Source of the DNA: Hyphomicrobium sp.
GTDB taxonomy: Bacteria; Pseudomonadota; Alphaproteobacteria; Rhizobiales; Hyphomicrobiaceae
Assembly (NCBI GenBank): GCA_003987725.1
Contig: RXJH01000003.1
Location: 1 to 64,000 of the forward strand
DNA: 64,000 bases
Direction of reading: 5' to 3'
The notes under the pieces are model-generated. The model had not been told where the DNA came from. It did not search any database and saw only the letters and a program-made list of their open reading frames with translations. The first letter of the stretch is position 1, and the number at the start of each line of letters is the position of its first letter. The position numbers and the translations under genes are program-made. Of the stretch, positions 1-64,000 are shown in pieces.

Positions 1-27
1 AAGCAAGCTGCGCAGATGAGATGCTGC

Positions 28-1461
28 TTAGGCAAATTGGCTTGAGCATGATCGGTAAGGGGCATACCACCCGTTCGGCTTGATCTTGCTGAAGTCGATA
101 GGGAACTGCAGCTTCATCAGAACTTCGTACTTGGCCTGAATGCCTGGCCCTCGAGAATAGGTCCTAACGCCCTCGCTCTGTCGCGCTGGACTGTGGCCGC
201 AGAGGGCATTGACAACATATTCTTCTTCACCTGCATCAAACAGCATGGTCTGAAGCGTATGACGGAAGGAATGGAAATCCAGTTTGTTGTGGGTATCGCT
301 TTTGATTCCGAGCCCTTCCTTGTAGCGATTGAAGCGCTTTGAAAAGCCGCCGAACTCACCGCGTTTGTTGCGCTCTTCGTCGGCAAATAAGCGCACTTCC
401 TTGGCCGCCTTCACGCCTTCGACGAAGTCAAGGAAGCCAAGCTGAATGAGGGTCGGGTGCAATGGTACTTCTCGCGCGCTCGAATGCGTCTTAAGCCGCT
501 TGTCTGCATCAGAATTGATGTCGAGCAACCAAAGTCCGGTTTCCGTGTCTTTACGGACATCCGTGAGTTCGAGCTGGCACAGCTCTGCTTCTCGTGCGCC
601 TGTAAAGAGTCCCAGGAGTGGCACCCAGTAGTCGCTTCCGCGTCTAAAGGTACCGCCCGTGTAAGCTTCGGCTTCGAACAGCGTCGTGAGCTGTTGCTGT
701 GAGAAGGCCTTCTTCTTGGTCTTGATCCTCGGCTTCTTGAGGAGCGGCTTCAGGATGCTGTGGAAGTTGCAACGAAGCGGGTATTGCTGGGCTTCGCACC
801 AAGCCAGGAACATATTCGTGGCCTGCGCATGCGAAAATACGGTCTTAGCCGAGAGAGTCGGACTAGGAACCTTTAAGATGTCCTCGATAGATCGTGGGTC
901 TATGCTGTCGATACGGGTTGGCAGCCGTGGCAAGGTGTCGACGTAGGCGCGAACATCCTTCGGGGTAAGGCCAGAAATCTTGAAATTCGGACGCCCATCG
1001 GCAACGATTTTGAGGAAAAGCTTGCACTGGGCGCCGTATTTGTCGGCGGTGGCAGCCGTCGTTGATTGCTTCTTGCTGTCGACGAAGCGCTCAATGGCTC
1101 TATCAATGAGCTCGTCAAAGCTATCTAACGGTGCGCTGTACGGTTGCGGGGGTGCTGCAGGCCTGGTTTTAGCGAGCTCTGAGGGCGCCAGGGGGGACGA
1201 GCGACGAGAAGGATCTGCAGAAGGTGACGACGGTAGCGCGGGAACCTCTGGTGCTGAAAGAGACGCCATATGATCGAGAGCAATAAGGTAATCTTGAAAG
1301 TCTTCGGCTGAGAGCCATTCCAAGAGAGCATCGACAGCAAAGTGATCGTCGAAATTTAATTCGCCATGCAGAGCGATAAGCGCGAGACCTCGTTGATAGC
1401 GATCGAGCTTTTCCTCGGCGTCGCGTTCCCAGGGTTCCGAATGTTGAAAGTTCACGCTCAC
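28..1461 (-). CDS. Tyrosine recombinase / phage-type integrase (copy 1)
   Basis: Site-specific DNA recombinase of the phage integrase family, 477 aa. The catalytic set is complete: Arg290 in TGAREAEL, His397 and Arg400 in HSFRH, His423 in CGH and nucleophile Tyr435 in GVRTY. Residues about 115-250 form the SAM-like DNA-binding domain. From about residue 115 onward it is very similar to the second integrase at 5034-6587, but the first 110 residues are unrelated and include a Pro/Ser-rich linker. The start chosen is GTG at 1461. The frame stays open upstream of it with no clear ribosome site, so the N-terminus may be longer or 5'-truncated. The gene points away from the cargo genes and probably belongs to a second element continuing left of the window. 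Confidence 0.9.
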   Translation of the reverse strand: MSVNFQHSEPWERDAEEKLDRYQRGLALIALHGELNFDDHFAVDALLEWLSAEDFQDYLIALDHMASLSAPEVPALPSSPSADPSRRSSPLAPSELAKTRPAAPPQPYSAPLDSFDELIDRAIERFVDSKKQSTTAATADKYGAQCKLFLKIVADGRPNFKISGLTPKDVRAYVDTLPRLPTRIDSIDPRSIEDILKVPSPTLSAKTVFSHAQATNMFLAWCEAQQYPLRCNFHSILKPLLKKPRIKTKKKAFSQQQLTTLFEAEAYTGGTFRRGSDYWVPLLGLFTGAREAELCQLELTDVRKDTETGLWLLDINSDADKRLKTHSSAREVPLHPTLIQLGFLDFVEGVKAAKEVRLFADEERNKRGEFGGFSKRFNRYKEGLGIKSDTHNKLDFHSFRHTLQTMLFDAGEEEYVVNALCGHSPARQSEGVRTYSRGPGIQAKYEVLMKLQFPIDFSKIKPNGWYAPYRSCSSQFA

Positions 1462-1805
1462 GTGGCGGGCCTTCTGAGTGACGTGGATCTTGGCTGTTGA
1501 GCAATCATTGGCGCGGGAGCAAATCGAACCTCGTCTCCTGAGGTCTTCCTACCAGCACAGCTCGACTGTAAGTAAACCCACATAATTGGCGCGAACGACT
1601 ATGCGGCAGTGTTCGATCGCTTCCAGTGTAAACGGATACCGAACGTCGCGCATAAGCCATTGCTAACCGCGATCGATCTCGAGAGTTGTACGCTAGAACG
1701 CGCGATCGTCTTGAAAACTATCCGCTGACAATAAAGCTTGGTGCTAAGTCGGGCTGCCGAGCCAGAAAAGGCTTGGCCCGGCAGTTGTTAGTTCCACACA
1801 ATAAT
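1462..1805. other. Junction region with tRNA-like relic
   Basis: This stretch has no credible gene. On the minus strand, about 1509-1566 resembles a decayed tRNA: a D-arm-like CTGGTAGGA, an anticodon-loop-like CCTCAGG, a T-loop-like GGTTCGATTT and a terminal CTCCCGCGCCA. The arms do not pair properly and no 5' acceptor half is found, so it is not a functional tRNA. Its place just upstream of an integrase matches the place of tRNA-Gln upstream of the second integrase, which suggests an attachment-site remnant. Confidence 0.35.
1756..1777 (-). terminator. Hairpin downstream of the 236-aa gene
   Basis: GCCGAGCC and GGCTTGGC form an 8-bp stem with one G-U pair around the loop AGAAAA, about 30 bases after the stop codon at 1806. 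There is no U-run after it on the minus strand, so termination activity is only a guess. Confidence 0.3.
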
Positions 1806-2516
1806 TTAACAGAGCGGCCAAGCGGGAGTAGCGTGATCCCTAGTTGCGCATGGAAGGATTTGGACGTGAGGATAAAACAATAACCCGGTTTCCGAGAGAG
1901 AAGTCCATTTCTCAGACCAATGCGGGAAAAAAAAGCCCTTCCTGTTCTTCAAATTATTCCACAAATCAGTGTCGGGTCTGATCCCCACTTCACGCTTGAA
2001 GAGCATCGCCCATTCCTCAACCGTTCTGAACACGATGTCCTCGAAGCAATCATCGGCAGTGGTTGCCATCTCCCTCGGAGCGCTTGAGAAGACGGTACCG
2101 GTGGCGGGCACGGTGTAGCGGTTCAAGAATTCGTATCGAGCATCCGAGAAATACTCGGGAAATTGTGATGCAAACGTATTGATTTGGTTCGGTGAGGTGT
2201 TGATAGCAGGTCCCATTGTCATCCAGCCGGCCCGCTGTGCTTCCGATCCGGCAACAGCATGCGCTTTATCCATCAGGATAATATGGCAATACCTAAACTC
2301 GGGAAAACTATCATCCAGTCGGCAGTAGAAATAGGCAGAAGCAGGAACAGCTTGGCCAATTTTTTTCGCTAACGCGTGTTTCAACCACTCAGTGATGAAT
2401 CCAAATTGTTCAGAGCTAGATTTAAGGCCGGGGTTATAAATTTGTTCGAGATCAGGCTCCAATTTAATATCATGTGGTTTCGGGACTTTCTTGGCTTTCT
2501 CAATATCAAAGTGCAT
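1806..2516 (-). CDS. Hypothetical protein, mobile-element cargo (236 aa)
   Basis: I do not recognise the family. It is a soluble-looking protein without signal peptide or membrane segment, rich in aromatic residues, with a Lys/Pro-rich N-terminus and two Cys in the last 15 residues. The ATG at 2516 has a GGAG about 11 bases upstream, which supports the start. The gene is AT-rich compared with the chromosome to the right and lies between two integrases, so horizontal acquisition is likely. A small plus-strand reading frame diverges from it across an AT-rich 117-bp gap that could hold both promoters. No function can be assigned. Confidence 0.65.
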   Translation of the reverse strand: MHFDIEKAKKVPKPHDIKLEPDLEQIYNPGLKSSSEQFGFITEWLKHALAKKIGQAVPASAYFYCRLDDSFPEFRYCHIILMDKAHAVAGSEAQRAGWMTMGPAINTSPNQINTFASQFPEYFSDARYEFLNRYTVPATGTVFSSAPREMATTADDCFEDIVFRTVEEWAMLFKREVGIRPDTDLWNNLKNRKGFFFPHWSEKWTSLSETGLLFYPHVQILPCATRDHATPAWPLC

Positions 2517-2633
2517 TATTCAAATACTCCATTTCAATAAACGCCAAACTGGCGATTGCATATCTATTTAATCGATAGTGAGTTTTGCTGCAAATTAAAA
2601 TTAGCTAATATATTTCTCATTTTTTGGGATTAA

Positions 2634-2867
2634 TTGGCGTATGAGAAACGGGAAATAGCTGTCAGGACTGTTTGTGGTGTTATTTCAGACCAAAGAAATG
2701 GTGGTTCGATTGCCGATTGTTCTGAGCCGTGCGTTCTCAATTTAAAGCCACTCGGTTCTACATGGTGGCCACGCGAATTTGCCCTGCTAACTCAGAAATA
2801 TTCTTGGCGAAGTATTGCTGATCGGGCAATTGACATGCTCGTCAAGCATTGGGAGTCAGACCTGTAG
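2634..2867 (+). CDS. Possible small hypothetical protein (77 aa)
   Basis: A 77-codon frame opening with TTG, with a weak GGGA about 5 bases upstream. The C-terminal half (WWPREFALLTQKYSW and on) has a protein-like composition with several Trp. It is the only plus-strand candidate among the cargo genes and fills a gap left by the minus-strand genes: it diverges from the 236-aa gene and converges on the HUH-like gene. No family is recognised, and the weak start and short length leave real doubt. Confidence 0.35.
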   Translation: MAYEKREIAVRTVCGVISDQRNGGSIADCSEPCVLNLKPLGSTWWPREFALLTQKYSWRSIADRAIDMLVKHWESDL

Positions 2868-2963
2868 CGAACAGTTCGCACCCATCAAATCGCTTTATTG
2901 GTGTCTTCTGCGGCTTCCTTGAGCTTCCCTCATTTCAAATTTCTGATCATGCTTACGCGCATT

Positions 2964-3566
2964 CTAGAGAGAACGTTCATCCCATTTAATTCCTTTGGAC
3001 GTTCGTTCAAATCGGGCCTTCGGATACTGAGTGAATAGGGGGGCGTCGCCGGCTAGTCTTACAGCTTCTCGATTATTGAGTAGCTTGGCTGCATAACTGA
3101 CGACATTGGTCAGAGAGCTCGCCTGTATCAAGCGCGCATCGATTGTCCGAACTGCACTGAGTGCGGGATGATCCAGGATAACTAGAAACCCGTCATTTCG
3201 CAGCGTCTCGAAGCGGTCTAGCGTGTCTTCATGAACAAGATAGATGCTATGAACATGAGGCGTAACGGGATCATAAAAATTGAGTTCGCGTGATGCTCGG
3301 GTGTGTGGTATATCAAGAAAATCAAACGTCATTGGGTGTAAATAACTTTTTTTGGAAAAATTGTTCATCAATTTTGACGTGAGGTGTCGGTAGAGGTGGT
3401 CATATCGACCCAATACATACCAAACGGCATCTTGGAAGGATCGAGGACTGAATCTTTCTGAATGACAGAAAGTTGTCGTGACGAAATATGGTTGTCGATT
3501 TTGCTTTTCAAGCAGCAAATTTGCGATATGGCTCGAATATAGTTCAGCAATATCAGACATCATCAA
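2964..3566 (-). CDS. HUH-endonuclease-like (Rep/relaxase-like) protein
   Basis: The 200-aa protein carries three elements in the order typical of HUH single-strand nucleases: a hydrophobic strand FVTTTF (residues 28-33), an HVH motif at 104-106 inside PHVHSIYLVH, and a candidate catalytic tyrosine in YAAK (158-161). Known HUH proteins use the two His to bind metal and the Tyr to nick DNA and stay covalently attached during rolling-circle replication, conjugation or transposition. The match is by motif and spacing only, and no full-length family is recognised. The start is ambiguous among TTG 3566, ATG 3563 and ATG 3560. It lies with two tyrosine integrases on AT-rich DNA, which suggests a role in replicating or mobilising the element. 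Confidence 0.6.
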   Translation of the reverse strand: MMMSDIAELYSSHIANLLLEKQNRQPYFVTTTFCHSERFSPRSFQDAVWYVLGRYDHLYRHLTSKLMNNFSKKSYLHPMTFDFLDIPHTRASRELNFYDPVTPHVHSIYLVHEDTLDRFETLRNDGFLVILDHPALSAVRTIDARLIQASSLTNVVSYAAKLLNNREAVRLAGDAPLFTQYPKARFERTSKGIKWDERSL

Positions 3567-3820
3567 TCTCGCGAAGTTGGTAATAAAATCTAATAGCCAG
3601 GGTTTGAGCCTGACTTTGTAAAGTGTTCATCTGCGATTGCATCAGAGGGCAAGGTATCTTGCTCCTCAGATTTGCAATCGACCTATGGAAAAGCACTGGC
3701 GGAGTTCGTGCGGCGGCGCTCATGTGCCGACGACTTAGTTAGGGCATGAGGTCGTGCTAATATTTATTTCACGGCCGCTTGAGTTCTGTGTCTCGCCGCA
3801 TCGCGCGCTGCGAGAGCGAG

Positions 3821-3837
3821 GATCTTGGCGCAAGATC
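3821..3837 (-). terminator. Short hairpin after the 72-aa gene
   Basis: Perfect 7-bp inverted repeat GATCTTG/CAAGATC with a GCG loop, about 20 bases beyond the stop of the gene ending at 3856. No U-run follows, so it may stabilise the 3' end rather than terminate. Confidence 0.3.
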
Positions 3838-3855
3838 GGAAATACCTTCTTCCCG

Positions 3856-4074
3856 CTATTCTTGTTTACGCTTGCTGAAAGCAAGTGAACCGTACTTTCT
3901 ATATTGTTCTTCGAGCGCGCGTTTCTCCTCCTGGGAGTACGTACGACAGGGAAATCTTTTGTTCCAGTCACGTCCATAGGCCCTGAGGTTCGAAGCGGTG
4001 TGTCCGCCATACTTGTTGTTGGAAAGACCCCGTAAGTGTGATGGATAATCAGTCAGTGTTTTTCGACGTTTCAT
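3856..4074 (-). CDS. Small basic hypothetical protein (72 aa)
   Basis: A 72-aa protein rich in Lys and Arg, with no signal peptide or membrane segment. A strong ribosome-binding site (AAGGAGC about 8 bases before the ATG at 4074) supports that it is translated. Basic small proteins on mobile elements often bind nucleic acid (excisionase or accessory factor), but no helix-turn-helix is clear here, so that is speculation. It follows the 163-aa gene on the same strand after a 147-bp gap. Confidence 0.6.
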   Translation of the reverse strand: MKRRKTLTDYPSHLRGLSNNKYGGHTASNLRAYGRDWNKRFPCRTYSQEEKRALEEQYRKYGSLAFSKRKQE

Positions 4075-4221
4075 TGAAATAGCTCCTTATTGTTGTCGAG
4101 TAGGTAGTCCCCGGCTGCCGCCGAACGCTCGCGCTCGGCGCCTCTTCTTTTGTTTGGGGATTGGCTCTGGAAAGTTTTCAAAAATCAAGCGGGCTAATTT
4201 TATAGGGCGTCGCTTGGATGC

Positions 4222-4713
4222 TCAATTTATTGCGTCACTTTTGTGAAGCAAAACTAATTTTATTCCGTAAAGGGGGCCCCAATAGTGTTTGTTGAGAACT
4301 TTTAGATGCCTGAATATTGCTTGGAAAATATCATTAAGGCACATCTCGAATTGCTGCACATGGTCCGCTGGCACTGACACCTCAATATCTTCGCCAATGC
4401 TTATGTTTATATACCCCGAGCTGTGCTTCGGTTCCGATTCTGCTCCGAGCGCCCATAGCGTGTTCTCGTGCATATGGAACATTTCGCTGTTATCCATCCA
4501 GGGCATGTAGCGGCTGGTCGAAGAATTTGGCGACGCTTCTATGGCGACAGAGAAGAAATAACTGAAATGATTTGGAAGCTCATCGAAAAAACTTCTGCAT
4601 TCAATTCCATTTCCGCAAAGGCTTTTTGCGTCCGAAAGATTATAGAGAGCTTCCTCAATTTTTAGATGGAAGTTGATAAGTCTTCCGGTTGCAACGTTAG
4701 TATCGGTATTCAT
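4222..4713 (-). CDS. Hypothetical protein, mobile-element cargo (163 aa)
   Basis: Unrecognised soluble protein of 163 aa with an acidic centre (SIGEDIEVSVPAD) and a helical C-terminal third (QQFEMCLNDIFQAIFRHLKVL). The ribosome site is excellent: AAGGAG 8-9 bases before the ATG at 4713. It is the first cargo gene after the second integrase in transcription order. Codon use is AT-rich compared with the core genome. No function can be assigned. Confidence 0.65.
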   Translation of the reverse strand: MNTDTNVATGRLINFHLKIEEALYNLSDAKSLCGNGIECRSFFDELPNHFSYFFSVAIEASPNSSTSRYMPWMDNSEMFHMHENTLWALGAESEPKHSSGYINISIGEDIEVSVPADHVQQFEMCLNDIFQAIFRHLKVLNKHYWGPLYGIKLVLLHKSDAIN

Positions 4714-5033
4714 TCAAAAACTCCTTTTTTACAAACATCTACGACCGCAGCGCGAAAAGCTTTGCGTTCTTCAGTGCCAGCTAGAGCTTCGACGAAGCCA
4801 AGGCGCGTGACGATTTTGAGTCACGAAAAGAAGGGCGCGGAATGCGCTTTGGTCAGCTGTTTAATAAGTATTCAGAATATAATTGCAAGAGAAAAAAACA
4901 AATTGCGCAAAATAATTGACGACGGCAGATATGGAATAAATTCTATATTTGGTGATTCGCAATAGAATATCTCAATGGAGTGCCATAATAGAATTCCATA
5001 ATAGAATTCCATAATAAAAATCCATAATAGAAT
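4714..5033. other. AT-rich gap carrying the repeat structure
   Basis: This gap between the 163-aa gene and the 3' end of the second integrase shows no credible gene. Its left part holds the promoter-side sequence of the 163-aa gene. Its right part (4931-5034) contains an inverted repeat arm and the 13-bp tandem repeats listed separately. Confidence 0.6.
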
Positions 5034-5042
5034 TTATTCCAT
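4931..5042. repeat. 16-bp perfect inverted repeat enclosing the tandem repeat
   Basis: atggaataaattctat at 4931-4946 is exactly inverted at 5027-5042, about 80 bases apart. The right arm covers the last two codons and the stop of the integrase. The pair could fold into a long stem in RNA or single-stranded DNA, or act as paired protein-binding arms next to an attachment site. Confidence 0.75.
4983..5034. repeat. 13-bp tandem repeat, four units
   Basis: The unit ccataatagaatt occurs exactly at 4983, 4996 and 5022, with a variant ccataataaaaat at 5009, giving four head-to-tail copies. The last copy overlaps the integrase stop codon at 5034-5036. Iterons for a replication initiator or arm-type sites for an integrase would look like this, but neither is shown. 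Confidence 0.85.
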
Positions 5043-6587
5043 CCAGCTCGGATCGGGCATCCATCCATTCCGCTGAACCGTGCGGAAGTCGATCCCGAAC
5101 TTCAGCTTCAGAAGCAGTTTGTATTTGGCTTCGAGCCCGGGACCGCTGGAATATGTCCTGACGCCTTCGCTCCGTTGGGCGGGGTTGTGACCGCATAAGG
5201 CATTGACCACGTACTCCTCTTCCCCAGCATCGAACAGCATCGTCTGCAGGGTGTGACGGAAGGAATGGAAGTCCAGCTTATGAGAGGGGCCGCTTTTGAT
5301 CCCGAGGCCTTCTTTGTAGCGATTGAAGCGTTTCGAGAAGCCGCTGAACTCACCGCGCTTGTTGCGCTGATCAGCCTCGAACAGGCGCGATGTTTCGCTG
5401 GCGCGCACGCCGTCGACGAACTCCAGGAAGCCAAGTTCGATGAGCGTTGGATGGACCGGCACTTCGCGTGCGCTGGCACCTGTTTTCAGTCTTTTGCCGT
5501 CGTCAGAATTGATATCGAGCAGCCAGAGACCGGCGGCCGCGTCTTGGCGCACATCGTTGGTTTCGAGTTGGCAGAGCTCGGCTTCCCTCGCGCCGGTGAA
5601 GAGCCCAAGCAGCGGCACCCAATAGTCGCTGGCTCGCTTAAACGTGCCTGTAGAATAGGGTTCGGATTCGAAAAGGGTCTTGAGCTGCTGGGCCGAGAAG
5701 ACTTTCTTTTTGGATTTGATCCTCGGCTTCTTAAGCAGGGGTTTTAAAATGCTATGGAAATTGAAGCGCACCGGGTACTGCTGGGCTTCGCACCAGGTGA
5801 GGAACATGTTGGTCGACTGGGCATGGGCAAAAATCGTCTTTGCTGATAGCCGAGGGCCATCACTTCTCAATATCGCCTCGAGCGGTCGACCATCCGAGCT
5901 GTCGACGCGAGTGGGTAACTTCGGCAAGATATCGATGTAAGCACGAACATCTTTCGGCGTGAGTTCGGAAATCTTGAGATCTAACCGGCCATCAGCGACG
6001 ATCTTGAGAAATACCCGGCATTGGGCTCCATACTTGTCGGCGGTGGGTGCTGAGATTGCCTGCTTTTTGTTGTCGACGAAGCGCTCGATGACTTTCTCGA
6101 CGCGTTCTTCAATGGCATCGCTTAGAAAGCGAGCAACGTGCGGGACCTTTACCGGCGGCGCTGGGGTCGGTGTGGGAACCACCGCCGCAAGAGAATCTAA
6201 GGGCGGGGCTGCTTTCTGCGCAGCAAGGGACGTTCGATTATCGCGGGCTAAGACATGGTTCCGAACTTCAGTGAGGTTAAGGCTCCGAGCCGGGTTGCCC
6301 CAAACGCCCGTCTCACCGAGGTCGATCTCGCCGTGATTTTCGACGAGCACGAGATCGGGTTTGGGTCGACCGTGGTCCCCAGTTCCCCCCGTTTCGAGCT
6401 GGGACAAGGTTTCGGTCAGCCTGAGGGCTTCGACGGCGACGAGAACCTTGGCTTTCGCGCGGTCCTTCGTTCGCAGTGAGATGCGAACCTCGCGGCGTTC
6501 CGTCTTTGCACGCACCCCTTTGGGAAGCACGGCGCGGAAGTAGTAGACACCATGTCGGCTCTTCGAAAGGTAGGTATGCCCGGTCAC
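5034..6587 (-). CDS. Tyrosine recombinase / integrase (copy 2) at tRNA-Gln
   Basis: A 517-aa site-specific recombinase. Residues 1-60 form an N-terminal DUF6538-like domain (VYYFRAVLPKGV), about 65-150 is a linker, about 155-290 the core-binding domain, and the rest the catalytic domain with Arg334, His441, Arg444, His467 and Tyr479. Start is the ATG at 6587. The gene begins 88 bp from the 3' end of tRNA-Gln and reads away from it, the classic arrangement for an integrated element that uses a tRNA 3' end as attB. It shares most residues with the integrase at 28-1461 over the last 350 aa. The stop codon lies in the tandem-repeat array. Confidence 0.93.
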   Translation of the reverse strand: MTGHTYLSKSRHGVYYFRAVLPKGVRAKTERREVRISLRTKDRAKAKVLVAVEALRLTETLSQLETGGTGDHGRPKPDLVLVENHGEIDLGETGVWGNPARSLNLTEVRNHVLARDNRTSLAAQKAAPPLDSLAAVVPTPTPAPPVKVPHVARFLSDAIEERVEKVIERFVDNKKQAISAPTADKYGAQCRVFLKIVADGRLDLKISELTPKDVRAYIDILPKLPTRVDSSDGRPLEAILRSDGPRLSAKTIFAHAQSTNMFLTWCEAQQYPVRFNFHSILKPLLKKPRIKSKKKVFSAQQLKTLFESEPYSTGTFKRASDYWVPLLGLFTGAREAELCQLETNDVRQDAAAGLWLLDINSDDGKRLKTGASAREVPVHPTLIELGFLEFVDGVRASETSRLFEADQRNKRGEFSGFSKRFNRYKEGLGIKSGPSHKLDFHSFRHTLQTMLFDAGEEEYVVNALCGHNPAQRSEGVRTYSSGPGLEAKYKLLLKLKFGIDFRTVQRNGWMPDPSWME

Positions 6588-6674
6588 GAAGTGTCTCCCC
6601 TCGATGGATCACTCCATGCTTCAGAGGCCACCTAAGCGCGTTAACACTTTGATTGTCTGGGAGACTTTTGAGCT

Positions 6675-6748
6675 TGGCTGGGGGACTAGGATTCGAACCT
6701 AGACAGGCAGAGTCAGAGTCTGCAGTCCTACCATTAGACGATCCCCCA
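6675..6748 (-). tRNA. tRNA-Gln (anticodon CTG)
   Basis: A full cloverleaf reads on the minus strand: acceptor TGGGGGA paired with TCCCCCA, anticodon stem GCAGA/TCTGC around CTCTGAC (anticodon CUG, reading CAG), T-loop GGTTCGAATCC and an encoded GCCA end. The 3' end faces the adjacent integrase, so it is the probable integration site. I found no second copy of its 3' end in the window, so the far attachment site is probably left of base 1. Confidence 0.95.
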
Positions 6749-6929
6749 AAGCCGGGATCAGGCGGTGCGTTGGCCGCCGGAGCGCGGGTCATAGCAGCAG
6801 CCTCCCGCGTCTGCAAGCGCGGCAACCGGGGTCTTCCTGACGCGGTTCCCTCTTTTCAACATCGGGCGCTTCGTAGGCCGGATTTCGCCGAACCGGAGCG
6901 CGACGGATTTATCGGCTCCACCCGTGCGA

Positions 6930-7721
6930 TTACTTTGGCGCCGCGAGGAGTTCCGGCCGGTACTCGAAGTGCATCGTATCGTAATGGTACCAGCGGCCGC
7001 CCCAGATGAAGCCGTGCTTCTCGAAGATGTCGACGATCTCCGGAGGAATCTCGTTCCGGAAGGCATAGCCCGAACCGCTTTTTGCCCATCGCCAATAATG
7101 CGAACGCCGCGTCGCGATGTCGATCGCAATGCCGTAGCCATGAGCAGAGCGCTGTTCGGTCCCGGCGATCGCCCGGCACATATAGCCGCCGGCAGACGGA
7201 ACGAGAAAGACATCGAATTTCGCCGGAAGCGCTTCAAGCTCGCGACTGACGGCTTGCAGATGTTCGGCGGCGCCGTTGAGCCGGGAAATCTGGATCCGTT
7301 GCCCGGACTTTGACGGAATCCACGTAATCGTCGTCAGCGAGGAAGCGAACCCGGGCGTCCGGCAGTCGCCATAGATCTTCTTGAAGAATGCATCGTTGCG
7401 CGCGCGGCCCGGATCGAAATTGCGGGCAGGGGGATTGGCCGGTGCACCTCGCGGATAGGAAAATCGAAACATGTCGCGAATATCGGGGTTGGCAAGCCAC
7501 GCCTCGAACGGCCTGTCCTTTCCGTCCGAGATTGGCAGCCGCGAACCGTCCCGGAAGACAATCTCGTTTCCTTCGATGCCGGTGATGAAGCCCGGATACG
7601 CCGCGCGGAGACGCGCCCCGATTTGCTCGCTGCCGAGACCGTCCGCGAAAGCTGCTGCTTCCGTTAGGCAAATCGCCGCCGCAGCCAATGCTGTGAGCCT
7701 TAAAGCCTTTCTCCTCAACAT
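6930..7721 (-). CDS. M15-family peptidase (D-Ala-D-Ala carboxypeptidase-like)
   Basis: Exported zinc peptidase of the VanY/M15 type, predicted to trim D-Ala from peptidoglycan peptides in the periplasm. Metal-binding motifs are visible: SAHGYGIAID (SxHxxGxAxD) and a terminal HYDTMHFEYRPEL with the HFE signature. The start at ATG 7721 is preferred because it begins a clean signal peptide (MLRRKALRL, then a hydrophobic stretch to AFA); an in-frame TTG at 7778 would add 19 residues. It is transcribed toward the tRNA and appears to be a single gene. Confidence 0.88.
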   Translation of the reverse strand: MLRRKALRLTALAAAAICLTEAAAFADGLGSEQIGARLRAAYPGFITGIEGNEIVFRDGSRLPISDGKDRPFEAWLANPDIRDMFRFSYPRGAPANPPARNFDPGRARNDAFFKKIYGDCRTPGFASSLTTITWIPSKSGQRIQISRLNGAAEHLQAVSRELEALPAKFDVFLVPSAGGYMCRAIAGTEQRSAHGYGIAIDIATRRSHYWRWAKSGSGYAFRNEIPPEIVDIFEKHGFIWGGRWYHYDTMHFEYRPELLAAPK

Positions 7722-7908
7722 CGATAAATCGCGCCGGACCGAGCCCAGATCGCGCCTCCTCTTTGCAGTGTTAAGCAACGGCCCGCTAGAGCTTTACGAC
7801 GGGGCGTGACCTGCTACACTTGGGTCAACAGAGGTCCAGATCAAACGGCCTGAGGAGCGCGGCTGCATTGCGGCAAGTTAGCGCTATACCAGGTCCTGGA
7901 GAGCGACG

Positions 7909-9240
7909 TTGAAGCCTGCAAATTCAGATCCTGACCGGTCCGTCGGCTCAGGTTCCCCCGACAACTCTAATGACGACTTTAGCCTTGTCTCCGGGCAGGA
8001 AGAGTTACCGCTGCCGCCAAACCGCTTCGGCAACGGTGGCGAACGCCGGTTTCGCCAGAGAAGCCCGTCAAGGCCTGGCATTCTGTCGAACCGGCTGACG
8101 ACATCGTCGAGGATTGAACGCCCCGCCGAATGGCAGCGTCAGAGTTTCGACGAGCGGAATTTTTCCTCCGGATCCAATCGTCCGAACGAACAGATCTACG
8201 GCGCGCTCGATCTTGGGACGAACAACTGCCGCCTGCTTTTGGCGCGCCCGTCGCGGCGCGGCTTCCAGGTCGTCGATGCGTTCTCGCGTATCATTCGCCT
8301 CGGCGAAGGCGTGAGCCAGACGGGCCGTCTTTCCGACCTTGCCATGAACCGCACGCTGGATGCGCTCCGAGTCTGCGCCGGAAAACTGCACCGCCACCAT
8401 GTCTCAAGGACGCGCCTCGTCGCGACACAAGCCTGCCGTGTTGCCGCCAACGGATCGTCCTTCGTCGACAAGGTCAAAAACATCTTCGACCTCGATATCG
8501 AGATACTGACGCCGAAGACCGAGGCGCATCTCGCCGTCGCGGGTTGCGCGACGCTCATCGATCCCACCGCCGATTACGTGCTGGTGTTCGATATCGGTGG
8601 CGGCTCGTCCGAGATCGTATGGCTTGATCTGACGCGCCTCGGCTCCCGGCGCGACGTGTGGACCGGCCGCTCCGACGTCAATGATGCGATCGTCGCGTGG
8701 GAGTCGCTTCCGGTCGGCGTCGTGACGCTCGCCGAACACTTCGGCGGCCGCGAGGTCACGCAGGCAACCTTCGCGGCGATGTCGAAGGCCGTAACGGAGC
8801 TGCTTCTGCCGTTTGAAGCCAAGCATCGTTTCCGCGAGCTGATGGCCGGAAAGCCGGTACACTTCCTAGGTACGTCCGGAACGGTCACAACGATCGCCGG
8901 GGTCATGCTCGGGCTCGAGCGCTACGATCGCAAACGCGTCGATGGAATTTGGTTGAACGTCGGCGACATTGACGATGTAACGTCGAAGCTTCTCGGGCAA
9001 AGCTACGAGGAACGTATCTCGGAGCCGTGCATTGGCCGCGAGCGAGCCGATCTCGTGCTCGCCGGTTGCGCGATCCTCGATGCGATACTGAAATTGTGGC
9101 CCGCGGATCGCCTGCGTGTTGCTGACCGCGGACTGAGAGAAGGCATTTTGATGCAATTAATGATGGAAGACGGCGTCTGGCGTGCCGGACGCCGCCGGCG
9201 TGGACGCTCGAAGCGATCGAACGGCGCTGAGCAATCGTGA
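7909..9240 (+). CDS. ppx: Ppx/GppA family phosphatase (exopolyphosphatase)
   Basis: Sugar-kinase/Hsp70-fold phosphatase that hydrolyses polyphosphate or pppGpp. Near residue 100 is the phosphate-1 loop ALDLGTNNCRLL, followed by the phosphate-2 segment VFDIGGGSSEI. TTG at 7909 has GGAGAG upstream. About 95 residues before the catalytic domain are Ser/Pro/Arg-rich and probably disordered, unlike the usual start of the family. Length fits the short GppA-type lacking the C-terminal HD domain. Its stop overlaps the start of rlmE by four bases, so the two are translationally coupled. Confidence 0.9.
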   Translation: MKPANSDPDRSVGSGSPDNSNDDFSLVSGQEELPLPPNRFGNGGERRFRQRSPSRPGILSNRLTTSSRIERPAEWQRQSFDERNFSSGSNRPNEQIYGALDLGTNNCRLLLARPSRRGFQVVDAFSRIIRLGEGVSQTGRLSDLAMNRTLDALRVCAGKLHRHHVSRTRLVATQACRVAANGSSFVDKVKNIFDLDIEILTPKTEAHLAVAGCATLIDPTADYVLVFDIGGGSSEIVWLDLTRLGSRRDVWTGRSDVNDAIVAWESLPVGVVTLAEHFGGREVTQATFAAMSKAVTELLLPFEAKHRFRELMAGKPVHFLGTSGTVTTIAGVMLGLERYDRKRVDGIWLNVGDIDDVTSKLLGQSYEERISEPCIGRERADLVLAGCAILDAILKLWPADRLRVADRGLREGILMQLMMEDGVWRAGRRRRGRSKRSNGAEQS

Positions 9241-9995
9241 CAAGCAAGGGCAACAATAAAGGCGGCGGCGGCATCCGCAGCAGCCTGAGTGGTGGACAAC
9301 GCCAGCTTCGCACGAACGTGAAGACGGCGAGGAAGCGCTCCGCATCGTCGGCGCGCTGGCTTGAACGCCAGTTGAACGACCCCTACGTCGCGGCGTCCAA
9401 GCAGCAAGGCCTGCGCTCGCGCGCCGCATTCAAGCTGCGTGAGATCGATGCGCGCTATCATTTCCTGAAACCGGGTCAGCGCATTATTGACCTCGGTGCG
9501 GCGCCGGGTGGCTGGTCGCAGGAAGCGGCGGAGCGGGTCAAGGCGGCCGAGGGCAAGGGGCAGGTCGTCGCCATCGACTATTTGGATTTCGAGCCGATCA
9601 AAGGCGTCGAGATCATCCAAATGGACTTCACCGATCCGGACGCCGAAGACCTCTTGAAATCGCGTCTTCGCGGGGGCCGGGCCGATATCGTTCTATCCGA
9701 CATGGCCGCGCCGACGGTCGGTCACGCCAAGACCGATCACATACGCATCATGGGTCTTGCCGAAGCTGCAGCCGCTTTTGCCGCCGATGTCTTGGAGCCC
9801 GGCGGCGTCTTCCTCTGCAAAGTCTTCCAGGGCGGCACGGAACGCGACCTGCTCGACGCGCTGAAGCGCGATTTCAAGGTCGTGCGCCACGTAAAGCCGC
9901 CGGCCAGCCGTTCCGACAGTTCGGAGCTTTACGTGTTGGCGACGGGCTTTCGGGGAAAAAAGGAAGAGGGACCGGCCGAGCAGGATGCGGGCTAG
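9237..9995 (+). CDS. rlmE: 23S rRNA 2'-O-methyltransferase RlmE (FtsJ)
   Basis: SAM-dependent methyltransferase that modifies U2552 of 23S rRNA late in 50S assembly. Visible are the SAM motif IDLGAAPGGWSQ, DMAAPTVGHAKTDH with the catalytic Asp, and KVFQGG with the catalytic Lys. The N-terminal 35 residues are Gly/Ser/Arg/Lys-rich, as usual in alphaproteobacterial copies. GTG at 9237 overlaps the ppx stop. The C-terminal tail is charged (KKEEGPAEQ). Confidence 0.95.
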   Translation: MTSKGNNKGGGGIRSSLSGGQRQLRTNVKTARKRSASSARWLERQLNDPYVAASKQQGLRSRAAFKLREIDARYHFLKPGQRIIDLGAAPGGWSQEAAERVKAAEGKGQVVAIDYLDFEPIKGVEIIQMDFTDPDAEDLLKSRLRGGRADIVLSDMAAPTVGHAKTDHIRIMGLAEAAAAFAADVLEPGGVFLCKVFQGGTERDLLDALKRDFKVVRHVKPPASRSDSSELYVLATGFRGKKEEGPAEQDAG

Positions 9996-10159
9996 TGGCC
10001 TTGCTTCCCTTAGCACCGTGGCGGGAGCTACGCTCACATGCCCGCCAGCGGCCGAATCAGAAGCAAATCTCATGGGGGCTTTGAACCCCGTGCCGTCCGT
10101 TTGACAGCATTCTGCGACACCCCAATGACGACCGGGGCGCATTTTCCGCACTCCGTTGA

Positions 10160-11809
<1,650 letters not shown>

Positions 11810-11859
11810 GCTATTGAACCCGGAATTCGAACGAAGCGAACCGGCCAGAGGGAACATCA

Positions 11860-12282
11860 ATGACGGTCACTGATTTCCTGTTGCCGGTTTTCGTCGAAGT
11901 GGGGCTGACGTTGGTGCTCCTCGTTATGATGGCGATGGCGCGTACCAGATGTCTTACGAACGGCGAAGTCCGGCCGGGCGACATTGCGCTCGGTGAGCAG
12001 AAGTGGCCGACGAAGGTGACGCAGTATGCCAACGCCTTCAGAAACCAGTTCGAGCTCCCGGTCCTCTTTTATGTGCTCGTCGCCTTCATCTTGATCACTA
12101 GGGTCGGCGACGTGCTGCTGCTGGTTCTGGCGTGGTGCTTCGTCGTCACGCGCATCATCCACGCCTACATCCACGTGACGTACAACACCGTCCGCCATCG
12201 GGGAGCCATTTTTGGCCTTGGTGCGGTGGCGCTGATCGCGATGTGGATCGTCTTCGCCATTAAAATCCTGACCGGAATCTGA
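11860..12282 (+). CDS. MAPEG-family membrane protein
   Basis: A 140-aa protein with four predicted membrane helices and the family signature of an Asn/Arg/Glu-containing segment after helix 1 (AFRNQFELPVLFYVL). The MAPEG family includes glutathione-dependent membrane enzymes, but bacterial members of this type mostly have no known substrate. The start has GAGGGA 7 bases upstream. It lies 50 bp after guaB and 38 bp before rsmB on the same strand, so it may be co-transcribed. Confidence 0.88.
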   Translation: MTVTDFLLPVFVEVGLTLVLLVMMAMARTRCLTNGEVRPGDIALGEQKWPTKVTQYANAFRNQFELPVLFYVLVAFILITRVGDVLLLVLAWCFVVTRIIHAYIHVTYNTVRHRGAIFGLGAVALIAMWIVFAIKILTGI

Positions 12283-12320
12283 GACCGGCATCCGAAACTG
12301 GCACCTGAAATGATCTCTAT

Positions 12321-13610
12321 ATGAAACCCGGCGCACGCATCGCTGCGGCGATTGAGGTATTGGAATCCATCCTCAATCGCTATCAGCCCGTTTCGATTGC
12401 TTTGACCGACTGGGGCAAGGCGCACCGCTTCGCGGGTTCCGGAGACCGCAACGCCATCGGCGGAATGGTCTACGACGCCCTGCGCCGCCGCGCCTCGATC
12501 GCCTGGGCGCTCGGCGCCGACACGCCGCGCTCGCTCGCCATCGGTGCCGCGTCTTCGGCGCTGGGCCTGACGCCGGAAGCCGTCATCGCCGCCTGCGACG
12601 GAGCCGATCATTCGCCCGAGCCGTTGACCGATGCCGAAAAAGCCGGTCTGACACGTCCTCTGGATGCGGCGCCCGACCATGTCCAAGCCGACATTCCCGA
12701 ATGGTTGTGGCCGGCGTTTTCCGCCCAGTTTGGAGAGCGTGCTGTCGCCGAAGGCCAAGCCATGGCCCGCCGCGCGCCCGCCGATCTGAGGGTCAATACG
12801 CTGAAGGCGACGCGCGAAAAGGTCCTGAAGGCACTTGCGAGTTTCGGCGCCGAGCCGTGCGCCATTTCCCCGATCGGCGTCCGCGTGCCCCCGCCCGTCG
12901 GCGCGCAGCGTACGCCCAACCTGCAGGCCGAAGCGGCATTCCAGGCGGGCTGGTTCGAAATCCAGGACGAGGGCTCGCAGATCGCCGCGCTGCTCTCAGG
13001 CGCCGGGCCGAGGAAGCAGGTGCTCGATCTTTGCGCCGGCGCAGGCGGCAAGACCATGGCGCTCGCCGCGCTGATGCAGAACACCGGTCAGCTCTATGCC
13101 TACGACGCCGATCGCAATCAGCTGAAGCCGATCTTCGAGCGGGTGAAACGCGCGGGCGTTCGAAACCTGCAGGTGCTGCGCGCGGGAGACGAAGCCGCAG
13201 TCGACGCCCTTGGCCCGCGCTTCGATGTGGTCCTGGCCGATGCCCCCTGCACCGGAACGGGAACTTGGCGGCGGCGCCCCGACGCCAAATGGAAACTGAA
13301 GCCCGAGCAGCTCGACGCGCGCACGGCCGAGCAGCGGGCCGTGTTGAAGCGCGCCGCAGCGCTGGTGAAACCCGGCGGCCGTCTGGTTTACGTGACGTGC
13401 TCACTTCTTCCCGAAGAGAACACGGGGCAGATCGCCCGTTTTCTAGGCGAAAACGCTGAATTCCTTCCCATCCCGGTCGCGGAAATCTGGGACGCCGGCT
13501 CGGGCGATCTTCCGCCATCCGCAGACGGCCGGACCGATTCGTTACTGTTGACGCCCGAGCGCCATGGCACCGATGGCTTCTTCATCGCCGTTCTAGCGCG
13601 CAAGGCCTAA
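12321..13610 (+). CDS. rsmB: 16S rRNA cytosine-C5 methyltransferase RsmB
   Basis: SAM-dependent RNA m5C methyltransferase (Fmu/Sun/NOL1 family). Residues 1-150 are the NusB-like N-terminal domain in divergent form. SAM-binding DLCAGAGGKT is at 236-245, and the two family cysteines lie in DAPCTGTG (Cys310) and YVTCSLLPEEN (Cys360). Start ATG 12321 has only a weak ribosome site. RsmB normally targets C967; exact position here is inferred from the family. Confidence 0.9.
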   Translation: MKPGARIAAAIEVLESILNRYQPVSIALTDWGKAHRFAGSGDRNAIGGMVYDALRRRASIAWALGADTPRSLAIGAASSALGLTPEAVIAACDGADHSPEPLTDAEKAGLTRPLDAAPDHVQADIPEWLWPAFSAQFGERAVAEGQAMARRAPADLRVNTLKATREKVLKALASFGAEPCAISPIGVRVPPPVGAQRTPNLQAEAAFQAGWFEIQDEGSQIAALLSGAGPRKQVLDLCAGAGGKTMALAALMQNTGQLYAYDADRNQLKPIFERVKRAGVRNLQVLRAGDEAAVDALGPRFDVVLADAPCTGTGTWRRRPDAKWKLKPEQLDARTAEQRAVLKRAAALVKPGGRLVYVTCSLLPEENTGQIARFLGENAEFLPIPVAEIWDAGSGDLPPSADGRTDSLLLTPERHGTDGFFIAVLARKA

Positions 13611-13912
13611 GCCAAGTTTCTGTGGATTGCTCCGTGTAAGGTTCCTTCCGTCCCTCCCGGCGACGAATGGCAAATATCGTCCGTATTCGAACTCTTCCGG
13701 GAACTTTTTTGCCGCTCGTGTACTCCAGACATAAATTGTGAGCGCACAGTCATCACCGAAATGCCTACTTTTCGCCGTTGACATCGCACGCGACGAAACT
13801 ATCTGATGCAGGCGTTTGTCGCCGGCTCGCGGCAAATCGAGGGACAGGTGTCATGGTTCGCTTTTCGCGGTCACGCCGTGCCCACGCTCGTGAGGCCAAT
13901 TGAGGTCATTGA
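13611..13912. other. Intergenic region before the SET gene
   Basis: No gene is supported. It holds the likely promoter at 13778-13805 listed separately and about 100 bases of leader for the SET-domain gene. Confidence 0.55.
13778..13805 (+). promoter_or_regulatory. Candidate sigma-70 promoter for the SET gene
   Basis: A perfect -35 TTGACA at 13778 is followed after 16 bases by TATCTG, a partial -10. It lies about 105 bases before the ATG at 13913. The weak -10 keeps the confidence low. Confidence 0.3.
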
Positions 13913-14497
13913 ATGAGCGGCAGGCCCCACTCCTTCCTCACTCCGAAATGTGAAGTTCATTCGACTCCAGATCGCGGCGGCCACACCGTCGTCGCGCGAG
14001 AAGCCATCGCCAAGGGCGAGCTGATCGTCGTCTGGAGCGGAACGCTGATTTCCGGTGAAGAACTGCACGACATGCCCCAAACCGTGCGGAGATATTCGCT
14101 GCAGGTCGAGGAAAACCAATATCTGGTTTCCCTCTCCGACTGTGAGCCGCCGGATTACGTCAACCACAGCTGCGATCCGAATTCCGGTCTTTCCGGCCAG
14201 ATCACGCTCGTCGCCATGCGCGATATCCAGCCGGGCGAGGAAATCACCTACGATTACGCGATGAGCGACGGCTCTCCCTACGATGAGTTCGCCTGCTCGT
14301 GTGGCTCGCCCCACTGTCGCGGTCACGTTTCGGGAGATGACTGGATGCGGTCGGATCTTTGGCGTCGCTACGCGGGCTATTTCTCGCCCTACCTGCAGCG
14401 CCGGATCCTGGCAGCCGAAGCGCTTCGCTCGCTGGCAGCCAAGCGCCGCCGTTCGGCGCGGAAGCTCGCCGAACCCGTCGTGATCCCGGGAGAGTGA
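13913..14497 (+). CDS. SET-domain protein (lysine methyltransferase-like), 194 aa
   Basis: SET domains transfer methyl groups from SAM to protein lysines. The core motifs are present: NHSCDPN (84-90) and GEEITYDY (108-115), followed by a post-SET zinc-type pattern with Cys128, Cys130 and Cys135 (CSCGSPHC). The C-terminal 50 residues are basic. GAGGT 6-7 bases before ATG 13913 supports the start. A second SET gene converges on it from the other strand. Substrate unknown; a methyltransferase activity is inferred from intact motifs. Confidence 0.9.
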   Translation: MSGRPHSFLTPKCEVHSTPDRGGHTVVAREAIAKGELIVVWSGTLISGEELHDMPQTVRRYSLQVEENQYLVSLSDCEPPDYVNHSCDPNSGLSGQITLVAMRDIQPGEEITYDYAMSDGSPYDEFACSCGSPHCRGHVSGDDWMRSDLWRRYAGYFSPYLQRRILAAEALRSLAAKRRRSARKLAEPVVIPGE

Positions 14498-14514
14498 GCG
14501 GGCTGAAGCCCGCT
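14497..14514. terminator. Hairpin shared by two convergent SET genes
   Basis: AGCGGGC-TGAA-GCCCGCT forms a perfect 7-bp stem with a tetraloop. It begins in the stop codon of the forward gene and ends in the stop codon of the reverse gene, with ATTT after it on the plus strand. Probably a bidirectional terminator. Confidence 0.45.
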
Positions 14515-14908
14515 ATTTCCCACCGAGCTTCAACGTGACGTGCGCATCGAAAGTCCGGTAATCGCAGGTCATTTCTTCCCCGGCGCGAATATCGCGGAGG
14601 GCAATGTCGTATCCCTCGATTGCCCCCGGCTCATGGACACCCCCCGTGTTGGGTTCATCCGCGTGGTTCATGAAACGTGCGTTATCGGCGCAGAGCACAA
14701 ATAGGCCGCTCGCGTCATCGAGATAGGTGTGGTCGAGAATGTTCGAGCGTGCAGGCTCCGGCAGGCTGTCGATGTCGCGCTCGGTCAGCAGCCTGTCGAA
14801 ATCGCGCATGAAACGCCACGTTTCCGTGCCCTTGGGAATATCCTGAGCCGCGAAAAGGCCGATACCGGCGATAGCGCTGGGACCTAACCGTGTTCTGACC
14901 ATTAGCAT
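14513..14908 (-). CDS. Compact SET-domain protein, 131 aa
   Basis: A second SET domain, with NHADEPN (81-87) in place of the usual NHSCxPN and GEEMTCDY (110-117) for GEExxxDY. There is no post-SET cysteine cluster. ATG 14908 has GGAGGG about 8 bases upstream. At 131 aa it is little more than the SET core. The changed Cys/Ser in the NHSC motif may alter activity, though SAM and tyrosine contacts look kept. Convergent with the 194-aa SET gene, their stops 15 bases apart. Confidence 0.82.
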   Translation of the reverse strand: MLMVRTRLGPSAIAGIGLFAAQDIPKGTETWRFMRDFDRLLTERDIDSLPEPARSNILDHTYLDDASGLFVLCADNARFMNHADEPNTGGVHEPGAIEGYDIALRDIRAGEEMTCDYRTFDAHVTLKLGGK

Positions 14909-15068
14909 CGCTCAGCCCTCCAACTCCCATACCCCTCGCTAAAAATGTCACCAGTCCCGAGGGTCTCCTTTTGATCAAAAGTCATTCGATTGACGGACTG
15001 GAACCGGCTAGCTCTTATCGCGCGAGAAATCGGGGAAACTTTTTCATCGGACCGGGAAGGTCGGGGGA

Positions 15069-17072
15069 ATGGTCTATCTTCCGTTTGTCGATGGGCTGCG
15101 TGCACTCGCGATAATTGCCGTCGTCGCCTACCACGCTTTTCCGGGCGCGGTTACGGGCGGCTTCTCCGGCGTCGATGTTTTTTTCGTCATCTCAGGTTTC
15201 CTGATCACATCCCTCGTGGCGAATGAAATTTCGAACGGCAATTTTTCGCTCTATCGCTTTTTCGTCCGCCGCGCCCGCAGGCTGCTACCCGCAGCGTTCG
15301 TCTGCATGGTCGTCGTGACGGCGCTTGCCTGGTTCATCCTGCTGCCGGACGCCCTCTGGTACTACGGACGCAGCCTTCTCTCGTTTGTAGGACTTTACGC
15401 CAATTTCTTCTTCTATTGGACCGGCGGATATTTCTCCGCCCCCACCATTGAGAAGCCGCTTCTACATACCTGGTCGCTTTCCGTTGAAGATCAGTTCTAT
15501 CTGACGTGGCCCGTCTTCTTGATGTTGGCGGCGCCGTTTCTTTCGAAGCGCACCATTATCGGCATCGTGGTCCTAGCGATCGCGGCGTCACTCTGGTTGG
15601 CGGAAGCGAAGATCGCCGTCGATCAGGAATATGCGTTTTTCATGCTGCCAGCGCGTGCCTGGGAGCTTCTTTCCGGTGCGGCCCTGGCACTGGTCGCTCC
15701 GCAAATAAAATTTGGCAAAGCTGCAAGCGAGGCCTTGAGCATCGCCGGCCTGATGGCCGTTCTCGGAAGCTTCTTTCTCCTCGACCGGGGTTCTGAGTTC
15801 CCGGGCCTGAATGCGGCACCGGCCTGCGTCGGCACCCTCGCCATTCTCGCCGGCTGCACGTCAGAGAACGTTCTCTTGCGACGGGCGCTGAGTTCCCGGC
15901 CGCTGGTCTTCACCGGCTTGATTTCCTACTCGCTTTATCTCTGGCACTGGCCACTTCTCGCGCTCGCCAGTTATCGGCTCGAGCGGCCGCTGAATACGGA
16001 AGAGGCGTCGCTGATTGTTCTCGCCAGCGTGCTCGTCGCGGCGATTTCCTGGCATTGGATTGAGAAACCGTTCCGCGTTTCGCATCGTCCACCAGCAGGC
16101 GCGACGCATGATCCCCTCGATCTGAAGTTCGTCTCTGCCGCGGTCTCTTGTGTTCTGGTGATGCTCGCGGCCGCCGGCACCATCAAGGGCATGAAAGGCT
16201 TTCCCGAGCGGTTTGCACCCGAGACGCGCCGTATTTTAAGCGAACTCGTTGCCGGCAACCCGCATCGAATGGCGTGCGATGAATTCGAGAACGTCTTCGC
16301 CAACGACGAGATCTGCAACTTTGGAAAGCGGCGCACGCCTAAAGGCTCGTACGAAATCGCCCTCTTCGGTGACTCGATGGGTGATCACTGGGCACCGCTC
16401 GTCGCCAAGTATGCCGAGGATCATAATCTCGCCGGACGGCAGGTCACGAACGGTGGCTGCGCGTTGCTGTTCGATGTTTCGATCCCGGGTCAAGCCGAAG
16501 ACAAAGCTCGCGAGTGCGCCTCATACCAGAGCGCGGCGAAGACGTTCATCCAGCGCAATCCGGGCCTGAAGATCGCGGTCATTTCGGGGTTTTGGGAGAA
16601 ATGGCTGGCACTCTTGAATTCCGCCAGCGCCAATCCGCCGGATCGAACCGCCCGCGCCTTGTCGAATTTCGATCAGGCCCTGGAGACGACGGTGCGGACG
16701 TTCACCGATCGAGGCATCAAGGTTGTGATAATCGGCCAGATCCCGGTGTACGAAGATCTGCCCGTGCGCTGCATAATTAGGGAAGTAGAAAATCACCGTG
16801 ACGCTTCGGGGTGCGGCATGTCCAGGGAACAGGCTCTGGATCAAGTGAATTTGTCGAACGCTGCCTTGACGCGCGTGGCCGCGGCCAATCCCGGCGTCAG
16901 CCTGTCCTTGCCCGTCGAATATATGTGTCAGCAGGAACGGTGCTCACCCATAATGGATGGCGTCCTCCTCTATAGGAACGGGGGACACGTCAACCAATTT
17001 GGTTCGAGACTTTTGGAGCGGTTCGTAAAATTTCCTGAGGTTGCAGTAGAGCGCCAAGCCTCCCGGTTCTGA
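15069..17072 (+). CDS. Acyltransferase-3 / SGNH-domain membrane protein (OafA-like)
   Basis: About ten membrane helices of the acyltransferase-3 family make up residues 1-370, including the early DGLRALAIIAVVAYH with the conserved Arg and His, and RRARRLLPA. A periplasmic SGNH hydrolase-like domain follows, with the nucleophile block GDSMGDHW near residue 433. Such fusions move acyl (often acetyl) groups onto surface polysaccharides or O-antigen. The target here is unknown. ATG 15069 is preceded by a purine-rich GGGGGA. No sugar-biosynthesis genes flank it. Confidence 0.88.
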   Translation: MVYLPFVDGLRALAIIAVVAYHAFPGAVTGGFSGVDVFFVISGFLITSLVANEISNGNFSLYRFFVRRARRLLPAAFVCMVVVTALAWFILLPDALWYYGRSLLSFVGLYANFFFYWTGGYFSAPTIEKPLLHTWSLSVEDQFYLTWPVFLMLAAPFLSKRTIIGIVVLAIAASLWLAEAKIAVDQEYAFFMLPARAWELLSGAALALVAPQIKFGKAASEALSIAGLMAVLGSFFLLDRGSEFPGLNAAPACVGTLAILAGCTSENVLLRRALSSRPLVFTGLISYSLYLWHWPLLALASYRLERPLNTEEASLIVLASVLVAAISWHWIEKPFRVSHRPPAGATHDPLDLKFVSAAVSCVLVMLAAAGTIKGMKGFPERFAPETRRILSELVAGNPHRMACDEFENVFANDEICNFGKRRTPKGSYEIALFGDSMGDHWAPLVAKYAEDHNLAGRQVTNGGCALLFDVSIPGQAEDKARECASYQSAAKTFIQRNPGLKIAVISGFWEKWLALLNSASANPPDRTARALSNFDQALETTVRTFTDRGIKVVIIGQIPVYEDLPVRCIIREVENHRDASGCGMSREQALDQVNLSNAALTRVAAANPGVSLSLPVEYMCQQERCSPIMDGVLLYRNGGHVNQFGSRLLERFVKFPEVAVERQASRF

Positions 17073-17165
17073 CGCGTCCGCGGACGGCGCATCCGAACTG
17101 CGGTGTTCGGCGTTGAATAGCTCGCCCGGCCTAGTCGTAGGCCGGAGAAATGAGGAGCGGCGCCG

Positions 17166-17615
17166 TTGCGGAATATCGGATCACTCATCGTTTTCGCGGC
17201 GCTCGTCGCCATCGCAGCATCCTCCGGCGCCACGTTCATGCCCGGCGAATGGTACGCGGCGTTGAATAAGCCGGCTTGGACACCCCCCAATTGGATTTTT
17301 CCGGTCGCCTGGACCATCCTTTACATCATGATAGCCATCGCCGGCTGGCTGGCATGGAAAGCCGCGGGCTTCACCCATGCGATGGTAGTCTGGGGGCTGG
17401 CGCTGATCCTCAACGCGCTCTGGTCCTACATCATGTTCGGGCAGCACGAAATTTCGCTGGCGTTTCTGGAACTCGCTGGTCTCTGGATCGCCATCGTCCT
17501 TTTTATCGTGATGGCCTGGCGCATCGATCCCCGCGCCAGCTGGCTATTCGTCCCCTATCTCGCTTGGGTGACGTTTGCCGGAGCCTTGAATTTCGCGATT
17601 TGGCAGCTCAATTGA
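17166..17615 (+). CDS. tspO: TspO/MBR family tryptophan-rich sensory protein
   Basis: Five-helix membrane protein, 149 aa, with the hallmark Trp-rich motifs WYAALNKPAWTPPNW and ALNFAIWQLN. TspO proteins bind porphyrins and modulate tetrapyrrole or stress responses in alphaproteobacteria. The start is TTG at 17166 with GAGGAGC about 7 bases upstream. It stands alone between the acyltransferase and guaA. Confidence 0.92.
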   Translation: MRNIGSLIVFAALVAIAASSGATFMPGEWYAALNKPAWTPPNWIFPVAWTILYIMIAIAGWLAWKAAGFTHAMVVWGLALILNALWSYIMFGQHEISLAFLELAGLWIAIVLFIVMAWRIDPRASWLFVPYLAWVTFAGALNFAIWQLN

Positions 17616-17747
17616 CGTAGGCCCCGGCCCGGAAACGGCCATTCCCGCGGCCGGGCTGCACTGTCGCAGCGGGACGGCCCCGGCAGACATTGCGGCAGCC
17701 GCCGTCTTCGCGTAGGGGATGGCCTTGAACAGAGGCTCGCCCCGACT

Positions 17748-19295
17748 TTGACCGACGCCGTTCTCATCATCGATTTTGGAAGCCAGGTGACGCAGCTCAT
17801 CGCGCGACGCGTGCGCGAAGCCGGTGTCTATTCGGAAATCCACCCGTTTCAGAACGCTGCGGAAGCGTTCGTCAAGCTGAAGCCCAAGGCCGTCATCCTG
17901 TCGGGTGGACCGGCGTCCGTGACCGAGACGAATTCACCGCGCGCACCCGACGCCGTCTTCGCATCGGGCATCCCGGTCTTCGGTATCTGCTACGGCCAGC
18001 AAACCATGGCCGAACAACTCGGCGGCAAGGTCGAAAGCGGCCTCGACCGGGAATTCGGCCGCGCCTTCCTTTCGATCGGTAAACCCAGTCCGCTGTTCGA
18101 TGGCGCATGGGCACCCGGCGAGCGCCACCAGGTCTGGATGAGCCACGGCGACCGCGTCACGCGCTTGCCCGAAGGCTTCGAGGTCATCGCGACGAGCGAG
18201 AACGCCCCGTTCGCGGCCGTTGCCGACGAGAAGCGGCGCTTCTACGCCGTCCAGTTCCACCCCGAGGTGGTCCATACGCCCGACGGCGCCAAGCTCATAG
18301 CGAACTTCGTCCACAACATCGCGGGTCTGAAATCCGATTGGACGATGGCCGCCTACCGGCGCGAGATGATCGCAAAAATCCGCCGCCAGGTCGGCAAGGG
18401 TCGCGTCATCTGTGGATTGTCAGGCGGCGTCGATAGTGCCGTTGCGGCCGTCCTTATTCACGAGGCAATCGGCGATCAGCTCACCTGCGTCTTCGTCGAT
18501 CATGGCCTGATGCGGCAAGGCGAGGCGGACGAGGTCGTCGGCCTCTTCCGCGATCACTACAACATTCCACTCGTCCACGTGGACGCCTCCGAGCAGTTTC
18601 TGAAGGCTCTCGAGGGCGTCTCCGATCCCGAGACGAAGCGAAAAACGATCGGCAAGCACTTCATCGACGTCTTCGAGGCCGAGGCTGGCAAGATCGGCGG
18701 CGCCGAATTCCTGGCGCAGGGCACGCTCTACCCCGACGTCATCGAAAGCGTCTCGTTCACCGGCGGCCCGTCGGTGACGATCAAGTCGCATCACAACGTT
18801 GGCGGTTTGCCCGAGCGCATGAACATGAAGCTCGTTGAACCGCTGCGCGAGCTCTTTAAGGATGAAGTCCGCGCGCTCGGCCGCGAGCTCGGATTGCCGG
18901 AAGCCTTCGTCGGCCGTCATCCGTTCCCCGGACCGGGTCTCGCGATCCGCATTCCGGGCGAGATCACGCGCGAGAAGCTCGAGATCTTGCGCAAGGCCGA
19001 TGCCGTCTACCTCGATGAGATCCGCCGCGCCGGTCTTTACGATGCCATCTGGCAAGCCTTCGCCGTTCTATTGCCCGTCCGCACCGTTGGCGTCATGGGC
19101 GACGGCAGAACCTACGATCACGTACTAGGACTTCGCGCCGTAACCTCCGTCGACGGCATGACCGCCGACTTCTACCACTTCGACATGGCGTTCCTCGGCC
19201 GCGTCGCGACGCGCATCATCAACGAAGTCCGCGGCGTCAATCGCGTCGTGTATGACGTCACCTCGAAGCCGCCCGGCACGATCGAGTGGGAATGA
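17748..19295 (+). CDS. guaA: GMP synthase (glutamine-hydrolysing)
   Basis: Converts XMP to GMP with ATP and glutamine. Residues 1-190 are the class I amidotransferase domain (nucleophile in GICYGQQT, His/Glu in FHPEV). The ATP-pyrophosphatase P-loop is [10 protein letters not shown], and the C-terminal dimerisation domain ends PPGTIEWE, the usual GuaA end. Start TTG at 17748. 515 aa is standard. guaB lies about 6 kb upstream on the same strand. Confidence 0.97.
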
Positions 19296-19360
19296 AATCG
19301 TTCGCGACTGCGCCGGACCGGATCGGCAGCGCCTGATCTTGTTGGGTTGCGATTTTGGAT

Positions 19361-19381
19361 CGCCCGCAACTGATGCGGGCG
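19361..19381 (+). terminator. Hairpin downstream of guaA
   Basis: CGCCCGCA-ACTGA-TGCGGGCG is a perfect 8-bp stem 66 bases after the guaA stop. There is no U-run after it, so it may terminate through Rho or only protect the 3' end. Confidence 0.4.
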
Positions 19382-19579
19382 GAAGTCGATACAAGTTTAC
19401 GCCGCCGTCATCGGGGCGTGGTGGGTCGGCCGGGACAAATGGAACGAATGCGTGAGGGTCTAAATGCCCGGCGCCATCTTTCGCGGGAGTTATCAGACTC
19501 CACGGTGTCGGCTTAAGCATTTCGCAATGGCAGCAATCCATAGTCCACGCGCTTTCGCCAACCGTTTCAGAGTTTTGCT

Positions 19580-20797
19580 GTGCCGCTGGACTACAATTCG
19601 CTCCTGACGGCTTTTGTTCTTTCCGGCTGCGGATTGGCGATAACCTTTTTCGTCAGCTGGCTTGTCTCCAGGACGGAACGCTTCCTGATTGCGTGGAAGA
19701 TCGGCGTTTCCTTCATGGCACTCGGCGTGCTCGCCTATAGCTGGTACGGAAAAACCATGTCTCCGGCGCTCGGAGCAGCCGGATACACGATCTTGCTGAC
19801 TGGCCTCGCCTTCGTCTTCGGTGCCGGCCGGGAGTTTCGCACCGGCGTTCTTCCGTGGCGCGGCATGGTCATCATCGCAGTCACCTCTTCCACCGCCATG
19901 GCAGTTCCCATGCTGGCTGGCTACAACGGTGCCTCTATCGTCGTGCTCAACATCGCGGCGGCGGTCATTTTGCTCGTAACGGCCTGGGATTATTGGCTCG
20001 GACGCGCGGAAGCGCGGCTAGCCATCACGCTGCTGACAGCCCTTTACGTCGTGACAGGGCTCTCCTTCGTTCCTTGTGCCGTCGTGCTGCTATATGCCGG
20101 CGAATGGCACCTGTCGCAGATCCCATCGAACTGGGCAGAGGACCTCAATATCGTCGTATGCCTGACTACCCTCGCAGGCATCGGCGCCCTTTCCCTGGCG
20201 CTCAATCAGGCACGGTTGGCACGCGGCCACAAACGTGACGCCGAAACCGATCCTCTCACCGGCTTGCTCAATCGGCGCGCGCTGCTCAGCCGTATCGCGG
20301 AAGGCATCGAAGGTCCCGCCGCGCTCGTCATTTTCGACCTCGATCATTTCAAGATCATCAACGATGTCCATGGACATCTGGCGGGCGACGAGGTGCTGCG
20401 AACCTTCGGGGAGATCCTCGGGCAATCCTGTCGGTCGCAATATCTCGCGGCACGGCTTGGCGGCGAGGAGTTCGCGCTGATGGTGCCAGGCGCCTCGCCC
20501 GTCACGGCGACGCTTCTCGCGGATGTCGTGCGCATGCGCCTCGCGAAACGCCGATTCACCGGAAATGGCGGCTCATTCAACAGTACTGTCAGCGCCGGTG
20601 TTTCCTGTTCCGGGGAAGGCGCCATTAATTTTGAGACGCTGCTACGCGACGCCGACAATGCACTCTATGCAGCCAAGCGGAACGGCCGCGACCGGGTGGC
20701 GGTCAGATCAGGCAAGACGGAATTCTCACCTCACATCCGGTCGCTGCAGGACGGTCAGCGCCGTCCTAACGACCTCGTCAGACTGAAGACCGGCTAG
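19580..20797 (+). CDS. Membrane-bound GGDEF diguanylate cyclase
   Basis: Residues 1-210 hold about six membrane helices with no recognised sensor family. A GGDEF domain follows (DPLTGLLNRRAL, FDLDHFKIINDVHGH, active site GGEEF), and the end is a short tail. It should make cyclic di-GMP from GTP at the inner membrane. The substrate motif is intact. No clear RxxD inhibitory site is seen five residues before GGEEF (QYLAARLGGEEF). Start GTG 19580 with a weak ribosome site. No EAL partner lies nearby. Confidence 0.9.
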   Translation: MPLDYNSLLTAFVLSGCGLAITFFVSWLVSRTERFLIAWKIGVSFMALGVLAYSWYGKTMSPALGAAGYTILLTGLAFVFGAGREFRTGVLPWRGMVIIAVTSSTAMAVPMLAGYNGASIVVLNIAAAVILLVTAWDYWLGRAEARLAITLLTALYVVTGLSFVPCAVVLLYAGEWHLSQIPSNWAEDLNIVVCLTTLAGIGALSLALNQARLARGHKRDAETDPLTGLLNRRALLSRIAEGIEGPAALVIFDLDHFKIINDVHGHLAGDEVLRTFGEILGQSCRSQYLAARLGGEEFALMVPGASPVTATLLADVVRMRLAKRRFTGNGGSFNSTVSAGVSCSGEGAINFETLLRDADNALYAAKRNGRDRVAVRSGKTEFSPHIRSLQDGQRRPNDLVRLKTG

Positions 20798-20832
20798 GCG
20801 TCGTCCACGACGTAATCTCGAAGTCGCCGGGC

Positions 20833-21477
20833 TTACTTATTCAGAGACCTTGAACCGCTGACAAACGGACTGTCCCGAAGATAAAATCGCAGAGGGCGGT
20901 CCGCGTCCCGCGAAATGCCGATCCGAATGCTCCGCCCGATTTCGCCGGGTTCGTGGTCACCACGTCCGAGCCATAGAGGGCCCTTTCGGCAAAGATCGAG
21001 CCCGTCGAGCCGACGGTCAATCCGCAGAGCTGCAGCCAGCCGTCCGGGTCCGCGCGCCAGGTCGCGCAGGCGCTCGACGCCGCGATTGACCTGCATAATC
21101 GGGATTCCTTCGAGCGGTTCGAGCGCCCTGATCAGGACGCCGGCTCCAATCCCGCGCCCCTCGCTCGAGACATTCAGCATGTATGAGCTGCCGTACGCGA
21201 AATAAACATAGGCGTGCCCACGCTCGAGAAACAGCGAACCGTTACGCGGGGTCATTCCCCGGTAGGCATGCCCCGCGGCGTCGCCGACAATATACGCCTC
21301 GGTCTCAACAATGCGGCCGCTGACGACGCCATCGGATAACTCGCGCACCACGATCTTGCCGATGAGGTAGCGGGCGAGAGATTCCGTATCGCTCGGCAGA
21401 TCCGCGCGTGCGAGCAGCGGGTGGCAATCCCGATGTCGGCCAGGTTTCAGGGCAATCGATCGACCTCCCTTGACCAT
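20833..21477 (-). CDS. DNA-3-methyladenine glycosylase (AAG/MPG family)
   Basis: Base-excision repair glycosylase that removes alkylated purines. Family motifs are GKIVVRELSDG, GRIVETEAYIVGDAAGHAYRGMTPRN with the catalytic Glu, YVYFAYGSSYMLNVSSE, and ARGPGRL. The frame is open to 21615, but that would overlap aat and add unrelated sequence. ATG 21477 gives the usual 214 aa, and ATG 21522 is an alternative. Neither has a good ribosome site. Confidence 0.9.
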   Translation of the reverse strand: MVKGGRSIALKPGRHRDCHPLLARADLPSDTESLARYLIGKIVVRELSDGVVSGRIVETEAYIVGDAAGHAYRGMTPRNGSLFLERGHAYVYFAYGSSYMLNVSSEGRGIGAGVLIRALEPLEGIPIMQVNRGVERLRDLARGPGRLAAALRIDRRLDGLDLCRKGPLWLGRGDHEPGEIGRSIRIGISRDADRPLRFYLRDSPFVSGSRSLNK

Positions 21478-21559
21478 CGCCGTCGAAATAGAGCCATCGC
21501 GGCGTTCGTGCGTCTGGAACATGCGGTTGTCGCAAGGCTGGCTCGCGGGTGGCCTACGC

Positions 21560-22237
21560 TTAGCGCGCGTGTTCAGATGAGAAAATCGCTGCGACCTCAG
21601 CTCCCGAAGCGTCACGCCGTAGGGCGTAGAAATCGGCGTTCTTCTCGAGCGCCAATTCGAGCTCCCTTTGGAACGCCGACCGGTCGAGCTCGATCGTTCC
21701 GAATTGACGCAAATGCTCGGTGACGAACTGCGTATCGAGCAGCGTAAAGCCGCCCTTGATCAGCCGCGCGGCAAGATGCACGAGCGCGATCTTCGATGCA
21801 TCGCGCTCCGTCGAGAACATGCTCTCGCCGAAGAACGCGCTCTTCAGAGCCACGCCATAGAGGCCGCCGACCATGTCGTCGCCGTTCCAGACCTCGACGG
21901 TATGGCAAGCGCCGATCTCGAAAAGTTCGCGGTAAAGAGTGCGGATGCGGGTGTTGATCCAGGTCGACATTCGCCCGGCCCTCGGCGCCGCGCACCCGTC
22001 GATGACCCGGTCGTAGTCGCTGTCGATCGCGACCCGAAGCGGCGTCGTCCGGATGGTTTTGAGCAAGCGGCGAGGGACATGCAGTGCGTCGAGGGGCAAC
22101 ACACCGCGTTGCTGCGGCTCGATCCAGTAAAGGGCGGGGTCATCGGCACTTTCCGCCATCGGAAAAATGCCGCAGCTATAGGCCTTCAGGAGAACCTGAG
22201 GAGTAATCTCGAACATCGGGTCGTCGCGCGACGCCAT
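21560..22237 (-). CDS. aat: Leucyl/phenylalanyl-tRNA-protein transferase
   Basis: Adds Leu or Phe to N-terminal Lys/Arg of proteins, marking them for ClpAP (N-degron pathway). Motifs: LLKAYSCGIFPMAES, YWIEPQQRGVLPL, EVWNGDDMVGGLYGVALKSAFFGESMFS, and LLDTQFVTEHLRQFG. ATG 22237 is the probable start; an in-frame TTG at 22294 lies only 4 bases after the accC stop. Cotranscription with accB-accC on the minus strand is likely. Confidence 0.93.
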   Translation of the reverse strand: MASRDDPMFEITPQVLLKAYSCGIFPMAESADDPALYWIEPQQRGVLPLDALHVPRRLLKTIRTTPLRVAIDSDYDRVIDGCAAPRAGRMSTWINTRIRTLYRELFEIGACHTVEVWNGDDMVGGLYGVALKSAFFGESMFSTERDASKIALVHLAARLIKGGFTLLDTQFVTEHLRQFGTIELDRSAFQRELELALEKNADFYALRRDASGAEVAAIFSSEHAR

Positions 22238-22297
22238 GCTGCCAATTGCCAAGCGAACTCTCGGACGCGCGCGGAACATATCGCGCAGAGGCAAAGT

Positions 22298-23638
22298 CTA
22301 CTTCATCCCTAAATGTTTTTCGAGCCAATGAATATCGTAGACGCCGTTTACAATGTCGGGGTCTTTAACGAGATCCTGGAACAACGGGATCGTCGTTTCA
22401 ATGCCGTCAATGACGAACTCGGCCAGGGCGCGGCGCAAACGCATCAGAGCGTCGTTGCGCGTCTTACCCGTTACAATGAGCTTGCCGATGAGACTGTCGT
22501 AGAAGGGCGGAATTCTGTAGCCCTGGTAAACGCCACTGTCGACCCGGACCCCAAGACCGCCCGGCGGGTGCCAATACGTGATCTGGCCGGGCGACGGGCG
22601 GAAATCCTTCGGATTCTCGGCGCAGATACGGCACTCGATGGCATGCCCCTTGAGCTCGATGTCTTCCTGAGTGAAGCTTAACGGCAGCCCGGCCGCCACG
22701 CGGATTTGCTCGAGCACGAGATCAGTCCCGGTGACCATCTCGGTAACCGGATGCTCGACCTGCAGGCGGGTGTTCATCTCGATGAAATAGAATTCGCCGT
22801 CCTCGAAAAGGAACTCGACAGTCCCGGCGCCGCGATACTTGAGCTTCTTCATCGCCTCGGCGACGGTCGTACCGATCTTCTGGCGCTGGGCAGCGTTGAG
22901 AGCGGGCGAGGGGCTTTCCTCGAGAACTTTCTGGTGCCGGCGTTGCAGCGAACAGTCGCGCTCTCCGAGGTGGACGGCGTTGCCTTTGCCATCGCCGAAA
23001 ACTTGGATTTCGATGTGCCGCGGCTTCTGTAGATACTTCTCGATGTAAACCGCATCGTCGTTGAAAGCGGCCTTCGCTTCCGAGCGCGCCGTCGATAGCG
23101 CGACGCCGAGATCTGCGGCGGATGTCGCGACCTTCATGCCGCGCCCGCCGCCGCCTGCGGCCGCTTTGATGAGGACCGGAAATCCCATCTCCTTGGCGAT
23201 TTTCATCGCCTCGGTTTCGCTGGTCACCGCGCCGGCCGAACCCGGCACGACCGGAATGCCGAGCTTCTTTGCAGTCTCCTTCGCCTCGATCTTGTCGCCC
23301 ATGATCCGGATGTGTTCGGACGTCGGACCGATGAAGGTAATCTTGTGCTCTTCGAGGATTTCCGCGAACCGCGCGTTCTCGGAAAGGAACCCATAGCCAG
23401 GGTGGACGGCGTCCGCGCCTGTGATTTCGCAAGCCGTGACGAGCGCCGGAATGTTGAGATAGCTATCGCGCGCCGGCGGCGGCCCGATGCAAACGCTTTC
23501 GTCCGCGAGCCTGACGTGCATGGCGTCCGCATCGGCTGTCGAATGGACGGCGACCGTTGCGATCCCAAGTTCGCGGCAGGCCCGCTGCACCCGCAGCGCG
23601 ATCTCTCCTCGGTTGGCAATCAGAATCTTATCGAACAT
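22298..23638 (-). CDS. accC: Acetyl-CoA carboxylase biotin carboxylase subunit
   Basis: ATP-grasp enzyme that carboxylates biotin on AccB, the first half-reaction of fatty-acid synthesis. Visible are the N-terminal KILIANRGEIALRV, the glycine-rich ATP loop AAGGGGRGMKV, the EMNTRLQVEHPVTE active-site block and the C-terminal domain. ATG 23638 with GGAG five bases upstream is preferred over GTG 23644, which overlaps that site. 446 aa is normal. It follows accB by 40 bp. Confidence 0.97.
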   Translation of the reverse strand: MFDKILIANRGEIALRVQRACRELGIATVAVHSTADADAMHVRLADESVCIGPPPARDSYLNIPALVTACEITGADAVHPGYGFLSENARFAEILEEHKITFIGPTSEHIRIMGDKIEAKETAKKLGIPVVPGSAGAVTSETEAMKIAKEMGFPVLIKAAAGGGGRGMKVATSAADLGVALSTARSEAKAAFNDDAVYIEKYLQKPRHIEIQVFGDGKGNAVHLGERDCSLQRRHQKVLEESPSPALNAAQRQKIGTTVAEAMKKLKYRGAGTVEFLFEDGEFYFIEMNTRLQVEHPVTEMVTGTDLVLEQIRVAAGLPLSFTQEDIELKGHAIECRICAENPKDFRPSPGQITYWHPPGGLGVRVDSGVYQGYRIPPFYDSLIGKLIVTGKTRNDALMRLRRALAEFVIDGIETTIPLFQDLVKDPDIVNGVYDIHWLEKHLGMK

Positions 23639-23678
23639 TTGCACTCCAGGCGTCTTTGCCGGGCTTACCGGTAGCGCT

Positions 23679-24170
23679 CTATTCTATGATGATCAGCGGC
23701 TCGCCGTATTCGACGGGCTGCGCGTTCTCGATGAGGATGGCTTTGACGGTGCCGGCGCGCGGCGCCGGGATCTGGTTCATCGTCTTCATCGCTTCGATGA
23801 TCAGAACCGTGTCGCCCTGATTGACCTTGCTGCCAACTTCACAAAACATCGGCGCACCGGGCTCAGGCGAGCGATAGGCCGTGCCGACCATCGGCGATTT
23901 GACGGCTCCCGGATGTTTCGAGAGATCGCCCGACGGCGCAGCCGCCGGCATCGCCTCGCTGACCGGAGCCGCTGAGGCGGCAACCGGAGCCACAGCATAG
24001 GCCTGCGGCGCGGCGGCATTGATCGAAATCTTCTTCGCGACGCGAACCTTGAGGCCGCTCTTCTCGATCTCGATTTCCGTCAGACCCGTAGCGTTCAAAA
24101 GCTCGGCAAGCTCGCGGATCATTTGACCTTCGGCGCTTCCCGTTTTCGGCCCTTGGTCTTTTGCGCTCAT
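23679..24170 (-). CDS. accB: Acetyl-CoA carboxylase biotin carboxyl carrier protein
   Basis: 163-aa carrier whose lysine in EAMKTMNQI is biotinylated by BirA. Residues 1-45 are the N-terminal domain, 50-85 the Ala/Pro-rich flexible linker, and 85-163 the lipoyl/biotinyl domain, including the thumb region. It heads the accB-accC-aat run and follows aroQ on the same strand. Confidence 0.96.
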
Positions 24171-24230
24171 CAGTCCCGTATCCTCGATTTTGTTGGCGTG
24201 CGTCTTATAGCGTAAGCTCGGGGTTCGACG

Positions 24231-24686
24231 TCACGCTTTGCTTGTGGATTTATTCAGGATGTTGGCCATGGCATCGATGGCCAGTTCGTAGCCCTTCGCG
24301 CCGAGGCCGCAAATCACGCCCGTCGCGGCAAGCGAAATGTAGGAGTGCTGGCGAAACTCGTCCCGCCGGAAGATGTTCGAGAGATGAACCTCGACGACCG
24401 GAAGGCTGACGGCTTGCAGGGCATCGAGAATGGCGACGGACGTGTGCGTATAGCCGCCCGCGTTGATGATGATGCCTTTCGCCTTGCCGCGCGCCTCCTG
24501 CACCCAGCTCACGATTTCCCCCTCGATGTTCGACTGCCGGAAATCTATCGAAAGCTCGTTCTTCGCTGCAGCCTTCTCGGTGCGCGCACGAAGATCGTCA
24601 AGCGTTTCGGTACCATAGACTTCCGGTTCCCGAACACCGAGCATATTTAGATTGGGGCCGTTCAGAACGTAAATGAGGGATGTCAT
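24231..24686 (-). CDS. aroQ: 3-dehydroquinate dehydratase, type II
   Basis: Shikimate-pathway enzyme that dehydrates 3-dehydroquinate. Motifs: YVLNGPNLNMLGVREPEVYG with the catalytic Tyr, FRQSNIEGEIVSWV, INAGGYTHTSVAI, and EVHLSNIFRRDEFRQHS. ATG 24686 gives 151 aa, as in the family. The open frame continues to 24770 without a match. It lies 60 bp upstream of accB, the common alphaproteobacterial order. Confidence 0.95.
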   Translation of the reverse strand: MTSLIYVLNGPNLNMLGVREPEVYGTETLDDLRARTEKAAAKNELSIDFRQSNIEGEIVSWVQEARGKAKGIIINAGGYTHTSVAILDALQAVSLPVVEVHLSNIFRRDEFRQHSYISLAATGVICGLGAKGYELAIDAMANILNKSTSKA

Positions 24687-24851
24687 GTTTGGAGGCCGTT
24701 CGGGCACCGGGCAGATGCCCGAACCAATTGCGCGGAACCCTCGGTCTATCAGCTTTCTACGAATGCGCAAAGTGCGTGGACACGGCCACGCACTCTGCTG
24801 TGAGGATTATGGTAACTAGCTGCGACAATTAGATATTTTCCGCCGATCTCC

Positions 24852-25703
24852 TCAGCAGGTCGAGCATTTGTCTTTGCGGAATTCTGTCACCAGCGTCTCG
24901 AGCTGCTCGTGAAGGTCATCCGGCGCACCGGGGATCGATTTGTTGCCGACGAGGAAGTGCGGCGTGCCGTTGACGCCCATCGTCTTGGCAAGCTTCATCT
25001 CGGCCAAAAGCTCGTTCTTGACATCGTCGCTCGCCATGTCGGTTTTGATCTTGGCCATGTCGAGGCCGAGGCTCTCTGCGACCTTCAGGGCCGAAGCCTC
25101 GTTTGCCTGTCCCTTTGAGCCGAGCAGGGCCTGGTGGAATTCCCAATACTTGCCCTGACGCTTCGCGGCGAGTGCGACTTTCGCAGCCTCTTCCGAGCCC
25201 TTCGACAGAATCGGCAGCTCCTTGAAGACGACGCGCACATTCTTGTCGTCCTGGATCAGCTTCTGCACTTCCGGAAGTCCGTGCTTGCAATAGCCGCAGT
25301 TGAAATCGAAGAACTCGACAACCGTGATGTCGCCGTCGGGATTGCCTGCGACCGCGCTGCCGGGGGAGCGATAGATCGACTTGGCGTTCTCCGCCATGAA
25401 CGCCTTGAGCTTGGCGTCCTGTTCCTTCTGCGTCTTCTCGTCGAGAGCGTTCTGAACCTCGAACATGATCTCGGGGTTCTTGACGAGATAGTCCTTGATG
25501 ATCTCGCCGAGCGCTTTTTTCTGCTCGTCGGTGAAGGCAGAGCCACCCGCCGTCGGGGCGACCGGCTCGGCGCGGACACTTCCCGGCCCGAAGTGGACGC
25601 CCGCAAGCGAGGCCAGCAAGGCCAGACCGAGCAAGGCTGCGGCGAACCTTTTGCTGATCGAAGCCAGCTTGGTGGAATTATCGAATTTGGTCTTCAAGGT
25701 CAT
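24852..25703 (-). CDS. DsbA-family periplasmic thiol oxidoreductase
   Basis: 283 aa with an uncleaved-looking N-terminal 20 residues, then a signal segment ending near VRAEP. An N-terminal helical region (55-115, like the ScsC/BdbD type) precedes a thioredoxin-fold DsbA domain with active site CGYC in FFDFNCGYCKHGL and cis-Pro in NGTPHFLVG. The last four residues are CSTC, an extra Cys pair. Predicted to form or isomerise disulfides in the periplasm. It is followed on the same strand by nothing until aroQ 165 bp away. Confidence 0.9.
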   Translation of the reverse strand: MTLKTKFDNSTKLASISKRFAAALLGLALLASLAGVHFGPGSVRAEPVAPTAGGSAFTDEQKKALGEIIKDYLVKNPEIMFEVQNALDEKTQKEQDAKLKAFMAENAKSIYRSPGSAVAGNPDGDITVVEFFDFNCGYCKHGLPEVQKLIQDDKNVRVVFKELPILSKGSEEAAKVALAAKRQGKYWEFHQALLGSKGQANEASALKVAESLGLDMAKIKTDMASDDVKNELLAEMKLAKTMGVNGTPHFLVGNKSIPGAPDDLHEQLETLVTEFRKDKCSTC

Positions 25704-25738
25704 GGATCCAATCTCGCGTTGTCGCAGACGAAAGCCGC

Positions 25739-27148
25739 TTACGTCTGCGGTTTGTAATTGATGATGTCGTCATTTTTCAGCCACTCGGGTGAACCTGTCC
25801 GTAGCTGCGGTTGCGCGCGTTTCGCGAAGAGCTGCGCTTGCTTGATGTTCCCTTCGAAGTAGTAAGCCTGCGCCGTCATGGCATCGGCTTCTGCGGACTT
25901 GCCCTGCTTATAATAGGTATTCGCGAGCAACCTGTAAGCTCGGGCATTCTCTGAATCGTCTACGAGGGATTTACGCAAAAGGTCCACTGCTTCCTTTTGC
26001 GCCTCGGCGTTATCGCTGTTCTGTAGCGCGCTCGCGAGTTCTACGCGAATTAAGGGACTGCTCGGTGCGAGCTTAAGCGCCTGCCGCAAGCTCGGCACCG
26101 CTGCGGCCATTTTTCCCGTTCTCATCAAGAAGTCGGCCTTGAGCTCGTAGAAATACGGGTACGACGGGTTCTCGCGGATCATTCCGTCGGCGTCCTGCAC
26201 TGCCGCTTCCAGTGCGCCGGGACCGCCTTTGAAGAACTTAGCGATAGCCCGCGCGTAGCGGGCCGGAAGCGACGTGTTGCTTTCGGGATAGCGGTTGAAC
26301 ACCGTCGTCGGATTTTCGAGATAGCCCGACAACTTCGCCCGCATCAGGTCGTGACGAAGCTGAAGCGAAGGCGGGTCCTTCTGCGCGAAATATGGACTTG
26401 TGGTTGCAAGCTGGTTCAGCCGTGCCAAGCGGTCGACGGAAAGGGGATGCGACCGCACGAACGGATCCTGAAATTGATCCGTCAGATATTCCTGTTCCTT
26501 GAAGCGCTCGAAGGTGTCGAGCATGCCTTTGCCAGACTGCTTCGTGGCGGTGAGATACTTGATGCCGGCCTGATCCGCGGCGGATTCCTGCGACCGGCGC
26601 TCGGCCAGCAATCCCTTCATGATGACGGACGTGCCGCCCTGCATGAGCGCCTGGCCGCCCTCCATCGTCTGGCGGCCGCCGCTGCCACCCGACACGCCTC
26701 CCGCGACCATCGCGCCGATGCCCAGCACCTGCGTCAGCAATGCGCGCGTTTGATCCTTGGCGATCCGCGCCCTGAGAGCCGCCATGTGACCGCCGGCAAT
26801 ATGGCCGCTTTCATGCGCGATGACGCCGATGACTTCGTTCGGCGTATTGGCCTGCATCAGCGTGCCGGTGTGCACGAACACGTTGCCGCCATCGAGAACG
26901 AACGCGTTGAAGGCATCGTTGTTGACGATCCGGACGGTTACCCGGCCGCCGCCGAATCCAGCCGCTTGGAAAATGGGCCTTGCATAATCCTGCAACAACG
27001 CCTCGATCTCGGCATCCCGGATGAGGGGCAACCCCTGCGCGCGTGCGCAGGGCGCCGGTGCGAGGAACAAGGCCGCAACGACGGCAACCATAAGCAAGCC
27101 GCTTTTGGCGGCCGAGAACGCCGGAAGAGTCCTCGAAATGTCAGGCAT
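25739..27148 (-). CDS. M48-family metalloprotease with TPR repeats (BepA-like)
   Basis: Signal peptide (residues about 1-38 from ATG 27148), then a zinc-protease domain with HESGH and a downstream Glu in SQESAADQAG. TPR-like helices follow from about residue 290 to the end. This domain order is that of BepA (YfgC), which degrades stalled LptD and helps outer-membrane assembly; the same role is inferred. An in-frame start at 27226 would add 26 residues before the signal peptide. The DsbA-like gene follows 35 bp downstream, so the two may be an envelope-quality-control pair. Confidence 0.9.
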   Translation of the reverse strand: MPDISRTLPAFSAAKSGLLMVAVVAALFLAPAPCARAQGLPLIRDAEIEALLQDYARPIFQAAGFGGGRVTVRIVNNDAFNAFVLDGGNVFVHTGTLMQANTPNEVIGVIAHESGHIAGGHMAALRARIAKDQTRALLTQVLGIGAMVAGGVSGGSGGRQTMEGGQALMQGGTSVIMKGLLAERRSQESAADQAGIKYLTATKQSGKGMLDTFERFKEQEYLTDQFQDPFVRSHPLSVDRLARLNQLATTSPYFAQKDPPSLQLRHDLMRAKLSGYLENPTTVFNRYPESNTSLPARYARAIAKFFKGGPGALEAAVQDADGMIRENPSYPYFYELKADFLMRTGKMAAAVPSLRQALKLAPSSPLIRVELASALQNSDNAEAQKEAVDLLRKSLVDDSENARAYRLLANTYYKQGKSAEADAMTAQAYYFEGNIKQAQLFAKRAQPQLRTGSPEWLKNDDIINYKPQT

Positions 27149-27363
27149 TGGATTTGCCCCGTTCTCGATGAACCTCGTCGAGACGCCACGCGCGGGCAAA
27201 CTAGGCAGCAAGCCCCGCTGGGTCAATTACGACGCGGATGATAGCCGCATCAGTCATCACTTTAGGGCATCAGAGTGACAACCGAGAATAGCAAATGTTG
27301 AAGGGTAATTTGCTCTTTCCCGGGTGGACTTTCTGCGCGCGGCGACGCGGAGTTTTCGAGAAG

Positions 27364-27391
27364 AGAGGCCAAGACTGCTATCCTGGCCTCT
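27364..27391 (-). terminator. Terminator candidate of rne
   Basis: AGAGGCCA and TGGCCTCT form a perfect 8-bp stem with a 12-base loop, starting 9 bases after the rne stop. On the minus strand the following bases are TCTTCTC, a partial U-tract. Confidence 0.5.
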
Positions 27392-27399
27392 AAGCCTCT

Positions 27400-30300
27400 C
27401 TATTCGCCGCTGAGCTTTCTCTGCCACCAGCCCTTACGCTGTGGGACCGCCTGAACTTCGGCGACCGTGGTATCGCTCTCTTCGCCGGGCCGAACGACAA
27501 CGCGTTCGATGCGCGGCTCGCTCGATCCGACTTCGTGACGACGCCGAAGCCGCGCGACAGGAACGCTTTCCTCCGGCGCTGCAGCGAGCGGCGTTTCGAC
27601 GGCTCGCTCGGGCTCCTCGACTTTCACCGGGAGATCCGGAGCGGCGGCGGCAGGCTGGGTTTCAACGTCGCTGTCGTCTCCTGATGCGGAAGGTGCGTCC
27701 CAAATGCGCCGCGGGCGCTGATTTGCGCCGCCCGATTTCTCGGCCGAAGCATTCCGGCCTTCCGATCGGCCGGAAGCGGAGCGTCGAGCCACCACCTTAT
27801 CCGCTGCTTCATCCCCCTCGACACCGGGCCCAGCATCGACGGATTCGACGTCCGCGGACTCCACGTCGAAGATCTCCGGCTGGTCTCCGCTGAAACCTTC
27901 GCCTTCATGGCCTTCGGCAGCCATGCCCGAACCTTCCCGGCCACCGCGATCTCTGCCGCGACGGCCGCCGCGACGACCCCTGCGGCGTCGCCTTCCGGGC
28001 TTGTCGCCGTTCCCGGCGCCGGGTTGCTCTCCGAAGTCCCCAGCGTCAACGGTCGGCTGGGCGTCGGCTTCCTCATCGTCGCCATGGCCGGCTTCAGCAT
28101 CGTCGTCGCTATGCGAACCGGAAGCACTGGAACTCTCGGCGTCTGCGCGCGGCTCGAATCCGATGCGTTCGCGACCCTGACCTTCGCCACGATCGCGCCC
28201 ACCGCGCCCACGGCGACGACGGCGGCGTCCGCGGCGGTTGCCGCCTTCGTCGCCTTCGCCACGACCGGATTCACGACCGGCGGCGGCATCATCAGCCTCG
28301 TCGCCATCGGGCGCGATTTCGATCTCGCCGCCTTCGAACGATGGCGCTTCTTCCTCTCCGTCGAAGCCCCAATCCATATTCACCGCAGCCCGTTCGACGC
28401 GGCGCACAGGGGCCGTTGCGCCGCCACGTTCAACCGTGAAGTTCGCACCCTGGACCCGATCGCTGCCGAGCACGGTGATCGTGTGGCCGTGACGCGCTTC
28501 CATGTCGGTGATGTAGGCACGCTTGCTGTTGAGGATGTAGAGCGCGACAGCCGGCGTCGTCGTTGCCGTGAGAGCACCCGTGGCGCCCGCCGTGATCGCG
28601 TCTTCGAGACCGCGCAGAACCGCGAGCGCAATACTCTCTGTCGAACGGATGATGCCGGTGCCCTGGCAATGCGGACACTGCGACGTCGAGCCCTCGAGCA
28701 CGCCGGTTCGCAGCCGCTGCCGCGACATTTCCATCAGGCCGAAGTGCGAAATGCGACCGAGCTGAATGCGCGCGCGATCGAAACGGAGAGCATCCTTCAA
28801 ACGGCGCTCGACGGCCCGGTTGTTGCGCTTCTCTTCCATGTCGATGAAGTCGATGACGATGAGGCCCGCAAGGTCGCGAAGCTTCAACTGCCGGGCGATT
28901 TCATCGGCCGCTTCGAGGTTCGTCGCCAGCGCCGTTTCTTCAATCGAGAACTCGCGCGTCGATTTTCCGGAGTTCACGTCGATGGCGACCAGCGCTTCCG
29001 TCTGATTGATGACGATGTAGCCGCCGGAGCGCAGTGTTACCTGCGGTTGGAACATGGCGTTGAGCTGGCGCTCGACGCCGTAGCGCGTGAAGAGCGGTGT
29101 CGGTTCCCGGTACGGAATGACGTTCTTCGCGTGGCTCGGCATCAGCATCTTCATGAAGTCGGCGGCTTCCTGATGCCCCGCTTCACCGGCGACGACGATC
29201 TCTTCCACGTCCTTGTTATAGAGGTCGCGGATCGACCGCTTGATCAGGTCGCCCTCTTCGTAGACGAGGCTCGGTGCCGTGGACTGCAGCGTCAGCTCGC
29301 GCACGCTTTCCCAGAGCCTCAGCAGATATTCGAAATCGCGCTTGATCTCTTGCTTCGTCCGCGCCGCGCCCGCCGTGCGGATGATGAGGCCCATGCCCTC
29401 CGGAACTTCAAGCTCCTGAGCGATGGCCTTGAGACGGCGGCGGTCCTGCGGATTGGTGATCTTGCGTGAAATGCCACCGCCACGGGCGGTGTTGGGCATG
29501 AGAACCGTGTACCGGCCGGCAAGCGACAGATACGTCGTCAGAGCCGCGCCTTTGTTGCCGCGCTCTTCCTTGACCACCTGAACGAGAATGATCTGGCGGC
29601 GCTTGATGACTTCCTGGATCTTGTAGCTGCGCGGGCGGCGGCGCTGGCGCTGAGGCGCCTCTTCGCGATCTTCCCGGCTCGAACCCTCCTCCGCATCGAC
29701 GCCGCGTTCGTCGTGCGATGCGTGCGACTCGGAATGGTGATGATCGGAATGATCGTGCTCGGCGTGATCGTGATCTTGATCATGGTCATGGTCATGATCG
29801 TCGCTCTCGCCGCTCGCGGCGTGCTCGTGAGAGTGATCGTGCTCATGTTCGCCATGTTCGTGCGGGGCGTCCTCGGTGCTGGCCGCCGCAGTGTCGTGCG
29901 CCTCATCGCTCGGACGCGCCGCTTCGTCATCGGCATCGTTGTCGTTGCGGGCTGTGACCGGCGCCTCGGAGTGCTGCTCTATCGCTTCTGAGCGAACGTC
30001 GTCATCCGAACGCGAAACGGACGCAGCGATGACGGTCGGAGCTTCCTCATCCTCGTCGCCGCCGATTTCTTCGATGTGCTCGTCTTCTTCGACGTCGACG
30101 ATGTGGGCGGACTCAGCGCCGGCGTCATCGGAGCCGTGATCGCCGTACTCTTCATCGCCATTAGCTTCGCTTTCGCTCCGCTCGGCAGTGTCTGAACCGC
30201 CGCGGGAAGCTGAGCGGCGCGCAAGAGCTTCTGCACGCCGGTCTGCGGCGGCTTCGAGTTCGGCTTCGGCAGCAGCTTCCTCGTCGAGAAGCGCCTGCCG

Positions 30301-30558
30301 GTCGGCGACCGGAATCTGATAATAATCAGGATGGATTTCATTGAAGGCGAGGAACCCGTGGCGATTCCCGCCGTAGTCGACGAACGCGGCTTGAAGTGAC
30401 GGCTCAACGCGCGTCACCTTTGCGAGATAGATATTACCGCGAAGCAGCTTGCGGGCTGCGCTTTCGAAGTCGAATTCCTCTACCCGGCCGTTGCGTTGAA
30501 CCACGACCCGAGTCTCCTCGGGGTGGGTGGCATCGATGAGCATTTTCGTGTTGGACAT
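27400..30558 (-). CDS. rne: Ribonuclease E with acidic/His-rich insertion
   Basis: 1052-aa endoribonuclease that starts mRNA decay and processes rRNA and tRNA. The S1 domain begins at residue 38 but is split by an insertion of about 215 residues (90-305). The insertion is acidic and contains a run dense in His and Asp/Glu at 233-282. The catalytic DNase I-like domain follows (AIDVNSGKST, IDFIDMEEKRN), then the zinc-link CPHCQGTG. The C-terminal 400 residues are low-complexity, with Arg/Gly blocks typical of the RNA-binding degradosome scaffold. ATG 30558 has AAGGAA upstream. Long insertions in S1 are known in alphaproteobacterial RNase E; the His density here is unusual. Confidence 0.95.
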   Translation of the reverse strand: MSNTKMLIDATHPEETRVVVQRNGRVEEFDFESAARKLLRGNIYLAKVTRVEPSLQAAFVDYGGNRHGFLAFNEIHPDYYQIPVADRQALLDEEAAAEAELEAAADRRAEALARRSASRGGSDTAERSESEANGDEEYGDHGSDDAGAESAHIVDVEEDEHIEEIGGDEDEEAPTVIAASVSRSDDDVRSEAIEQHSEAPVTARNDNDADDEAARPSDEAHDTAAASTEDAPHEHGEHEHDHSHEHAASGESDDHDHDHDQDHDHAEHDHSDHHHSESHASHDERGVDAEEGSSREDREEAPQRQRRRPRSYKIQEVIKRRQIILVQVVKEERGNKGAALTTYLSLAGRYTVLMPNTARGGGISRKITNPQDRRRLKAIAQELEVPEGMGLIIRTAGAARTKQEIKRDFEYLLRLWESVRELTLQSTAPSLVYEEGDLIKRSIRDLYNKDVEEIVVAGEAGHQEAADFMKMLMPSHAKNVIPYREPTPLFTRYGVERQLNAMFQPQVTLRSGGYIVINQTEALVAIDVNSGKSTREFSIEETALATNLEAADEIARQLKLRDLAGLIVIDFIDMEEKRNNRAVERRLKDALRFDRARIQLGRISHFGLMEMSRQRLRTGVLEGSTSQCPHCQGTGIIRSTESIALAVLRGLEDAITAGATGALTATTTPAVALYILNSKRAYITDMEARHGHTITVLGSDRVQGANFTVERGGATAPVRRVERAAVNMDWGFDGEEEAPSFEGGEIEIAPDGDEADDAAAGRESGRGEGDEGGNRRGRRRRRRGRGGRDRGEGQGRERIGFEPRADAESSSASGSHSDDDAEAGHGDDEEADAQPTVDAGDFGEQPGAGNGDKPGRRRRRGRRGGRRGRDRGGREGSGMAAEGHEGEGFSGDQPEIFDVESADVESVDAGPGVEGDEAADKVVARRSASGRSEGRNASAEKSGGANQRPRRIWDAPSASGDDSDVETQPAAAAPDLPVKVEEPERAVETPLAAAPEESVPVARLRRRHEVGSSEPRIERVVVRPGEESDTTVAEVQAVPQRKGWWQRKLSGE

Positions 30559-31355
30559 TGCTTATGTTCCTTGGCGCGCCGGGGCGGCGGCTCGCATCTC
30601 GAACCGCGAACAACGGAGCGGATTGCGAGATTCGCGCGGCGGCGCGTGCTTTTGGTTGATGGCGCTGAAGAAGTAATGGGTGGCCGCGCCGCTTTCTGCG
30701 TCATCCCGGTCCCGCCAGTGCGCCGAAGGCGCGCGGGAACGCATGGGGGAGCCGCGCGGACCGGAGTCCGCTGGGCGCCGTCATGGATGATGCAAGCTCT
30801 CGTCATGGCCTGTCGTGAATTGCCCAGCTGCATGTCCGGAATTGGGGGACGTTGGCCGGGGGAAAAAAATCCGACGCCTTACGGCATCGCGGTGGATCAA
30901 TATGGTCGCCCGGCAATCCGCGCTGTTACCCGACTGACAAATCGGGGCGACCGGCACAAAGTTTTAATGCTTCAGCAAAAGAGCCGCCGGGGGCTCTGAA
31001 GTCGAAGCCGTAGAACCTGCTGAGCGACGTGATACTCCCGTACGCTTGCCTCGAGCAGGCCCCATCCGTGCTCGCCTAATTGCCTGGAAAAGCGGAGTTT
31101 TTTTGATCCCCGCAGCAGGCTTATCAGGCATCGCAGGCGCCCGTCTGACTCACACCGTCCAGGCGTGTGTCTCGAACGCCACCGAATACAATTCAAACTG
31201 TACGAGGTCGCCCCCGCCCTGGCAAGTGCTATAAACCTAGAGGCGGATCGTCCCCGAGTGGTACGAATAAGCCTTTTATAATACGAATGAAAACAAAGCT
31301 TTAACGATACGCCGGGCGTGAGGCGAATGGGACGACGAAGGGGAACAGTTCGGTA
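30559..31355. other. Long intergenic region between rne and the amidase gene
   Basis: Nearly 800 bases between two divergent genes without a supported coding gene. It probably contains the rne leader, which in other bacteria controls RNase E autoregulation, and both promoters. A TATAAT occurs at 31277 on the plus strand without a clear -35. A minus-strand terminator-like hairpin at 30980-30997 splits the region. Confidence 0.5.
30980..30997 (-). terminator. Intrinsic-terminator-like hairpin inside the rne upstream region
   Basis: On the minus strand AGAGCC-CCCGGC-GGCTCT is followed directly by TTTGC, and the outer bases CTTCAG/CTGAAG can extend the fold. It lies about 420 bases before the rne start, so it could end a small upstream transcript or attenuate rne. 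Confidence 0.45.
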
Positions 31356-32591
31356 ATGCGCCGGCCCAAGGAACTTTTGCAGAACGTCGCGGCGGCGGCA
31401 TGGGTCGGGCTCACCATGCTGAGCCCCGCCTCCGCAGAGGCGGCCGAAGCGCTCGACGCACATTTGACCATCACCGGACGGTCAACAATCTTCGAATTGA
31501 CCATGAGCGAAGGGGTAACCGCCCAGGTCTTTACGCTCGCCAATCCCTATCGCGTCGTGATCGACTTGCCCGATCTCTCGTTCCGGCTCGATCCGGCGGC
31601 TGGCAAGAAAAGTGCGGGGCTCGTTTCCGCGTTCCGGTACGGTCAATTTGCGGAGCACAAATCCCGCGTCGTCATCGACACCAAGGGCCCCGTCAAAATC
31701 AACTCTGCCAACATGACGAGGCTAAAGGGCTCCTCGGCGGTGAAGCTCGCGATCGCTCTAATGCCGATGGATGCGGAAGCATTCGGCGCCGGCACTGGAG
31801 CCAACGCCCACAACGCCACCAATGAGCCGGAGGCCGTCAACGCCGCACCCGAAAACGCCCCGATGGCACGCAAACCTCATGGGAAACCGGTGATCGTGAT
31901 TGACCCTGGACACGGAGGCATCGATCCCGGTGCCACCGGCGCCAACAACGTCACCGAAAAAACGATCGTGCTCGCCGTCGCGTTGCAATTGAAAGAGGCG
32001 TTGACGAAAACCGGGCTTTACGAGGTCAAAATGACCCGGGCCGACGATGTCTTCGTGTCGCTCGACAAGCGGCTTGCGTTTTCGGCCGAGAACGCCGCCG
32101 ACCTCTTCATCTCGCTGCACGCCGATTCAATCGAAGAGAAAAACGCGAGAGGGGCGATCCGCGGCGCGACAATTTATACTCTCTCAGGCCGCGCCTCCGA
32201 CGAACAGGCCCGGATCATGGCCGAAAAGGAAAACGCGTCCGATCTCATCGCTGGTATCGAGAACATCGATCGGGACGGCGGCGACCAGGTCAAGAGCATC
32301 CTTATAGATCTGCTCAAAAGAGAGACTTCGAATTTTTCGGCGGATTTTTCGCAAGTTTTGTCGAAGCGGTTGGGTAAGACGATTGCAATGTCGCGGATTC
32401 CCCGCAGGTCCGCGGCCTTCAAGGTTCTGAAGCAAACCCACGCCCCCTCGGTCCTGGTCGAATTGGGCTACCTCAGCAACGAGACGGACGAACAGCAGAT
32501 GTTGACCGCCGAATGGCAATCGAAGGTAGCGGCGTCGATCACGGATGCGGTGCAAATTTACTTCAACAAAAGAACCGCCGCGCAGCCCTGA
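31356..32591 (+). CDS. N-acetylmuramoyl-L-alanine amidase (AmiC type)
   Basis: Periplasmic zinc amidase that cuts the sugar-peptide bond to separate daughter cells. Residues 1-30 are a signal peptide, 35-135 an AMIN domain for septal peptidoglycan targeting, and 175-405 the Amidase_3 domain with VIDPGHGGIDPGATG, SLHADSI and the Glu of VELGYLSN. An Ala/Asn/Pro linker separates the domains. It is transcribed toward the PBP1A gene 150 bp downstream, and the two are likely co-regulated. Confidence 0.94.
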   Translation: MRRPKELLQNVAAAAWVGLTMLSPASAEAAEALDAHLTITGRSTIFELTMSEGVTAQVFTLANPYRVVIDLPDLSFRLDPAAGKKSAGLVSAFRYGQFAEHKSRVVIDTKGPVKINSANMTRLKGSSAVKLAIALMPMDAEAFGAGTGANAHNATNEPEAVNAAPENAPMARKPHGKPVIVIDPGHGGIDPGATGANNVTEKTIVLAVALQLKEALTKTGLYEVKMTRADDVFVSLDKRLAFSAENAADLFISLHADSIEEKNARGAIRGATIYTLSGRASDEQARIMAEKENASDLIAGIENIDRDGGDQVKSILIDLLKRETSNFSADFSQVLSKRLGKTIAMSRIPRRSAAFKVLKQTHAPSVLVELGYLSNETDEQQMLTAEWQSKVAASITDAVQIYFNKRTAAQP

Positions 32592-32741
32592 GGCTTTCGG
32601 CTATGGACGACGTACTGCCACATTCCATGTTAATGTGCGCAGCCTCTGAGGGGATTGTCATTGCTGCGATGCGGCAATAGACGTAAGCCCTTTCGCTCGA
32701 AATGACGAAGCCAGCGCCAGACTGACGGAATTACGAATTTG

Positions 32742-35324
32742 ATGCGTGCGCCAACGCTGCCGCCACCCACGGCGCCCCGGAGAAGAAAAAAGCGGCGTCG
32801 GAGTCTGCTGCTCAACTTCCTTGGGTTCGTCTTCGGGACCTTTGTTCTGATCTTCATCGCGGGATCGGCCGGCGCTGGATTCTTGATCTGGCAGGCATCG
32901 AAAGACCTGCCCGACTACGAGAGCTTGTCGAAGTACGAGCCGCCCGTCATGACGCGCATCCATGCCCATGACGGATCGCTGATCTCCGAGTTCGCGCGCG
33001 AGCGCCGCATCTTCGTTCCAATTAATACGGTTCCGAAGCGCGTCCTCGGCGCGTTTCTGTCGGCTGAGGATCGGCGGTTCTATGAACATGGAGGCATCGA
33101 CCTTCAGGGCATCGTGCGCGCCGTTTTCGCGGCGGTCGAATCCAAGATTCATGGCTCGAACAAGCGCGCTCAGGGTGCCTCGACGATCACCCAGCAGGTC
33201 GCCAAGAACTTCCTGCTGACGAACGAACGTTCGATGGAACGCAAGATCAAGGAAGCAATCCTCGCGATCCGCATCGAGGGCGCCTATTCGAAGGATCGCA
33301 TCCTCGAGCTCTATCTGAACGAGATCTTCCTCGGGATGAACTCGTACGGCGTTGGCGCGGCCGCGCTGACCTACTTCAACAAAGAGCTCAAGGACCTCGA
33401 CATCGAGGAGGCCGCCTACCTCGCAGCCCTTCCAAAGGCCCCGAACAATTACCATCCGTTCCGCCAGAAGGAGAAGGCGACGGAGCGGCGGAACTGGATT
33501 ATCGGCCAGATGGCCGAAAACGGCTACATCACCAAGGAAGAGGCGGAGATCGCGCGGAAGAAGCCGCTCGTCGTCAATCTGCGTCCCAACGCCGTGCATA
33601 TTTCGACGGCGGAATTCTTCGCCGAGGAAGTGCGCCGCTCGCTTCTTTCGAAGTACGGCGAGGACAAGCTTTACGGCGGCGGCCTGTCGGTCCGCACGAC
33701 GCTTGATCCGCAATTGCAGCAATATGCCAAGAAGGCGCTGATCAACGGCCTCGTGAAGTTCGACCGGACGCAGGGCTATCGCGGACCCGTTTCGAAGATC
33801 GACATTTCGGGCGACTGGGGTCTAGCGCTCGGCAAAATTCCGAGCCCATCCGACATTCAGCCCTGGCGTCTCGGCGTCGTGCTCGAGACCCAGAAATCGA
33901 AGGCCATCATCGGCTTCAAGCCGCAGCGCCAGCAGGATGCGACCTTCGTCAAGGATCGTGAGGCCGTCGAGGTGACGCTCGACGAGATGAAATGGGCCGC
34001 CAAGCGCCCGGGCGCCAAGAGGGTCGACGCCAAGTCGACCGCCGACATCCTGCAGCCGGGCGACGTCGTGTATGTCGCGCCGAAGGACCCGAACAAGATC
34101 CAGGGCGTCTGGTCGCTGATGCAAATTCCGGAAGTCGGCGGCGGACTCGTCGCGATGGATCCCTACACAGGACGCGTCCTCGCAGTCGCCGGTGGTTTTT
34201 CCTACGACATGAGCCAGTTTGACCGCGTCATCCAGGCGAAGCGCCAGCCGGGCTCATCCTTCAAGCCGTTCGTCTACGCCGCCGCCATCGACAACGGCTA
34301 CAAACCGACGTCGATCATTCTGGATGCGCCGATCGAGATCGATCAGGGCCCGGGCCAGGACGTCTGGCGTCCGAAGAACTATGAGACGAACGATACGACC
34401 GGCCCCGAAACGCTGCGCTTCGGCATCGAGCATTCCCGCAACCAGATGACCGCGCGTCTGGCGCAGGATCTCGGCATGCCCGTCATCACCGAATACGCGC
34501 GGCGGTTCGGCATCTACGACGATCTCTTGCCGGTGCTGTCGATGTCGCTCGGCGCGGGCGAAACCACCTTGCTTCGCCTGGCGACGGCCTATTGCATGCT
34601 GGCGAATGGCGGCAAGGAAGTAACGTCGACCCTCGTCGACCGGATCCAGGATCGCTACGGCCACACGATCTGGCGTCATGACGAGCGCCAGTGCATGGGC
34701 TGTATGGCCGATCACTGGGCGGGCCAGCCCGAGCCGGAACTCGTCGACGGCCGCCGTCAGATCATCGACCCGCACACAGCCTATCAGATGACGCACATTC
34801 TCGAAGGCGTCATCCAGCGTGGCACGGCCACGGTATTGAAATCCCTCAATCGTCCGGTCGCCGGCAAGACCGGCACGACGAACGAAGAAAAGGACGTGTG
34901 GTTCCTTGGCTATACGCCGACCATGGTCGTTGGCGTCTTTGTCGGCTACGACACGCCGAAGCCGCTCGGCAAAGGCAACACGGGCGGCGCGATCGCTGCC
35001 CCGATTTTCGGTGAGTTCGTGCAGGACGCGCTAGGAGCGACGCCGCCCGCGCCATTCCGCGTTCCGCCGGGCATCAAGTTCGTGCGCGTCAATCCGAAAA
35101 CGGGCCTCCGAGCTTCGGCTGACGATCCGTCGTCCATCATGGAAGCCTTCAAGCCCGACGAAGATCCGGACGACGCCTACGCGATGATCGGCATCGCCAA
35201 CGCCACGGCCGATGCGTCGCCCCCGCCGCCACCACTGCCGCCGATGGGCGATCGGGTGGCGCGGCCCTCATCGCCGACCTCCCGGCCCGACGCCGGATCT
35301 CTTTCTCCCAATGGCATGTGGTAG
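32742..35324 (+). CDS. mrcA: Penicillin-binding protein 1A
   Basis: Bifunctional peptidoglycan synthase. A basic Pro-rich cytoplasmic start (ATG 32742, one codon after a TTG) and one membrane helix (about 27-50) are followed by the GT51 glycosyltransferase domain with EDRRFYEHGGID, an OB-like insertion, and the transpeptidase with catalytic Ser in GSSFKPF, SRNQ and KTGT. The C-terminus is Pro-rich and disordered. 860 aa is normal. It follows a septal amidase gene. Confidence 0.95.
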   Translation: MRAPTLPPPTAPRRRKKRRRSLLLNFLGFVFGTFVLIFIAGSAGAGFLIWQASKDLPDYESLSKYEPPVMTRIHAHDGSLISEFARERRIFVPINTVPKRVLGAFLSAEDRRFYEHGGIDLQGIVRAVFAAVESKIHGSNKRAQGASTITQQVAKNFLLTNERSMERKIKEAILAIRIEGAYSKDRILELYLNEIFLGMNSYGVGAAALTYFNKELKDLDIEEAAYLAALPKAPNNYHPFRQKEKATERRNWIIGQMAENGYITKEEAEIARKKPLVVNLRPNAVHISTAEFFAEEVRRSLLSKYGEDKLYGGGLSVRTTLDPQLQQYAKKALINGLVKFDRTQGYRGPVSKIDISGDWGLALGKIPSPSDIQPWRLGVVLETQKSKAIIGFKPQRQQDATFVKDREAVEVTLDEMKWAAKRPGAKRVDAKSTADILQPGDVVYVAPKDPNKIQGVWSLMQIPEVGGGLVAMDPYTGRVLAVAGGFSYDMSQFDRVIQAKRQPGSSFKPFVYAAAIDNGYKPTSIILDAPIEIDQGPGQDVWRPKNYETNDTTGPETLRFGIEHSRNQMTARLAQDLGMPVITEYARRFGIYDDLLPVLSMSLGAGETTLLRLATAYCMLANGGKEVTSTLVDRIQDRYGHTIWRHDERQCMGCMADHWAGQPEPELVDGRRQIIDPHTAYQMTHILEGVIQRGTATVLKSLNRPVAGKTGTTNEEKDVWFLGYTPTMVVGVFVGYDTPKPLGKGNTGGAIAAPIFGEFVQDALGATPPAPFRVPPGIKFVRVNPKTGLRASADDPSSIMEAFKPDEDPDDAYAMIGIANATADASPPPPPLPPMGDRVARPSSPTSRPDAGSLSPNGMW

Positions 35325-35452
35325 TTAAGCTTGGCGCCGATTGCCGCGTAGCGTCTGTCTACGTTTACAGCGACCTCGCACATCTCTATAGGTCCGCACC
35401 TGTTTTTTGAGCCATCACTTTTCGCCGGCACGAGCCGGCTTCGGAGGCCGCC

Positions 35453-36587
35453 ATGCGCGCTGAAGCGCAAAAACTTTCCGACGGCATCGAGGAGGCGTTT
35501 GCCCTCCTGAGGAGGTCTCTTTGACTGGGAGACGGCCGAAGACCGTCTCGCCTCGCTGAACGCGAAAGCTGAAGACCCCAATCTCTGGACCGACGCGAAG
35601 AACGCTCAGAAGGTTATGCGCCAGCGGCAATCGCTTGAGCGCGCCGTGTCCGAGTTCAAGCGTCTACAACGCGACTACGACGACGCGCTGACGTTGATCG
35701 AACTCGGCGAAGCCGAGAGCGACGACGCGAGCGTCCGCGAAGGCGAAACCGCGCTCCAGCGCATCGACCACGAAGCGCAGCGCCGCTCGATCGAAGCGAT
35801 GCTGTCGGGCGAAGCCGACGCCATGAACACCTACATCGAGGTGCACGCGGGCGCAGGCGGCACCGAAAGCCAGGATTGGGCATCGATGCTGGCGCGCATG
35901 TACGTGCGCTGGGCCGAGCGCCGTGGCTACAAGGTCAAGCTGATCGACGAAAGCCCTGGCGAAGAAGCGGGCATCAAGTCGGCGACGTTCGAGATCGAAG
36001 GCGAAAACGCTTACGGCTGGTTGAAGACGGAAGCCGGCGTGCACCGTCTCGTGCGTATCTCGCCGTTCGATTCCAACGCCCGCCGCCATACAAGCTTTGC
36101 GTCGGTCACCGTCTATCCGGTCATCGACGACACGATCGACGTCGAAATCAACCCGGCCGACGTCGACATTTCGTTCGCGCGTTCGTCAGGCGCCGGCGGT
36201 CAGCACGTCAACAGAACGGAATCCGCCGTCCGCCTCGTCCATAAGCCGTCGGGCATCGTCATCTTCGCCCAGGAACAGCGCTCGCAGCATCAAAACAAGG
36301 ATATCGCTTTCAAGCGGCTCAAGGCGCGCCTCTACGAGATGGAGCTGAAGCGCCGCGAAGCCAAGGCGAATGCCGAGCAGGCCGCCAAGACGGATATCGG
36401 CTGGGGCCATCAGATCCGGTCGTACGTCCTGCAGCCGTATCAGCTGGTGAAGGACCTTCGCACGGGCGCCCAGTCGACGAATCCAGATGAGGTCCTGGAC
36501 GGGGACGTCGATCCATTCATCGAAGCCGCTCTATCGCAACGCATCAAGGGCGGTGGTGAGGCCGTGACGGTCGAGGATCTGGAGTAG
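35453..36587 (+). CDS. prfB: Peptide chain release factor 2, programmed +1 frameshift
   Basis: RF2 recognises UGA and UAA. Translation starts at ATG 35453 (GGAGG upstream), runs 23 codons to CTT, and meets an in-frame TGA at 35522-35524. A Shine-Dalgarno-like AGGAGGT lies just before CTT TGA C, the classic RF2 autoregulatory site. A +1 shift continues with GAC TGG GAG from 35523 in the long frame to 36587, giving 377 aa. SPF (stop-codon reading) is in VRISPFDSN, and GGQ in SGAGGQHVNR. When RF2 is scarce the ribosome shifts; when abundant it terminates. Confidence 0.96.
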
Positions 36588-36605
36588 CCGCTGTCTTAAG
36601 CGGCT
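36586..36605 (+). terminator. Hairpin at the prfB stop
   Basis: AGCCGCT-GTCTTA-AGCGGCT, a perfect 7-bp stem starting inside the prfB stop codon and followed by TCTCCT. Probable terminator with a weak U-tract. Confidence 0.45.
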
Positions 36606-36630
36606 TCTCCTAGCGTCGTGCTGCCGGATC

Positions 36631-36957
36631 TCAGTTGCGCTCGCGAAGCAGCGGATTGTTGAACCCAGAGGCCGGTTCGGACGACGAATTCTGCGACGAC
36701 GTGAATCCAAAGCCAGACCCGGAGCCAACACCGGCGCCGATTGAGCCCCGCCAGTTGCTCGTGGTGTCCGTGCTCGATTGTGTGGAGCCGGAGCCGAAGG
36801 GCGAAAGCAGCGCCGATGCCTCGTCGGGATCCTGGTAGCGCGCCGAGCCGTCGGCGTTCGTCCCGCCAATCGAGGTCGTCTCGAATGCCTGCGCCCCGGC
36901 AGAGATCAAGATGGTCGAAAGAAAGACCGCGGCGGCAATACCTCGATCAAATCGCAT
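36631..36957 (-). CDS. Small exported protein, Ser/Gly-rich (108 aa)
   Basis: Begins with a clear signal peptide (MRFDRGIAAAVFLSTILISAG, cleavage after AQA). The mature part is Ser/Gly/Thr-rich, with repeated GSGSGFGF-like stretches and no Cys. GGAGGG lies 6-7 bases before ATG 36957. No known family. It converges on prfB from the other strand. A surface or periplasmic role is inferred from the signal only. Confidence 0.75.
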   Translation of the reverse strand: MRFDRGIAAAVFLSTILISAGAQAFETTSIGGTNADGSARYQDPDEASALLSPFGSGSTQSSTDTTSNWRGSIGAGVGSGSGFGFTSSQNSSSEPASGFNNPLLRERN

Positions 36958-37098
36958 TAAGAGCCCTCCAGCATCGTAACGTGACGCGCACCCTAGCTTC
37001 TCCGGCTATCTGCAATTTGCGGAGGGATCTAGGCCAACATCACCTTTTCGAGACGGTGTGGCATCGATACTACGCTTTTAGCGACACGCAGCCGAAGA

Positions 37099-37539
37099 TC
37101 ACGGCGTGCTCCGCCAAATGCCAGGGAGCCGCCGCTTCAGAGCAATTTTCGTGGCGCTTGCGGCGGACGACTTCTCCACTCGGGCATCGAAGCTCGCGCG
37201 TGCCCTTTCGACAGTCTGGCGGTTCTCGATCGCCCATTGGCTGAGCGGTCCGAGGATGCAGATCAGCGTCCGGCCAAGGTCCGTCAGCTCGTAGTCCACC
37301 CGCGGCGGAATGGTCGGATAGACGGTGCGCGTCACGAGGCCGTCGCGTTCCAGGCCGCGAAGCGTCAACGTCAGCATCCGCTGCGAAATGCTGCCCACAG
37401 ACCGCCGGATCTCGTTGAAACGCATGGGTCCGTTCGACAGAAGTCCGACCACGTAAACCGTCCATTTGTCGCCGATCCGTGCCAGCACGTCCGCGACGGC
37501 ACGGCAGTTCTCGGTTCCTTCTTTGATACCGGCTTCCAA
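37099..37539 (-). CDS. HxlR-family transcriptional regulator
   Basis: 146-aa winged-helix regulator with the HxlR core WTVYVVGLLSNGPMRFNEIRR, then ISQRMLTLTLRGLERDGLVTR. TTG 37539 has GGAGG about 7 bases upstream. It has one Cys early (NCRAVADV) that could sense oxidants or quinones, as some family members do. It is transcribed divergently from the azoreductase gene at 37669, the usual place for its target. Confidence 0.92.
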   Translation of the reverse strand: MEAGIKEGTENCRAVADVLARIGDKWTVYVVGLLSNGPMRFNEIRRSVGSISQRMLTLTLRGLERDGLVTRTVYPTIPPRVDYELTDLGRTLICILGPLSQWAIENRQTVERARASFDARVEKSSAASATKIALKRRLPGIWRSTP

Positions 37540-37668
37540 AAAAGTGCCTCCTTGCGCGGTTTCCGCCAGTGAACATTTTAGCGCTGGTCACAAAATGTGA
37601 CTGGCTGAGCCGCATGTCAACTCATCGCCCTCAGTCTCCGCCAACCCGCTGGATGGAGATCCACCCCA

Positions 37669-38277
37669 ATGAAACTTTTGCATGTCGATTCGAGCATCCT
37701 GGGCCCGGGCTCCGTGAGCCGCCAGCTCTCGGCCGAGATCGTCGCCGCCGAGCGTCAGCTGCACCCGGGCCTTGAAGTCGTGTACCGCGACCTTGGCCAG
37801 CAGCCGGTCGGCCACCTCTCCGGCGCCCACCTCGCCGCAGCCCAGGGGGCCGTCCCCGAGGCCGACGCCCTCCGCCAGGACGTTTCCTCGGGGCAGGCAG
37901 CCCTCGAAGAGTTCCTCGCCGCCGACATCGTCGTGGTTGGCGCTCCGATGTACAACTTTGCGATCCCCAGTCAGCTCAAGGCCTGGATCGATCGGCTCGC
38001 CGTCGCCGGCAAGACCTTCCGCTACACCGAGAAAGGCGCCGAGGGTCTGGCGGGCGGCAAGAAGGTGATCGTCGCCTCGTCGCGCGGCGGCTTTTACGGG
38101 CCTCAGACGCCGATCGCGTTCTTGGATCACCAGGAAACCTACCTGCGCAATATCTTCGGCTTCTTCGGCATTACGGACGTGACGTTCATCCGCGCCGAGG
38201 GCTTGGCGCTCGGCGCCGACCAGCGCGCGAAGTCAATCTCGGCCGCCCAGACGAGCATCGCCGGCCTGGCCGCCTGA
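37669..38277 (+). CDS. azoR: FMN-dependent NADH-azoreductase
   Basis: 202-aa flavodoxin-like quinone/azo reductase. Visible are the FMN phosphate loop [31 protein letters not shown], and SSRGGFYG. The family reduces azo dyes and quinones with NADH and protects from quinone stress. A divergent HxlR regulator sits 130 bp upstream. GGAG is about 10 bases before the ATG. Confidence 0.93.
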
Positions 38278-38288
38278 TGAAGCGAAAA

Positions 38289-38313
38289 GGCGGAGATTAG
38301 CCAAATCTCCGCC
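38289..38313 (+). terminator. Hairpin downstream of azoR
   Basis: GGCGGAGATT-AGCCA-AATCTCCGCC, a perfect 10-bp stem 12 bases after the azoR stop. There is no U-run after it, but the stem strength and position suit termination or 3' protection. Confidence 0.55.
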
Positions 38314-38401
38314 CGACGCCGCCCTCCGAGGTTTGATTTCTCGACATGAGCGACTTTCGTGTTAAAGCGCGGAACGATCGATTGTTCGAAAACCTCCGCC
38401 A

Positions 38402-39328
38402 ATGCCCCCGCTCGAAAACCTCCACCTCATCACGTCCGACGGCTTCCCCGACTACGCGCTTCTCGATTCAGGCGGAGGCCGGAAGCTCGAGCGCTTCGGA
38501 AAAATCGTCGTCGACCGGCCTGAGCCCCAGGCGCTTTGGCAGCCGAAGCTCGGCAAATCGGAATGGGCGAAAGCGAACGCCGTCTTTTCCGCCTCCGGCG
38601 AGGACGATGAAAAAGGCAAATGGCGGATCGACAAGCCGGTGCCGGACGCCTGGCCCGTAAGGCTTACGCTGTCACAAGCGCCAAAGCCCGAACGGCAGGG
38701 CGTGACGATGCTCTGCAAGCTCGCGGGCCTCTGGCATCTCGGCCTATTCCCCGAGCAGGAGCCGCATTGGCGCTGGATGCTCGATCACCTGGCGAGCATC
38801 AAAGGCGAGACGCCGCGCGTCCTCAATCTATTTGGCTACACGGGCGCCGCGTCGCTGCTGGCTGCCGCCGCGGGCGCCGAGGTCACGCATGTCGATGCGT
38901 CGAAGAAAGCCATCCAGTGGGGCAAGGAAAACCAGGAAGCGTCAAAACTCGGCGCCGCGAAAATCCGCTGGCTGCTGGACGACGCCGCGAAGTTCGCGGC
39001 AAGAGACGTCCGCCGCGGCAAGACCTATCACATGATCATCGTCGATCCGCCGAAGTTCGGGCGCGGCCCCGAAGGCGAAATCTGGGATCTCTTCCAAAAT
39101 CTTCCACGGCTGCTCGCCGATCTCGCCAAGCTGCTGGCTCCGGAAATGGCCGCGATGGTTCTGACGATCTATGCCATCCGCGCCTCGTCGCTCGCATTTG
39201 ATCAGCTCCTGCGCGAAGAGCTGAAAGGCCGTGGGGGCACCTTCGATAGCGGCGAGCTCGCGATCCGTTCGCAAGCCGGCCCGCTCGTCCCGACTTCGCT
39301 GTTCGTGCGCTGGAAGCAGAACGCATGA
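38402..39328 (+). CDS. Class I SAM-dependent RNA methyltransferase (RlmI/RlmK-like)
   Basis: 308 aa with a small N-terminal domain and a Rossmann methyltransferase domain. The SAM motif is VLNLFGYTGAASLLAAAAGA, followed by HVDASKKAIQWGKEN, and the catalytic motif is IIVDPPKFGRGP. This pattern belongs to the RlmI/RlmK family of 23S rRNA m5C/m7G enzymes, but it lacks their PUA domain, so the target is uncertain. Its last four bases overlap the start of the next RNA methyltransferase. Confidence 0.85.
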   Translation: MPPLENLHLITSDGFPDYALLDSGGGRKLERFGKIVVDRPEPQALWQPKLGKSEWAKANAVFSASGEDDEKGKWRIDKPVPDAWPVRLTLSQAPKPERQGVTMLCKLAGLWHLGLFPEQEPHWRWMLDHLASIKGETPRVLNLFGYTGAASLLAAAAGAEVTHVDASKKAIQWGKENQEASKLGAAKIRWLLDDAAKFAARDVRRGKTYHMIIVDPPKFGRGPEGEIWDLFQNLPRLLADLAKLLAPEMAAMVLTIYAIRASSLAFDQLLREELKGRGGTFDSGELAIRSQAGPLVPTSLFVRWKQNA

Positions 39329-40134
39329 ATGCTCCGAAGCTGATCACCAGCCTGACGAACGACCGGATCAAGGCCATCCGTGCGCTCGAGATGCGCAAGG
39401 TTCGCAAAGAGACCGGCCTGTTCGTCGCCGAAGGCACATCGCTGCTGGTGACGGCGCGCGATCATGGCTTCGTGCCGGAAACGCTCATCTACCAGACAGG
39501 AACGGCAACGAGCGGCATTGCGCGCGGCCTCGTGCGGCACGCGCTCGATGCTGGCTCCGAAGTTCTGGAAGTCTCGGAAGCCGTGCTCGCCAAGTTGGCA
39601 TCGAAAGACAATCCGCAAACGCTGCTCGGCGTGTTTCGCCAGCGCTTCATTGAACCTCCTGCCGCGGCGAAGGTTGGTGAAGGAACGTGGCTCGCGCTCG
39701 AGGAAATCCGCGACCCCGGCAACTTGGGAACAATCGTCCGCACGGCGGACGCGGCGGGCTGCGCGGGCGTCATTCTTGTCGGCACCACCTGCGATCCCTA
39801 CGCCATCGAAGCCATTCGCGCGACCATGGGTTCGATCTTCGCGGTCCCCCTCGTAAAAATGGATCAGCAGGCCTTCGTCGCGTTGGCGCGTGCGTGGCCG
39901 GGCGACGTCATTGGAACGCATCTCGCGGCGCGCGAAGATTTCCGGAAAGTCGACTACAAGGATCCAGTGCTGCTGCTCATGGGCGGCGAAGGCCCCGGCC
40001 TGTCGTCCGGCGCGGCGTCGTCCTGTACGACCCTTGTGAAAATTCCCATGGCCGGCGAACTCGACTCGCTCAATCTCGCCATCGCCACAGCGCTGATGCT
40101 CTATCAGATCCGCGGCCCACATCTGAAGCTTTGA
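39325..40134 (+). CDS. TrmH/SpoU-family RNA 2'-O-methyltransferase
   Basis: 269 aa. An N-terminal L30e-like substrate domain (1-105) precedes the SPOUT knot with EEIRDPGNLGTIVRTADAAG, ILVGTTCDPYAIEAIRATMGSIF and LLMGGEGPGLSS. Members methylate ribose in rRNA (RlmB type) or tRNA. The exact nucleotide cannot be told from sequence. It is translationally coupled (ATGA overlap) to the upstream methyltransferase and one base before the next one. Confidence 0.9.
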   Translation: MNAPKLITSLTNDRIKAIRALEMRKVRKETGLFVAEGTSLLVTARDHGFVPETLIYQTGTATSGIARGLVRHALDAGSEVLEVSEAVLAKLASKDNPQTLLGVFRQRFIEPPAAAKVGEGTWLALEEIRDPGNLGTIVRTADAAGCAGVILVGTTCDPYAIEAIRATMGSIFAVPLVKMDQQAFVALARAWPGDVIGTHLAAREDFRKVDYKDPVLLLMGGEGPGLSSGAASSCTTLVKIPMAGELDSLNLAIATALMLYQIRGPHLKL

Positions 40135-40135
40135 C

Positions 40136-41074
40136 ATGCGCATCGAATACCATCGCACGCTGATCGCCGATCAGGTTCGCAACGAAGCTTTCTTCGCCGC
40201 GCTGAAATCCGTCATCGTGCCCGGAAAGTCGGTTGTCGCTGATATCGGCGCTGGCACGGGGCTGCTCGGGTTGATGGCCTCTAAGCTCGGCGCGAAAGAT
40301 GTCTTTCTGTTCGAGGCCGCCGAAGTCGCGGGCGTCGCCGCCGCGGTGTTGAAAGCCAACAAGGCGAAGCGCTGCCACCTCATCCCATGCCACTCGACGG
40401 AATTCCAGGACAAGCTCGCCGTCGACATCATCGTATCGGAAACGCTCGGCAACTACGCGCTCGAAGAGAACATCATCGCGACGCTCGCCGACGCGCGCCA
40501 GCGCTTCCTGAAGCCCGGCGGACGCGTCATTCCGAATGGCATCATTCAGTACGTGGCCCCTGTCGTCACGCCGCGCATCGACGAAGAGCTGCGCGCCTGG
40601 GATCGCGTCGGCCACGGCCTCGATCTCGCCGTCGCGCAAACGATGTCGCTGAACAACGCCTATGTTCGCCATTTGCAACCGGGTGAAATTCTCGACGGTT
40701 GCCGGAGCGCGATGGTGTGGGACGAGATCGACCTCACGTCCGAAACGAAATCGAAACGGCGCGGCGACGCCGAGTGGCGTTTTCCGCGCCCGGCGAAGAT
40801 CTACGGATTTGCGACGTGGTGGAAGGTCGAACTCGTGCCCGGTATCGGATTTTCGACAGGGCCGTTGTCGCCGCGCACGCATTGGGAACAGCTCTATTTC
40901 CCGCTGTTGACGCCAATCGACGCCAAGGCGAGCGACGTCGTCTCGATAGACCTTCGTTCGAGTTCGTCAGAAGAAGCAGGCACCGATCTCGGCTGGACGG
41001 CCGTTCATAAAAGTCCTGAAGGCAAGATCATTGCGCGGCAGGCGCTCGAACTCGACAAGGGTTACATTCCCTGA
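40136..41074 (+). CDS. PRMT-like class I methyltransferase
   Basis: 312 aa. SAM-binding VADIGAGTGLLGLMASKLGA is at 34-53 with the acidic post-motif FLFEAAE. SETLGNYALEEN (101-112) resembles the double-Glu loop of protein arginine methyltransferases (two conserved Glu about 8 apart). A beta-rich C-terminal half follows. Such proteins in bacteria are rarely characterised. Arginine methylation is inferred, and ribosomal or small-molecule substrates are possible. The start is one base after the stop of the SpoU gene, making a three-methyltransferase operon. Confidence 0.8.
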   Translation: MRIEYHRTLIADQVRNEAFFAALKSVIVPGKSVVADIGAGTGLLGLMASKLGAKDVFLFEAAEVAGVAAAVLKANKAKRCHLIPCHSTEFQDKLAVDIIVSETLGNYALEENIIATLADARQRFLKPGGRVIPNGIIQYVAPVVTPRIDEELRAWDRVGHGLDLAVAQTMSLNNAYVRHLQPGEILDGCRSAMVWDEIDLTSETKSKRRGDAEWRFPRPAKIYGFATWWKVELVPGIGFSTGPLSPRTHWEQLYFPLLTPIDAKASDVVSIDLRSSSSEEAGTDLGWTAVHKSPEGKIIARQALELDKGYIP

Positions 41075-41147
41075 GCACCGAACCCATTTGGTACTGGTCC
41101 GTGTTTGATGGTATGCGGTCGGGCGGTTACGAGGGAGGGCGCGCGCC

Positions 41148-41732
41148 ATGATGGTCTTGATCGTCGGATTGATCTTGTTTCTCGGCGTCCACTTGGTTCC
41201 GACGCAACCTGAGCTGCGAGACGGTCTCAAGGCGCGCATCGGCGAAGGCCCTTACAAGATCCTCTTCTCGCTGTTGTCGCTCGCCGGATTGGTCGTGATC
41301 GTGCTCGGCTATCACAAGCTGCAGCTTCATCCGGGCAAGAACCCGATCCTGTGGGAACCGCCGGTCTGGACACGCCACATCGCCGTTGCCTTGATGCTGC
41401 CGGCGATCATCCTGCTCGTTGCCTCTCTAATCCCGTCGCGTATTCGCACGGCGACGCGCAATCCCCTGCTTATCGCCATCAAGATCTGGGCACTCGCGCA
41501 TTTGCTCGCGAACGGCGACCTCGGCGCGCTTCTGCTTTTCGGATCGTTCCTGGCGTTCGCGGTTTACGACCGCATATCCGTGAAAAAACGCGGACTGCTG
41601 CCGCCTCCCGCACCCGCAAGCGCCCTGAACGACGTGATCGTCGTCGTTGTCGGCCTGGCGCTTTATGCGTGGCTGCTGCTGGGCGGCCATCAATGGCTGA
41701 TCGGCGTCGCGCCGATCCCGCAGCTCACCTGA
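41148..41732 (+). CDS. NnrU-family membrane protein
   Basis: Six or so membrane helices in 194 aa, with family motifs HLVPTQPELRDGL near the start and IKIWALAHLLANGDLGALLLFGSFLAFAVYDR. NnrU proteins occur with nitric-oxide/denitrification genes and are related to cytochrome-type membrane proteins, but none of those genes is in this window. GGAGGG lies 6 bases before ATG 41148. Confidence 0.9.
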   Translation: MMVLIVGLILFLGVHLVPTQPELRDGLKARIGEGPYKILFSLLSLAGLVVIVLGYHKLQLHPGKNPILWEPPVWTRHIAVALMLPAIILLVASLIPSRIRTATRNPLLIAIKIWALAHLLANGDLGALLLFGSFLAFAVYDRISVKKRGLLPPPAPASALNDVIVVVVGLALYAWLLLGGHQWLIGVAPIPQLT

Positions 41733-41770
41733 TCAGAGCATAGAGTTTGACTAGGTGGCGCGGACGAATT

Positions 41771-42163
41771 TCAGGTTCGCGGGTGCGGTGTTTGCGCGTA
41801 GTCCAATGCTGCCAGGGCGGCTTCAGTCTCTTTAGGCGTTGGAGGTCTGCTACCATCGGCTACGAACGCGATTGCCTCTGCGACGGCTTTATCGGCGAAC
41901 TCGAAGGCATCGCTCATTACCAAACAGTCGGCCGCATAGTTTGCTGAGAGAAAGGGGAGACGGCCGTCGAGTAGGGCTTGAAGAAGCCTCCAAACTTGAT
42001 CACGGGTAACCACTTCCGCCGGGCCATCGGTCACAACAACGTATCCCACGCCCTCAGACTTGAATTCCTGTTCGCACGCATCGACCTCAGCCGCGATTTC
42101 GCTACAAAATGCCTCTGGGGAGAGGTCACCGTTCAAAAACGCGACAAGTGACGAGTGTTCCAT
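41771..42163 (-). CDS. Hypothetical acidic protein (130 aa)
   Basis: Acidic soluble protein without signal or membrane segment. Features are an N-terminal MEHSSLVAFLNGDLSPEAF and a centre GYVVVTDGPAEVVTRDQVWRLL. It looks like a small adaptor or immunity-type protein, but no family is recognised. ATG 42163 is chosen because the frame above it runs into another gene; AGGCGG sits directly before it. It ends facing the NnrU gene. Confidence 0.6.
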   Translation of the reverse strand: MEHSSLVAFLNGDLSPEAFCSEIAAEVDACEQEFKSEGVGYVVVTDGPAEVVTRDQVWRLLQALLDGRLPFLSANYAADCLVMSDAFEFADKAVAEAIAFVADGSRPPTPKETEAALAALDYAQTPHPRT

Positions 42164-42324
42164 CCGCCTAAAATAGCCACCGCCGCGACGCCTGCAACTT
42201 AGATCGGTCTGTAGGCGGGATATGATTGACGCCGGACATGATGGTTGATTCAAGGCTGCCTTTTGGAGGCGGGCTGGAGCCATCTCGCAACAGCCCGGTA
42301 CCGGCTCAAATTCGTTCGCGCCGC

Positions 42325-42954
42325 CTAAGCCTGCGCTAACGCTTTGGCTGGGCGCAAGCGCACGGCTAAAAATTGGTTCGCGAGAACGATCCACATCCCG
42401 GTCGCGATGATCCAGGCGACCGGGTCCACGATATAGTCCCAGAGATTGCGGCTTTGTCCTGCGCCGACGAGAAACGCGATGATCGCCGCGTTCAGCGTCA
42501 ACGCCGTGATGAAGTAGCCGCGCAAAATCGCGTAGCCGAGAACGATCGCGATTGCGACCGGCAACAGGTATCCGCTGAAGCCAAGAACATAACTGTCGTA
42601 ATTGAGAAAGCCCACCGCCGCCGGATAAAGCGCGAACCCTGCAAGGGTCAGCATGAGCGTGCCGAACCGAAACTCCCCTGACGCGGCGAGCCGCTGATTG
42701 TTCAAGGTCGCGATTGCCAGAACGACAAGCACGACCAGCCCCGGCAGCGACGGACGTTCGATGGCCGAAGTCATCCATTCGATCAGGGACCGCGTCGAGA
42801 CCGCGATCAGGAATGCGCCGAGAACGCCGGCCATCCCCAAAACGGCGCGCCGCGCCGGCGACTTCGTCACGAAGCCCGCGACCGCAGCCGAGACGATGAA
42901 GACGATCAGCATCGCGCTTGTTCGGTTCATCAGAAAGTCGAGGGTCGTGGTCAT
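42325..42954 (-). CDS. Multi-pass membrane protein of unknown function (209 aa)
   Basis: About seven membrane helices, with a short basic C-terminal tail. No family recognised. The ATG at 42954 overlaps the stop of the sialidase-like gene by four bases, so the two are translationally coupled and likely act together. Confidence 0.75.
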   Translation of the reverse strand: MTTTLDFLMNRTSAMLIVFIVSAAVAGFVTKSPARRAVLGMAGVLGAFLIAVSTRSLIEWMTSAIERPSLPGLVVLVVLAIATLNNQRLAASGEFRFGTLMLTLAGFALYPAAVGFLNYDSYVLGFSGYLLPVAIAIVLGYAILRGYFITALTLNAAIIAFLVGAGQSRNLWDYIVDPVAWIIATGMWIVLANQFLAVRLRPAKALAQA

Positions 42955-44216
42955 TGCTGCGCTGTCCGGGATTGCGAGCCGTGTTGCACCCAGGCGCTCG
43001 AAAACCGGACGTGATTGATGGTTTTCAGCGGCTGCGAATAGACGATGTCGAACTGACCGGGCGCCGACTCGATGAGATAGGGATACGTCACCGCGCTACT
43101 CTGGTTACCGTTATCCATCTGCGCGACAACGCCGACGCGTTGAAAAGTTTTGCCATCGAGATCGGTGAGAGCGAGCGTGATGTTGCGCTCGATCTTCGGA
43201 TCGTCGTTGAACGCCAGAAGAATGTGCGAAGCGTCGTAGCGTATCGCGGAAATCGGTCCGCCGGGATTGGGAAGATCGATTGGCGATGGCGTCGTCCAAG
43301 TCTTTCCGCCGTCCGCGGTTCGTGTGATCAGAATGCTTTGTGGATGCCGGCTTTTGAGGCGCCGGACGAAGGCGATCGCCGTAGTCGGTCCGGTCGGAAC
43401 GATCGATGGCTGGTATCCGACTTTGCCACCGTCACCCATCCTGCGCCGATCGACGACGCGTCCGTTTTCATCGAGCACGAGCAAGACCGGATATTTGCGG
43501 TTCATCTCGTGATAGGCAGGAAGTCCGATCCGCCCGTCGGAAAAAAGGATCGGAACCGATTTGGTGAGATGCGACATGTTCAGAAACGGCGACGCCTGCA
43601 GTCTCTCGGCCGGTCCCCAAGTCCGGCCATTGTCGAAGCTGCGGACCAGCCCGATCTCGCAGGTTGCCCAGCCGCTGAGTTTGGAAGCGGCGAAGAACAG
43701 CCAGATCTCGTTCTCGGAGCGCCGGAAGGAAACAGGATTGGCCAGCGACTTGATCGTTATGCCGAAGTCGTGGCTGACGCGGGCGCTGTTCGTAACGACG
43801 GCCTCGGGCGACCATTGCGAGCCATCGAAGCGCGACGAAACGAGCTCGGCGTCGTAAGCTCCTTCGTACGTCGCGCGATACCACGTTGCAAAAAGCCCGT
43901 CCGGAGTGGCGATGACGGATGCGCCGTGTACGAATTGTTTCGCGTCCGGCGGCGTGATGACTTCGCTGCGTGTATCGAGAGCGCCGAGCACCGGAGTCTC
44001 CGGAACGCTGACCGCGAAGGTCCACGGTTCGTTTTGCGGCGACATCTTGTTGAGCAGAACGGCGATGAGACCCGCCGAGCAAATGAGCATTGCCCACTTT
44101 GTCCAGGCCGCCCAGCTCGCAAAGGTCTTAGTGCTGGGATTTGTCAGCAAAATGGTGTCCCCGCCGGAATTCGCATTTGGGGGGTATAGGCGCGCCACTT
44201 CCCCTGTCAACGACAC
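42951..44216 (-). CDS. Sialidase-like BNR/Asp-box protein, membrane-anchored
   Basis: 421 aa. One membrane helix at about 41-56 is followed by a six-bladed beta-propeller of the sialidase fold with Asp boxes SFDNGRTWG (near 190) and TADGGKTWT (near 300). The catalytic Arg triad of true sialidases cannot be confirmed by eye. Similar bacterial proteins are annotated exo-alpha-sialidase, but the substrate is often unknown. Start GTG 44216 is uncertain. The overlapping downstream gene encodes a polytopic membrane partner, which suggests an envelope glycan function. Confidence 0.8.
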   Translation of the reverse strand: MSLTGEVARLYPPNANSGGDTILLTNPSTKTFASWAAWTKWAMLICSAGLIAVLLNKMSPQNEPWTFAVSVPETPVLGALDTRSEVITPPDAKQFVHGASVIATPDGLFATWYRATYEGAYDAELVSSRFDGSQWSPEAVVTNSARVSHDFGITIKSLANPVSFRRSENEIWLFFAASKLSGWATCEIGLVRSFDNGRTWGPAERLQASPFLNMSHLTKSVPILFSDGRIGLPAYHEMNRKYPVLLVLDENGRVVDRRRMGDGGKVGYQPSIVPTGPTTAIAFVRRLKSRHPQSILITRTADGGKTWTTPSPIDLPNPGGPISAIRYDASHILLAFNDDPKIERNITLALTDLDGKTFQRVGVVAQMDNGNQSSAVTYPYLIESAPGQFDIVYSQPLKTINHVRFSSAWVQHGSQSRTAQQ

Positions 44217-44275
44217 TGGAACGGAGTTGCGAGCGAATGCCGTCGCGAAACGGCGAAACGACTGTGGAGATCTGC

Positions 44276-46045
44276 TTAGCGCGTCAGGACGACGAATTCC
44301 GTACCGCCGCCATTCTCGTTGAGCGGCAGCTCGCGGTCGGAAACGATCAACGACGAACCGGGGCGCGCGAGTTCGGTAATCGTCTGAAGGATATCATCGG
44401 GAATGGTGAAGGCGCTGAGCGCCTCCGTGGCCATTTGGACGTTCAGGCTGCGCCCTAGCGCCAGCGCCGTCCTGCTTTTCTTTTTCTTTCCTTCTTCATC
44501 GAACGGCTGTCCCGGAACCGGCGTCTGCGCGCTAACGAGCCTCCAATCGAACGTATTGGGGTCCGCGCCATATCGCATGGCCGTGAAGACGTGCGTTCCA
44601 ACCTTGTGCGGCAACGGCGCGACGTTGATCGGCGCCTCGAGAAGCGGATCGAACCCTTGCCGGATATAGAGCCGCTGGGCGCGAAGGCTGACCAGCACGG
44701 AAATCGGCTTGGATCTGAGCCGCATTTCCTTGTTGGCGTCCGCCAAGGAGGCCTTTGCCGATGAAAGATCCGTTTCCGCATCGCGGAGGGCATTGGCGGC
44801 CCGATCGCGCGCCGTCTGCGCGGCAGAGTATGACGCCTGGACTTCGGCGAAGCTCATATCGCTTTGCGCAGCTTGCACGCGAGCCTTGTCGGCCTCGATG
44901 GTCAAATCGAGCAAGGCATCCTCAAGCGCACTTTCGCGATCCTGGGCGATGCCGACATCGCTACTGGACGTTTGGAGATCGGCGACCAACTGCGGCTTTG
45001 GCGTTCCGCCCGACATATAGGCCTCGAACGCCTTCATGGCATCCTGCTGCCGTGCTTCCGCCGCTGCGAGAGCGTCCCTGATCGGCGCCACCGAGCGCCG
45101 CGCCGTCTCAAAACGCTGGCTGGTGCTATCGAAGTCTTTGGCCGTCGTTGTCACTCTATCCTGAGCCGCGGCGAGTGCCGATTCAGCGGACTTCAGGGCA
45201 GCACGAGCGCGATCGAGCTTCTGCTGCATGATCAGGTCGGCTTCGGCGCGCGTCGTCGGACGGCGCTGCGGATCGCGCGGCATGTCGGCAACGGCTCTGA
45301 TGAGTGCAGGCGAAACGCCGATGAAAAGCGGCAATTCCTGCGGTGCGTCCGACGTTGAGCTGTCGTCCGCATGATTGCTGTTGACGGCGAGCTGTGCGGG
45401 TTTCGACTGTTCGGATTTCAGCGCCGAAACCTCGTCGGCCGGAAGAGGCTTGAAAAGTCTCGGACTGTCGAACGCGATCGGTTGGACTTCCTCGGACGTG
45501 ACGACGACGCGACTGCCGATCTTCGTCAGTCCGTAAAGTTTTTTCGAGAAAGCAAACGGAAGACGGATGCAGCCGTGTGATGCGCGAAAGCCCGGAACGA
45601 CGCCGGCGTGAAGCGCGATGCCCGACCACGTGACGCGTTCCATATAAGGCATCGACGCGCCGGAGTAGATGTTGCTCGTATGATAGACGTTCTTTTCCAG
45701 GATCGAGAAGACGCCGGTTGGCGTATCGAAGCCTGGACGGCCGGTAGAGACCCGCGACGACGTGATTTCGCCGTCCGCATCGTAAACGCGGATCTTCTGC
45801 TGGTTGATCGAAACGACGAGAAGAAGCGGCGACGTCGGCGGCGAGATAATCGCGCCTTCACCGGGGGCTTTCAGAGATTTGAGTTTGAGAATGCCGGATT
45901 TGGATTTTGCATCGACGGCAGACGGGCCAACGAAAATACTCAATATGAGAACGCTAGCTGCGATCGAACGCAACGCCGGCGAAACTCTGCCTTTGAACTT
46001 GCTGGAACGACGCACGCGACCCACCCGACGTCGAAATGACAACAC
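44276..46045 (-). CDS. L,D-transpeptidase (YkuD) with coiled coil and second YkuD-like half
   Basis: 589 aa. After a basic start and signal segment (to about 46), residues 75-180 form the catalytic YkuD domain with His146 and SHGCIR (Cys159), used to make 3-3 cross-links or attach proteins to peptidoglycan. Residues about 250-440 are a long helical coiled coil rich in Ala, Asp and Arg. Residues about 445-505 again look like the first half of a YkuD domain (VSLRAQRLYIRQG, then THVFTAM) but lack HGC. ATG 46045. Confidence 0.9.
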   Translation of the reverse strand: MLSFRRRVGRVRRSSKFKGRVSPALRSIAASVLILSIFVGPSAVDAKSKSGILKLKSLKAPGEGAIISPPTSPLLLVVSINQQKIRVYDADGEITSSRVSTGRPGFDTPTGVFSILEKNVYHTSNIYSGASMPYMERVTWSGIALHAGVVPGFRASHGCIRLPFAFSKKLYGLTKIGSRVVVTSEEVQPIAFDSPRLFKPLPADEVSALKSEQSKPAQLAVNSNHADDSSTSDAPQELPLFIGVSPALIRAVADMPRDPQRRPTTRAEADLIMQQKLDRARAALKSAESALAAAQDRVTTTAKDFDSTSQRFETARRSVAPIRDALAAAEARQQDAMKAFEAYMSGGTPKPQLVADLQTSSSDVGIAQDRESALEDALLDLTIEADKARVQAAQSDMSFAEVQASYSAAQTARDRAANALRDAETDLSSAKASLADANKEMRLRSKPISVLVSLRAQRLYIRQGFDPLLEAPINVAPLPHKVGTHVFTAMRYGADPNTFDWRLVSAQTPVPGQPFDEEGKKKKSRTALALGRSLNVQMATEALSAFTIPDDILQTITELARPGSSLIVSDRELPLNENGGGTEFVVLTR

Positions 46046-46391
46046 CCGTCAGAACGCTGGCAGCAGGCTCGTAATTAACCTCAGTCAGCGGTATGAATTG
46101 GCTATCAGAGGCCAGTGAGACGACGCAACCACAGTGCCGCACCACCTGAGATTCGGGGCTGGCGATGTGGCGCTAATTCAACGCTTTTGCCGATATTGCT
46201 CGATTAACTGTGGAAAGCCAGTGGAGAAATTTACCATGTCGCGGGCTTTTGCCGGGTCCTCGGTGCTAGCGGCTCGGCCCGCGGTTTCGTAAACTGTGTT
46301 TTCGACAGATATTGGCATGCCCTCGGGTGTGTTCAGGCTGGTCTAATTGCTCACTTTGAGAATGCACGGCGCGCACGCCGATCGGAGTAAA
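46046..46391. other. Intergenic region between divergent ldt and panB
   Basis: No gene, RNA or strong hairpin is visible. It should hold the promoters of the L,D-transpeptidase and panB, but I see no clear -35/-10 pair. Confidence 0.5.
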
Positions 46392-47273
46392 ATGTCTATC
46401 CACGTCAAGCGCCGCCGGCTCATGGCGCCGGACATCACCGCCCTGAAGGGCGGTGAACCAATCGTTGCGCTCACGTCCTATCACGCGCACACGGCGGCGA
46501 TCGCCGACAACCACTGCGATTTCCTGCTCGTCGGCGACAGCCTCGGCATGGTGATGCACGGCTTCGAAACAACCGTGCCTGTGCCGCTCGAATTGATGAT
46601 CATGCACGGTCAGGCAGTCGTCAGGGGTTCAAAGCGTGCCCTCGTCGTCGTCGATATGCCGTTCGGTACCTATGAGGAAAGTCCCTCAATGGCCTTTCGC
46701 AACGCTGCGAAAGTCATGAAGGAAACCGATTGCGGCGGCGTGAAGCTCGAAGGCGGCCGGCGCATGGCGGAAACGATCCGCTACCTCGTCGATCGCGGCA
46801 TACCGGTCATGGCGCACATCGGTTTGACGCCTCAGTCGGTGAACGTGCTCGGCGGATTCAAGACGCAGGGCCGCACGATCGATCAGTGGCAAGCCATCGA
46901 AGAGGACGCACGCCTTGTCGCCGAGGCTGGAGCATTCGCCGTCGTTCTCGAAGCGATGACCGCACCGCTCGCCGAACAGATTACCAAGGCGATACCCATT
47001 CCAACTGTCGGCATCGGCGCCTCAGCGGGCTGCGACGGCCAGATTCTCGTCATGGAGGATATGCTGGGCCTGTCGCCGCACGTCCCGAAATTCGTGAAGA
47101 AATTCGGCGCGATCGGCGCGGCCATCGACAGCGCGATAGCCTCATATGCCGCGGAGGTCCGCGGTCGGACGTTCCCTGCGAAAGAGCATACATACAGTCT
47201 GAAGAACGACGAGGCCGAGCCGTCGCTGGCTGCGGCCCGAGCCACGAAAAAGCCCAAGACCACGAGCACTTAG
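46392..47273 (+). CDS. panB: 3-methyl-2-oxobutanoate hydroxymethyltransferase
   Basis: Makes ketopantoate for coenzyme A from ketoisovalerate and methylene-THF. TIM barrel with metal ligands in [12 protein letters not shown], plus [29 protein letters not shown] and [17 protein letters not shown] 46392 with GGAG upstream is chosen over an in-frame TTG 45 bp earlier. No panC lies beside it. Confidence 0.95.
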
Positions 47274-47428
47274 CGGTGCAAGGCCAAGGTTTAAGTACGC
47301 TTGCACAAAGGAAACTTCGGGCGAGGGCTTGCTCGGAGCGCCCGCTCCGCTATCTATGCCCCGCTAGCCGGGCTGATCGTGAGAATATTCTCCAACAGTC
47401 CCGGCAACTGAATGAGGTTTGAGAGTTA

Positions 47429-48196
47429 ATGGCCGACGATAATGACAGTCTGCTCCGCGAGGTCCAGGAGGAACTCCGCCGCGAGCAGATGCAGAAAATC
47501 TGGCAGCGTTACAACGGCCTGATCCTGGGCGCCGCGGTGCTCATCGTTCTTGCTGTGGCAGGCTACAAAGTCCTCGAAACGCGCCGCATTACGGCCGCCG
47601 AGACGGGCGGAGCCGAATTCACGGCCGCCGAAAGCCTCAGCGATCAGAAAAAGAAGGACGAGGCGGCGAAGGCCTTCCAGGCGATCGCGGACAGCGGTCC
47701 GGCCGGCTACGCCGCGCTCGCAAAGCTGCAGCTGGCTGGTGCGCAGGTCAAAGAAGGCAAGACGGCGGATGCCGTTGCAACCTACGATTCGCTTGCGAAG
47801 CAGCCTGGCGCCGATGATCTGTTGAAAACCTTCGCTCAACTGCAGGCCGCATCCATACGGATGGCAGATGCGGACTATCAGGAAATCCAGAATCGCTTGA
47901 CACCTCTCATCGGCGAGAACGCGCCCTACGATAAGAGCGCGCGCGAATTGCTCGGGATTGCTGCGTTCAAGGCAAAGAAGTTCGATGAGGCACGCAAGTA
48001 CCTGGAACCGCTGCTTCTCGACCCGAATGCCTCAGATGCGCTGCAGGAGCGTGTTAAAGTCATAATGTCGGGCATAGCTGCCGACGAGGTTGCCGCGAAT
48101 GCGCCGCCAGCCACGACGCCACCGCCGGCAACGGCAGCCGAGCCTGCAAAGCCTGCCGAGCCGGCAAAGACGGAAGCGGGCGCCGATAAGAAGTAG
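47429..48196 (+). CDS. YfgM-like TPR membrane protein
   Basis: 255 aa: a short charged cytoplasmic start, one membrane helix (31-48), then a periplasmic TPR_21 domain (60-210) and an Ala/Pro tail. In E. coli YfgM is a chaperone-network partner of the Sec translocon and PpiD. The following genes bamB and der have the same order as in E. coli, which supports the assignment. Confidence 0.88.
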   Translation: MADDNDSLLREVQEELRREQMQKIWQRYNGLILGAAVLIVLAVAGYKVLETRRITAAETGGAEFTAAESLSDQKKKDEAAKAFQAIADSGPAGYAALAKLQLAGAQVKEGKTADAVATYDSLAKQPGADDLLKTFAQLQAASIRMADADYQEIQNRLTPLIGENAPYDKSARELLGIAAFKAKKFDEARKYLEPLLLDPNASDALQERVKVIMSGIAADEVAANAPPATTPPPATAAEPAKPAEPAKTEAGADKK

Positions 48197-48225
48197 GACC
48201 GCGAAGCGGTGAGGGGAGAACGGGG

Positions 48226-49572
48226 TTGAGCAAAGGGGGACTTGAGATACGTTTCGGCGCGTCGTCGCTTTTGGCGATCGCCGCGGCCCTCTTGCTTGGC
48301 GGCTGCGCTGGTGATGGTCCGTCTCTGCCGAAGATGAGCGAGCTCAACCCGTTCAAGGAAAAGCAGACGCCCTTGCCCGGCCGCCGCATTCCGATCGTTG
48401 ACACGACGGAGAGCATCTCCGCCAATCTGGCGGATGCAAACAAGCCGGTCGTTATCCCGTCGCCACGCGCGAACGATACATGGTCGCAGCCCGGCGGCGA
48501 GCCGGGCAACGCGCCCGGGAATCTCGCGCTCAACGGATCGCTCCATCAGACCTGGAGTGCAAGCGCCGGCCAAGGATCTTCGAAAACCGGCCGCGTGACG
48601 GCGAGCCCGATCATATTCGACGGCCGCATCTACACGCTTGATGCGGCGGCGAATGTCGCGGCCTTCTCGCTCTCGGGCTCGAGCGTCTTCACCATCTCGA
48701 CGAAGCCCGAAACGACCGTTGGTCTCGGCGGCTACGGGGGCGGTCTCGCCGCCGAAAACGGCCGCCTGTATGTCGCGAACGGCTACGGCGTCGTCGCCGC
48801 GCTCGACCCGGCGTCGGGCAAATCGATCTGGACGAAAAACCTCGACGTTCCGGTGCGTGCCGCGCCGACCGCATCCGGCGACCGGCTCTACATCATCACG
48901 ATCGATGGCAGGTTCTATTGCTTGAACGGAGTTGATGGAGCTGAGGTCTGGTCCGCCCGCGGACTGCCGCAGAGCGCCAGCTTGATGACGTCGTCGAGCC
49001 CCGCCGTCGATCAGGACGTTGTTGTCGTGCCGTACCCTTCGGGGGACATCATGGCGTTCAAGTTGACGGACGGATCGACCGTCTGGACCGAAAATCTCTC
49101 GCGCACCCGCCAGACCTCGCAGATCGCTTCGATGAGCGACGTCGCGCGCCCCGCGATCGACAATGGAACTGTCTACGCCATCGGTCACGCCGGACGCATG
49201 ATCGCCACCCACGCCAAGAACGGTGATCGCGTGTGGTCTGCGAACATTCCCGGCGCAGAGCCGCCATGGGTCGCAGGCGACGCCGTTTACGTCGTCGACA
49301 CGAGTGGTCGCCTCATGGCGCTGAATCGCGCCGATGGGAAGACGCGCTGGACGACGCAGCTGCCTGCGGCAAAGAGTTATTCGGGTCCCGTCATGGCCGC
49401 TGGCACCCTGTGGCTGGCGTCGAGCAAGGGCGATATTGTCAGCGTTGACGCAGCAACCGGTAAGGTTGGCGGCCAGCTGAGCGTCGGTGAAACGGTTTAT
49501 ATTCCGCCGATCGTGGCCCAGGGCAAAATGTTCGTATTGACCGATTCGGCGAAACTGATCGCCCTCAACTGA
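48226..49572 (+). CDS. bamB: Outer-membrane assembly lipoprotein BamB
   Basis: Lipoprotein signal with lipobox LLGGC (Cys27), then an eight-bladed PQQ-like beta-propeller (repeats such as GKSIWTKNL, GAEVWSARG, GSTVWTENL, GKTRWTTQL). It assists the BAM complex in outer-membrane protein folding. TTG 48226 with AGGGGAG upstream. Between yfgM and der, 29 bp after the former. Confidence 0.92.
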   Translation: MSKGGLEIRFGASSLLAIAAALLLGGCAGDGPSLPKMSELNPFKEKQTPLPGRRIPIVDTTESISANLADANKPVVIPSPRANDTWSQPGGEPGNAPGNLALNGSLHQTWSASAGQGSSKTGRVTASPIIFDGRIYTLDAAANVAAFSLSGSSVFTISTKPETTVGLGGYGGGLAAENGRLYVANGYGVVAALDPASGKSIWTKNLDVPVRAAPTASGDRLYIITIDGRFYCLNGVDGAEVWSARGLPQSASLMTSSSPAVDQDVVVVPYPSGDIMAFKLTDGSTVWTENLSRTRQTSQIASMSDVARPAIDNGTVYAIGHAGRMIATHAKNGDRVWSANIPGAEPPWVAGDAVYVVDTSGRLMALNRADGKTRWTTQLPAAKSYSGPVMAAGTLWLASSKGDIVSVDAATGKVGGQLSVGETVYIPPIVAQGKMFVLTDSAKLIALN

Positions 49573-49660
49573 GAATTGAGCTAGGAGGTCGACGTCAGCT
49601 TTCCGCTTCTGGGCGGCGAGACTGCGATCCCCCAGCAATCATTCTCATGTCGGCTCTCTT

Positions 49661-51070
49661 TTGACTCTCCCTGATCACATTCCCGTCGTCGCCATCGTGG
49701 GCCGCCCGAACGTCGGCAAGTCGACCCTGTTCAACCGTCTGACCGGAACGCGCGCGGCGCTGGTCTCCGATCTGCCGGGCCTGACGCGCGATCGCCGCGA
49801 AGGAACCGCGGATATCTTCGGCAACGAAATTCGCCTCGTCGACACCGCGGGCCTCGAAGAGGCGCAGCGCGGCTCGATTGCTGACCGCATGCGCAAGCAA
49901 TCCGAGCAGGCCATAACCTCGGCCGATCTCATTCTTTTCGTCATCGATGCGCGCGCGGGCGTCACGGCCTCCGACAAGGAATTCGCCCGCATCGCCCGCC
50001 AGTCTGGAAAGCCGGTCGTTCTGATTGCGAACAAGGCTGAAGGTCATAAGGGTACCGACGGCGTGCTCGACGCCTTCTCGCTCGGGCTCGGCGCACCGAT
50101 TGCGATCTCTGCCGAGCACGGCGAAGGCATCGGCGACCTCGCCGACGACGTTCTGGCCGCTCTCGGACTGAAGGCTGCACCAACTTCCAAAAGGCGTCGG
50201 ACTGCCGATGCCGAAACGGCGGCCGGGAAGGCCGAGGAACAACCCGAGCGCGAGAAGCGCATTCGGGTCGCGATCGTCGGCCGTCCGAACGCCGGCAAAT
50301 CGACGCTCGTGAACGCGTTGCTCGGCGAAGACCGGATGATCACAGGTCCGGAGCCAGGGCTGACGCGCGACAGCGTCTCGAGCGACTTCGAATACAAGGG
50401 TCAAGCGATCCGCCTTTTCGATACCGCCGGACTTCGCCGCAAAGCCAAGATCACGGAGACGGCGGAGAAGCTGTCGGCAAGCGACGCTGTTCGCTCCATC
50501 CGCTTCGCTGAAGTCGTCGTGCTTTTGATCGATGCCGAACGGCCGTTCGAGCACCAGGATCTGACGATCGGCCACCGCGTCACCGAAGAGGGCCGCGCCC
50601 TTGTCGTTGCCATCAACAAATGGGACCTGGTCCCCGAAAAGCAGAAGACGCTGCGCGAACTCAAGGCCCGCGTAGCCGAGAGCCTGGCGCAGGTTCCGGG
50701 AGTTCCGCTCATCGCGATATCAGCGCGCTCGGAGAGCGGGCTGGATCATCTGATGTCGGCGATCGCGAAAACGTATGAGACTTGGAATCGCCGTGTTTCG
50801 ACGCCGCAACTCAACCGCTGGCTTGAAGGCGCGCTGAGCCGTCACTCGCCGCCGGCCGTACACGGACGCCGCATCAAGATCCGTTACGTCACGCAGCCTT
50901 CGACCCGTCCGCCGACGTTCGTTGCCTTCTCGCAGCGCGCGGAAGCGCTGCCTCAGTCCTATGTAAAGTACCTGACGAACTCTCTGCGCGAGACGTTCGA
51001 TCTTCCCGGCGTTCCGATTCGCTTCAGTCTCCGCTCAGGCGACAATCCGTTCGCGCCGACGAAGCGCTGA
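49661..51070 (+). CDS. der: Ribosome biogenesis GTPase Der
   Basis: Two tandem GTPase domains acting in 50S subunit maturation. P-loops are GRPNVGKST near residue 10 and GRPNAGKST near 207. The first domain has DTAGLEE and NKAEG, and the second DTAGLRR and NKWD, followed by the C-terminal KH-like domain (RRIKIRYVTQ). 469 aa. TTG 49661 lacks a good ribosome site but no better start exists. Confidence 0.96.
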   Translation: MTLPDHIPVVAIVGRPNVGKSTLFNRLTGTRAALVSDLPGLTRDRREGTADIFGNEIRLVDTAGLEEAQRGSIADRMRKQSEQAITSADLILFVIDARAGVTASDKEFARIARQSGKPVVLIANKAEGHKGTDGVLDAFSLGLGAPIAISAEHGEGIGDLADDVLAALGLKAAPTSKRRRTADAETAAGKAEEQPEREKRIRVAIVGRPNAGKSTLVNALLGEDRMITGPEPGLTRDSVSSDFEYKGQAIRLFDTAGLRRKAKITETAEKLSASDAVRSIRFAEVVVLLIDAERPFEHQDLTIGHRVTEEGRALVVAINKWDLVPEKQKTLRELKARVAESLAQVPGVPLIAISARSESGLDHLMSAIAKTYETWNRRVSTPQLNRWLEGALSRHSPPAVHGRRIKIRYVTQPSTRPPTFVAFSQRAEALPQSYVKYLTNSLRETFDLPGVPIRFSLRSGDNPFAPTKR

Positions 51071-51209
51071 GCGCGGACTGCGCAACATCCTCTCTGCAAA
51101 TTGAAATCGTGCGAGCGATATGTCGTGCTCGCAACGAGGAAAAAAGTTATTTTTCGAATCAAGTTCGTCGCGTAGAGGACGCCAATCATGTAACGACGAG
51201 GGAAGACGA

Positions 51210-51470
51210 ATGAGAAAGCTTGATGCGGCGCTGATGTCAGTTGTTCTGGCAGCAGGGACTGCGCTTTTCGCTGGTGCGGCCGCGGCTGCCTACACCGCGA
51301 AAGTGAGACAGGCTTGCGCAGGAGACTATCAGAATTTCTGTTCTCAGTATTCACCCGAAAGCGCCGAACTTCGCCGGTGCATTGAGGCCAACAGAAAAGG
51401 CCTGACGCAGACCTGCGTGACGGCTCTGATCGATGCGGGCGAAGTTCCCGCGAAATATCTGAAGAAGTAG
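51210..51470 (+). CDS. Small exported Cys-rich-repeat protein (86 aa)
   Basis: A signal peptide (to about AAAAA, residue 26) is followed by a compact domain with four Cys: QACAGDYQNFC, ELRRCIEANRKGLTQTC. This resembles the cysteine-rich repeat of the GLG1 type, found in short periplasmic proteins of Hyphomicrobiales. ATG 51210 with GAGGGA upstream; the open frame above has no coding look. Function unknown. Confidence 0.78.
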   Translation: MRKLDAALMSVVLAAGTALFAGAAAAAYTAKVRQACAGDYQNFCSQYSPESAELRRCIEANRKGLTQTCVTALIDAGEVPAKYLKK

Positions 51471-51489
51471 AATCTGTAAGAAGATCGCA

Positions 51490-51533
51490 GCGGGCGGGAG
51501 CGCGCGGCTTTGGCCGTCACGCTCACCGCCCGC
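51490..51533 (+). terminator. Long GC-rich hairpin after the Cys-rich gene
   Basis: GCGGGCGG pairs with CCGCCCGC, extended inward by GAGCG/CGCTC with one bulge and an inner CGGC/GCCG. It starts 20 bases after the stop at 51470. Weak U-tract. Confidence 0.45.
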
Positions 51534-51666
51534 ACGGGCGTCAGCCGCATCAACTGGCGCCGCTCCGGACGGGGTTAGATAGGTGCCCCGGACCACAGTT
51601 CAAGACCTCCGTCCAACCAGCCCGCAAAATGTTGCGTTCTCGCCTCCGGTGCGCCATGCAAGCGGG

Positions 51667-52113
51667 ATGGACGTCTTTTTCTACCATCTCGAACAGCAGA
51701 CTCTGGAACGCGTCTTGCCGAGCCTCCTTGAGAAGACGCTCGCGCGCGGCTGGCGCGCCGTCGTCCAGGTCGGGAACGAGGAACGGCTCGAAGCGCTCGA
51801 TCAGGCGCTGTGGACCTACGCGGATGACAGCTTTCTGCCGCACGGAACGGCCCGCATAGGTCACGCGAGCGATCAGCCGGTTTATCTGACGCTGACCGAC
51901 GAGACGCCGAACGGCGCAGGCGTGCGCTTTCTCGTCGACGGCGCTGAAGCCCGCGAGTTCAAGGGAGCCGAAAGGTTTGTCTATGTCTTCGACGGGCACG
52001 ATCCCGATGCCGTCGCCACCGCGCGTGCCCAATGGAAAGCCGCGAAAGCCGCGGGATGCACCGTCACGTATTGGCAGCAATCGCAAACCGGGCGCTGGGA
52101 ACAGAAGGCCTGA
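51667..52113 (+). CDS. holC: DNA polymerase III chi subunit
   Basis: Chi links the clamp loader to SSB. From ATG 51667 the protein begins MDVFFYHLEQQTLERVLP, as the family does, and has LLEKTLARGWRAVVQ, LWTYADDSFLPHG and the C-terminal half with FVYVFDGHD. 148 aa. An in-frame GTG at 51583 would add 28 residues with no family match. Confidence 0.92.
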   Translation: MDVFFYHLEQQTLERVLPSLLEKTLARGWRAVVQVGNEERLEALDQALWTYADDSFLPHGTARIGHASDQPVYLTLTDETPNGAGVRFLVDGAEAREFKGAERFVYVFDGHDPDAVATARAQWKAAKAAGCTVTYWQQSQTGRWEQKA

Positions 52114-52167
52114 TGCAGTCTCGCCGCATCACCGCTCATCGCGGCTCATGAACTCGAGCATCGAAGC

Positions 52168-53010
52168 ATGAATTACCACCACGATTATCACGCCGGGAAT
52201 TTCGCCGATGTCCTGAAGCACGTCATCCTGGCGCGTGTCGTGACGTACATGAAGCAGAAGCCTCGGCCGTTCCGCGTGATCGATACGCATGGCGGCGCCG
52301 GTCGCTACGATCTCGCAGGAACAGAAGCCACCAAGACCGGCGAATGGCGCGACGGCATCGCCCGCCTGTTCGACGCCGAGTTGCCTCCGGCGGTTGCCGA
52401 GCTGCTCGCGCCCTATCTCGAAACCGTTCGCGCCATGAATGGGGCGGAACTCCGCTACTATCCGGGAAGTCCGCTCATCGCCCGGCATCTCATGCGGCCG
52501 GACGATGTGCTGATCGCCAACGAACTCCACGCCGACGACTTCGCGCGGCTGAAGGAAGAGCTTCGCCGCTTCAAGTCGACGACCGTTCTCAACATCGATG
52601 CCCGGCACGCGGTGAAGTCGTTGCTGCCGCCAAAGGAACGGCGTGGTCTCGTTCTGATCGATCCGCCGTTCGAGGAACGAAGCGAATTCGCCGACCTCGC
52701 AACGGCCGTCGGCGAGGCCCTGTCGCGCTTCGAAACCGGCACCTACGTCATCTGGTATCCGTTGAAGGATGAGGCTGCGGCGGACCGCTTCGTGGCGACG
52801 GCTACGTCGCGGGCCGGGCTCGAATTTCTCGATGTCAGGCTCGCTGTCATGAAGTCGTTTGCGGGCCTTGGGCTGACGGCTTCCGGCGTTCTCGTAATCA
52901 ATCCGCCATATATGCTCGAAGCGGAACTTGAGACGATTATGCCCGTGCTGAAAGATCAGCTGGCGGAGGGTTCTGGTGCGGCCTTCGAGCTGCGCAGCGC
53001 CGTTCAATAA
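52168..53010 (+). CDS. rlmJ: 23S rRNA adenine(2030)-N6-methyltransferase RlmJ
   Basis: 280 aa, starting MNYHHDYHAGNFADVLKH as RlmJ proteins do. SAM-binding region around VIDTHGGAGRYDL, catalytic NPPF-type motif LIDPPFEERSEF. Modifies A2030 of 23S rRNA, and is known to process DNA in some competent bacteria (ComJ name). It lies 54 bp after holC. Confidence 0.95.
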   Translation: MNYHHDYHAGNFADVLKHVILARVVTYMKQKPRPFRVIDTHGGAGRYDLAGTEATKTGEWRDGIARLFDAELPPAVAELLAPYLETVRAMNGAELRYYPGSPLIARHLMRPDDVLIANELHADDFARLKEELRRFKSTTVLNIDARHAVKSLLPPKERRGLVLIDPPFEERSEFADLATAVGEALSRFETGTYVIWYPLKDEAAADRFVATATSRAGLEFLDVRLAVMKSFAGLGLTASGVLVINPPYMLEAELETIMPVLKDQLAEGSGAAFELRSAVQ

Positions 53011-53041
53011 CGGCTCGATAGTTGCTGTGCAGCATTTCGTC

Positions 53042-53070
53042 TTGCAAGGTGCCCGTATTTACAGGATAAA
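53042..53070 (+). promoter_or_regulatory. Candidate promoter of the cold-shock gene
   Basis: TTGCAA at 53042 and GATAAA at 53065 with a 17-base spacer fit a sigma-70-type promoter. It would give a leader of about 175 bases before the ATG at 53251, the kind of long leader usual for cold-shock mRNAs. Confidence 0.35.
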
Positions 53071-53250
53071 TTGCCGCACGTTACGGCGGGCAGCGGCAAG
53101 GTAGCTCCCGACGCGTTCGACATGACCGGCGCGTATTTTTGCGATCCGGCAGGAGGCGCTTGGGATCATTCGGCTCCGAGGCCCGCCGCGGTGTCGATGC
53201 GAAGCTTTAATCGAGCTTCCATCTAATGCCGGGCCGCCAGGAGAGCATGT

Positions 53251-53466
53251 ATGCGCCAGACAGGTACCGTTAAATTTTATAATTCCCAGAAGGGCTACGG
53301 CTTCATCAAGCCGGATGCAGGGGGCAATGACGTTTTTGTGCATGTAACCGCAGTTGAGCGATCCGGCATCGGCGAGCTCAATGAGGGGATGCGAATTTCA
53401 TTTGAGACCGAGCCTGATAAACGCGGCAAAGGTCCAAAGGCCGTCGATCTCCAAAGAGCCGGCTGA
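53251..53466 (+). CDS. Cold-shock protein (CspA family)
   Basis: 71-aa single OB fold that binds single-stranded RNA. RNP1 KGYGFIKP and RNP2 DVFVHVTAV are intact. GGAG is 9 bases before ATG 53251. Predicted RNA chaperone. The long untranslated leader may regulate translation by temperature. Confidence 0.95.
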   Translation: MRQTGTVKFYNSQKGYGFIKPDAGGNDVFVHVTAVERSGIGELNEGMRISFETEPDKRGKGPKAVDLQRAG

Positions 53467-53858
53467 AGTTCGTTGCGACAAGCTTTGCTCGCGTCGCGGC
53501 TTTGGTCGCGGCGGCGAGATAGTGTTGGTTCGAGCATCGCTCATCGAATTCCCACGTTGCTCTGACGTACGACTGCGATCACTCGCTATCGATTTGATCT
53601 TCGCAGATGGGGAACAGCGCTCCGTCTGCTCTAGCGTTATGATGTGCGCGGTCGGTCCGAACGATTCGGGGGCGCACTTCGAAGCATTTGGCCTGTTCCA
53701 TATTTGGAAGCTTCGAATCCGAGGCTTTGAACAATCGTGCGACGAAGGCTGAATATCTGGGATGGGAAGCGGCTCGTCGGACAGCGCAACACCAGAAGCG
53801 CTTCATCCACGAGATCTCAGGTAGCGGCATCACGCATCGGTCCAGGGAGACTAGAAAC
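53467..53858. other. Intergenic region after the cold-shock gene
   Basis: No gene or RNA is supported. Open frames in it start inside the cold-shock gene or lack ribosome sites. I see no strong terminator or promoter. Confidence 0.5.
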
Positions 53859-54122
53859 ATGAAGACAATTATTTGCACGGGGCTCGTGGCGTTCGCAGCC
53901 ACGGTCGGAATGGCTTCAAGTTCGGCTTACGCGCGCTGTGTCCTCGCCGGCGGCGAGTCTGTCATGGTCACGGAAGACCTCGCGAAGTTCATGGCTGGTC
54001 AGGCGCTCAAGCATTCGATTGAAAACAACGGCTGGAAACCGCATGGCGCCGTGCGGGTTCAGTGCGATACGTCGTCGATCGGCTTGCCGCATTGCATGGC
54101 ACGGCAAAAGGCTTGCGGCTGA
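53859..54122 (+). CDS. Small exported protein (87 aa)
   Basis: Signal peptide to about AYA (residue 25), then a short mature domain with three Cys and GGESVMVTEDLAKFMAGQALKHSI, ending in CMARQKACG. AGGGAG lies before ATG 53859. Unknown family, probably periplasmic and disulfide-bonded. Confidence 0.7.
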   Translation: MKTIICTGLVAFAATVGMASSSAYARCVLAGGESVMVTEDLAKFMAGQALKHSIENNGWKPHGAVRVQCDTSSIGLPHCMARQKACG

Positions 54123-54166
54123 GTAGCTGTCAGCCTCCTGATGAAAGCGGGCCCTCGAAAAATATG

Positions 54167-54195
54167 ACTCGCCGGTTTGGCGCCGGCGAGTTTTT
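54167..54195. terminator. Strong bidirectional intrinsic terminator
   Basis: ACTCGCCGG-TTTGGCG-CCGGCGAGT is a perfect 9-bp stem followed by TTTTT on the plus strand. On the minus strand CATATTTTT follows. It lies between two convergent small genes and serves both. Confidence 0.8.
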
Positions 54196-54217
54196 CAATG
54201 CCTCAAGGCAGGCCGCA

Positions 54218-54496
54218 TCACTTGGCCGTCGCGTTGCGGGCAGCACCGACGATCGCCATCAGAAGACCGCCGCTGAAGCCGCATCCCAAGATCTGCGTGA
54301 TGATCGAAGTCTGATCGAGGCTGCCGGCCGTCGTCGGGAAGGCGAGTTCGAGAAGCTGGCCGCCGATCCCGCCGCCGACGATCCCCGCGATCGCATTGCC
54401 GAACGTGCCGAGACTCTGATTCTTGAGCAGGGCACCGGCGACGTTGCCGCCGAGAGCCCCGCTTATGAGCTGAATGATTAGGAGAGCATAATCCAT
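54218..54496 (-). CDS. Gly-rich small membrane protein (92 aa)
   Basis: Two or three hydrophobic helices with many Gly (LISGALGGNVAGALL, AIAGIVGGGIGGQLLELAF, GCGFSGGLLMAIVGA). GAGGAG 7-8 bases before ATG 54496. It resembles small transglycosylase-associated or channel-like membrane proteins but no family is certain. Confidence 0.75.
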   Translation of the reverse strand: MDYALLIIQLISGALGGNVAGALLKNQSLGTFGNAIAGIVGGGIGGQLLELAFPTTAGSLDQTSIITQILGCGFSGGLLMAIVGAARNATAK

Positions 54497-54792
54497 GCGC
54501 GATCTCCTCGAAGCCCGGCGGAGTGAACGGCGAACTGTCCGCAATTCCGCATGGACGATGCCTCGCGCAAGAATGCGCGCCGATGGTGGCAATCCTACAA
54601 CACGTGCCCTGTAAATCGTCCAGTCGCGGTTCGAAGCCCGTAAGTGAATTCGCCGATCCGTTGTCAAGAAGTGACAGCCTTGCGCCAATCGAGGCGCGCA
54701 ACCATTTCTTCAGCTCGACCAATGATAATTTCAGTATCTATTCGTTATAGAAACCCACTCCAGGTGAACGCCGGCGCAGAGAGGCTACAGCG

Positions 54793-55089
54793 ATGAAAAT
54801 CAAATTTATTTCGGCCATCGTTGCCAGTGCTTGGCTGGTCGGCATCGCAGCGCCGGTGATTGCCGCCGAAGGCGACCCGAATGGGTACGCCCTTCGTCAC
54901 AAGCGCGGCGGCTACTCCTACGACAAGTCGGAGTCGATCAACACTTACGGCAACCCGGCGCGCAGAAAGCGGCCCCCCGGCCCCCCGTCGTTCCGCGAGC
55001 AAACGATCGCCGGGCCGTTCGACAATAGCTTCTTCTTCGACTCGGGCGTGGGTAGCATCTGGGGCGGTAACTCGCCCTACATGCACTGA
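54793..55089 (+). CDS. Small exported protein, Gly/Pro/Tyr-rich (98 aa)
   Basis: Signal peptide to AAPVIAA (about 24), then a mature part with RHKRGGYSYDKSESINTYG, a Pro-rich RRKRPPGPPS and an aromatic tail (NSFFFDSG). AGAGG upstream of ATG 54793. No family recognised; probable periplasmic or surface protein. Confidence 0.7.
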   Translation: MKIKFISAIVASAWLVGIAAPVIAAEGDPNGYALRHKRGGYSYDKSESINTYGNPARRKRPPGPPSFREQTIAGPFDNSFFFDSGVGSIWGGNSPYMH

Positions 55090-55120
55090 TCTCTAGGTCA
55101 CTGGTTTTATTGAGCATAAT

Positions 55121-55144
55121 GGCGGCCAGACCACACTGGCCGCC
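55121..55144 (+). terminator. Hairpin after the 98-aa gene
   Basis: GGCGGCCAG-ACCACA-CTGGCCGCC, a perfect 9-bp stem 31 bases after the stop at 55089. U-tract poor. Confidence 0.5.
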
Positions 55145-55284
55145 GGGATTCTGTGAATTCTCCCCGCCCCGGGCGACAAACCTGTCAACTGGTGCCGATG
55201 CGCCACTCGCCCTCGTCTTGCCATTGTGCTGACAATAGAAAGACAGCCTGATCTCAAGGTGGGGCTTTGAGGGAGAATTACGTT

Positions 55285-56052
55285 ATGCGCTTCTCGGTCA
55301 ACTTCGGTACCGCATTCGCATTGGCCGCGCTCTTCGCCGTTGCAACAACTGTCTCGGCAAGTGCGGAGTGCAAGCGCTACGGATTTACGGTCAACGACTA
55401 CGGCAAGGATGGCCCGACCAAGGACGCAAAGGAGCTTCTCGACAAGCTCATTCAGTCCAAGATGACGGAGCGCGGTGTAAGCGATTATCGCACCGGCAAA
55501 AAAAGCGTCTCGTGCGAGCTGTTTTTGAACTTCATCGTTTTTGATGAGCACACCTGCACCGCAGAAGCGACCGTGTGCTGGGGCGGCTCGGCGCTTCCGA
55601 GTTCCGAGCAGTCGGCGGCGGACGATGCTGAGCCCGCGAAAAAGACGGCGGCCTCTACCACGCCTGCGGAAGAAAAGCCGGCGAAGAAAAGCGTAACGAA
55701 GGAAGCGGCTACCCACACGGACGCTGCTGCAACGCCGGCGGTGCACAAGACGGCCAGCCAGCCGGTTCCGGATCCGAAGTCGCTTCTCGCTCACAAGGCG
55801 AAGAAGACGGAAGAAAAGAAGCAGGTTGCGACGGCGCCGGACGTCACCGGAGATGCAACGGCGTCTGACGCGGTCGTCAAGCCTATCGGCGCGAGCAAGG
55901 TCGAGACGGGCTCGTTAGCCGATGTTCCAGCAAAGCCCGCGAAGCACAAGAAGGCCGCTGCTGATGCAGCCGCCGCCAAGCCGGACACGGACGCTGGCGG
56001 CTATCCGACGCCTCTGCCTCCGCAGGACGGCGGCGCGGGCAATGCTCAATAA
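55285..56052 (+). CDS. Exported protein with Ala/Lys-rich tail (255 aa)
   Basis: Signal peptide (ATG 55285, GGAG 9 bases upstream; cleavage after SASA), then a folded domain of about 85 residues with four Cys (ECKRYGFTVNDYG, VSCELF, EHTCTAEATVCWGG). The last 160 residues are Ala/Lys/Pro/Thr-rich, likely disordered and reminiscent of envelope-spanning or histone-like tails. An in-frame TTG at 55267 overlaps the ribosome site and is rejected. Unknown function. Confidence 0.75.
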   Translation: MRFSVNFGTAFALAALFAVATTVSASAECKRYGFTVNDYGKDGPTKDAKELLDKLIQSKMTERGVSDYRTGKKSVSCELFLNFIVFDEHTCTAEATVCWGGSALPSSEQSAADDAEPAKKTAASTTPAEEKPAKKSVTKEAATHTDAAATPAVHKTASQPVPDPKSLLAHKAKKTEEKKQVATAPDVTGDATASDAVVKPIGASKVETGSLADVPAKPAKHKKAAADAAAAKPDTDAGGYPTPLPPQDGGAGNAQ

Positions 56053-56085
56053 AGAAAGCGCCAACTGAGCGTGATGCGAATTCTA

Positions 56086-56118
56086 CGAACCGCCGTTCCA
56101 TCAAGCGGCGGCGGTTCG
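56086..56118. terminator. Convergent hairpin overlapping the response-regulator stop
   Basis: CGAACCGCCG pairs exactly with CGGCGGTTCG around a 13-base loop, between the convergent genes ending at 56052 and 56101. It overlaps the last codons of the minus-strand gene. No U-tract is seen. Confidence 0.35.
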
Positions 56119-56472
56119 GATCTCGAGCAGCTTCATTTCGACGATCTGCCGGTTGAACGGCTTCAAAAGGAAATTGTCGGCACCGTGTGAAAGCGCTCGC
56201 TGAATCTCGAGCGGATCGTTTTCGGTGACCATGTAAATGATGTAGGGCCGCACGCCGAGCGGCAGTGTCCGAATTTTCCCGAGAAGCTCGACACTGTTCG
56301 AGCCCGGCATGCGCCAATCGAGCAGGATATAATCCGGCGCTTCCGTCCTTAGCCGCTCCATCGCCGCGATGGGGCTGTCGGCTTCACTCACGCGAAAACC
56401 TAAGTTTTCGAAGATGAGCCGGGTATATTTTCTGACGATCTCTGAATCATCAATGACAAAGCAGTGAAGCAT
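56101..56472 (-). CDS. Single-domain response regulator (CheY-like)
   Basis: 123-aa receiver domain with acidic pocket (IDDS at 7-10), phosphorylated Asp52 in LLDWRMPG, Thr in MVTEND and Lys in LLKPF. No output domain. It lies 167 bp downstream of chpT on the same strand, so it may be a phosphate acceptor or sink of that phosphorelay; this is inferred from position. ATG 56472 begins MLHCFVIDD, as the fold requires. Confidence 0.88.
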   Translation of the reverse strand: MLHCFVIDDSEIVRKYTRLIFENLGFRVSEADSPIAAMERLRTEAPDYILLDWRMPGSNSVELLGKIRTLPLGVRPYIIYMVTENDPLEIQRALSHGADNFLLKPFNRQIVEMKLLEIRTAAA

Positions 56473-56639
56473 ATGTAGGGCGTCTCGCAAGCAGAGTGCT
56501 GCACCAACCGACAGCAAGGCGACCAGAACATCGGACGATGTTCTGAAAAGTGCCGCTAAAATATTAAGGTGCGATTAAGACGTATGGCGGAATGCGGTCC
56601 GCGACCCGGGAGATCGCGGAGCGTCGGCCTGACGTCAGC

Positions 56640-57287
56640 TCAGCCTGCCGGTTTCGCGACGAGAAGAATGTCCGCGCCGTCCTTCAGGATCTCGAGTCTC
56701 ATCCCGGCTGAGGGCGCGATCCGCCACGTGTAGTAAGCCTGGATCGTAATTGCATCGAGCGCCAGCGGCTTACCGGCGACGAAGTCGGTCAGGTACTGCG
56801 GCGGCCGCGCTGCCGTGCCCTTGCAGCGGATGAGGAAAACCGGCTGCTCGAATGAGCCGCCGATCGAAACGTCGATTTCACCTCCGCGCGGCAACGCCGT
56901 CACGGCAGAGGCAATGAGATTGAGAAGAAGCTTCACCTTGTCTTTGGCGACGAGGCCCGGAGCGCCGCGCCAGGTCAGCTTGTGCTTGCCCTGCGTGATG
57001 CTGACGAAGCCGCGCGAAATCTTTTCCGCGGTGGCAAGGTCGATCATGCTGCCGGCCGATCCGGCGGCGCCGAAAGCGAAGCGCGCGAATTCCAACCGCG
57101 CTGACGCTTGCTCCGTTACGTTACGAATGACGTTCAGCGCATAGCTCTTCGCCTGTTCGTCGTCCTCCTCGTCAAGGATTTCGAGTCCGTTGAAGATCGC
57201 GCCAACCGGATTGATGATGTCGTGACAGATCTTGCTCGAGATCATTGCCGCGAGTTCGAGATCTGTCGGCGGAACGCGCTGGTTCAT
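56640..57287 (-). CDS. chpT: Histidine phosphotransferase ChpT
   Basis: ChpT passes phosphate from CckA to CtrA and CpdR in the alphaproteobacterial cell-cycle relay. His22 lies in SSKICHDIINPVGAIFNGLEIL, the signature helix, and a degenerate ATPase-like domain follows. ATG 57287 with AAGGGC upstream gives 215 aa. The frame is open to 57587 but that stretch overlaps the divergent cysQ start and has no match. Confidence 0.92.
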   Translation of the reverse strand: MNQRVPPTDLELAAMISSKICHDIINPVGAIFNGLEILDEEDDEQAKSYALNVIRNVTEQASARLEFARFAFGAAGSAGSMIDLATAEKISRGFVSITQGKHKLTWRGAPGLVAKDKVKLLLNLIASAVTALPRGGEIDVSIGGSFEQPVFLIRCKGTAARPPQYLTDFVAGKPLALDAITIQAYYTWRIAPSAGMRLEILKDGADILLVAKPAG

Positions 57288-57567
57288 TAGTAGCCCTTTT
57301 CTGAGATGCTCTCGGTGGAGAGCGAGCGGCAGCTCAAGCGCGACAGCGCGACGCGAACCGACGGGGGCCGCTTGCGATAATACCCTCTGCTCTGATACAT
57401 GCGCCGAACGACGGTTGCCAAGTCTCGCGGCCAATGGGCTCTCGAGGCCCGGATTTTCATGGAAGACATGGGTCTTACGCGCCACGGTAAGAACTGCGGT
57501 GCGGAAAACGTATTCGTAACGCGGGCACGCTCCGTGCAAACTGATTCGAATTGGGGTTAGCTTCGCG

Positions 57568-58422
57568 ATGTCGCCAATCGACGTCAACGATCATGATGCT
57601 TTGATCGCTGCCTTGCTTCCGGCTGTCCGGGAGGCAGGCCGCATCGAGATGGCGCATTTCACAAACGGCGTAAAATTCGAGCAGAAAGCCGATCGATCTC
57701 CCGTGACCGTCGCGGATCAGGAGGCCGAGGGCATTCTGTTGTCGGCGCTCGCTGAAGTCGCGCCTGACGTAGCCGTCGTTGCCGAAGAACAGATTGCCGC
57801 GGGCGGCGCCTGCGGCTACGCCAAGCGCTTCTTCCTCGTCGATGCGCTCGATGGAACGCGGCTTTTCATTCGCGGCAAGCCCGAGTTCTCGATCAACATT
57901 GGTCTCGTCGAAGATGCCAAGACGCGCTTTGGCTTGATCTATCTACCCCCGTCCGAACGGCTGTTCGTGACGAGATCGGACGGCGCGTCCTACGAAGCGC
58001 GTCTGTCCCAGAAGGATGAAGCGCCGTTCGAGGCGTTGCAGTTCAAGCGTCTGGCGACGCGCAATCCTGATCCAGCCGCGCTTGTGGCTTTCAACAGCCG
58101 GGGCAACGGTGCCGCCAGCACAAGTCTCCTGACGACGCTCAACGTCCAGGACGCAAGACCGCTCGGATCGTCGATGAAATTCTGCCTGATCGCTGCAGGC
58201 GAAGGCGATCTTTATGCTCGATTTGGCGAAACTTACGAATGGGATACGGCCGCCGGCCAGGCCATCCTGGAGGCCGCGGGCGGCACGGTCGCGAAAATCG
58301 ACGGATCTCAGTTGACTTATGGGCACTTCGATCGAGGCTATCGCAATCCCCATTTTGTCGCCTGGGGAAGGCAGCCGCTCTGGCGTGGCGGTGAGGCCGG
58401 AATGCCTGCGCCAAGCGCATAG
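57568..58422 (+). CDS. cysQ: 3'(2'),5'-bisphosphate nucleotidase CysQ / inositol monophosphatase family
   Basis: 284-aa metal phosphatase that removes phosphate from PAP, a by-product of sulfate assimilation. Metal motifs are present in variant form: EEQ near residue 74, DALDGTRLFI in place of the usual DPLDGT, and WDTAAGQAILEAAGG. A role in PAP turnover is inferred; inositol phosphates are an alternative. Divergent from chpT. Confidence 0.9.
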   Translation: MSPIDVNDHDALIAALLPAVREAGRIEMAHFTNGVKFEQKADRSPVTVADQEAEGILLSALAEVAPDVAVVAEEQIAAGGACGYAKRFFLVDALDGTRLFIRGKPEFSINIGLVEDAKTRFGLIYLPPSERLFVTRSDGASYEARLSQKDEAPFEALQFKRLATRNPDPAALVAFNSRGNGAASTSLLTTLNVQDARPLGSSMKFCLIAAGEGDLYARFGETYEWDTAAGQAILEAAGGTVAKIDGSQLTYGHFDRGYRNPHFVAWGRQPLWRGGEAGMPAPSA

Positions 58423-58573
58423 GCAACGCGAATTGGCCATACTTTAGCAACACATGGCGGCGAATCTGTAAAATAGAAGACGAACACTCGCTCGGTCTCG
58501 AGGTGGGCTGCACGCGTCGCGTGCGATGCCGGACGAGGGTCTTGTCGAAAAGGAACAATGAGGGGTCACGCCG

Positions 58574-59458
58574 ATGCGGCGCCGCGGCTTCGACAGAACA
58601 ACGCGAATAAGAGGTGCGGCCTGCGCATCGGTCTTCAGCCTGGTCGCGTGCTTGATTGTGGGCGGCTCGGCCGCTGACGCTCAGGACGACGCCTATAGGC
58701 CGCCGGCAGACACCTATACAGGCCAAAGCGGCGTGGATTCCTACCGCTCGGCTCCGCCGCCTCCGGACAGTCGATACGGCGCCCCTCCGCCGGCCCCGGA
58801 CAATAGATACGCCCCTCCGCCGCAAAACTCCGCAGGCGGAGATCCCTATGGCCCCTACAACGGTCCCCGCGATCAAGGTGGCGATCCGGGTGGCTATGGC
58901 GCGCCGTACGCGCCGCCTCCGCAAAGCGCGAGCCGTGGCGATGACCGCTACGACGCCGGGCCGCCGCCACCGCGGGATTCGTATACGGAAGATGAAATCA
59001 TCAGTGCCGGAAACCACTTCTTCGGCAAGGTCAGCGGCGGCCTGGCTTCAGCCGTCGAATGGGCCTTCCAGAAGGCCGGGCGGCCGAATGGCTACATCCT
59101 GGGACAGGACGCGGCCGGCGCGTTCGTGGCCGGTCTGGCTTATGGCGAAGGCACCCTTTATACAAAGGACGCCGGTTCCTTCCGGGTCTACTGGCAAGGT
59201 CCGTCCGTCGGCTATGATTTTGGCGCGGACGGCTCTAAAGTCATGACTCTCGTCTACAACCTCCGCGATCCGAACGACATTTTTGATCGTTTCGGCGGCG
59301 TTGAGGGGAGTGCCTACCTCGTCGGCGGCGTCAGCGTTCAGTTCCAGAAGTCCGGCCACGTCTCATTGGCGCCAATTCGGGCGGGGGTAGGCCTTCGGCT
59401 GGGTGCCAACGTCGGCTATTTGAAGTATACAAGGAGCCCGACCTGGAACCCATTCTGA
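58574..59458 (+). CDS. eipA: EipA family envelope protein (DUF1134)
   Basis: Signal peptide (to about ADAQ), a long Pro/Tyr/Gly-rich linker (38-140) with PPPP and DxRY repeats, then the DUF1134 domain from about TEDEIISAGNHFFGKVSGGLAS to the end. In Brucella EipA supports envelope integrity under stress. GAGGGG upstream of ATG 58574. The Pro-rich linker is longer than usual. Confidence 0.88.
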   Translation: MRRRGFDRTTRIRGAACASVFSLVACLIVGGSAADAQDDAYRPPADTYTGQSGVDSYRSAPPPPDSRYGAPPPAPDNRYAPPPQNSAGGDPYGPYNGPRDQGGDPGGYGAPYAPPPQSASRGDDRYDAGPPPPRDSYTEDEIISAGNHFFGKVSGGLASAVEWAFQKAGRPNGYILGQDAAGAFVAGLAYGEGTLYTKDAGSFRVYWQGPSVGYDFGADGSKVMTLVYNLRDPNDIFDRFGGVEGSAYLVGGVSVQFQKSGHVSLAPIRAGVGLRLGANVGYLKYTRSPTWNPF

Positions 59459-59534
59459 TGCCAGCTTGCAGCTCAGTACGGGTTCTACATTGCAGTGAGG
59501 CCCAAAGGCGGGTTTCGCTGACAGTGAGGGAACG

Positions 59535-60983
59535 TTGCTATCGGCGGGGGCCGAGAAGCTTTACAATTCAGGGCGAGTTTTCTTGATAACCCTTTCCGCC
59601 GCGATGCTCGTGATGCTGGGCTTTCTGATCGCGGCCCTGATCGTGGTTGTGCTTTTGCCTGCCTACAGGCGGCGCGTCGAACGCTTTACGTCAGAGGCGT
59701 TGAAACGGACCCTGCCGCTCACCGAAGACGAAATCCGTGCCGACAAGGACCGCCTGCGCGCCGACTTTGCGATGGAAGTGCACCGCCTCGAATCCAAGCT
59801 CGAGGATGCGAGCCTCACGGCCGCCCGCCAACGGGTCGAAGTCAATCGCCGCGACGCCAAGATCCAGGAACTGTCCGAGTCGATCGCCGACCAGAAGATG
59901 AGCGTCGAGGAGCATGAGAACGCGCGCCGCGTCCTCGAGCAGGCGATCCTCGACAGGCTGCCGAAGGTCGAGCAGCGCCTCGTCGAAACGCGAAAGCTGC
60001 TCGCAACCCGCGACCGCGAGATCAAGACGTTGTCGGCAACGAGTACCAAACAAGCAGCCGCACTCGAAGAGGCGACGCAACTCAACAAGCAACGCGAACG
60101 AGAGCTCGCTCAGTTGCGCACGGCGCTGGAAACGCGCGCGGTGCGCAATCGCGGCGCCGGAAGCGCTGTTGCCGACGCTGACGTCGCCCTGCGCACTGAG
60201 CTTGAGGCGATGCGCGAGAAAACGCGTGAGCAGGCCGCATTGATCGAGCGCCTGAAGGGCGCGGCCGCGGTCGCCCAGTCCGCCCCCGATCGTGACGAGC
60301 AGAATGCCGAGATCAAGCGGTTGCTGCTGGCCCTCGCCAAGACAGAAGCCGAACTAACCTCGCTGAAGTCTTCGATCGGCGGCGAGGATGCGGAACGAAT
60401 GGCACTCGAAGATCGAGTCGCCGATCTTCAGTCGGCCGTGGATACAAAGTCGACCGAGATGGCGAAGCTGAAGGCTGCGCTCAAGGTCTACGAAGAGAAA
60501 GACTCGGAGCCCGCCGGCATGGCGGAGAAAGCGAACCTCGGCGCCCTGCAAGCCGAACTCGAAAATCAGCGCCGCATCATCACCGAGCTGCGTGCGGAGA
60601 TCGCCTCGGGCCAGGAACGCCTGTCGCGGCAGGCTCTTCGCTTTCACGAAGAGCTGCGGCGGATCAATCCGGAACCTGCAGCGGAGCCGCCGGTTGAGAA
60701 GGCTGCTTCCCCGCGACCATCACTCGCCGACCGCATTTCAGCTCCGCGCGGACCACGCCCGGCGGCCGCCTCGAACGACGGCTCCGAAACACCCGATCAG
60801 CAGCGTCCTGGATCGTATCTGCGCGCACTGAACAGCAATGGCGCAGGCGCTACGGCCGATTCTGCCGGGGATAAGCCGCCGCCATTACCGGCCGCAGATT
60901 CAGACCAGAGTGCGAGTGTCCCGGTCGCGCAGCCGCACCGCCCACGTCTTCTCGAGCGCATAAGCGGTATCGATAAGCGCTAA
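59535..60983 (+). CDS. Membrane-anchored coiled-coil protein (482 aa)
   Basis: One membrane helix (16-45) precedes a long cytoplasmic coiled coil (about 60-375) rich in Glu, Arg, Leu and Ala with heptad pattern, then a Pro-rich disordered tail. No enzyme motifs. TTG 59535 with GAGGGA upstream. It follows eipA by 77 bp on the same strand and may be an envelope or division scaffold. No named family is recognised. Confidence 0.78.
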   Translation: MLSAGAEKLYNSGRVFLITLSAAMLVMLGFLIAALIVVVLLPAYRRRVERFTSEALKRTLPLTEDEIRADKDRLRADFAMEVHRLESKLEDASLTAARQRVEVNRRDAKIQELSESIADQKMSVEEHENARRVLEQAILDRLPKVEQRLVETRKLLATRDREIKTLSATSTKQAAALEEATQLNKQRERELAQLRTALETRAVRNRGAGSAVADADVALRTELEAMREKTREQAALIERLKGAAAVAQSAPDRDEQNAEIKRLLLALAKTEAELTSLKSSIGGEDAERMALEDRVADLQSAVDTKSTEMAKLKAALKVYEEKDSEPAGMAEKANLGALQAELENQRRIITELRAEIASGQERLSRQALRFHEELRRINPEPAAEPPVEKAASPRPSLADRISAPRGPRPAAASNDGSETPDQQRPGSYLRALNSNGAGATADSAGDKPPPLPAADSDQSASVPVAQPHRPRLLERISGIDKR

Positions 60984-61103
60984 CTGATCGGATCGCAAAC
61001 TGGGAGGCCGGCGTTTCTCAGCATTGCCTTGCCGGCCGCAGCCCCCATTTTACCGCAACGGCACAGGTAGTACGTTGGATGTCTAAATCCTTGTGAGCGG
61101 CTC

Positions 61104-62090
61104 ATGACCGAAGTTCACGACCGGCACGACGAGCACAATGCTGACCACGATCACGGGAACGGGGCTCATGGCCACAGCCACAGCCACGTACCGAAGGATT
61201 TCGGGTTCGCATTTGCGCTGGGAACGGCTCTCAACGTCGGCTTCGTCGTCGTCGAGGTCATAGCTGGGTTTCTCGCCAACTCGATGGCCCTCGTCGCCGA
61301 CGCAGGCCACAACTTCGGTGACGTTTTGGGCCTGCTGATGGCCTGGGGCGCTAGCACGCTTGCGAAGCGCCGTCCGACGCCACGCTTCACCTACGGCTTC
61401 GGATCATCGACGATATTGGCCGCGCTCGCGAACGCGGTTCTGCTTCTCGTCGCCGTCGGCGCCATTGTCCTCGAAGCTATCCAGCGTCTGATCGAACCGG
61501 CGCCGGTGGCAGCCGGCATGATGATCGTCGTTGCCGCGGTCGGTATCGCCGTCAACGGCTTTACTGCGTGGCTTTTCTTCTCGGGCAGCGAGCGCGACGT
61601 CAATATCCGGGGCGCTTACCTGCACATGATGGCCGACGCGGGCGTCTCCGTCGGTGTCGTCATTGCGGGCGTCGCGGTCATGCTGACCGCGTGGAATTGG
61701 GTCGACCCCGTCGTCAGTCTCATCATCGCCGTCGTGATTGTCTGGAGCACGTGGGGGCTCTTGCAGGATTCCATACGCCTCGCGATGCAGGGCGTGCCGA
61801 TCGCGATCGACGCCACGAGGGTTGAGACGCGGCTCTTGGAGCTGCCCGGCGTCGCCAGCATCCATGATCTCCACATCTGGCCGATGAGTACGACCGAAAC
61901 GGCGCTGACCTGCCATCTCGTTATGCCCGAGGGCCATCCGGGCGATGCATTCATCGAAACGGCGACGAAAATGCTGCACGACGAATTCGAGATCCGCCAC
62001 GCCACCTTCCAATTCGAGGTCAGCGGCGATGCCCCGTGCGGGCTGGGGACGGGTTGCACCGCTGCCGCCGGCCGGCACGTGCACGCCTGA
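61104..62090 (+). CDS. Cation diffusion facilitator (zinc-type exporter)
   Basis: 328 aa, six membrane helices and a C-terminal metal-sensing domain. The cytoplasmic N-terminus is His/Asp-rich (HDHGNGAHGHSHSH), typical of Zn exporters of the ZitB/CzcD type. Metal sites HxxxD lie in helix 2 (LVADAGHNFGD) and helix 5 (HMMADAGVS). Exports Zn2+ (or Co2+/Cd2+) for H+. ATG 61104. Confidence 0.94.
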   Translation: MTEVHDRHDEHNADHDHGNGAHGHSHSHVPKDFGFAFALGTALNVGFVVVEVIAGFLANSMALVADAGHNFGDVLGLLMAWGASTLAKRRPTPRFTYGFGSSTILAALANAVLLLVAVGAIVLEAIQRLIEPAPVAAGMMIVVAAVGIAVNGFTAWLFFSGSERDVNIRGAYLHMMADAGVSVGVVIAGVAVMLTAWNWVDPVVSLIIAVVIVWSTWGLLQDSIRLAMQGVPIAIDATRVETRLLELPGVASIHDLHIWPMSTTETALTCHLVMPEGHPGDAFIETATKMLHDEFEIRHATFQFEVSGDAPCGLGTGCTAAAGRHVHA

Positions 62091-62236
62091 CGCCCGAATC
62101 CCGCTCTTCCTGGGACCCGCGAACGGCGAACGCTGCACCAATTGATCAGTAAAATCGATTGAAACGAGAAGGAATTCGCGTTAGATCGCGTGGTCTGAGT
62201 ACTCCATGCTAATGGCAAGCGTAGGAGGAGTAATTT

Positions 62237-63328
62237 ATGCCATCATCCGTGGCGACCAACCAATCCGAGAGATTAAAGCGGTATTTTGGCCGCTCGATCG
62301 CTTCGCTTCCCCAGAAACAGCTATCGAAGTCTTACGCGCATAGCATCTGGCCCGGCCTTTTGCTGACAACGACGATTGCCGGTCTCGCGTTTGCCCTTCG
62401 CGAAGTCCCGGGTGTCGCAACTTTTAGCCCGATGATCCTTGCGATCGTCATTGGCATGGCCTTTCACAATGTCATCGGTACGCCCCGCCGAGCAAAGGCA
62501 GGCGTTGCGTTCTCGCTTCGTCGTATTCTGCGCTTCGCGATTATCTTGCTCGGCTTGCAGTTGACCGCCCAGCAGATCGTCGAGGTTGGCCCGCGCGGAT
62601 TTGCAATCATCACCGTGACCCTACTGGCGACGTTCGCGTTTACGACGTGGCTCGGCCGCATACTTGGCGTCGAGCGCAAGCTAACTGAGCTCATCGCGGC
62701 CGGAACGTCGATTTGTGGTGCGTCCGCCGTCATCGCAACGAACACCGTCACAAGGGGACACGACGAAGACGTCGCGTACGCCGTCGCTTGCGTAACGATC
62801 TTTGGCTCTGTTGCAATGTTCGCATATCCGGTCCTGCCCGGTTTGCTTCACCTCGATCCCCATGCCTTCGGTCTTTGGACCGGCGCTTCGATTCACGAGA
62901 TCGCCCAGGTCGTCGCGGCCTCATTTCAGGACGGCCAGTCATCCGGCGAGTACGGCACCATCGCCAAGCTGAGCCGCGTAATGCTGCTCGCGCCGACGGT
63001 GATCGCCCTTGGCGTTCTCGCCGCGCGGCGCAAGAGCTACCATGCAACAGCAAGCCCCACGGAAAAGGCGCCGATGCCCTGGTTTCTTGTCGGTTTTATC
63101 GCGCTGGTGGCATTGAACAGCCTCATCGACATTCCGTCCGAAGCCAAGGCCGTGTTCGTGCCGCTAACAACAGTCCTGCTATCAATTTCGCTCGCGGCAA
63201 TGGGCCTCGAGACCGACATTACGAAGCTGAAGGCGAAGGGCTTGAAACCGCTTATGCTTGGTGCCGCGTCGTCGCTATTCATTGCGGGCTTTAGCCTAGC
63301 CCTGATCAAAGCCGTGGCTTGGACGTAA
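62237..63328 (+). CDS. YeiH-family putative sulfate/anion exporter (UPF0324)
   Basis: About ten membrane helices, 363 aa. Family blocks [36 protein letters not shown] and [13 protein letters not shown] are clear. Members are thought to export sulfate or related anions, mostly by association with sulfur metabolism. AGGAGG is 7 bases before ATG 62237. The LysR gene follows 10 bp later, as in yeiH-yeiE pairs. Confidence 0.92.
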
Positions 63329-63338
63329 AGAGGACCCT

Positions 63339-64000
63339 ATGACCCTCGAGCAATTGCGGATCTTCGTTGCCGTAGCTGAGCGCCAGCATGTGACCCAAGC
63401 TGCTCATGAGATAAACATCACGCAATCGGCTGCGAGTTCGGCGATTGCCGCGCTGGAAGAACGCTACGCCGTAAAGCTGTTCGACCGGGTCGGACGACGC
63501 ATCGAATTGACGGACGCCGGCCGCACATTTCTCGCTGAAGCGCGAGGCGTGCTCGCGCGTGCTGCGACGGCAGAAAAGGCCCTCCAGGATCTCTCCGGAA
63601 TGAAGCGCGGCACCCTGTCGATTTTCGCCAGCCAGACCATCATCAACTATTGGCTTCCGCCATACCTCGCGACGTTTCATCAGCGCTATCCCGACATCAA
63701 ACTGAGGCTCAGTGCGGGCAATACACAACAAGTAGCCATAGCGACCCATGAAGGCGCGGCCCACATCGGCTTCGTCGAAGGCGCAATAGACGATCCTCAC
63801 CTCTCGGTCCGCAGTATCGAAGGCGACAGGCTCATCATCGTTGTGGCACCCACGCACGCGCTGGCTTCGAAACCCAAACTTGAGCTCTCCGATCTATTGT
63901 CGACCCGGTGGGTTTTGCGGGAGGAGGGTTCCGGAACGCGGACCGAATTTGAGGGAACTCTGAAGTCGTTGTCGATGACCTTAGCCGATCTCGATGTCGC
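63339..64000 (+). CDS. LysR-family regulator, partial (cut by window end)
   Basis: The ATG at 63339 has GAGGA upstream. The frame runs to the window edge without a stop (220 codons seen). Residues 1-60 are the LysR winged helix (TLEQLRIFVAVAERQHVTQAAHEINITQSAASSAI), then the linker helix and the effector domain. With the adjacent YeiH exporter it matches the YeiE/CysL type, which responds to sulfite in enterobacteria; that specificity is inferred. Confidence 0.92.
   Translation, partial: MTLEQLRIFVAVAERQHVTQAAHEINITQSAASSAIAALEERYAVKLFDRVGRRIELTDAGRTFLAEARGVLARAATAEKALQDLSGMKRGTLSIFASQTIINYWLPPYLATFHQRYPDIKLRLSAGNTQQVAIATHEGAAHIGFVEGAIDDPHLSVRSIEGDRLIIVVAPTHALASKPKLELSDLLSTRWVLREEGSGTRTEFEGTLKSLSMTLADLDV

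Follow-up and report, generated by a model that had tools for sequence, protein, structure and literature searches.

An unnamed family of probable HUH proteins, most likely of the Rep type, in proteobacterial islands integrated at tRNA genes and guaA

HUH endonucleases have been described by short sequence motifs (PMC6668415, PMC5714925), which in replication initiators (Reps) follow the order motif I, HUH, Tyr (PMC6668415). In the AICE pSAM2, the rolling-circle initiator shares one operon with int and xis (int-xis-repSA; PMC3218068), and the combination of an integrase, AlpA and a replication gene has been reported for PICIs (PMC6092414), PICMIs (PMC10803314) and GIsul2 (PMC9376610). Little is known about how a genomic island that lacks conjugation and phage genes is copied and spread, and no description of the HUH family treated here was found among the literature matches listed, which were open-licence papers.

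The founding member of this family is encoded near the start of a 64,000-nucleotide stretch of Hyphomicrobium sp. DNA, hereafter the window, in which the following features surround it.

28..1461, minus strand: tyrosine integrase 2 (477 aa), lying at the contig edge and sharing 60% identity with integrase 1
1806..2516, minus strand: 236-aa ORF, no family in Pfam, PHROGs, NCBIfam or PADLOC
2964..3566, minus strand: putative Rep-like protein of the HUH type, TTG start at 3566, 200 aa
3856..4074, minus strand: 72-aa ORF, without a family match in Pfam, PHROGs or PADLOC
4222..4713, minus strand: 163-aa ORF, no family in Pfam, PHROGs, NCBIfam or PADLOC
4931-4946 / 5027-5042, no strand assigned: perfect 16-nt inverted repeat enclosing the 13-bp repeats, situated at the 3' end of integrase 1
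4983..5034, no strand assigned: 13-bp unit (CCATAATAGAATT) repeated four times in tandem, a candidate binding site or origin
5034..6587, minus strand: tyrosine integrase 1, 517 aa, with a DUF6538 N-terminal domain, adjoining tRNA-Gln
6675..6748, minus strand: tRNA-Gln (CTG), its 3' CCA end at 6675 forming the right island boundary

An earlier note on this DNA had called the gene integrase-flanked, and two tyrosine integrases matched by Pfam do lie on either side of it, both with TGAR, HSFR, GH and TYS stretches that we take to be the catalytic residues. They were unlike the integrases of the relatives described below (no match at E ≤ 0.01); for scale, ten PF00589 matches occur in the 4.25 Mb of the genome from which the window comes. 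Integrase 2 stops at the contig edge and may belong to a second element in tandem, and a tRNA remnant upstream of it was weighed by eye and discarded. None of the window's own ORFs matched PADLOC, and the relatives' loci carried other short repeats, none with the window's 13-bp unit. The GC content was 0.504 across positions 1-6674 and 0.613 across 6749-26748. DNA matches to the region were found in 20 of the 22 genomes of the genus (its own included); the listed alignments from other genomes that reach tRNA-Gln begin at 6671-6675, the tRNA 3' end, and in all five congeneric relatives that were fetched, similarity is lost directly after the CCA, so the right boundary was placed at the tRNA 3' end. 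Window position 1 is the first base of the contig, and the left island end lies beyond it. The 24-bp tRNA-Gln end had no second copy in the assembly with up to 3 mismatches, and the region may hold one element or two in tandem.

The ORF has alternative ATG starts at 3563 and 3560, giving 199 and 198 aa, and frame 1 of the plus strand across 2964-3566 is filled with stops. The motifs that the earlier note had recognised were all located in the HUH order claimed for them: FVTTTF (motif I) at residues 28-33, HVH (motif II) at 104-106 and YAAK (motif III) at 158-161. A three-motif pattern, composed once the family had been seen and therefore tuned to it, retrieved one of the 198 window ORFs of at least 100 aa, namely the HUH ORF, and found no match among 50 sets with shuffled residues. 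In the contigs of the eight relatives the same pattern matched 6 of 1564 ORFs, all six of them family members, and it missed the G014 and G739 members.

The statement that the protein matches no family was borne out by Pfam, NCBIfam and PDB searches. Pfam returned no family at E ≤ 5 for the window protein (P0001) and five relatives or at E ≤ 1 for three further members; NCBIfam had no match for P0001, and what it gave for the nine members was weak and unrelated (best E 0.044); and the PDB held no credible structure, the matches having E values of at least 0.49 and unrelated names. In PHROGs, the single weak match of P0001 was phrog_20451 (E 0.013, residues 102-126), of unknown function, and the matches of the family were likewise weak and of unknown function. 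By hmmscan, no member reached the curated cut-offs of Rep_1 (PF01446), REP_ORF2-G2P (PF23343) or the Y1 transposases (PF01797). With the window protein as query, no relative was found in the genome_contigs, IMG/VR, plasmid or phage collections, and the seven of nine members tried against plasmids gave none either.

All relatives came from the window's own order or class. Searched against 397 genomes of its order (its own included), the window protein gave matches in five other genomes; of the seven places listed, one (L006 in G356, E=0.007) was dropped for a stop in frame and no HxH in its translation, leaving five loci in four other genomes. A six-member profile (A1, 394 genomes) added one locus (L014/L024, E=5.6e-4), and a seven-member profile (A3, 381 genomes of the class) added two more (L047/L049, E=6e-8; L048/L050, E=8e-4), giving nine loci in eight genomes, the window's included. 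The L002 protein, a relative, retrieved only the window's own genome from 385 genomes of the class. Residues T30, P78, D85, R90, H104, H106, H112, Y158 and K161 were invariant in the six-member alignment, and H104, H106 and Y158 alone in the nine-member one (A4). These are exactly the three residues whose conservation in homologs had been proposed as a check beforehand, and all are kept in 9/9 members; the chance of naming that triple is 7.6e-7 for random triples of 200 positions and 0.0022 for two of ten His plus one of ten Tyr. Thr30 of motif I was invariant in the seven members of A3 and became variable in A4 once L049 and L050 joined. Motif II reads HxH in all nine members, with V, L, I, H or A as the central residue, and the tyrosine of motif III is likewise found in all nine, followed by the lysine of YxxK in eight, L024 having YAVQ with Gln. 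From its motifs and their conservation, the window protein is very probably an HUH nuclease.

As to which kind of HUH protein this is, profile-profile comparison with hhalign gave P=1.1e-4 for the family against Rep_1 (eight proteins, pUB110 included) and P=0.0066 against REP_ORF2-G2P (twelve proteins), with P=0.07-0.6 for the negatives (integrase, reversed profiles) and 5e-6 for the positive control, G2P against Rep_1. In both Rep_1 and G2P, motif I and HUH were aligned with their counterparts in the family, and when a loose setting was used, each of the three G2P motifs coincided with that of the family. The match-column scores were 35.1 (Rep_1) and 32.7 (G2P), the maxima of 300 column shuffles being 21.6 and 16.5. 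This signal depends on which members enter the profile: P0001 by itself gave none (0.22, 0.25), the six core members gave 0.027 (Rep_1) and 0.0035 (G2P, on a different profile stretch), and leaving out one member at a time gave, against Rep_1, 0.01 without L024 and 5.5e-5 to 0.0014 in the remaining eight runs. The same comparison bears on the idea that the island carries the protein as cargo, either as a transposase resembling Y1/TnpA or RAYT or as a domesticated form related to one. In agreement with that idea, the Y1 transposases, which are also HUH enzymes, have about the same size and place HUH ahead of Tyr, but a Y1_Tnp set (ten proteins kept of fifteen inspected, from thirty loci) scored P=0.08 against the family, the level of the negatives, in a test of low power, since Rep_1 (0.14) and G2P (0.08) did no better against that set than the family did. 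Rep_1 and G2P thus stand nearer, which leaves room for some relatedness to Y1; with an integrase in the same island as the HUH gene in eight of nine members as a further argument against it, we regard the transposase explanation as very improbable. The profile comparisons, together with the absence of a curated match, make it most likely that the protein is of the Rep type and belongs to a new family that stands next to Rep_1 and G2P, inside neither model.

A Rep-type assignment competes with that of a mobilization relaxase, HUH chemistry being common to both kinds. The island would then be an integrative mobilizable element (IME), nicked at an oriT and exported as one strand by helper conjugation. 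IMEs have an integrase, may or may not have a relaxase, and lack the mating pore (PMC11389934), and in the ORF lists of the islands no transfer apparatus was recognised by eye. On the other hand, no member matched a MOB relaxase family in Pfam or NCBIfam, and the nearest profiles among those compared, a set without relaxase profiles, were replication initiators. In classical relaxases the Tyr as a rule stands ahead of HUH, as in TrwC. The tyrosines of TrwC are at positions 18 and 26 (PMC5714925), whereas the Tyr of the family follows HUH, and we consider a relaxase unlikely.

The earlier note had further suggested that the protein and the integrases could define a small element. An element with two ends is seen among the relatives, seven of the nine members lying in islands delimited by direct repeats at both ends (2.96-30.7 kb), while for the window itself, with only its right end in view and its left end off the contig, the word small is unsupported. 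The delimited islands are as follows.

tRNA-Gly island: 15.7 kb, exact repeat of 45 bp at the tRNA 3' end
tRNA-Arg island (first): 19.8 kb, exact repeat of 50 bp at the tRNA 3' end
tRNA-Met island: 30.7 kb, exact repeat of 46 bp at the tRNA 3' end
tRNA-Phe island: 27.1 kb, exact repeat of 47 bp at the tRNA 3' end
tRNA-Arg island (second): 13.7 kb, repeat with 2 mismatches in 22
tRNA-Glu island: 18.1 kb, exact repeat of 17 bp
putative guaA element, L024:8765-11724: 2.96 kb, 11-bp repeat; contains the HUH gene beside an integrase and a handful of small ORFs

The GC content of the island was below that of its flanks in six of the seven, the exception being the tRNA-Met island. By itself, the 11-bp repeat of the guaA element has a chance estimate of about 0.08 for the stretch searched; it corresponds to the end of guaA and contains GAGTGGGA, and the GC drop agrees with it. 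ARAGORN and Rfam found no tRNA in the L019, L021 and L022 loci, and the larger contigs revealed it, intact, at each island's far end. In G739, a tRNA-Asp 3 kb from the HUH gene is one candidate end, of which no second copy was found. The sequence TTCAATGACTTA occurs 5-6 bases past the intact tRNA 3' end in both tRNA-Arg islands, the tRNA-Gly island and the tRNA-Met island (G351:C12:69367, G288:C25:2184, G351:C2:217607 on the minus strand and G722:C3:651473), and is absent from the window. Its being common to four islands speaks for one type of integrase site, and it is likely to be such a site. The integrase at L050:4554-5790 is split into two overlapping frames (298 + 132 aa) and the att repeat there is mismatched; on these grounds the L050 island may be decaying.

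Six of the nine loci have a tyrosine integrase no more than 4 kb away from the HUH gene, that of L050 scoring under the Pfam cut-off. In L023/L052 the distance is 16 kb, and in G014 the integrase, found by a model of the other integrases and not by Pfam, is situated at the far end of the island, where circularization would place it beside the HTH and HUH genes; the G739 contig yielded no integrase. An HTH_17/AlpA gene was identified by Pfam near the HUH gene in five of nine members (L019, L020, L021, L022 and L049), and a model built on those five found no match in the other four loci. In the 2.96-kb guaA element, three small ORFs, chosen by eye among others, precede the HUH gene with four-base overlaps, the first appearing by eye to be ribbon-helix-helix-like. 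A 1225-aa helicase-like protein (AAA_30, UvrD_C_2) is encoded at L023:5158-8835, about 0.9 kb from the HUH gene and on the opposite strand. When ten proteins picked by eye from five loci were scanned with PADLOC, nine matched: a type III-A retron PRTase-like protein, a Dsr1-like protein, PDC-S28, three proteins of type I restriction-modification, and three of type III restriction-modification, a further methyltransferase counted among them. The corresponding regions are listed below; the proteins were hand-picked and G739 has a single candidate island end, so we claim no rate of defence genes.

Candidate anti-phage defence genes: L118:9539-12835, L133:12286-16098, L020:9680-11986, L052:7967-14950 and L049:9313-16582

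This content recalls phage satellites, and a PICI- or PICMI-like island could employ the HUH protein to make concatemers for packaging by a helper phage. The PICMI core consists of int, AlpA/HTH_17 and a replication gene, and PICMI DNA bands have been read as consistent with a rolling-circle mode (PMC10803314); the AlpA/HTH_17 genes of five members and the candidate defence genes of five loci fit such a picture. Measured by the criteria for PICMIs, several relatives possess an integrase and AlpA/HTH_17, and no AlpA was found in the window, where the model from the five relatives' genes had no match in the island. Against a satellite, no primase or packaging gene was recognised in the minority of island proteins scanned, and no relative appeared in six IMG/VR scans (with single proteins or a three-member alignment) or in tblastn searches of phages with two members, searches whose reach extends to close relatives only. 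We judge this explanation quite unlikely.

The reading we prefer, with a probability of roughly 0.6, is that the Rep-like HUH nuclease starts rolling-circle copying of the excised island. It builds on the order motif I, HUH, Tyr, as in Reps, on the three invariant residues, on the similarity to Rep_1 and G2P, on the repeat-bounded islands with integrases and AlpA/HTH_17 genes among the relatives, and on the parallels with pSAM2-type AICEs, PICIs, PICMIs and GIsul2. In this model, the replication module of a tRNA-integrated island would be an HUH endonuclease that stands alone, belongs to the Rep type and has a single conserved tyrosine. The tyrosine integrase, assisted in several relatives by the HTH_17/AlpA-like factor, would excise the island as a double-stranded circle; His104 and His106 would hold a metal ion while Tyr158 would nick one strand at the origin, the protein remaining attached to the 5' end; host helicase and polymerase would replicate the circle by the rolling-circle route; and the integrase would return it into the tRNA 3' end. 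Nicking, rolling-circle copying, excision and action on its own island are steps that we infer, as is the suggestion of the earlier note that the element replicates or moves as a single strand. Regarding the origin, no conserved nick site was found near the nine HUH genes, nick-like words being inconsistent between members, and no 8-base word was present in more than four of their nine upstream regions. This counts against the preferred reading, as do the dependence of the hhalign signal on its members, the YAVQ of L024, the variable Thr30 and, for the window's island, the lack of an AlpA/HTH_17 match, integrases unlike those of the relatives and a left end beyond the assembly.

A new replication module for islands of the int/AlpA type is the best explanation of the HUH family. 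More tentatively, and with doubts that we hold to be somewhat the stronger, the unnamed initiator family may define a class of integrative elements in proteobacteria, composed of int, HUH and often AlpA/HTH_17, that reside as islands at tRNA genes or guaA, excise, copy themselves by rolling circle, can be as small as 2.96 kb and ferry anti-phage defence genes. If this is true, the conserved HUH initiator would provide a replication route for islands of this kind and a marker with which to find others, and it predicts island circles nicked at one site and single-stranded intermediates. Given the candidate defence genes at five loci, the family may also help to explain how such genes move.

Compared with known systems, the family resembles Rep_1 (PF01446), the initiators of pUB110/pC194-type plasmids, in having motif I and HUH in register, and differs in being shorter (about 174-259 aa), in residing in chromosomal islands and in lacking an hmmscan or plasmid match (7/9 tried). 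Motifs I and II also align with those of REP_ORF2-G2P (PF23343), as does motif III at the loose setting, but there was no hmmscan match and several proteins found with the G2P model are longer. Integrated pCRESS plasmids are likewise bacterial elements with HUH Reps (Kazlauskas 2019, PMC6668415); those Reps have a helicase domain (PMC6668415), for which the window protein is presumably too short. The AICEs, exemplified by pSAM2, share the integrase acting at tRNA 3' ends and the rolling-circle initiator (PMC3218068), whereas they belong to Actinobacteria, use other Rep families and carry conjugation genes, none of which were recognised in the HUH islands. Closest in gene content are the arrangements int-alpA-pri/rep of PICIs (PMC6092414), int-alpA-prim of PICMIs (PMC10803314) and int-alpA-repA/C of GIsul2 (PMC9376610), which have in common with our islands an integrase, an AlpA-like HTH protein and a replication gene; where these encode a primase or RepA/C, the replication gene of the HUH islands would be the HUH protein itself. 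With GIsul2 the likeness extends to the integration site, as its guaA site GAGTGGGA (PMC9376610) is contained in the 11-bp repeat that bounds the putative 2.96-kb element.
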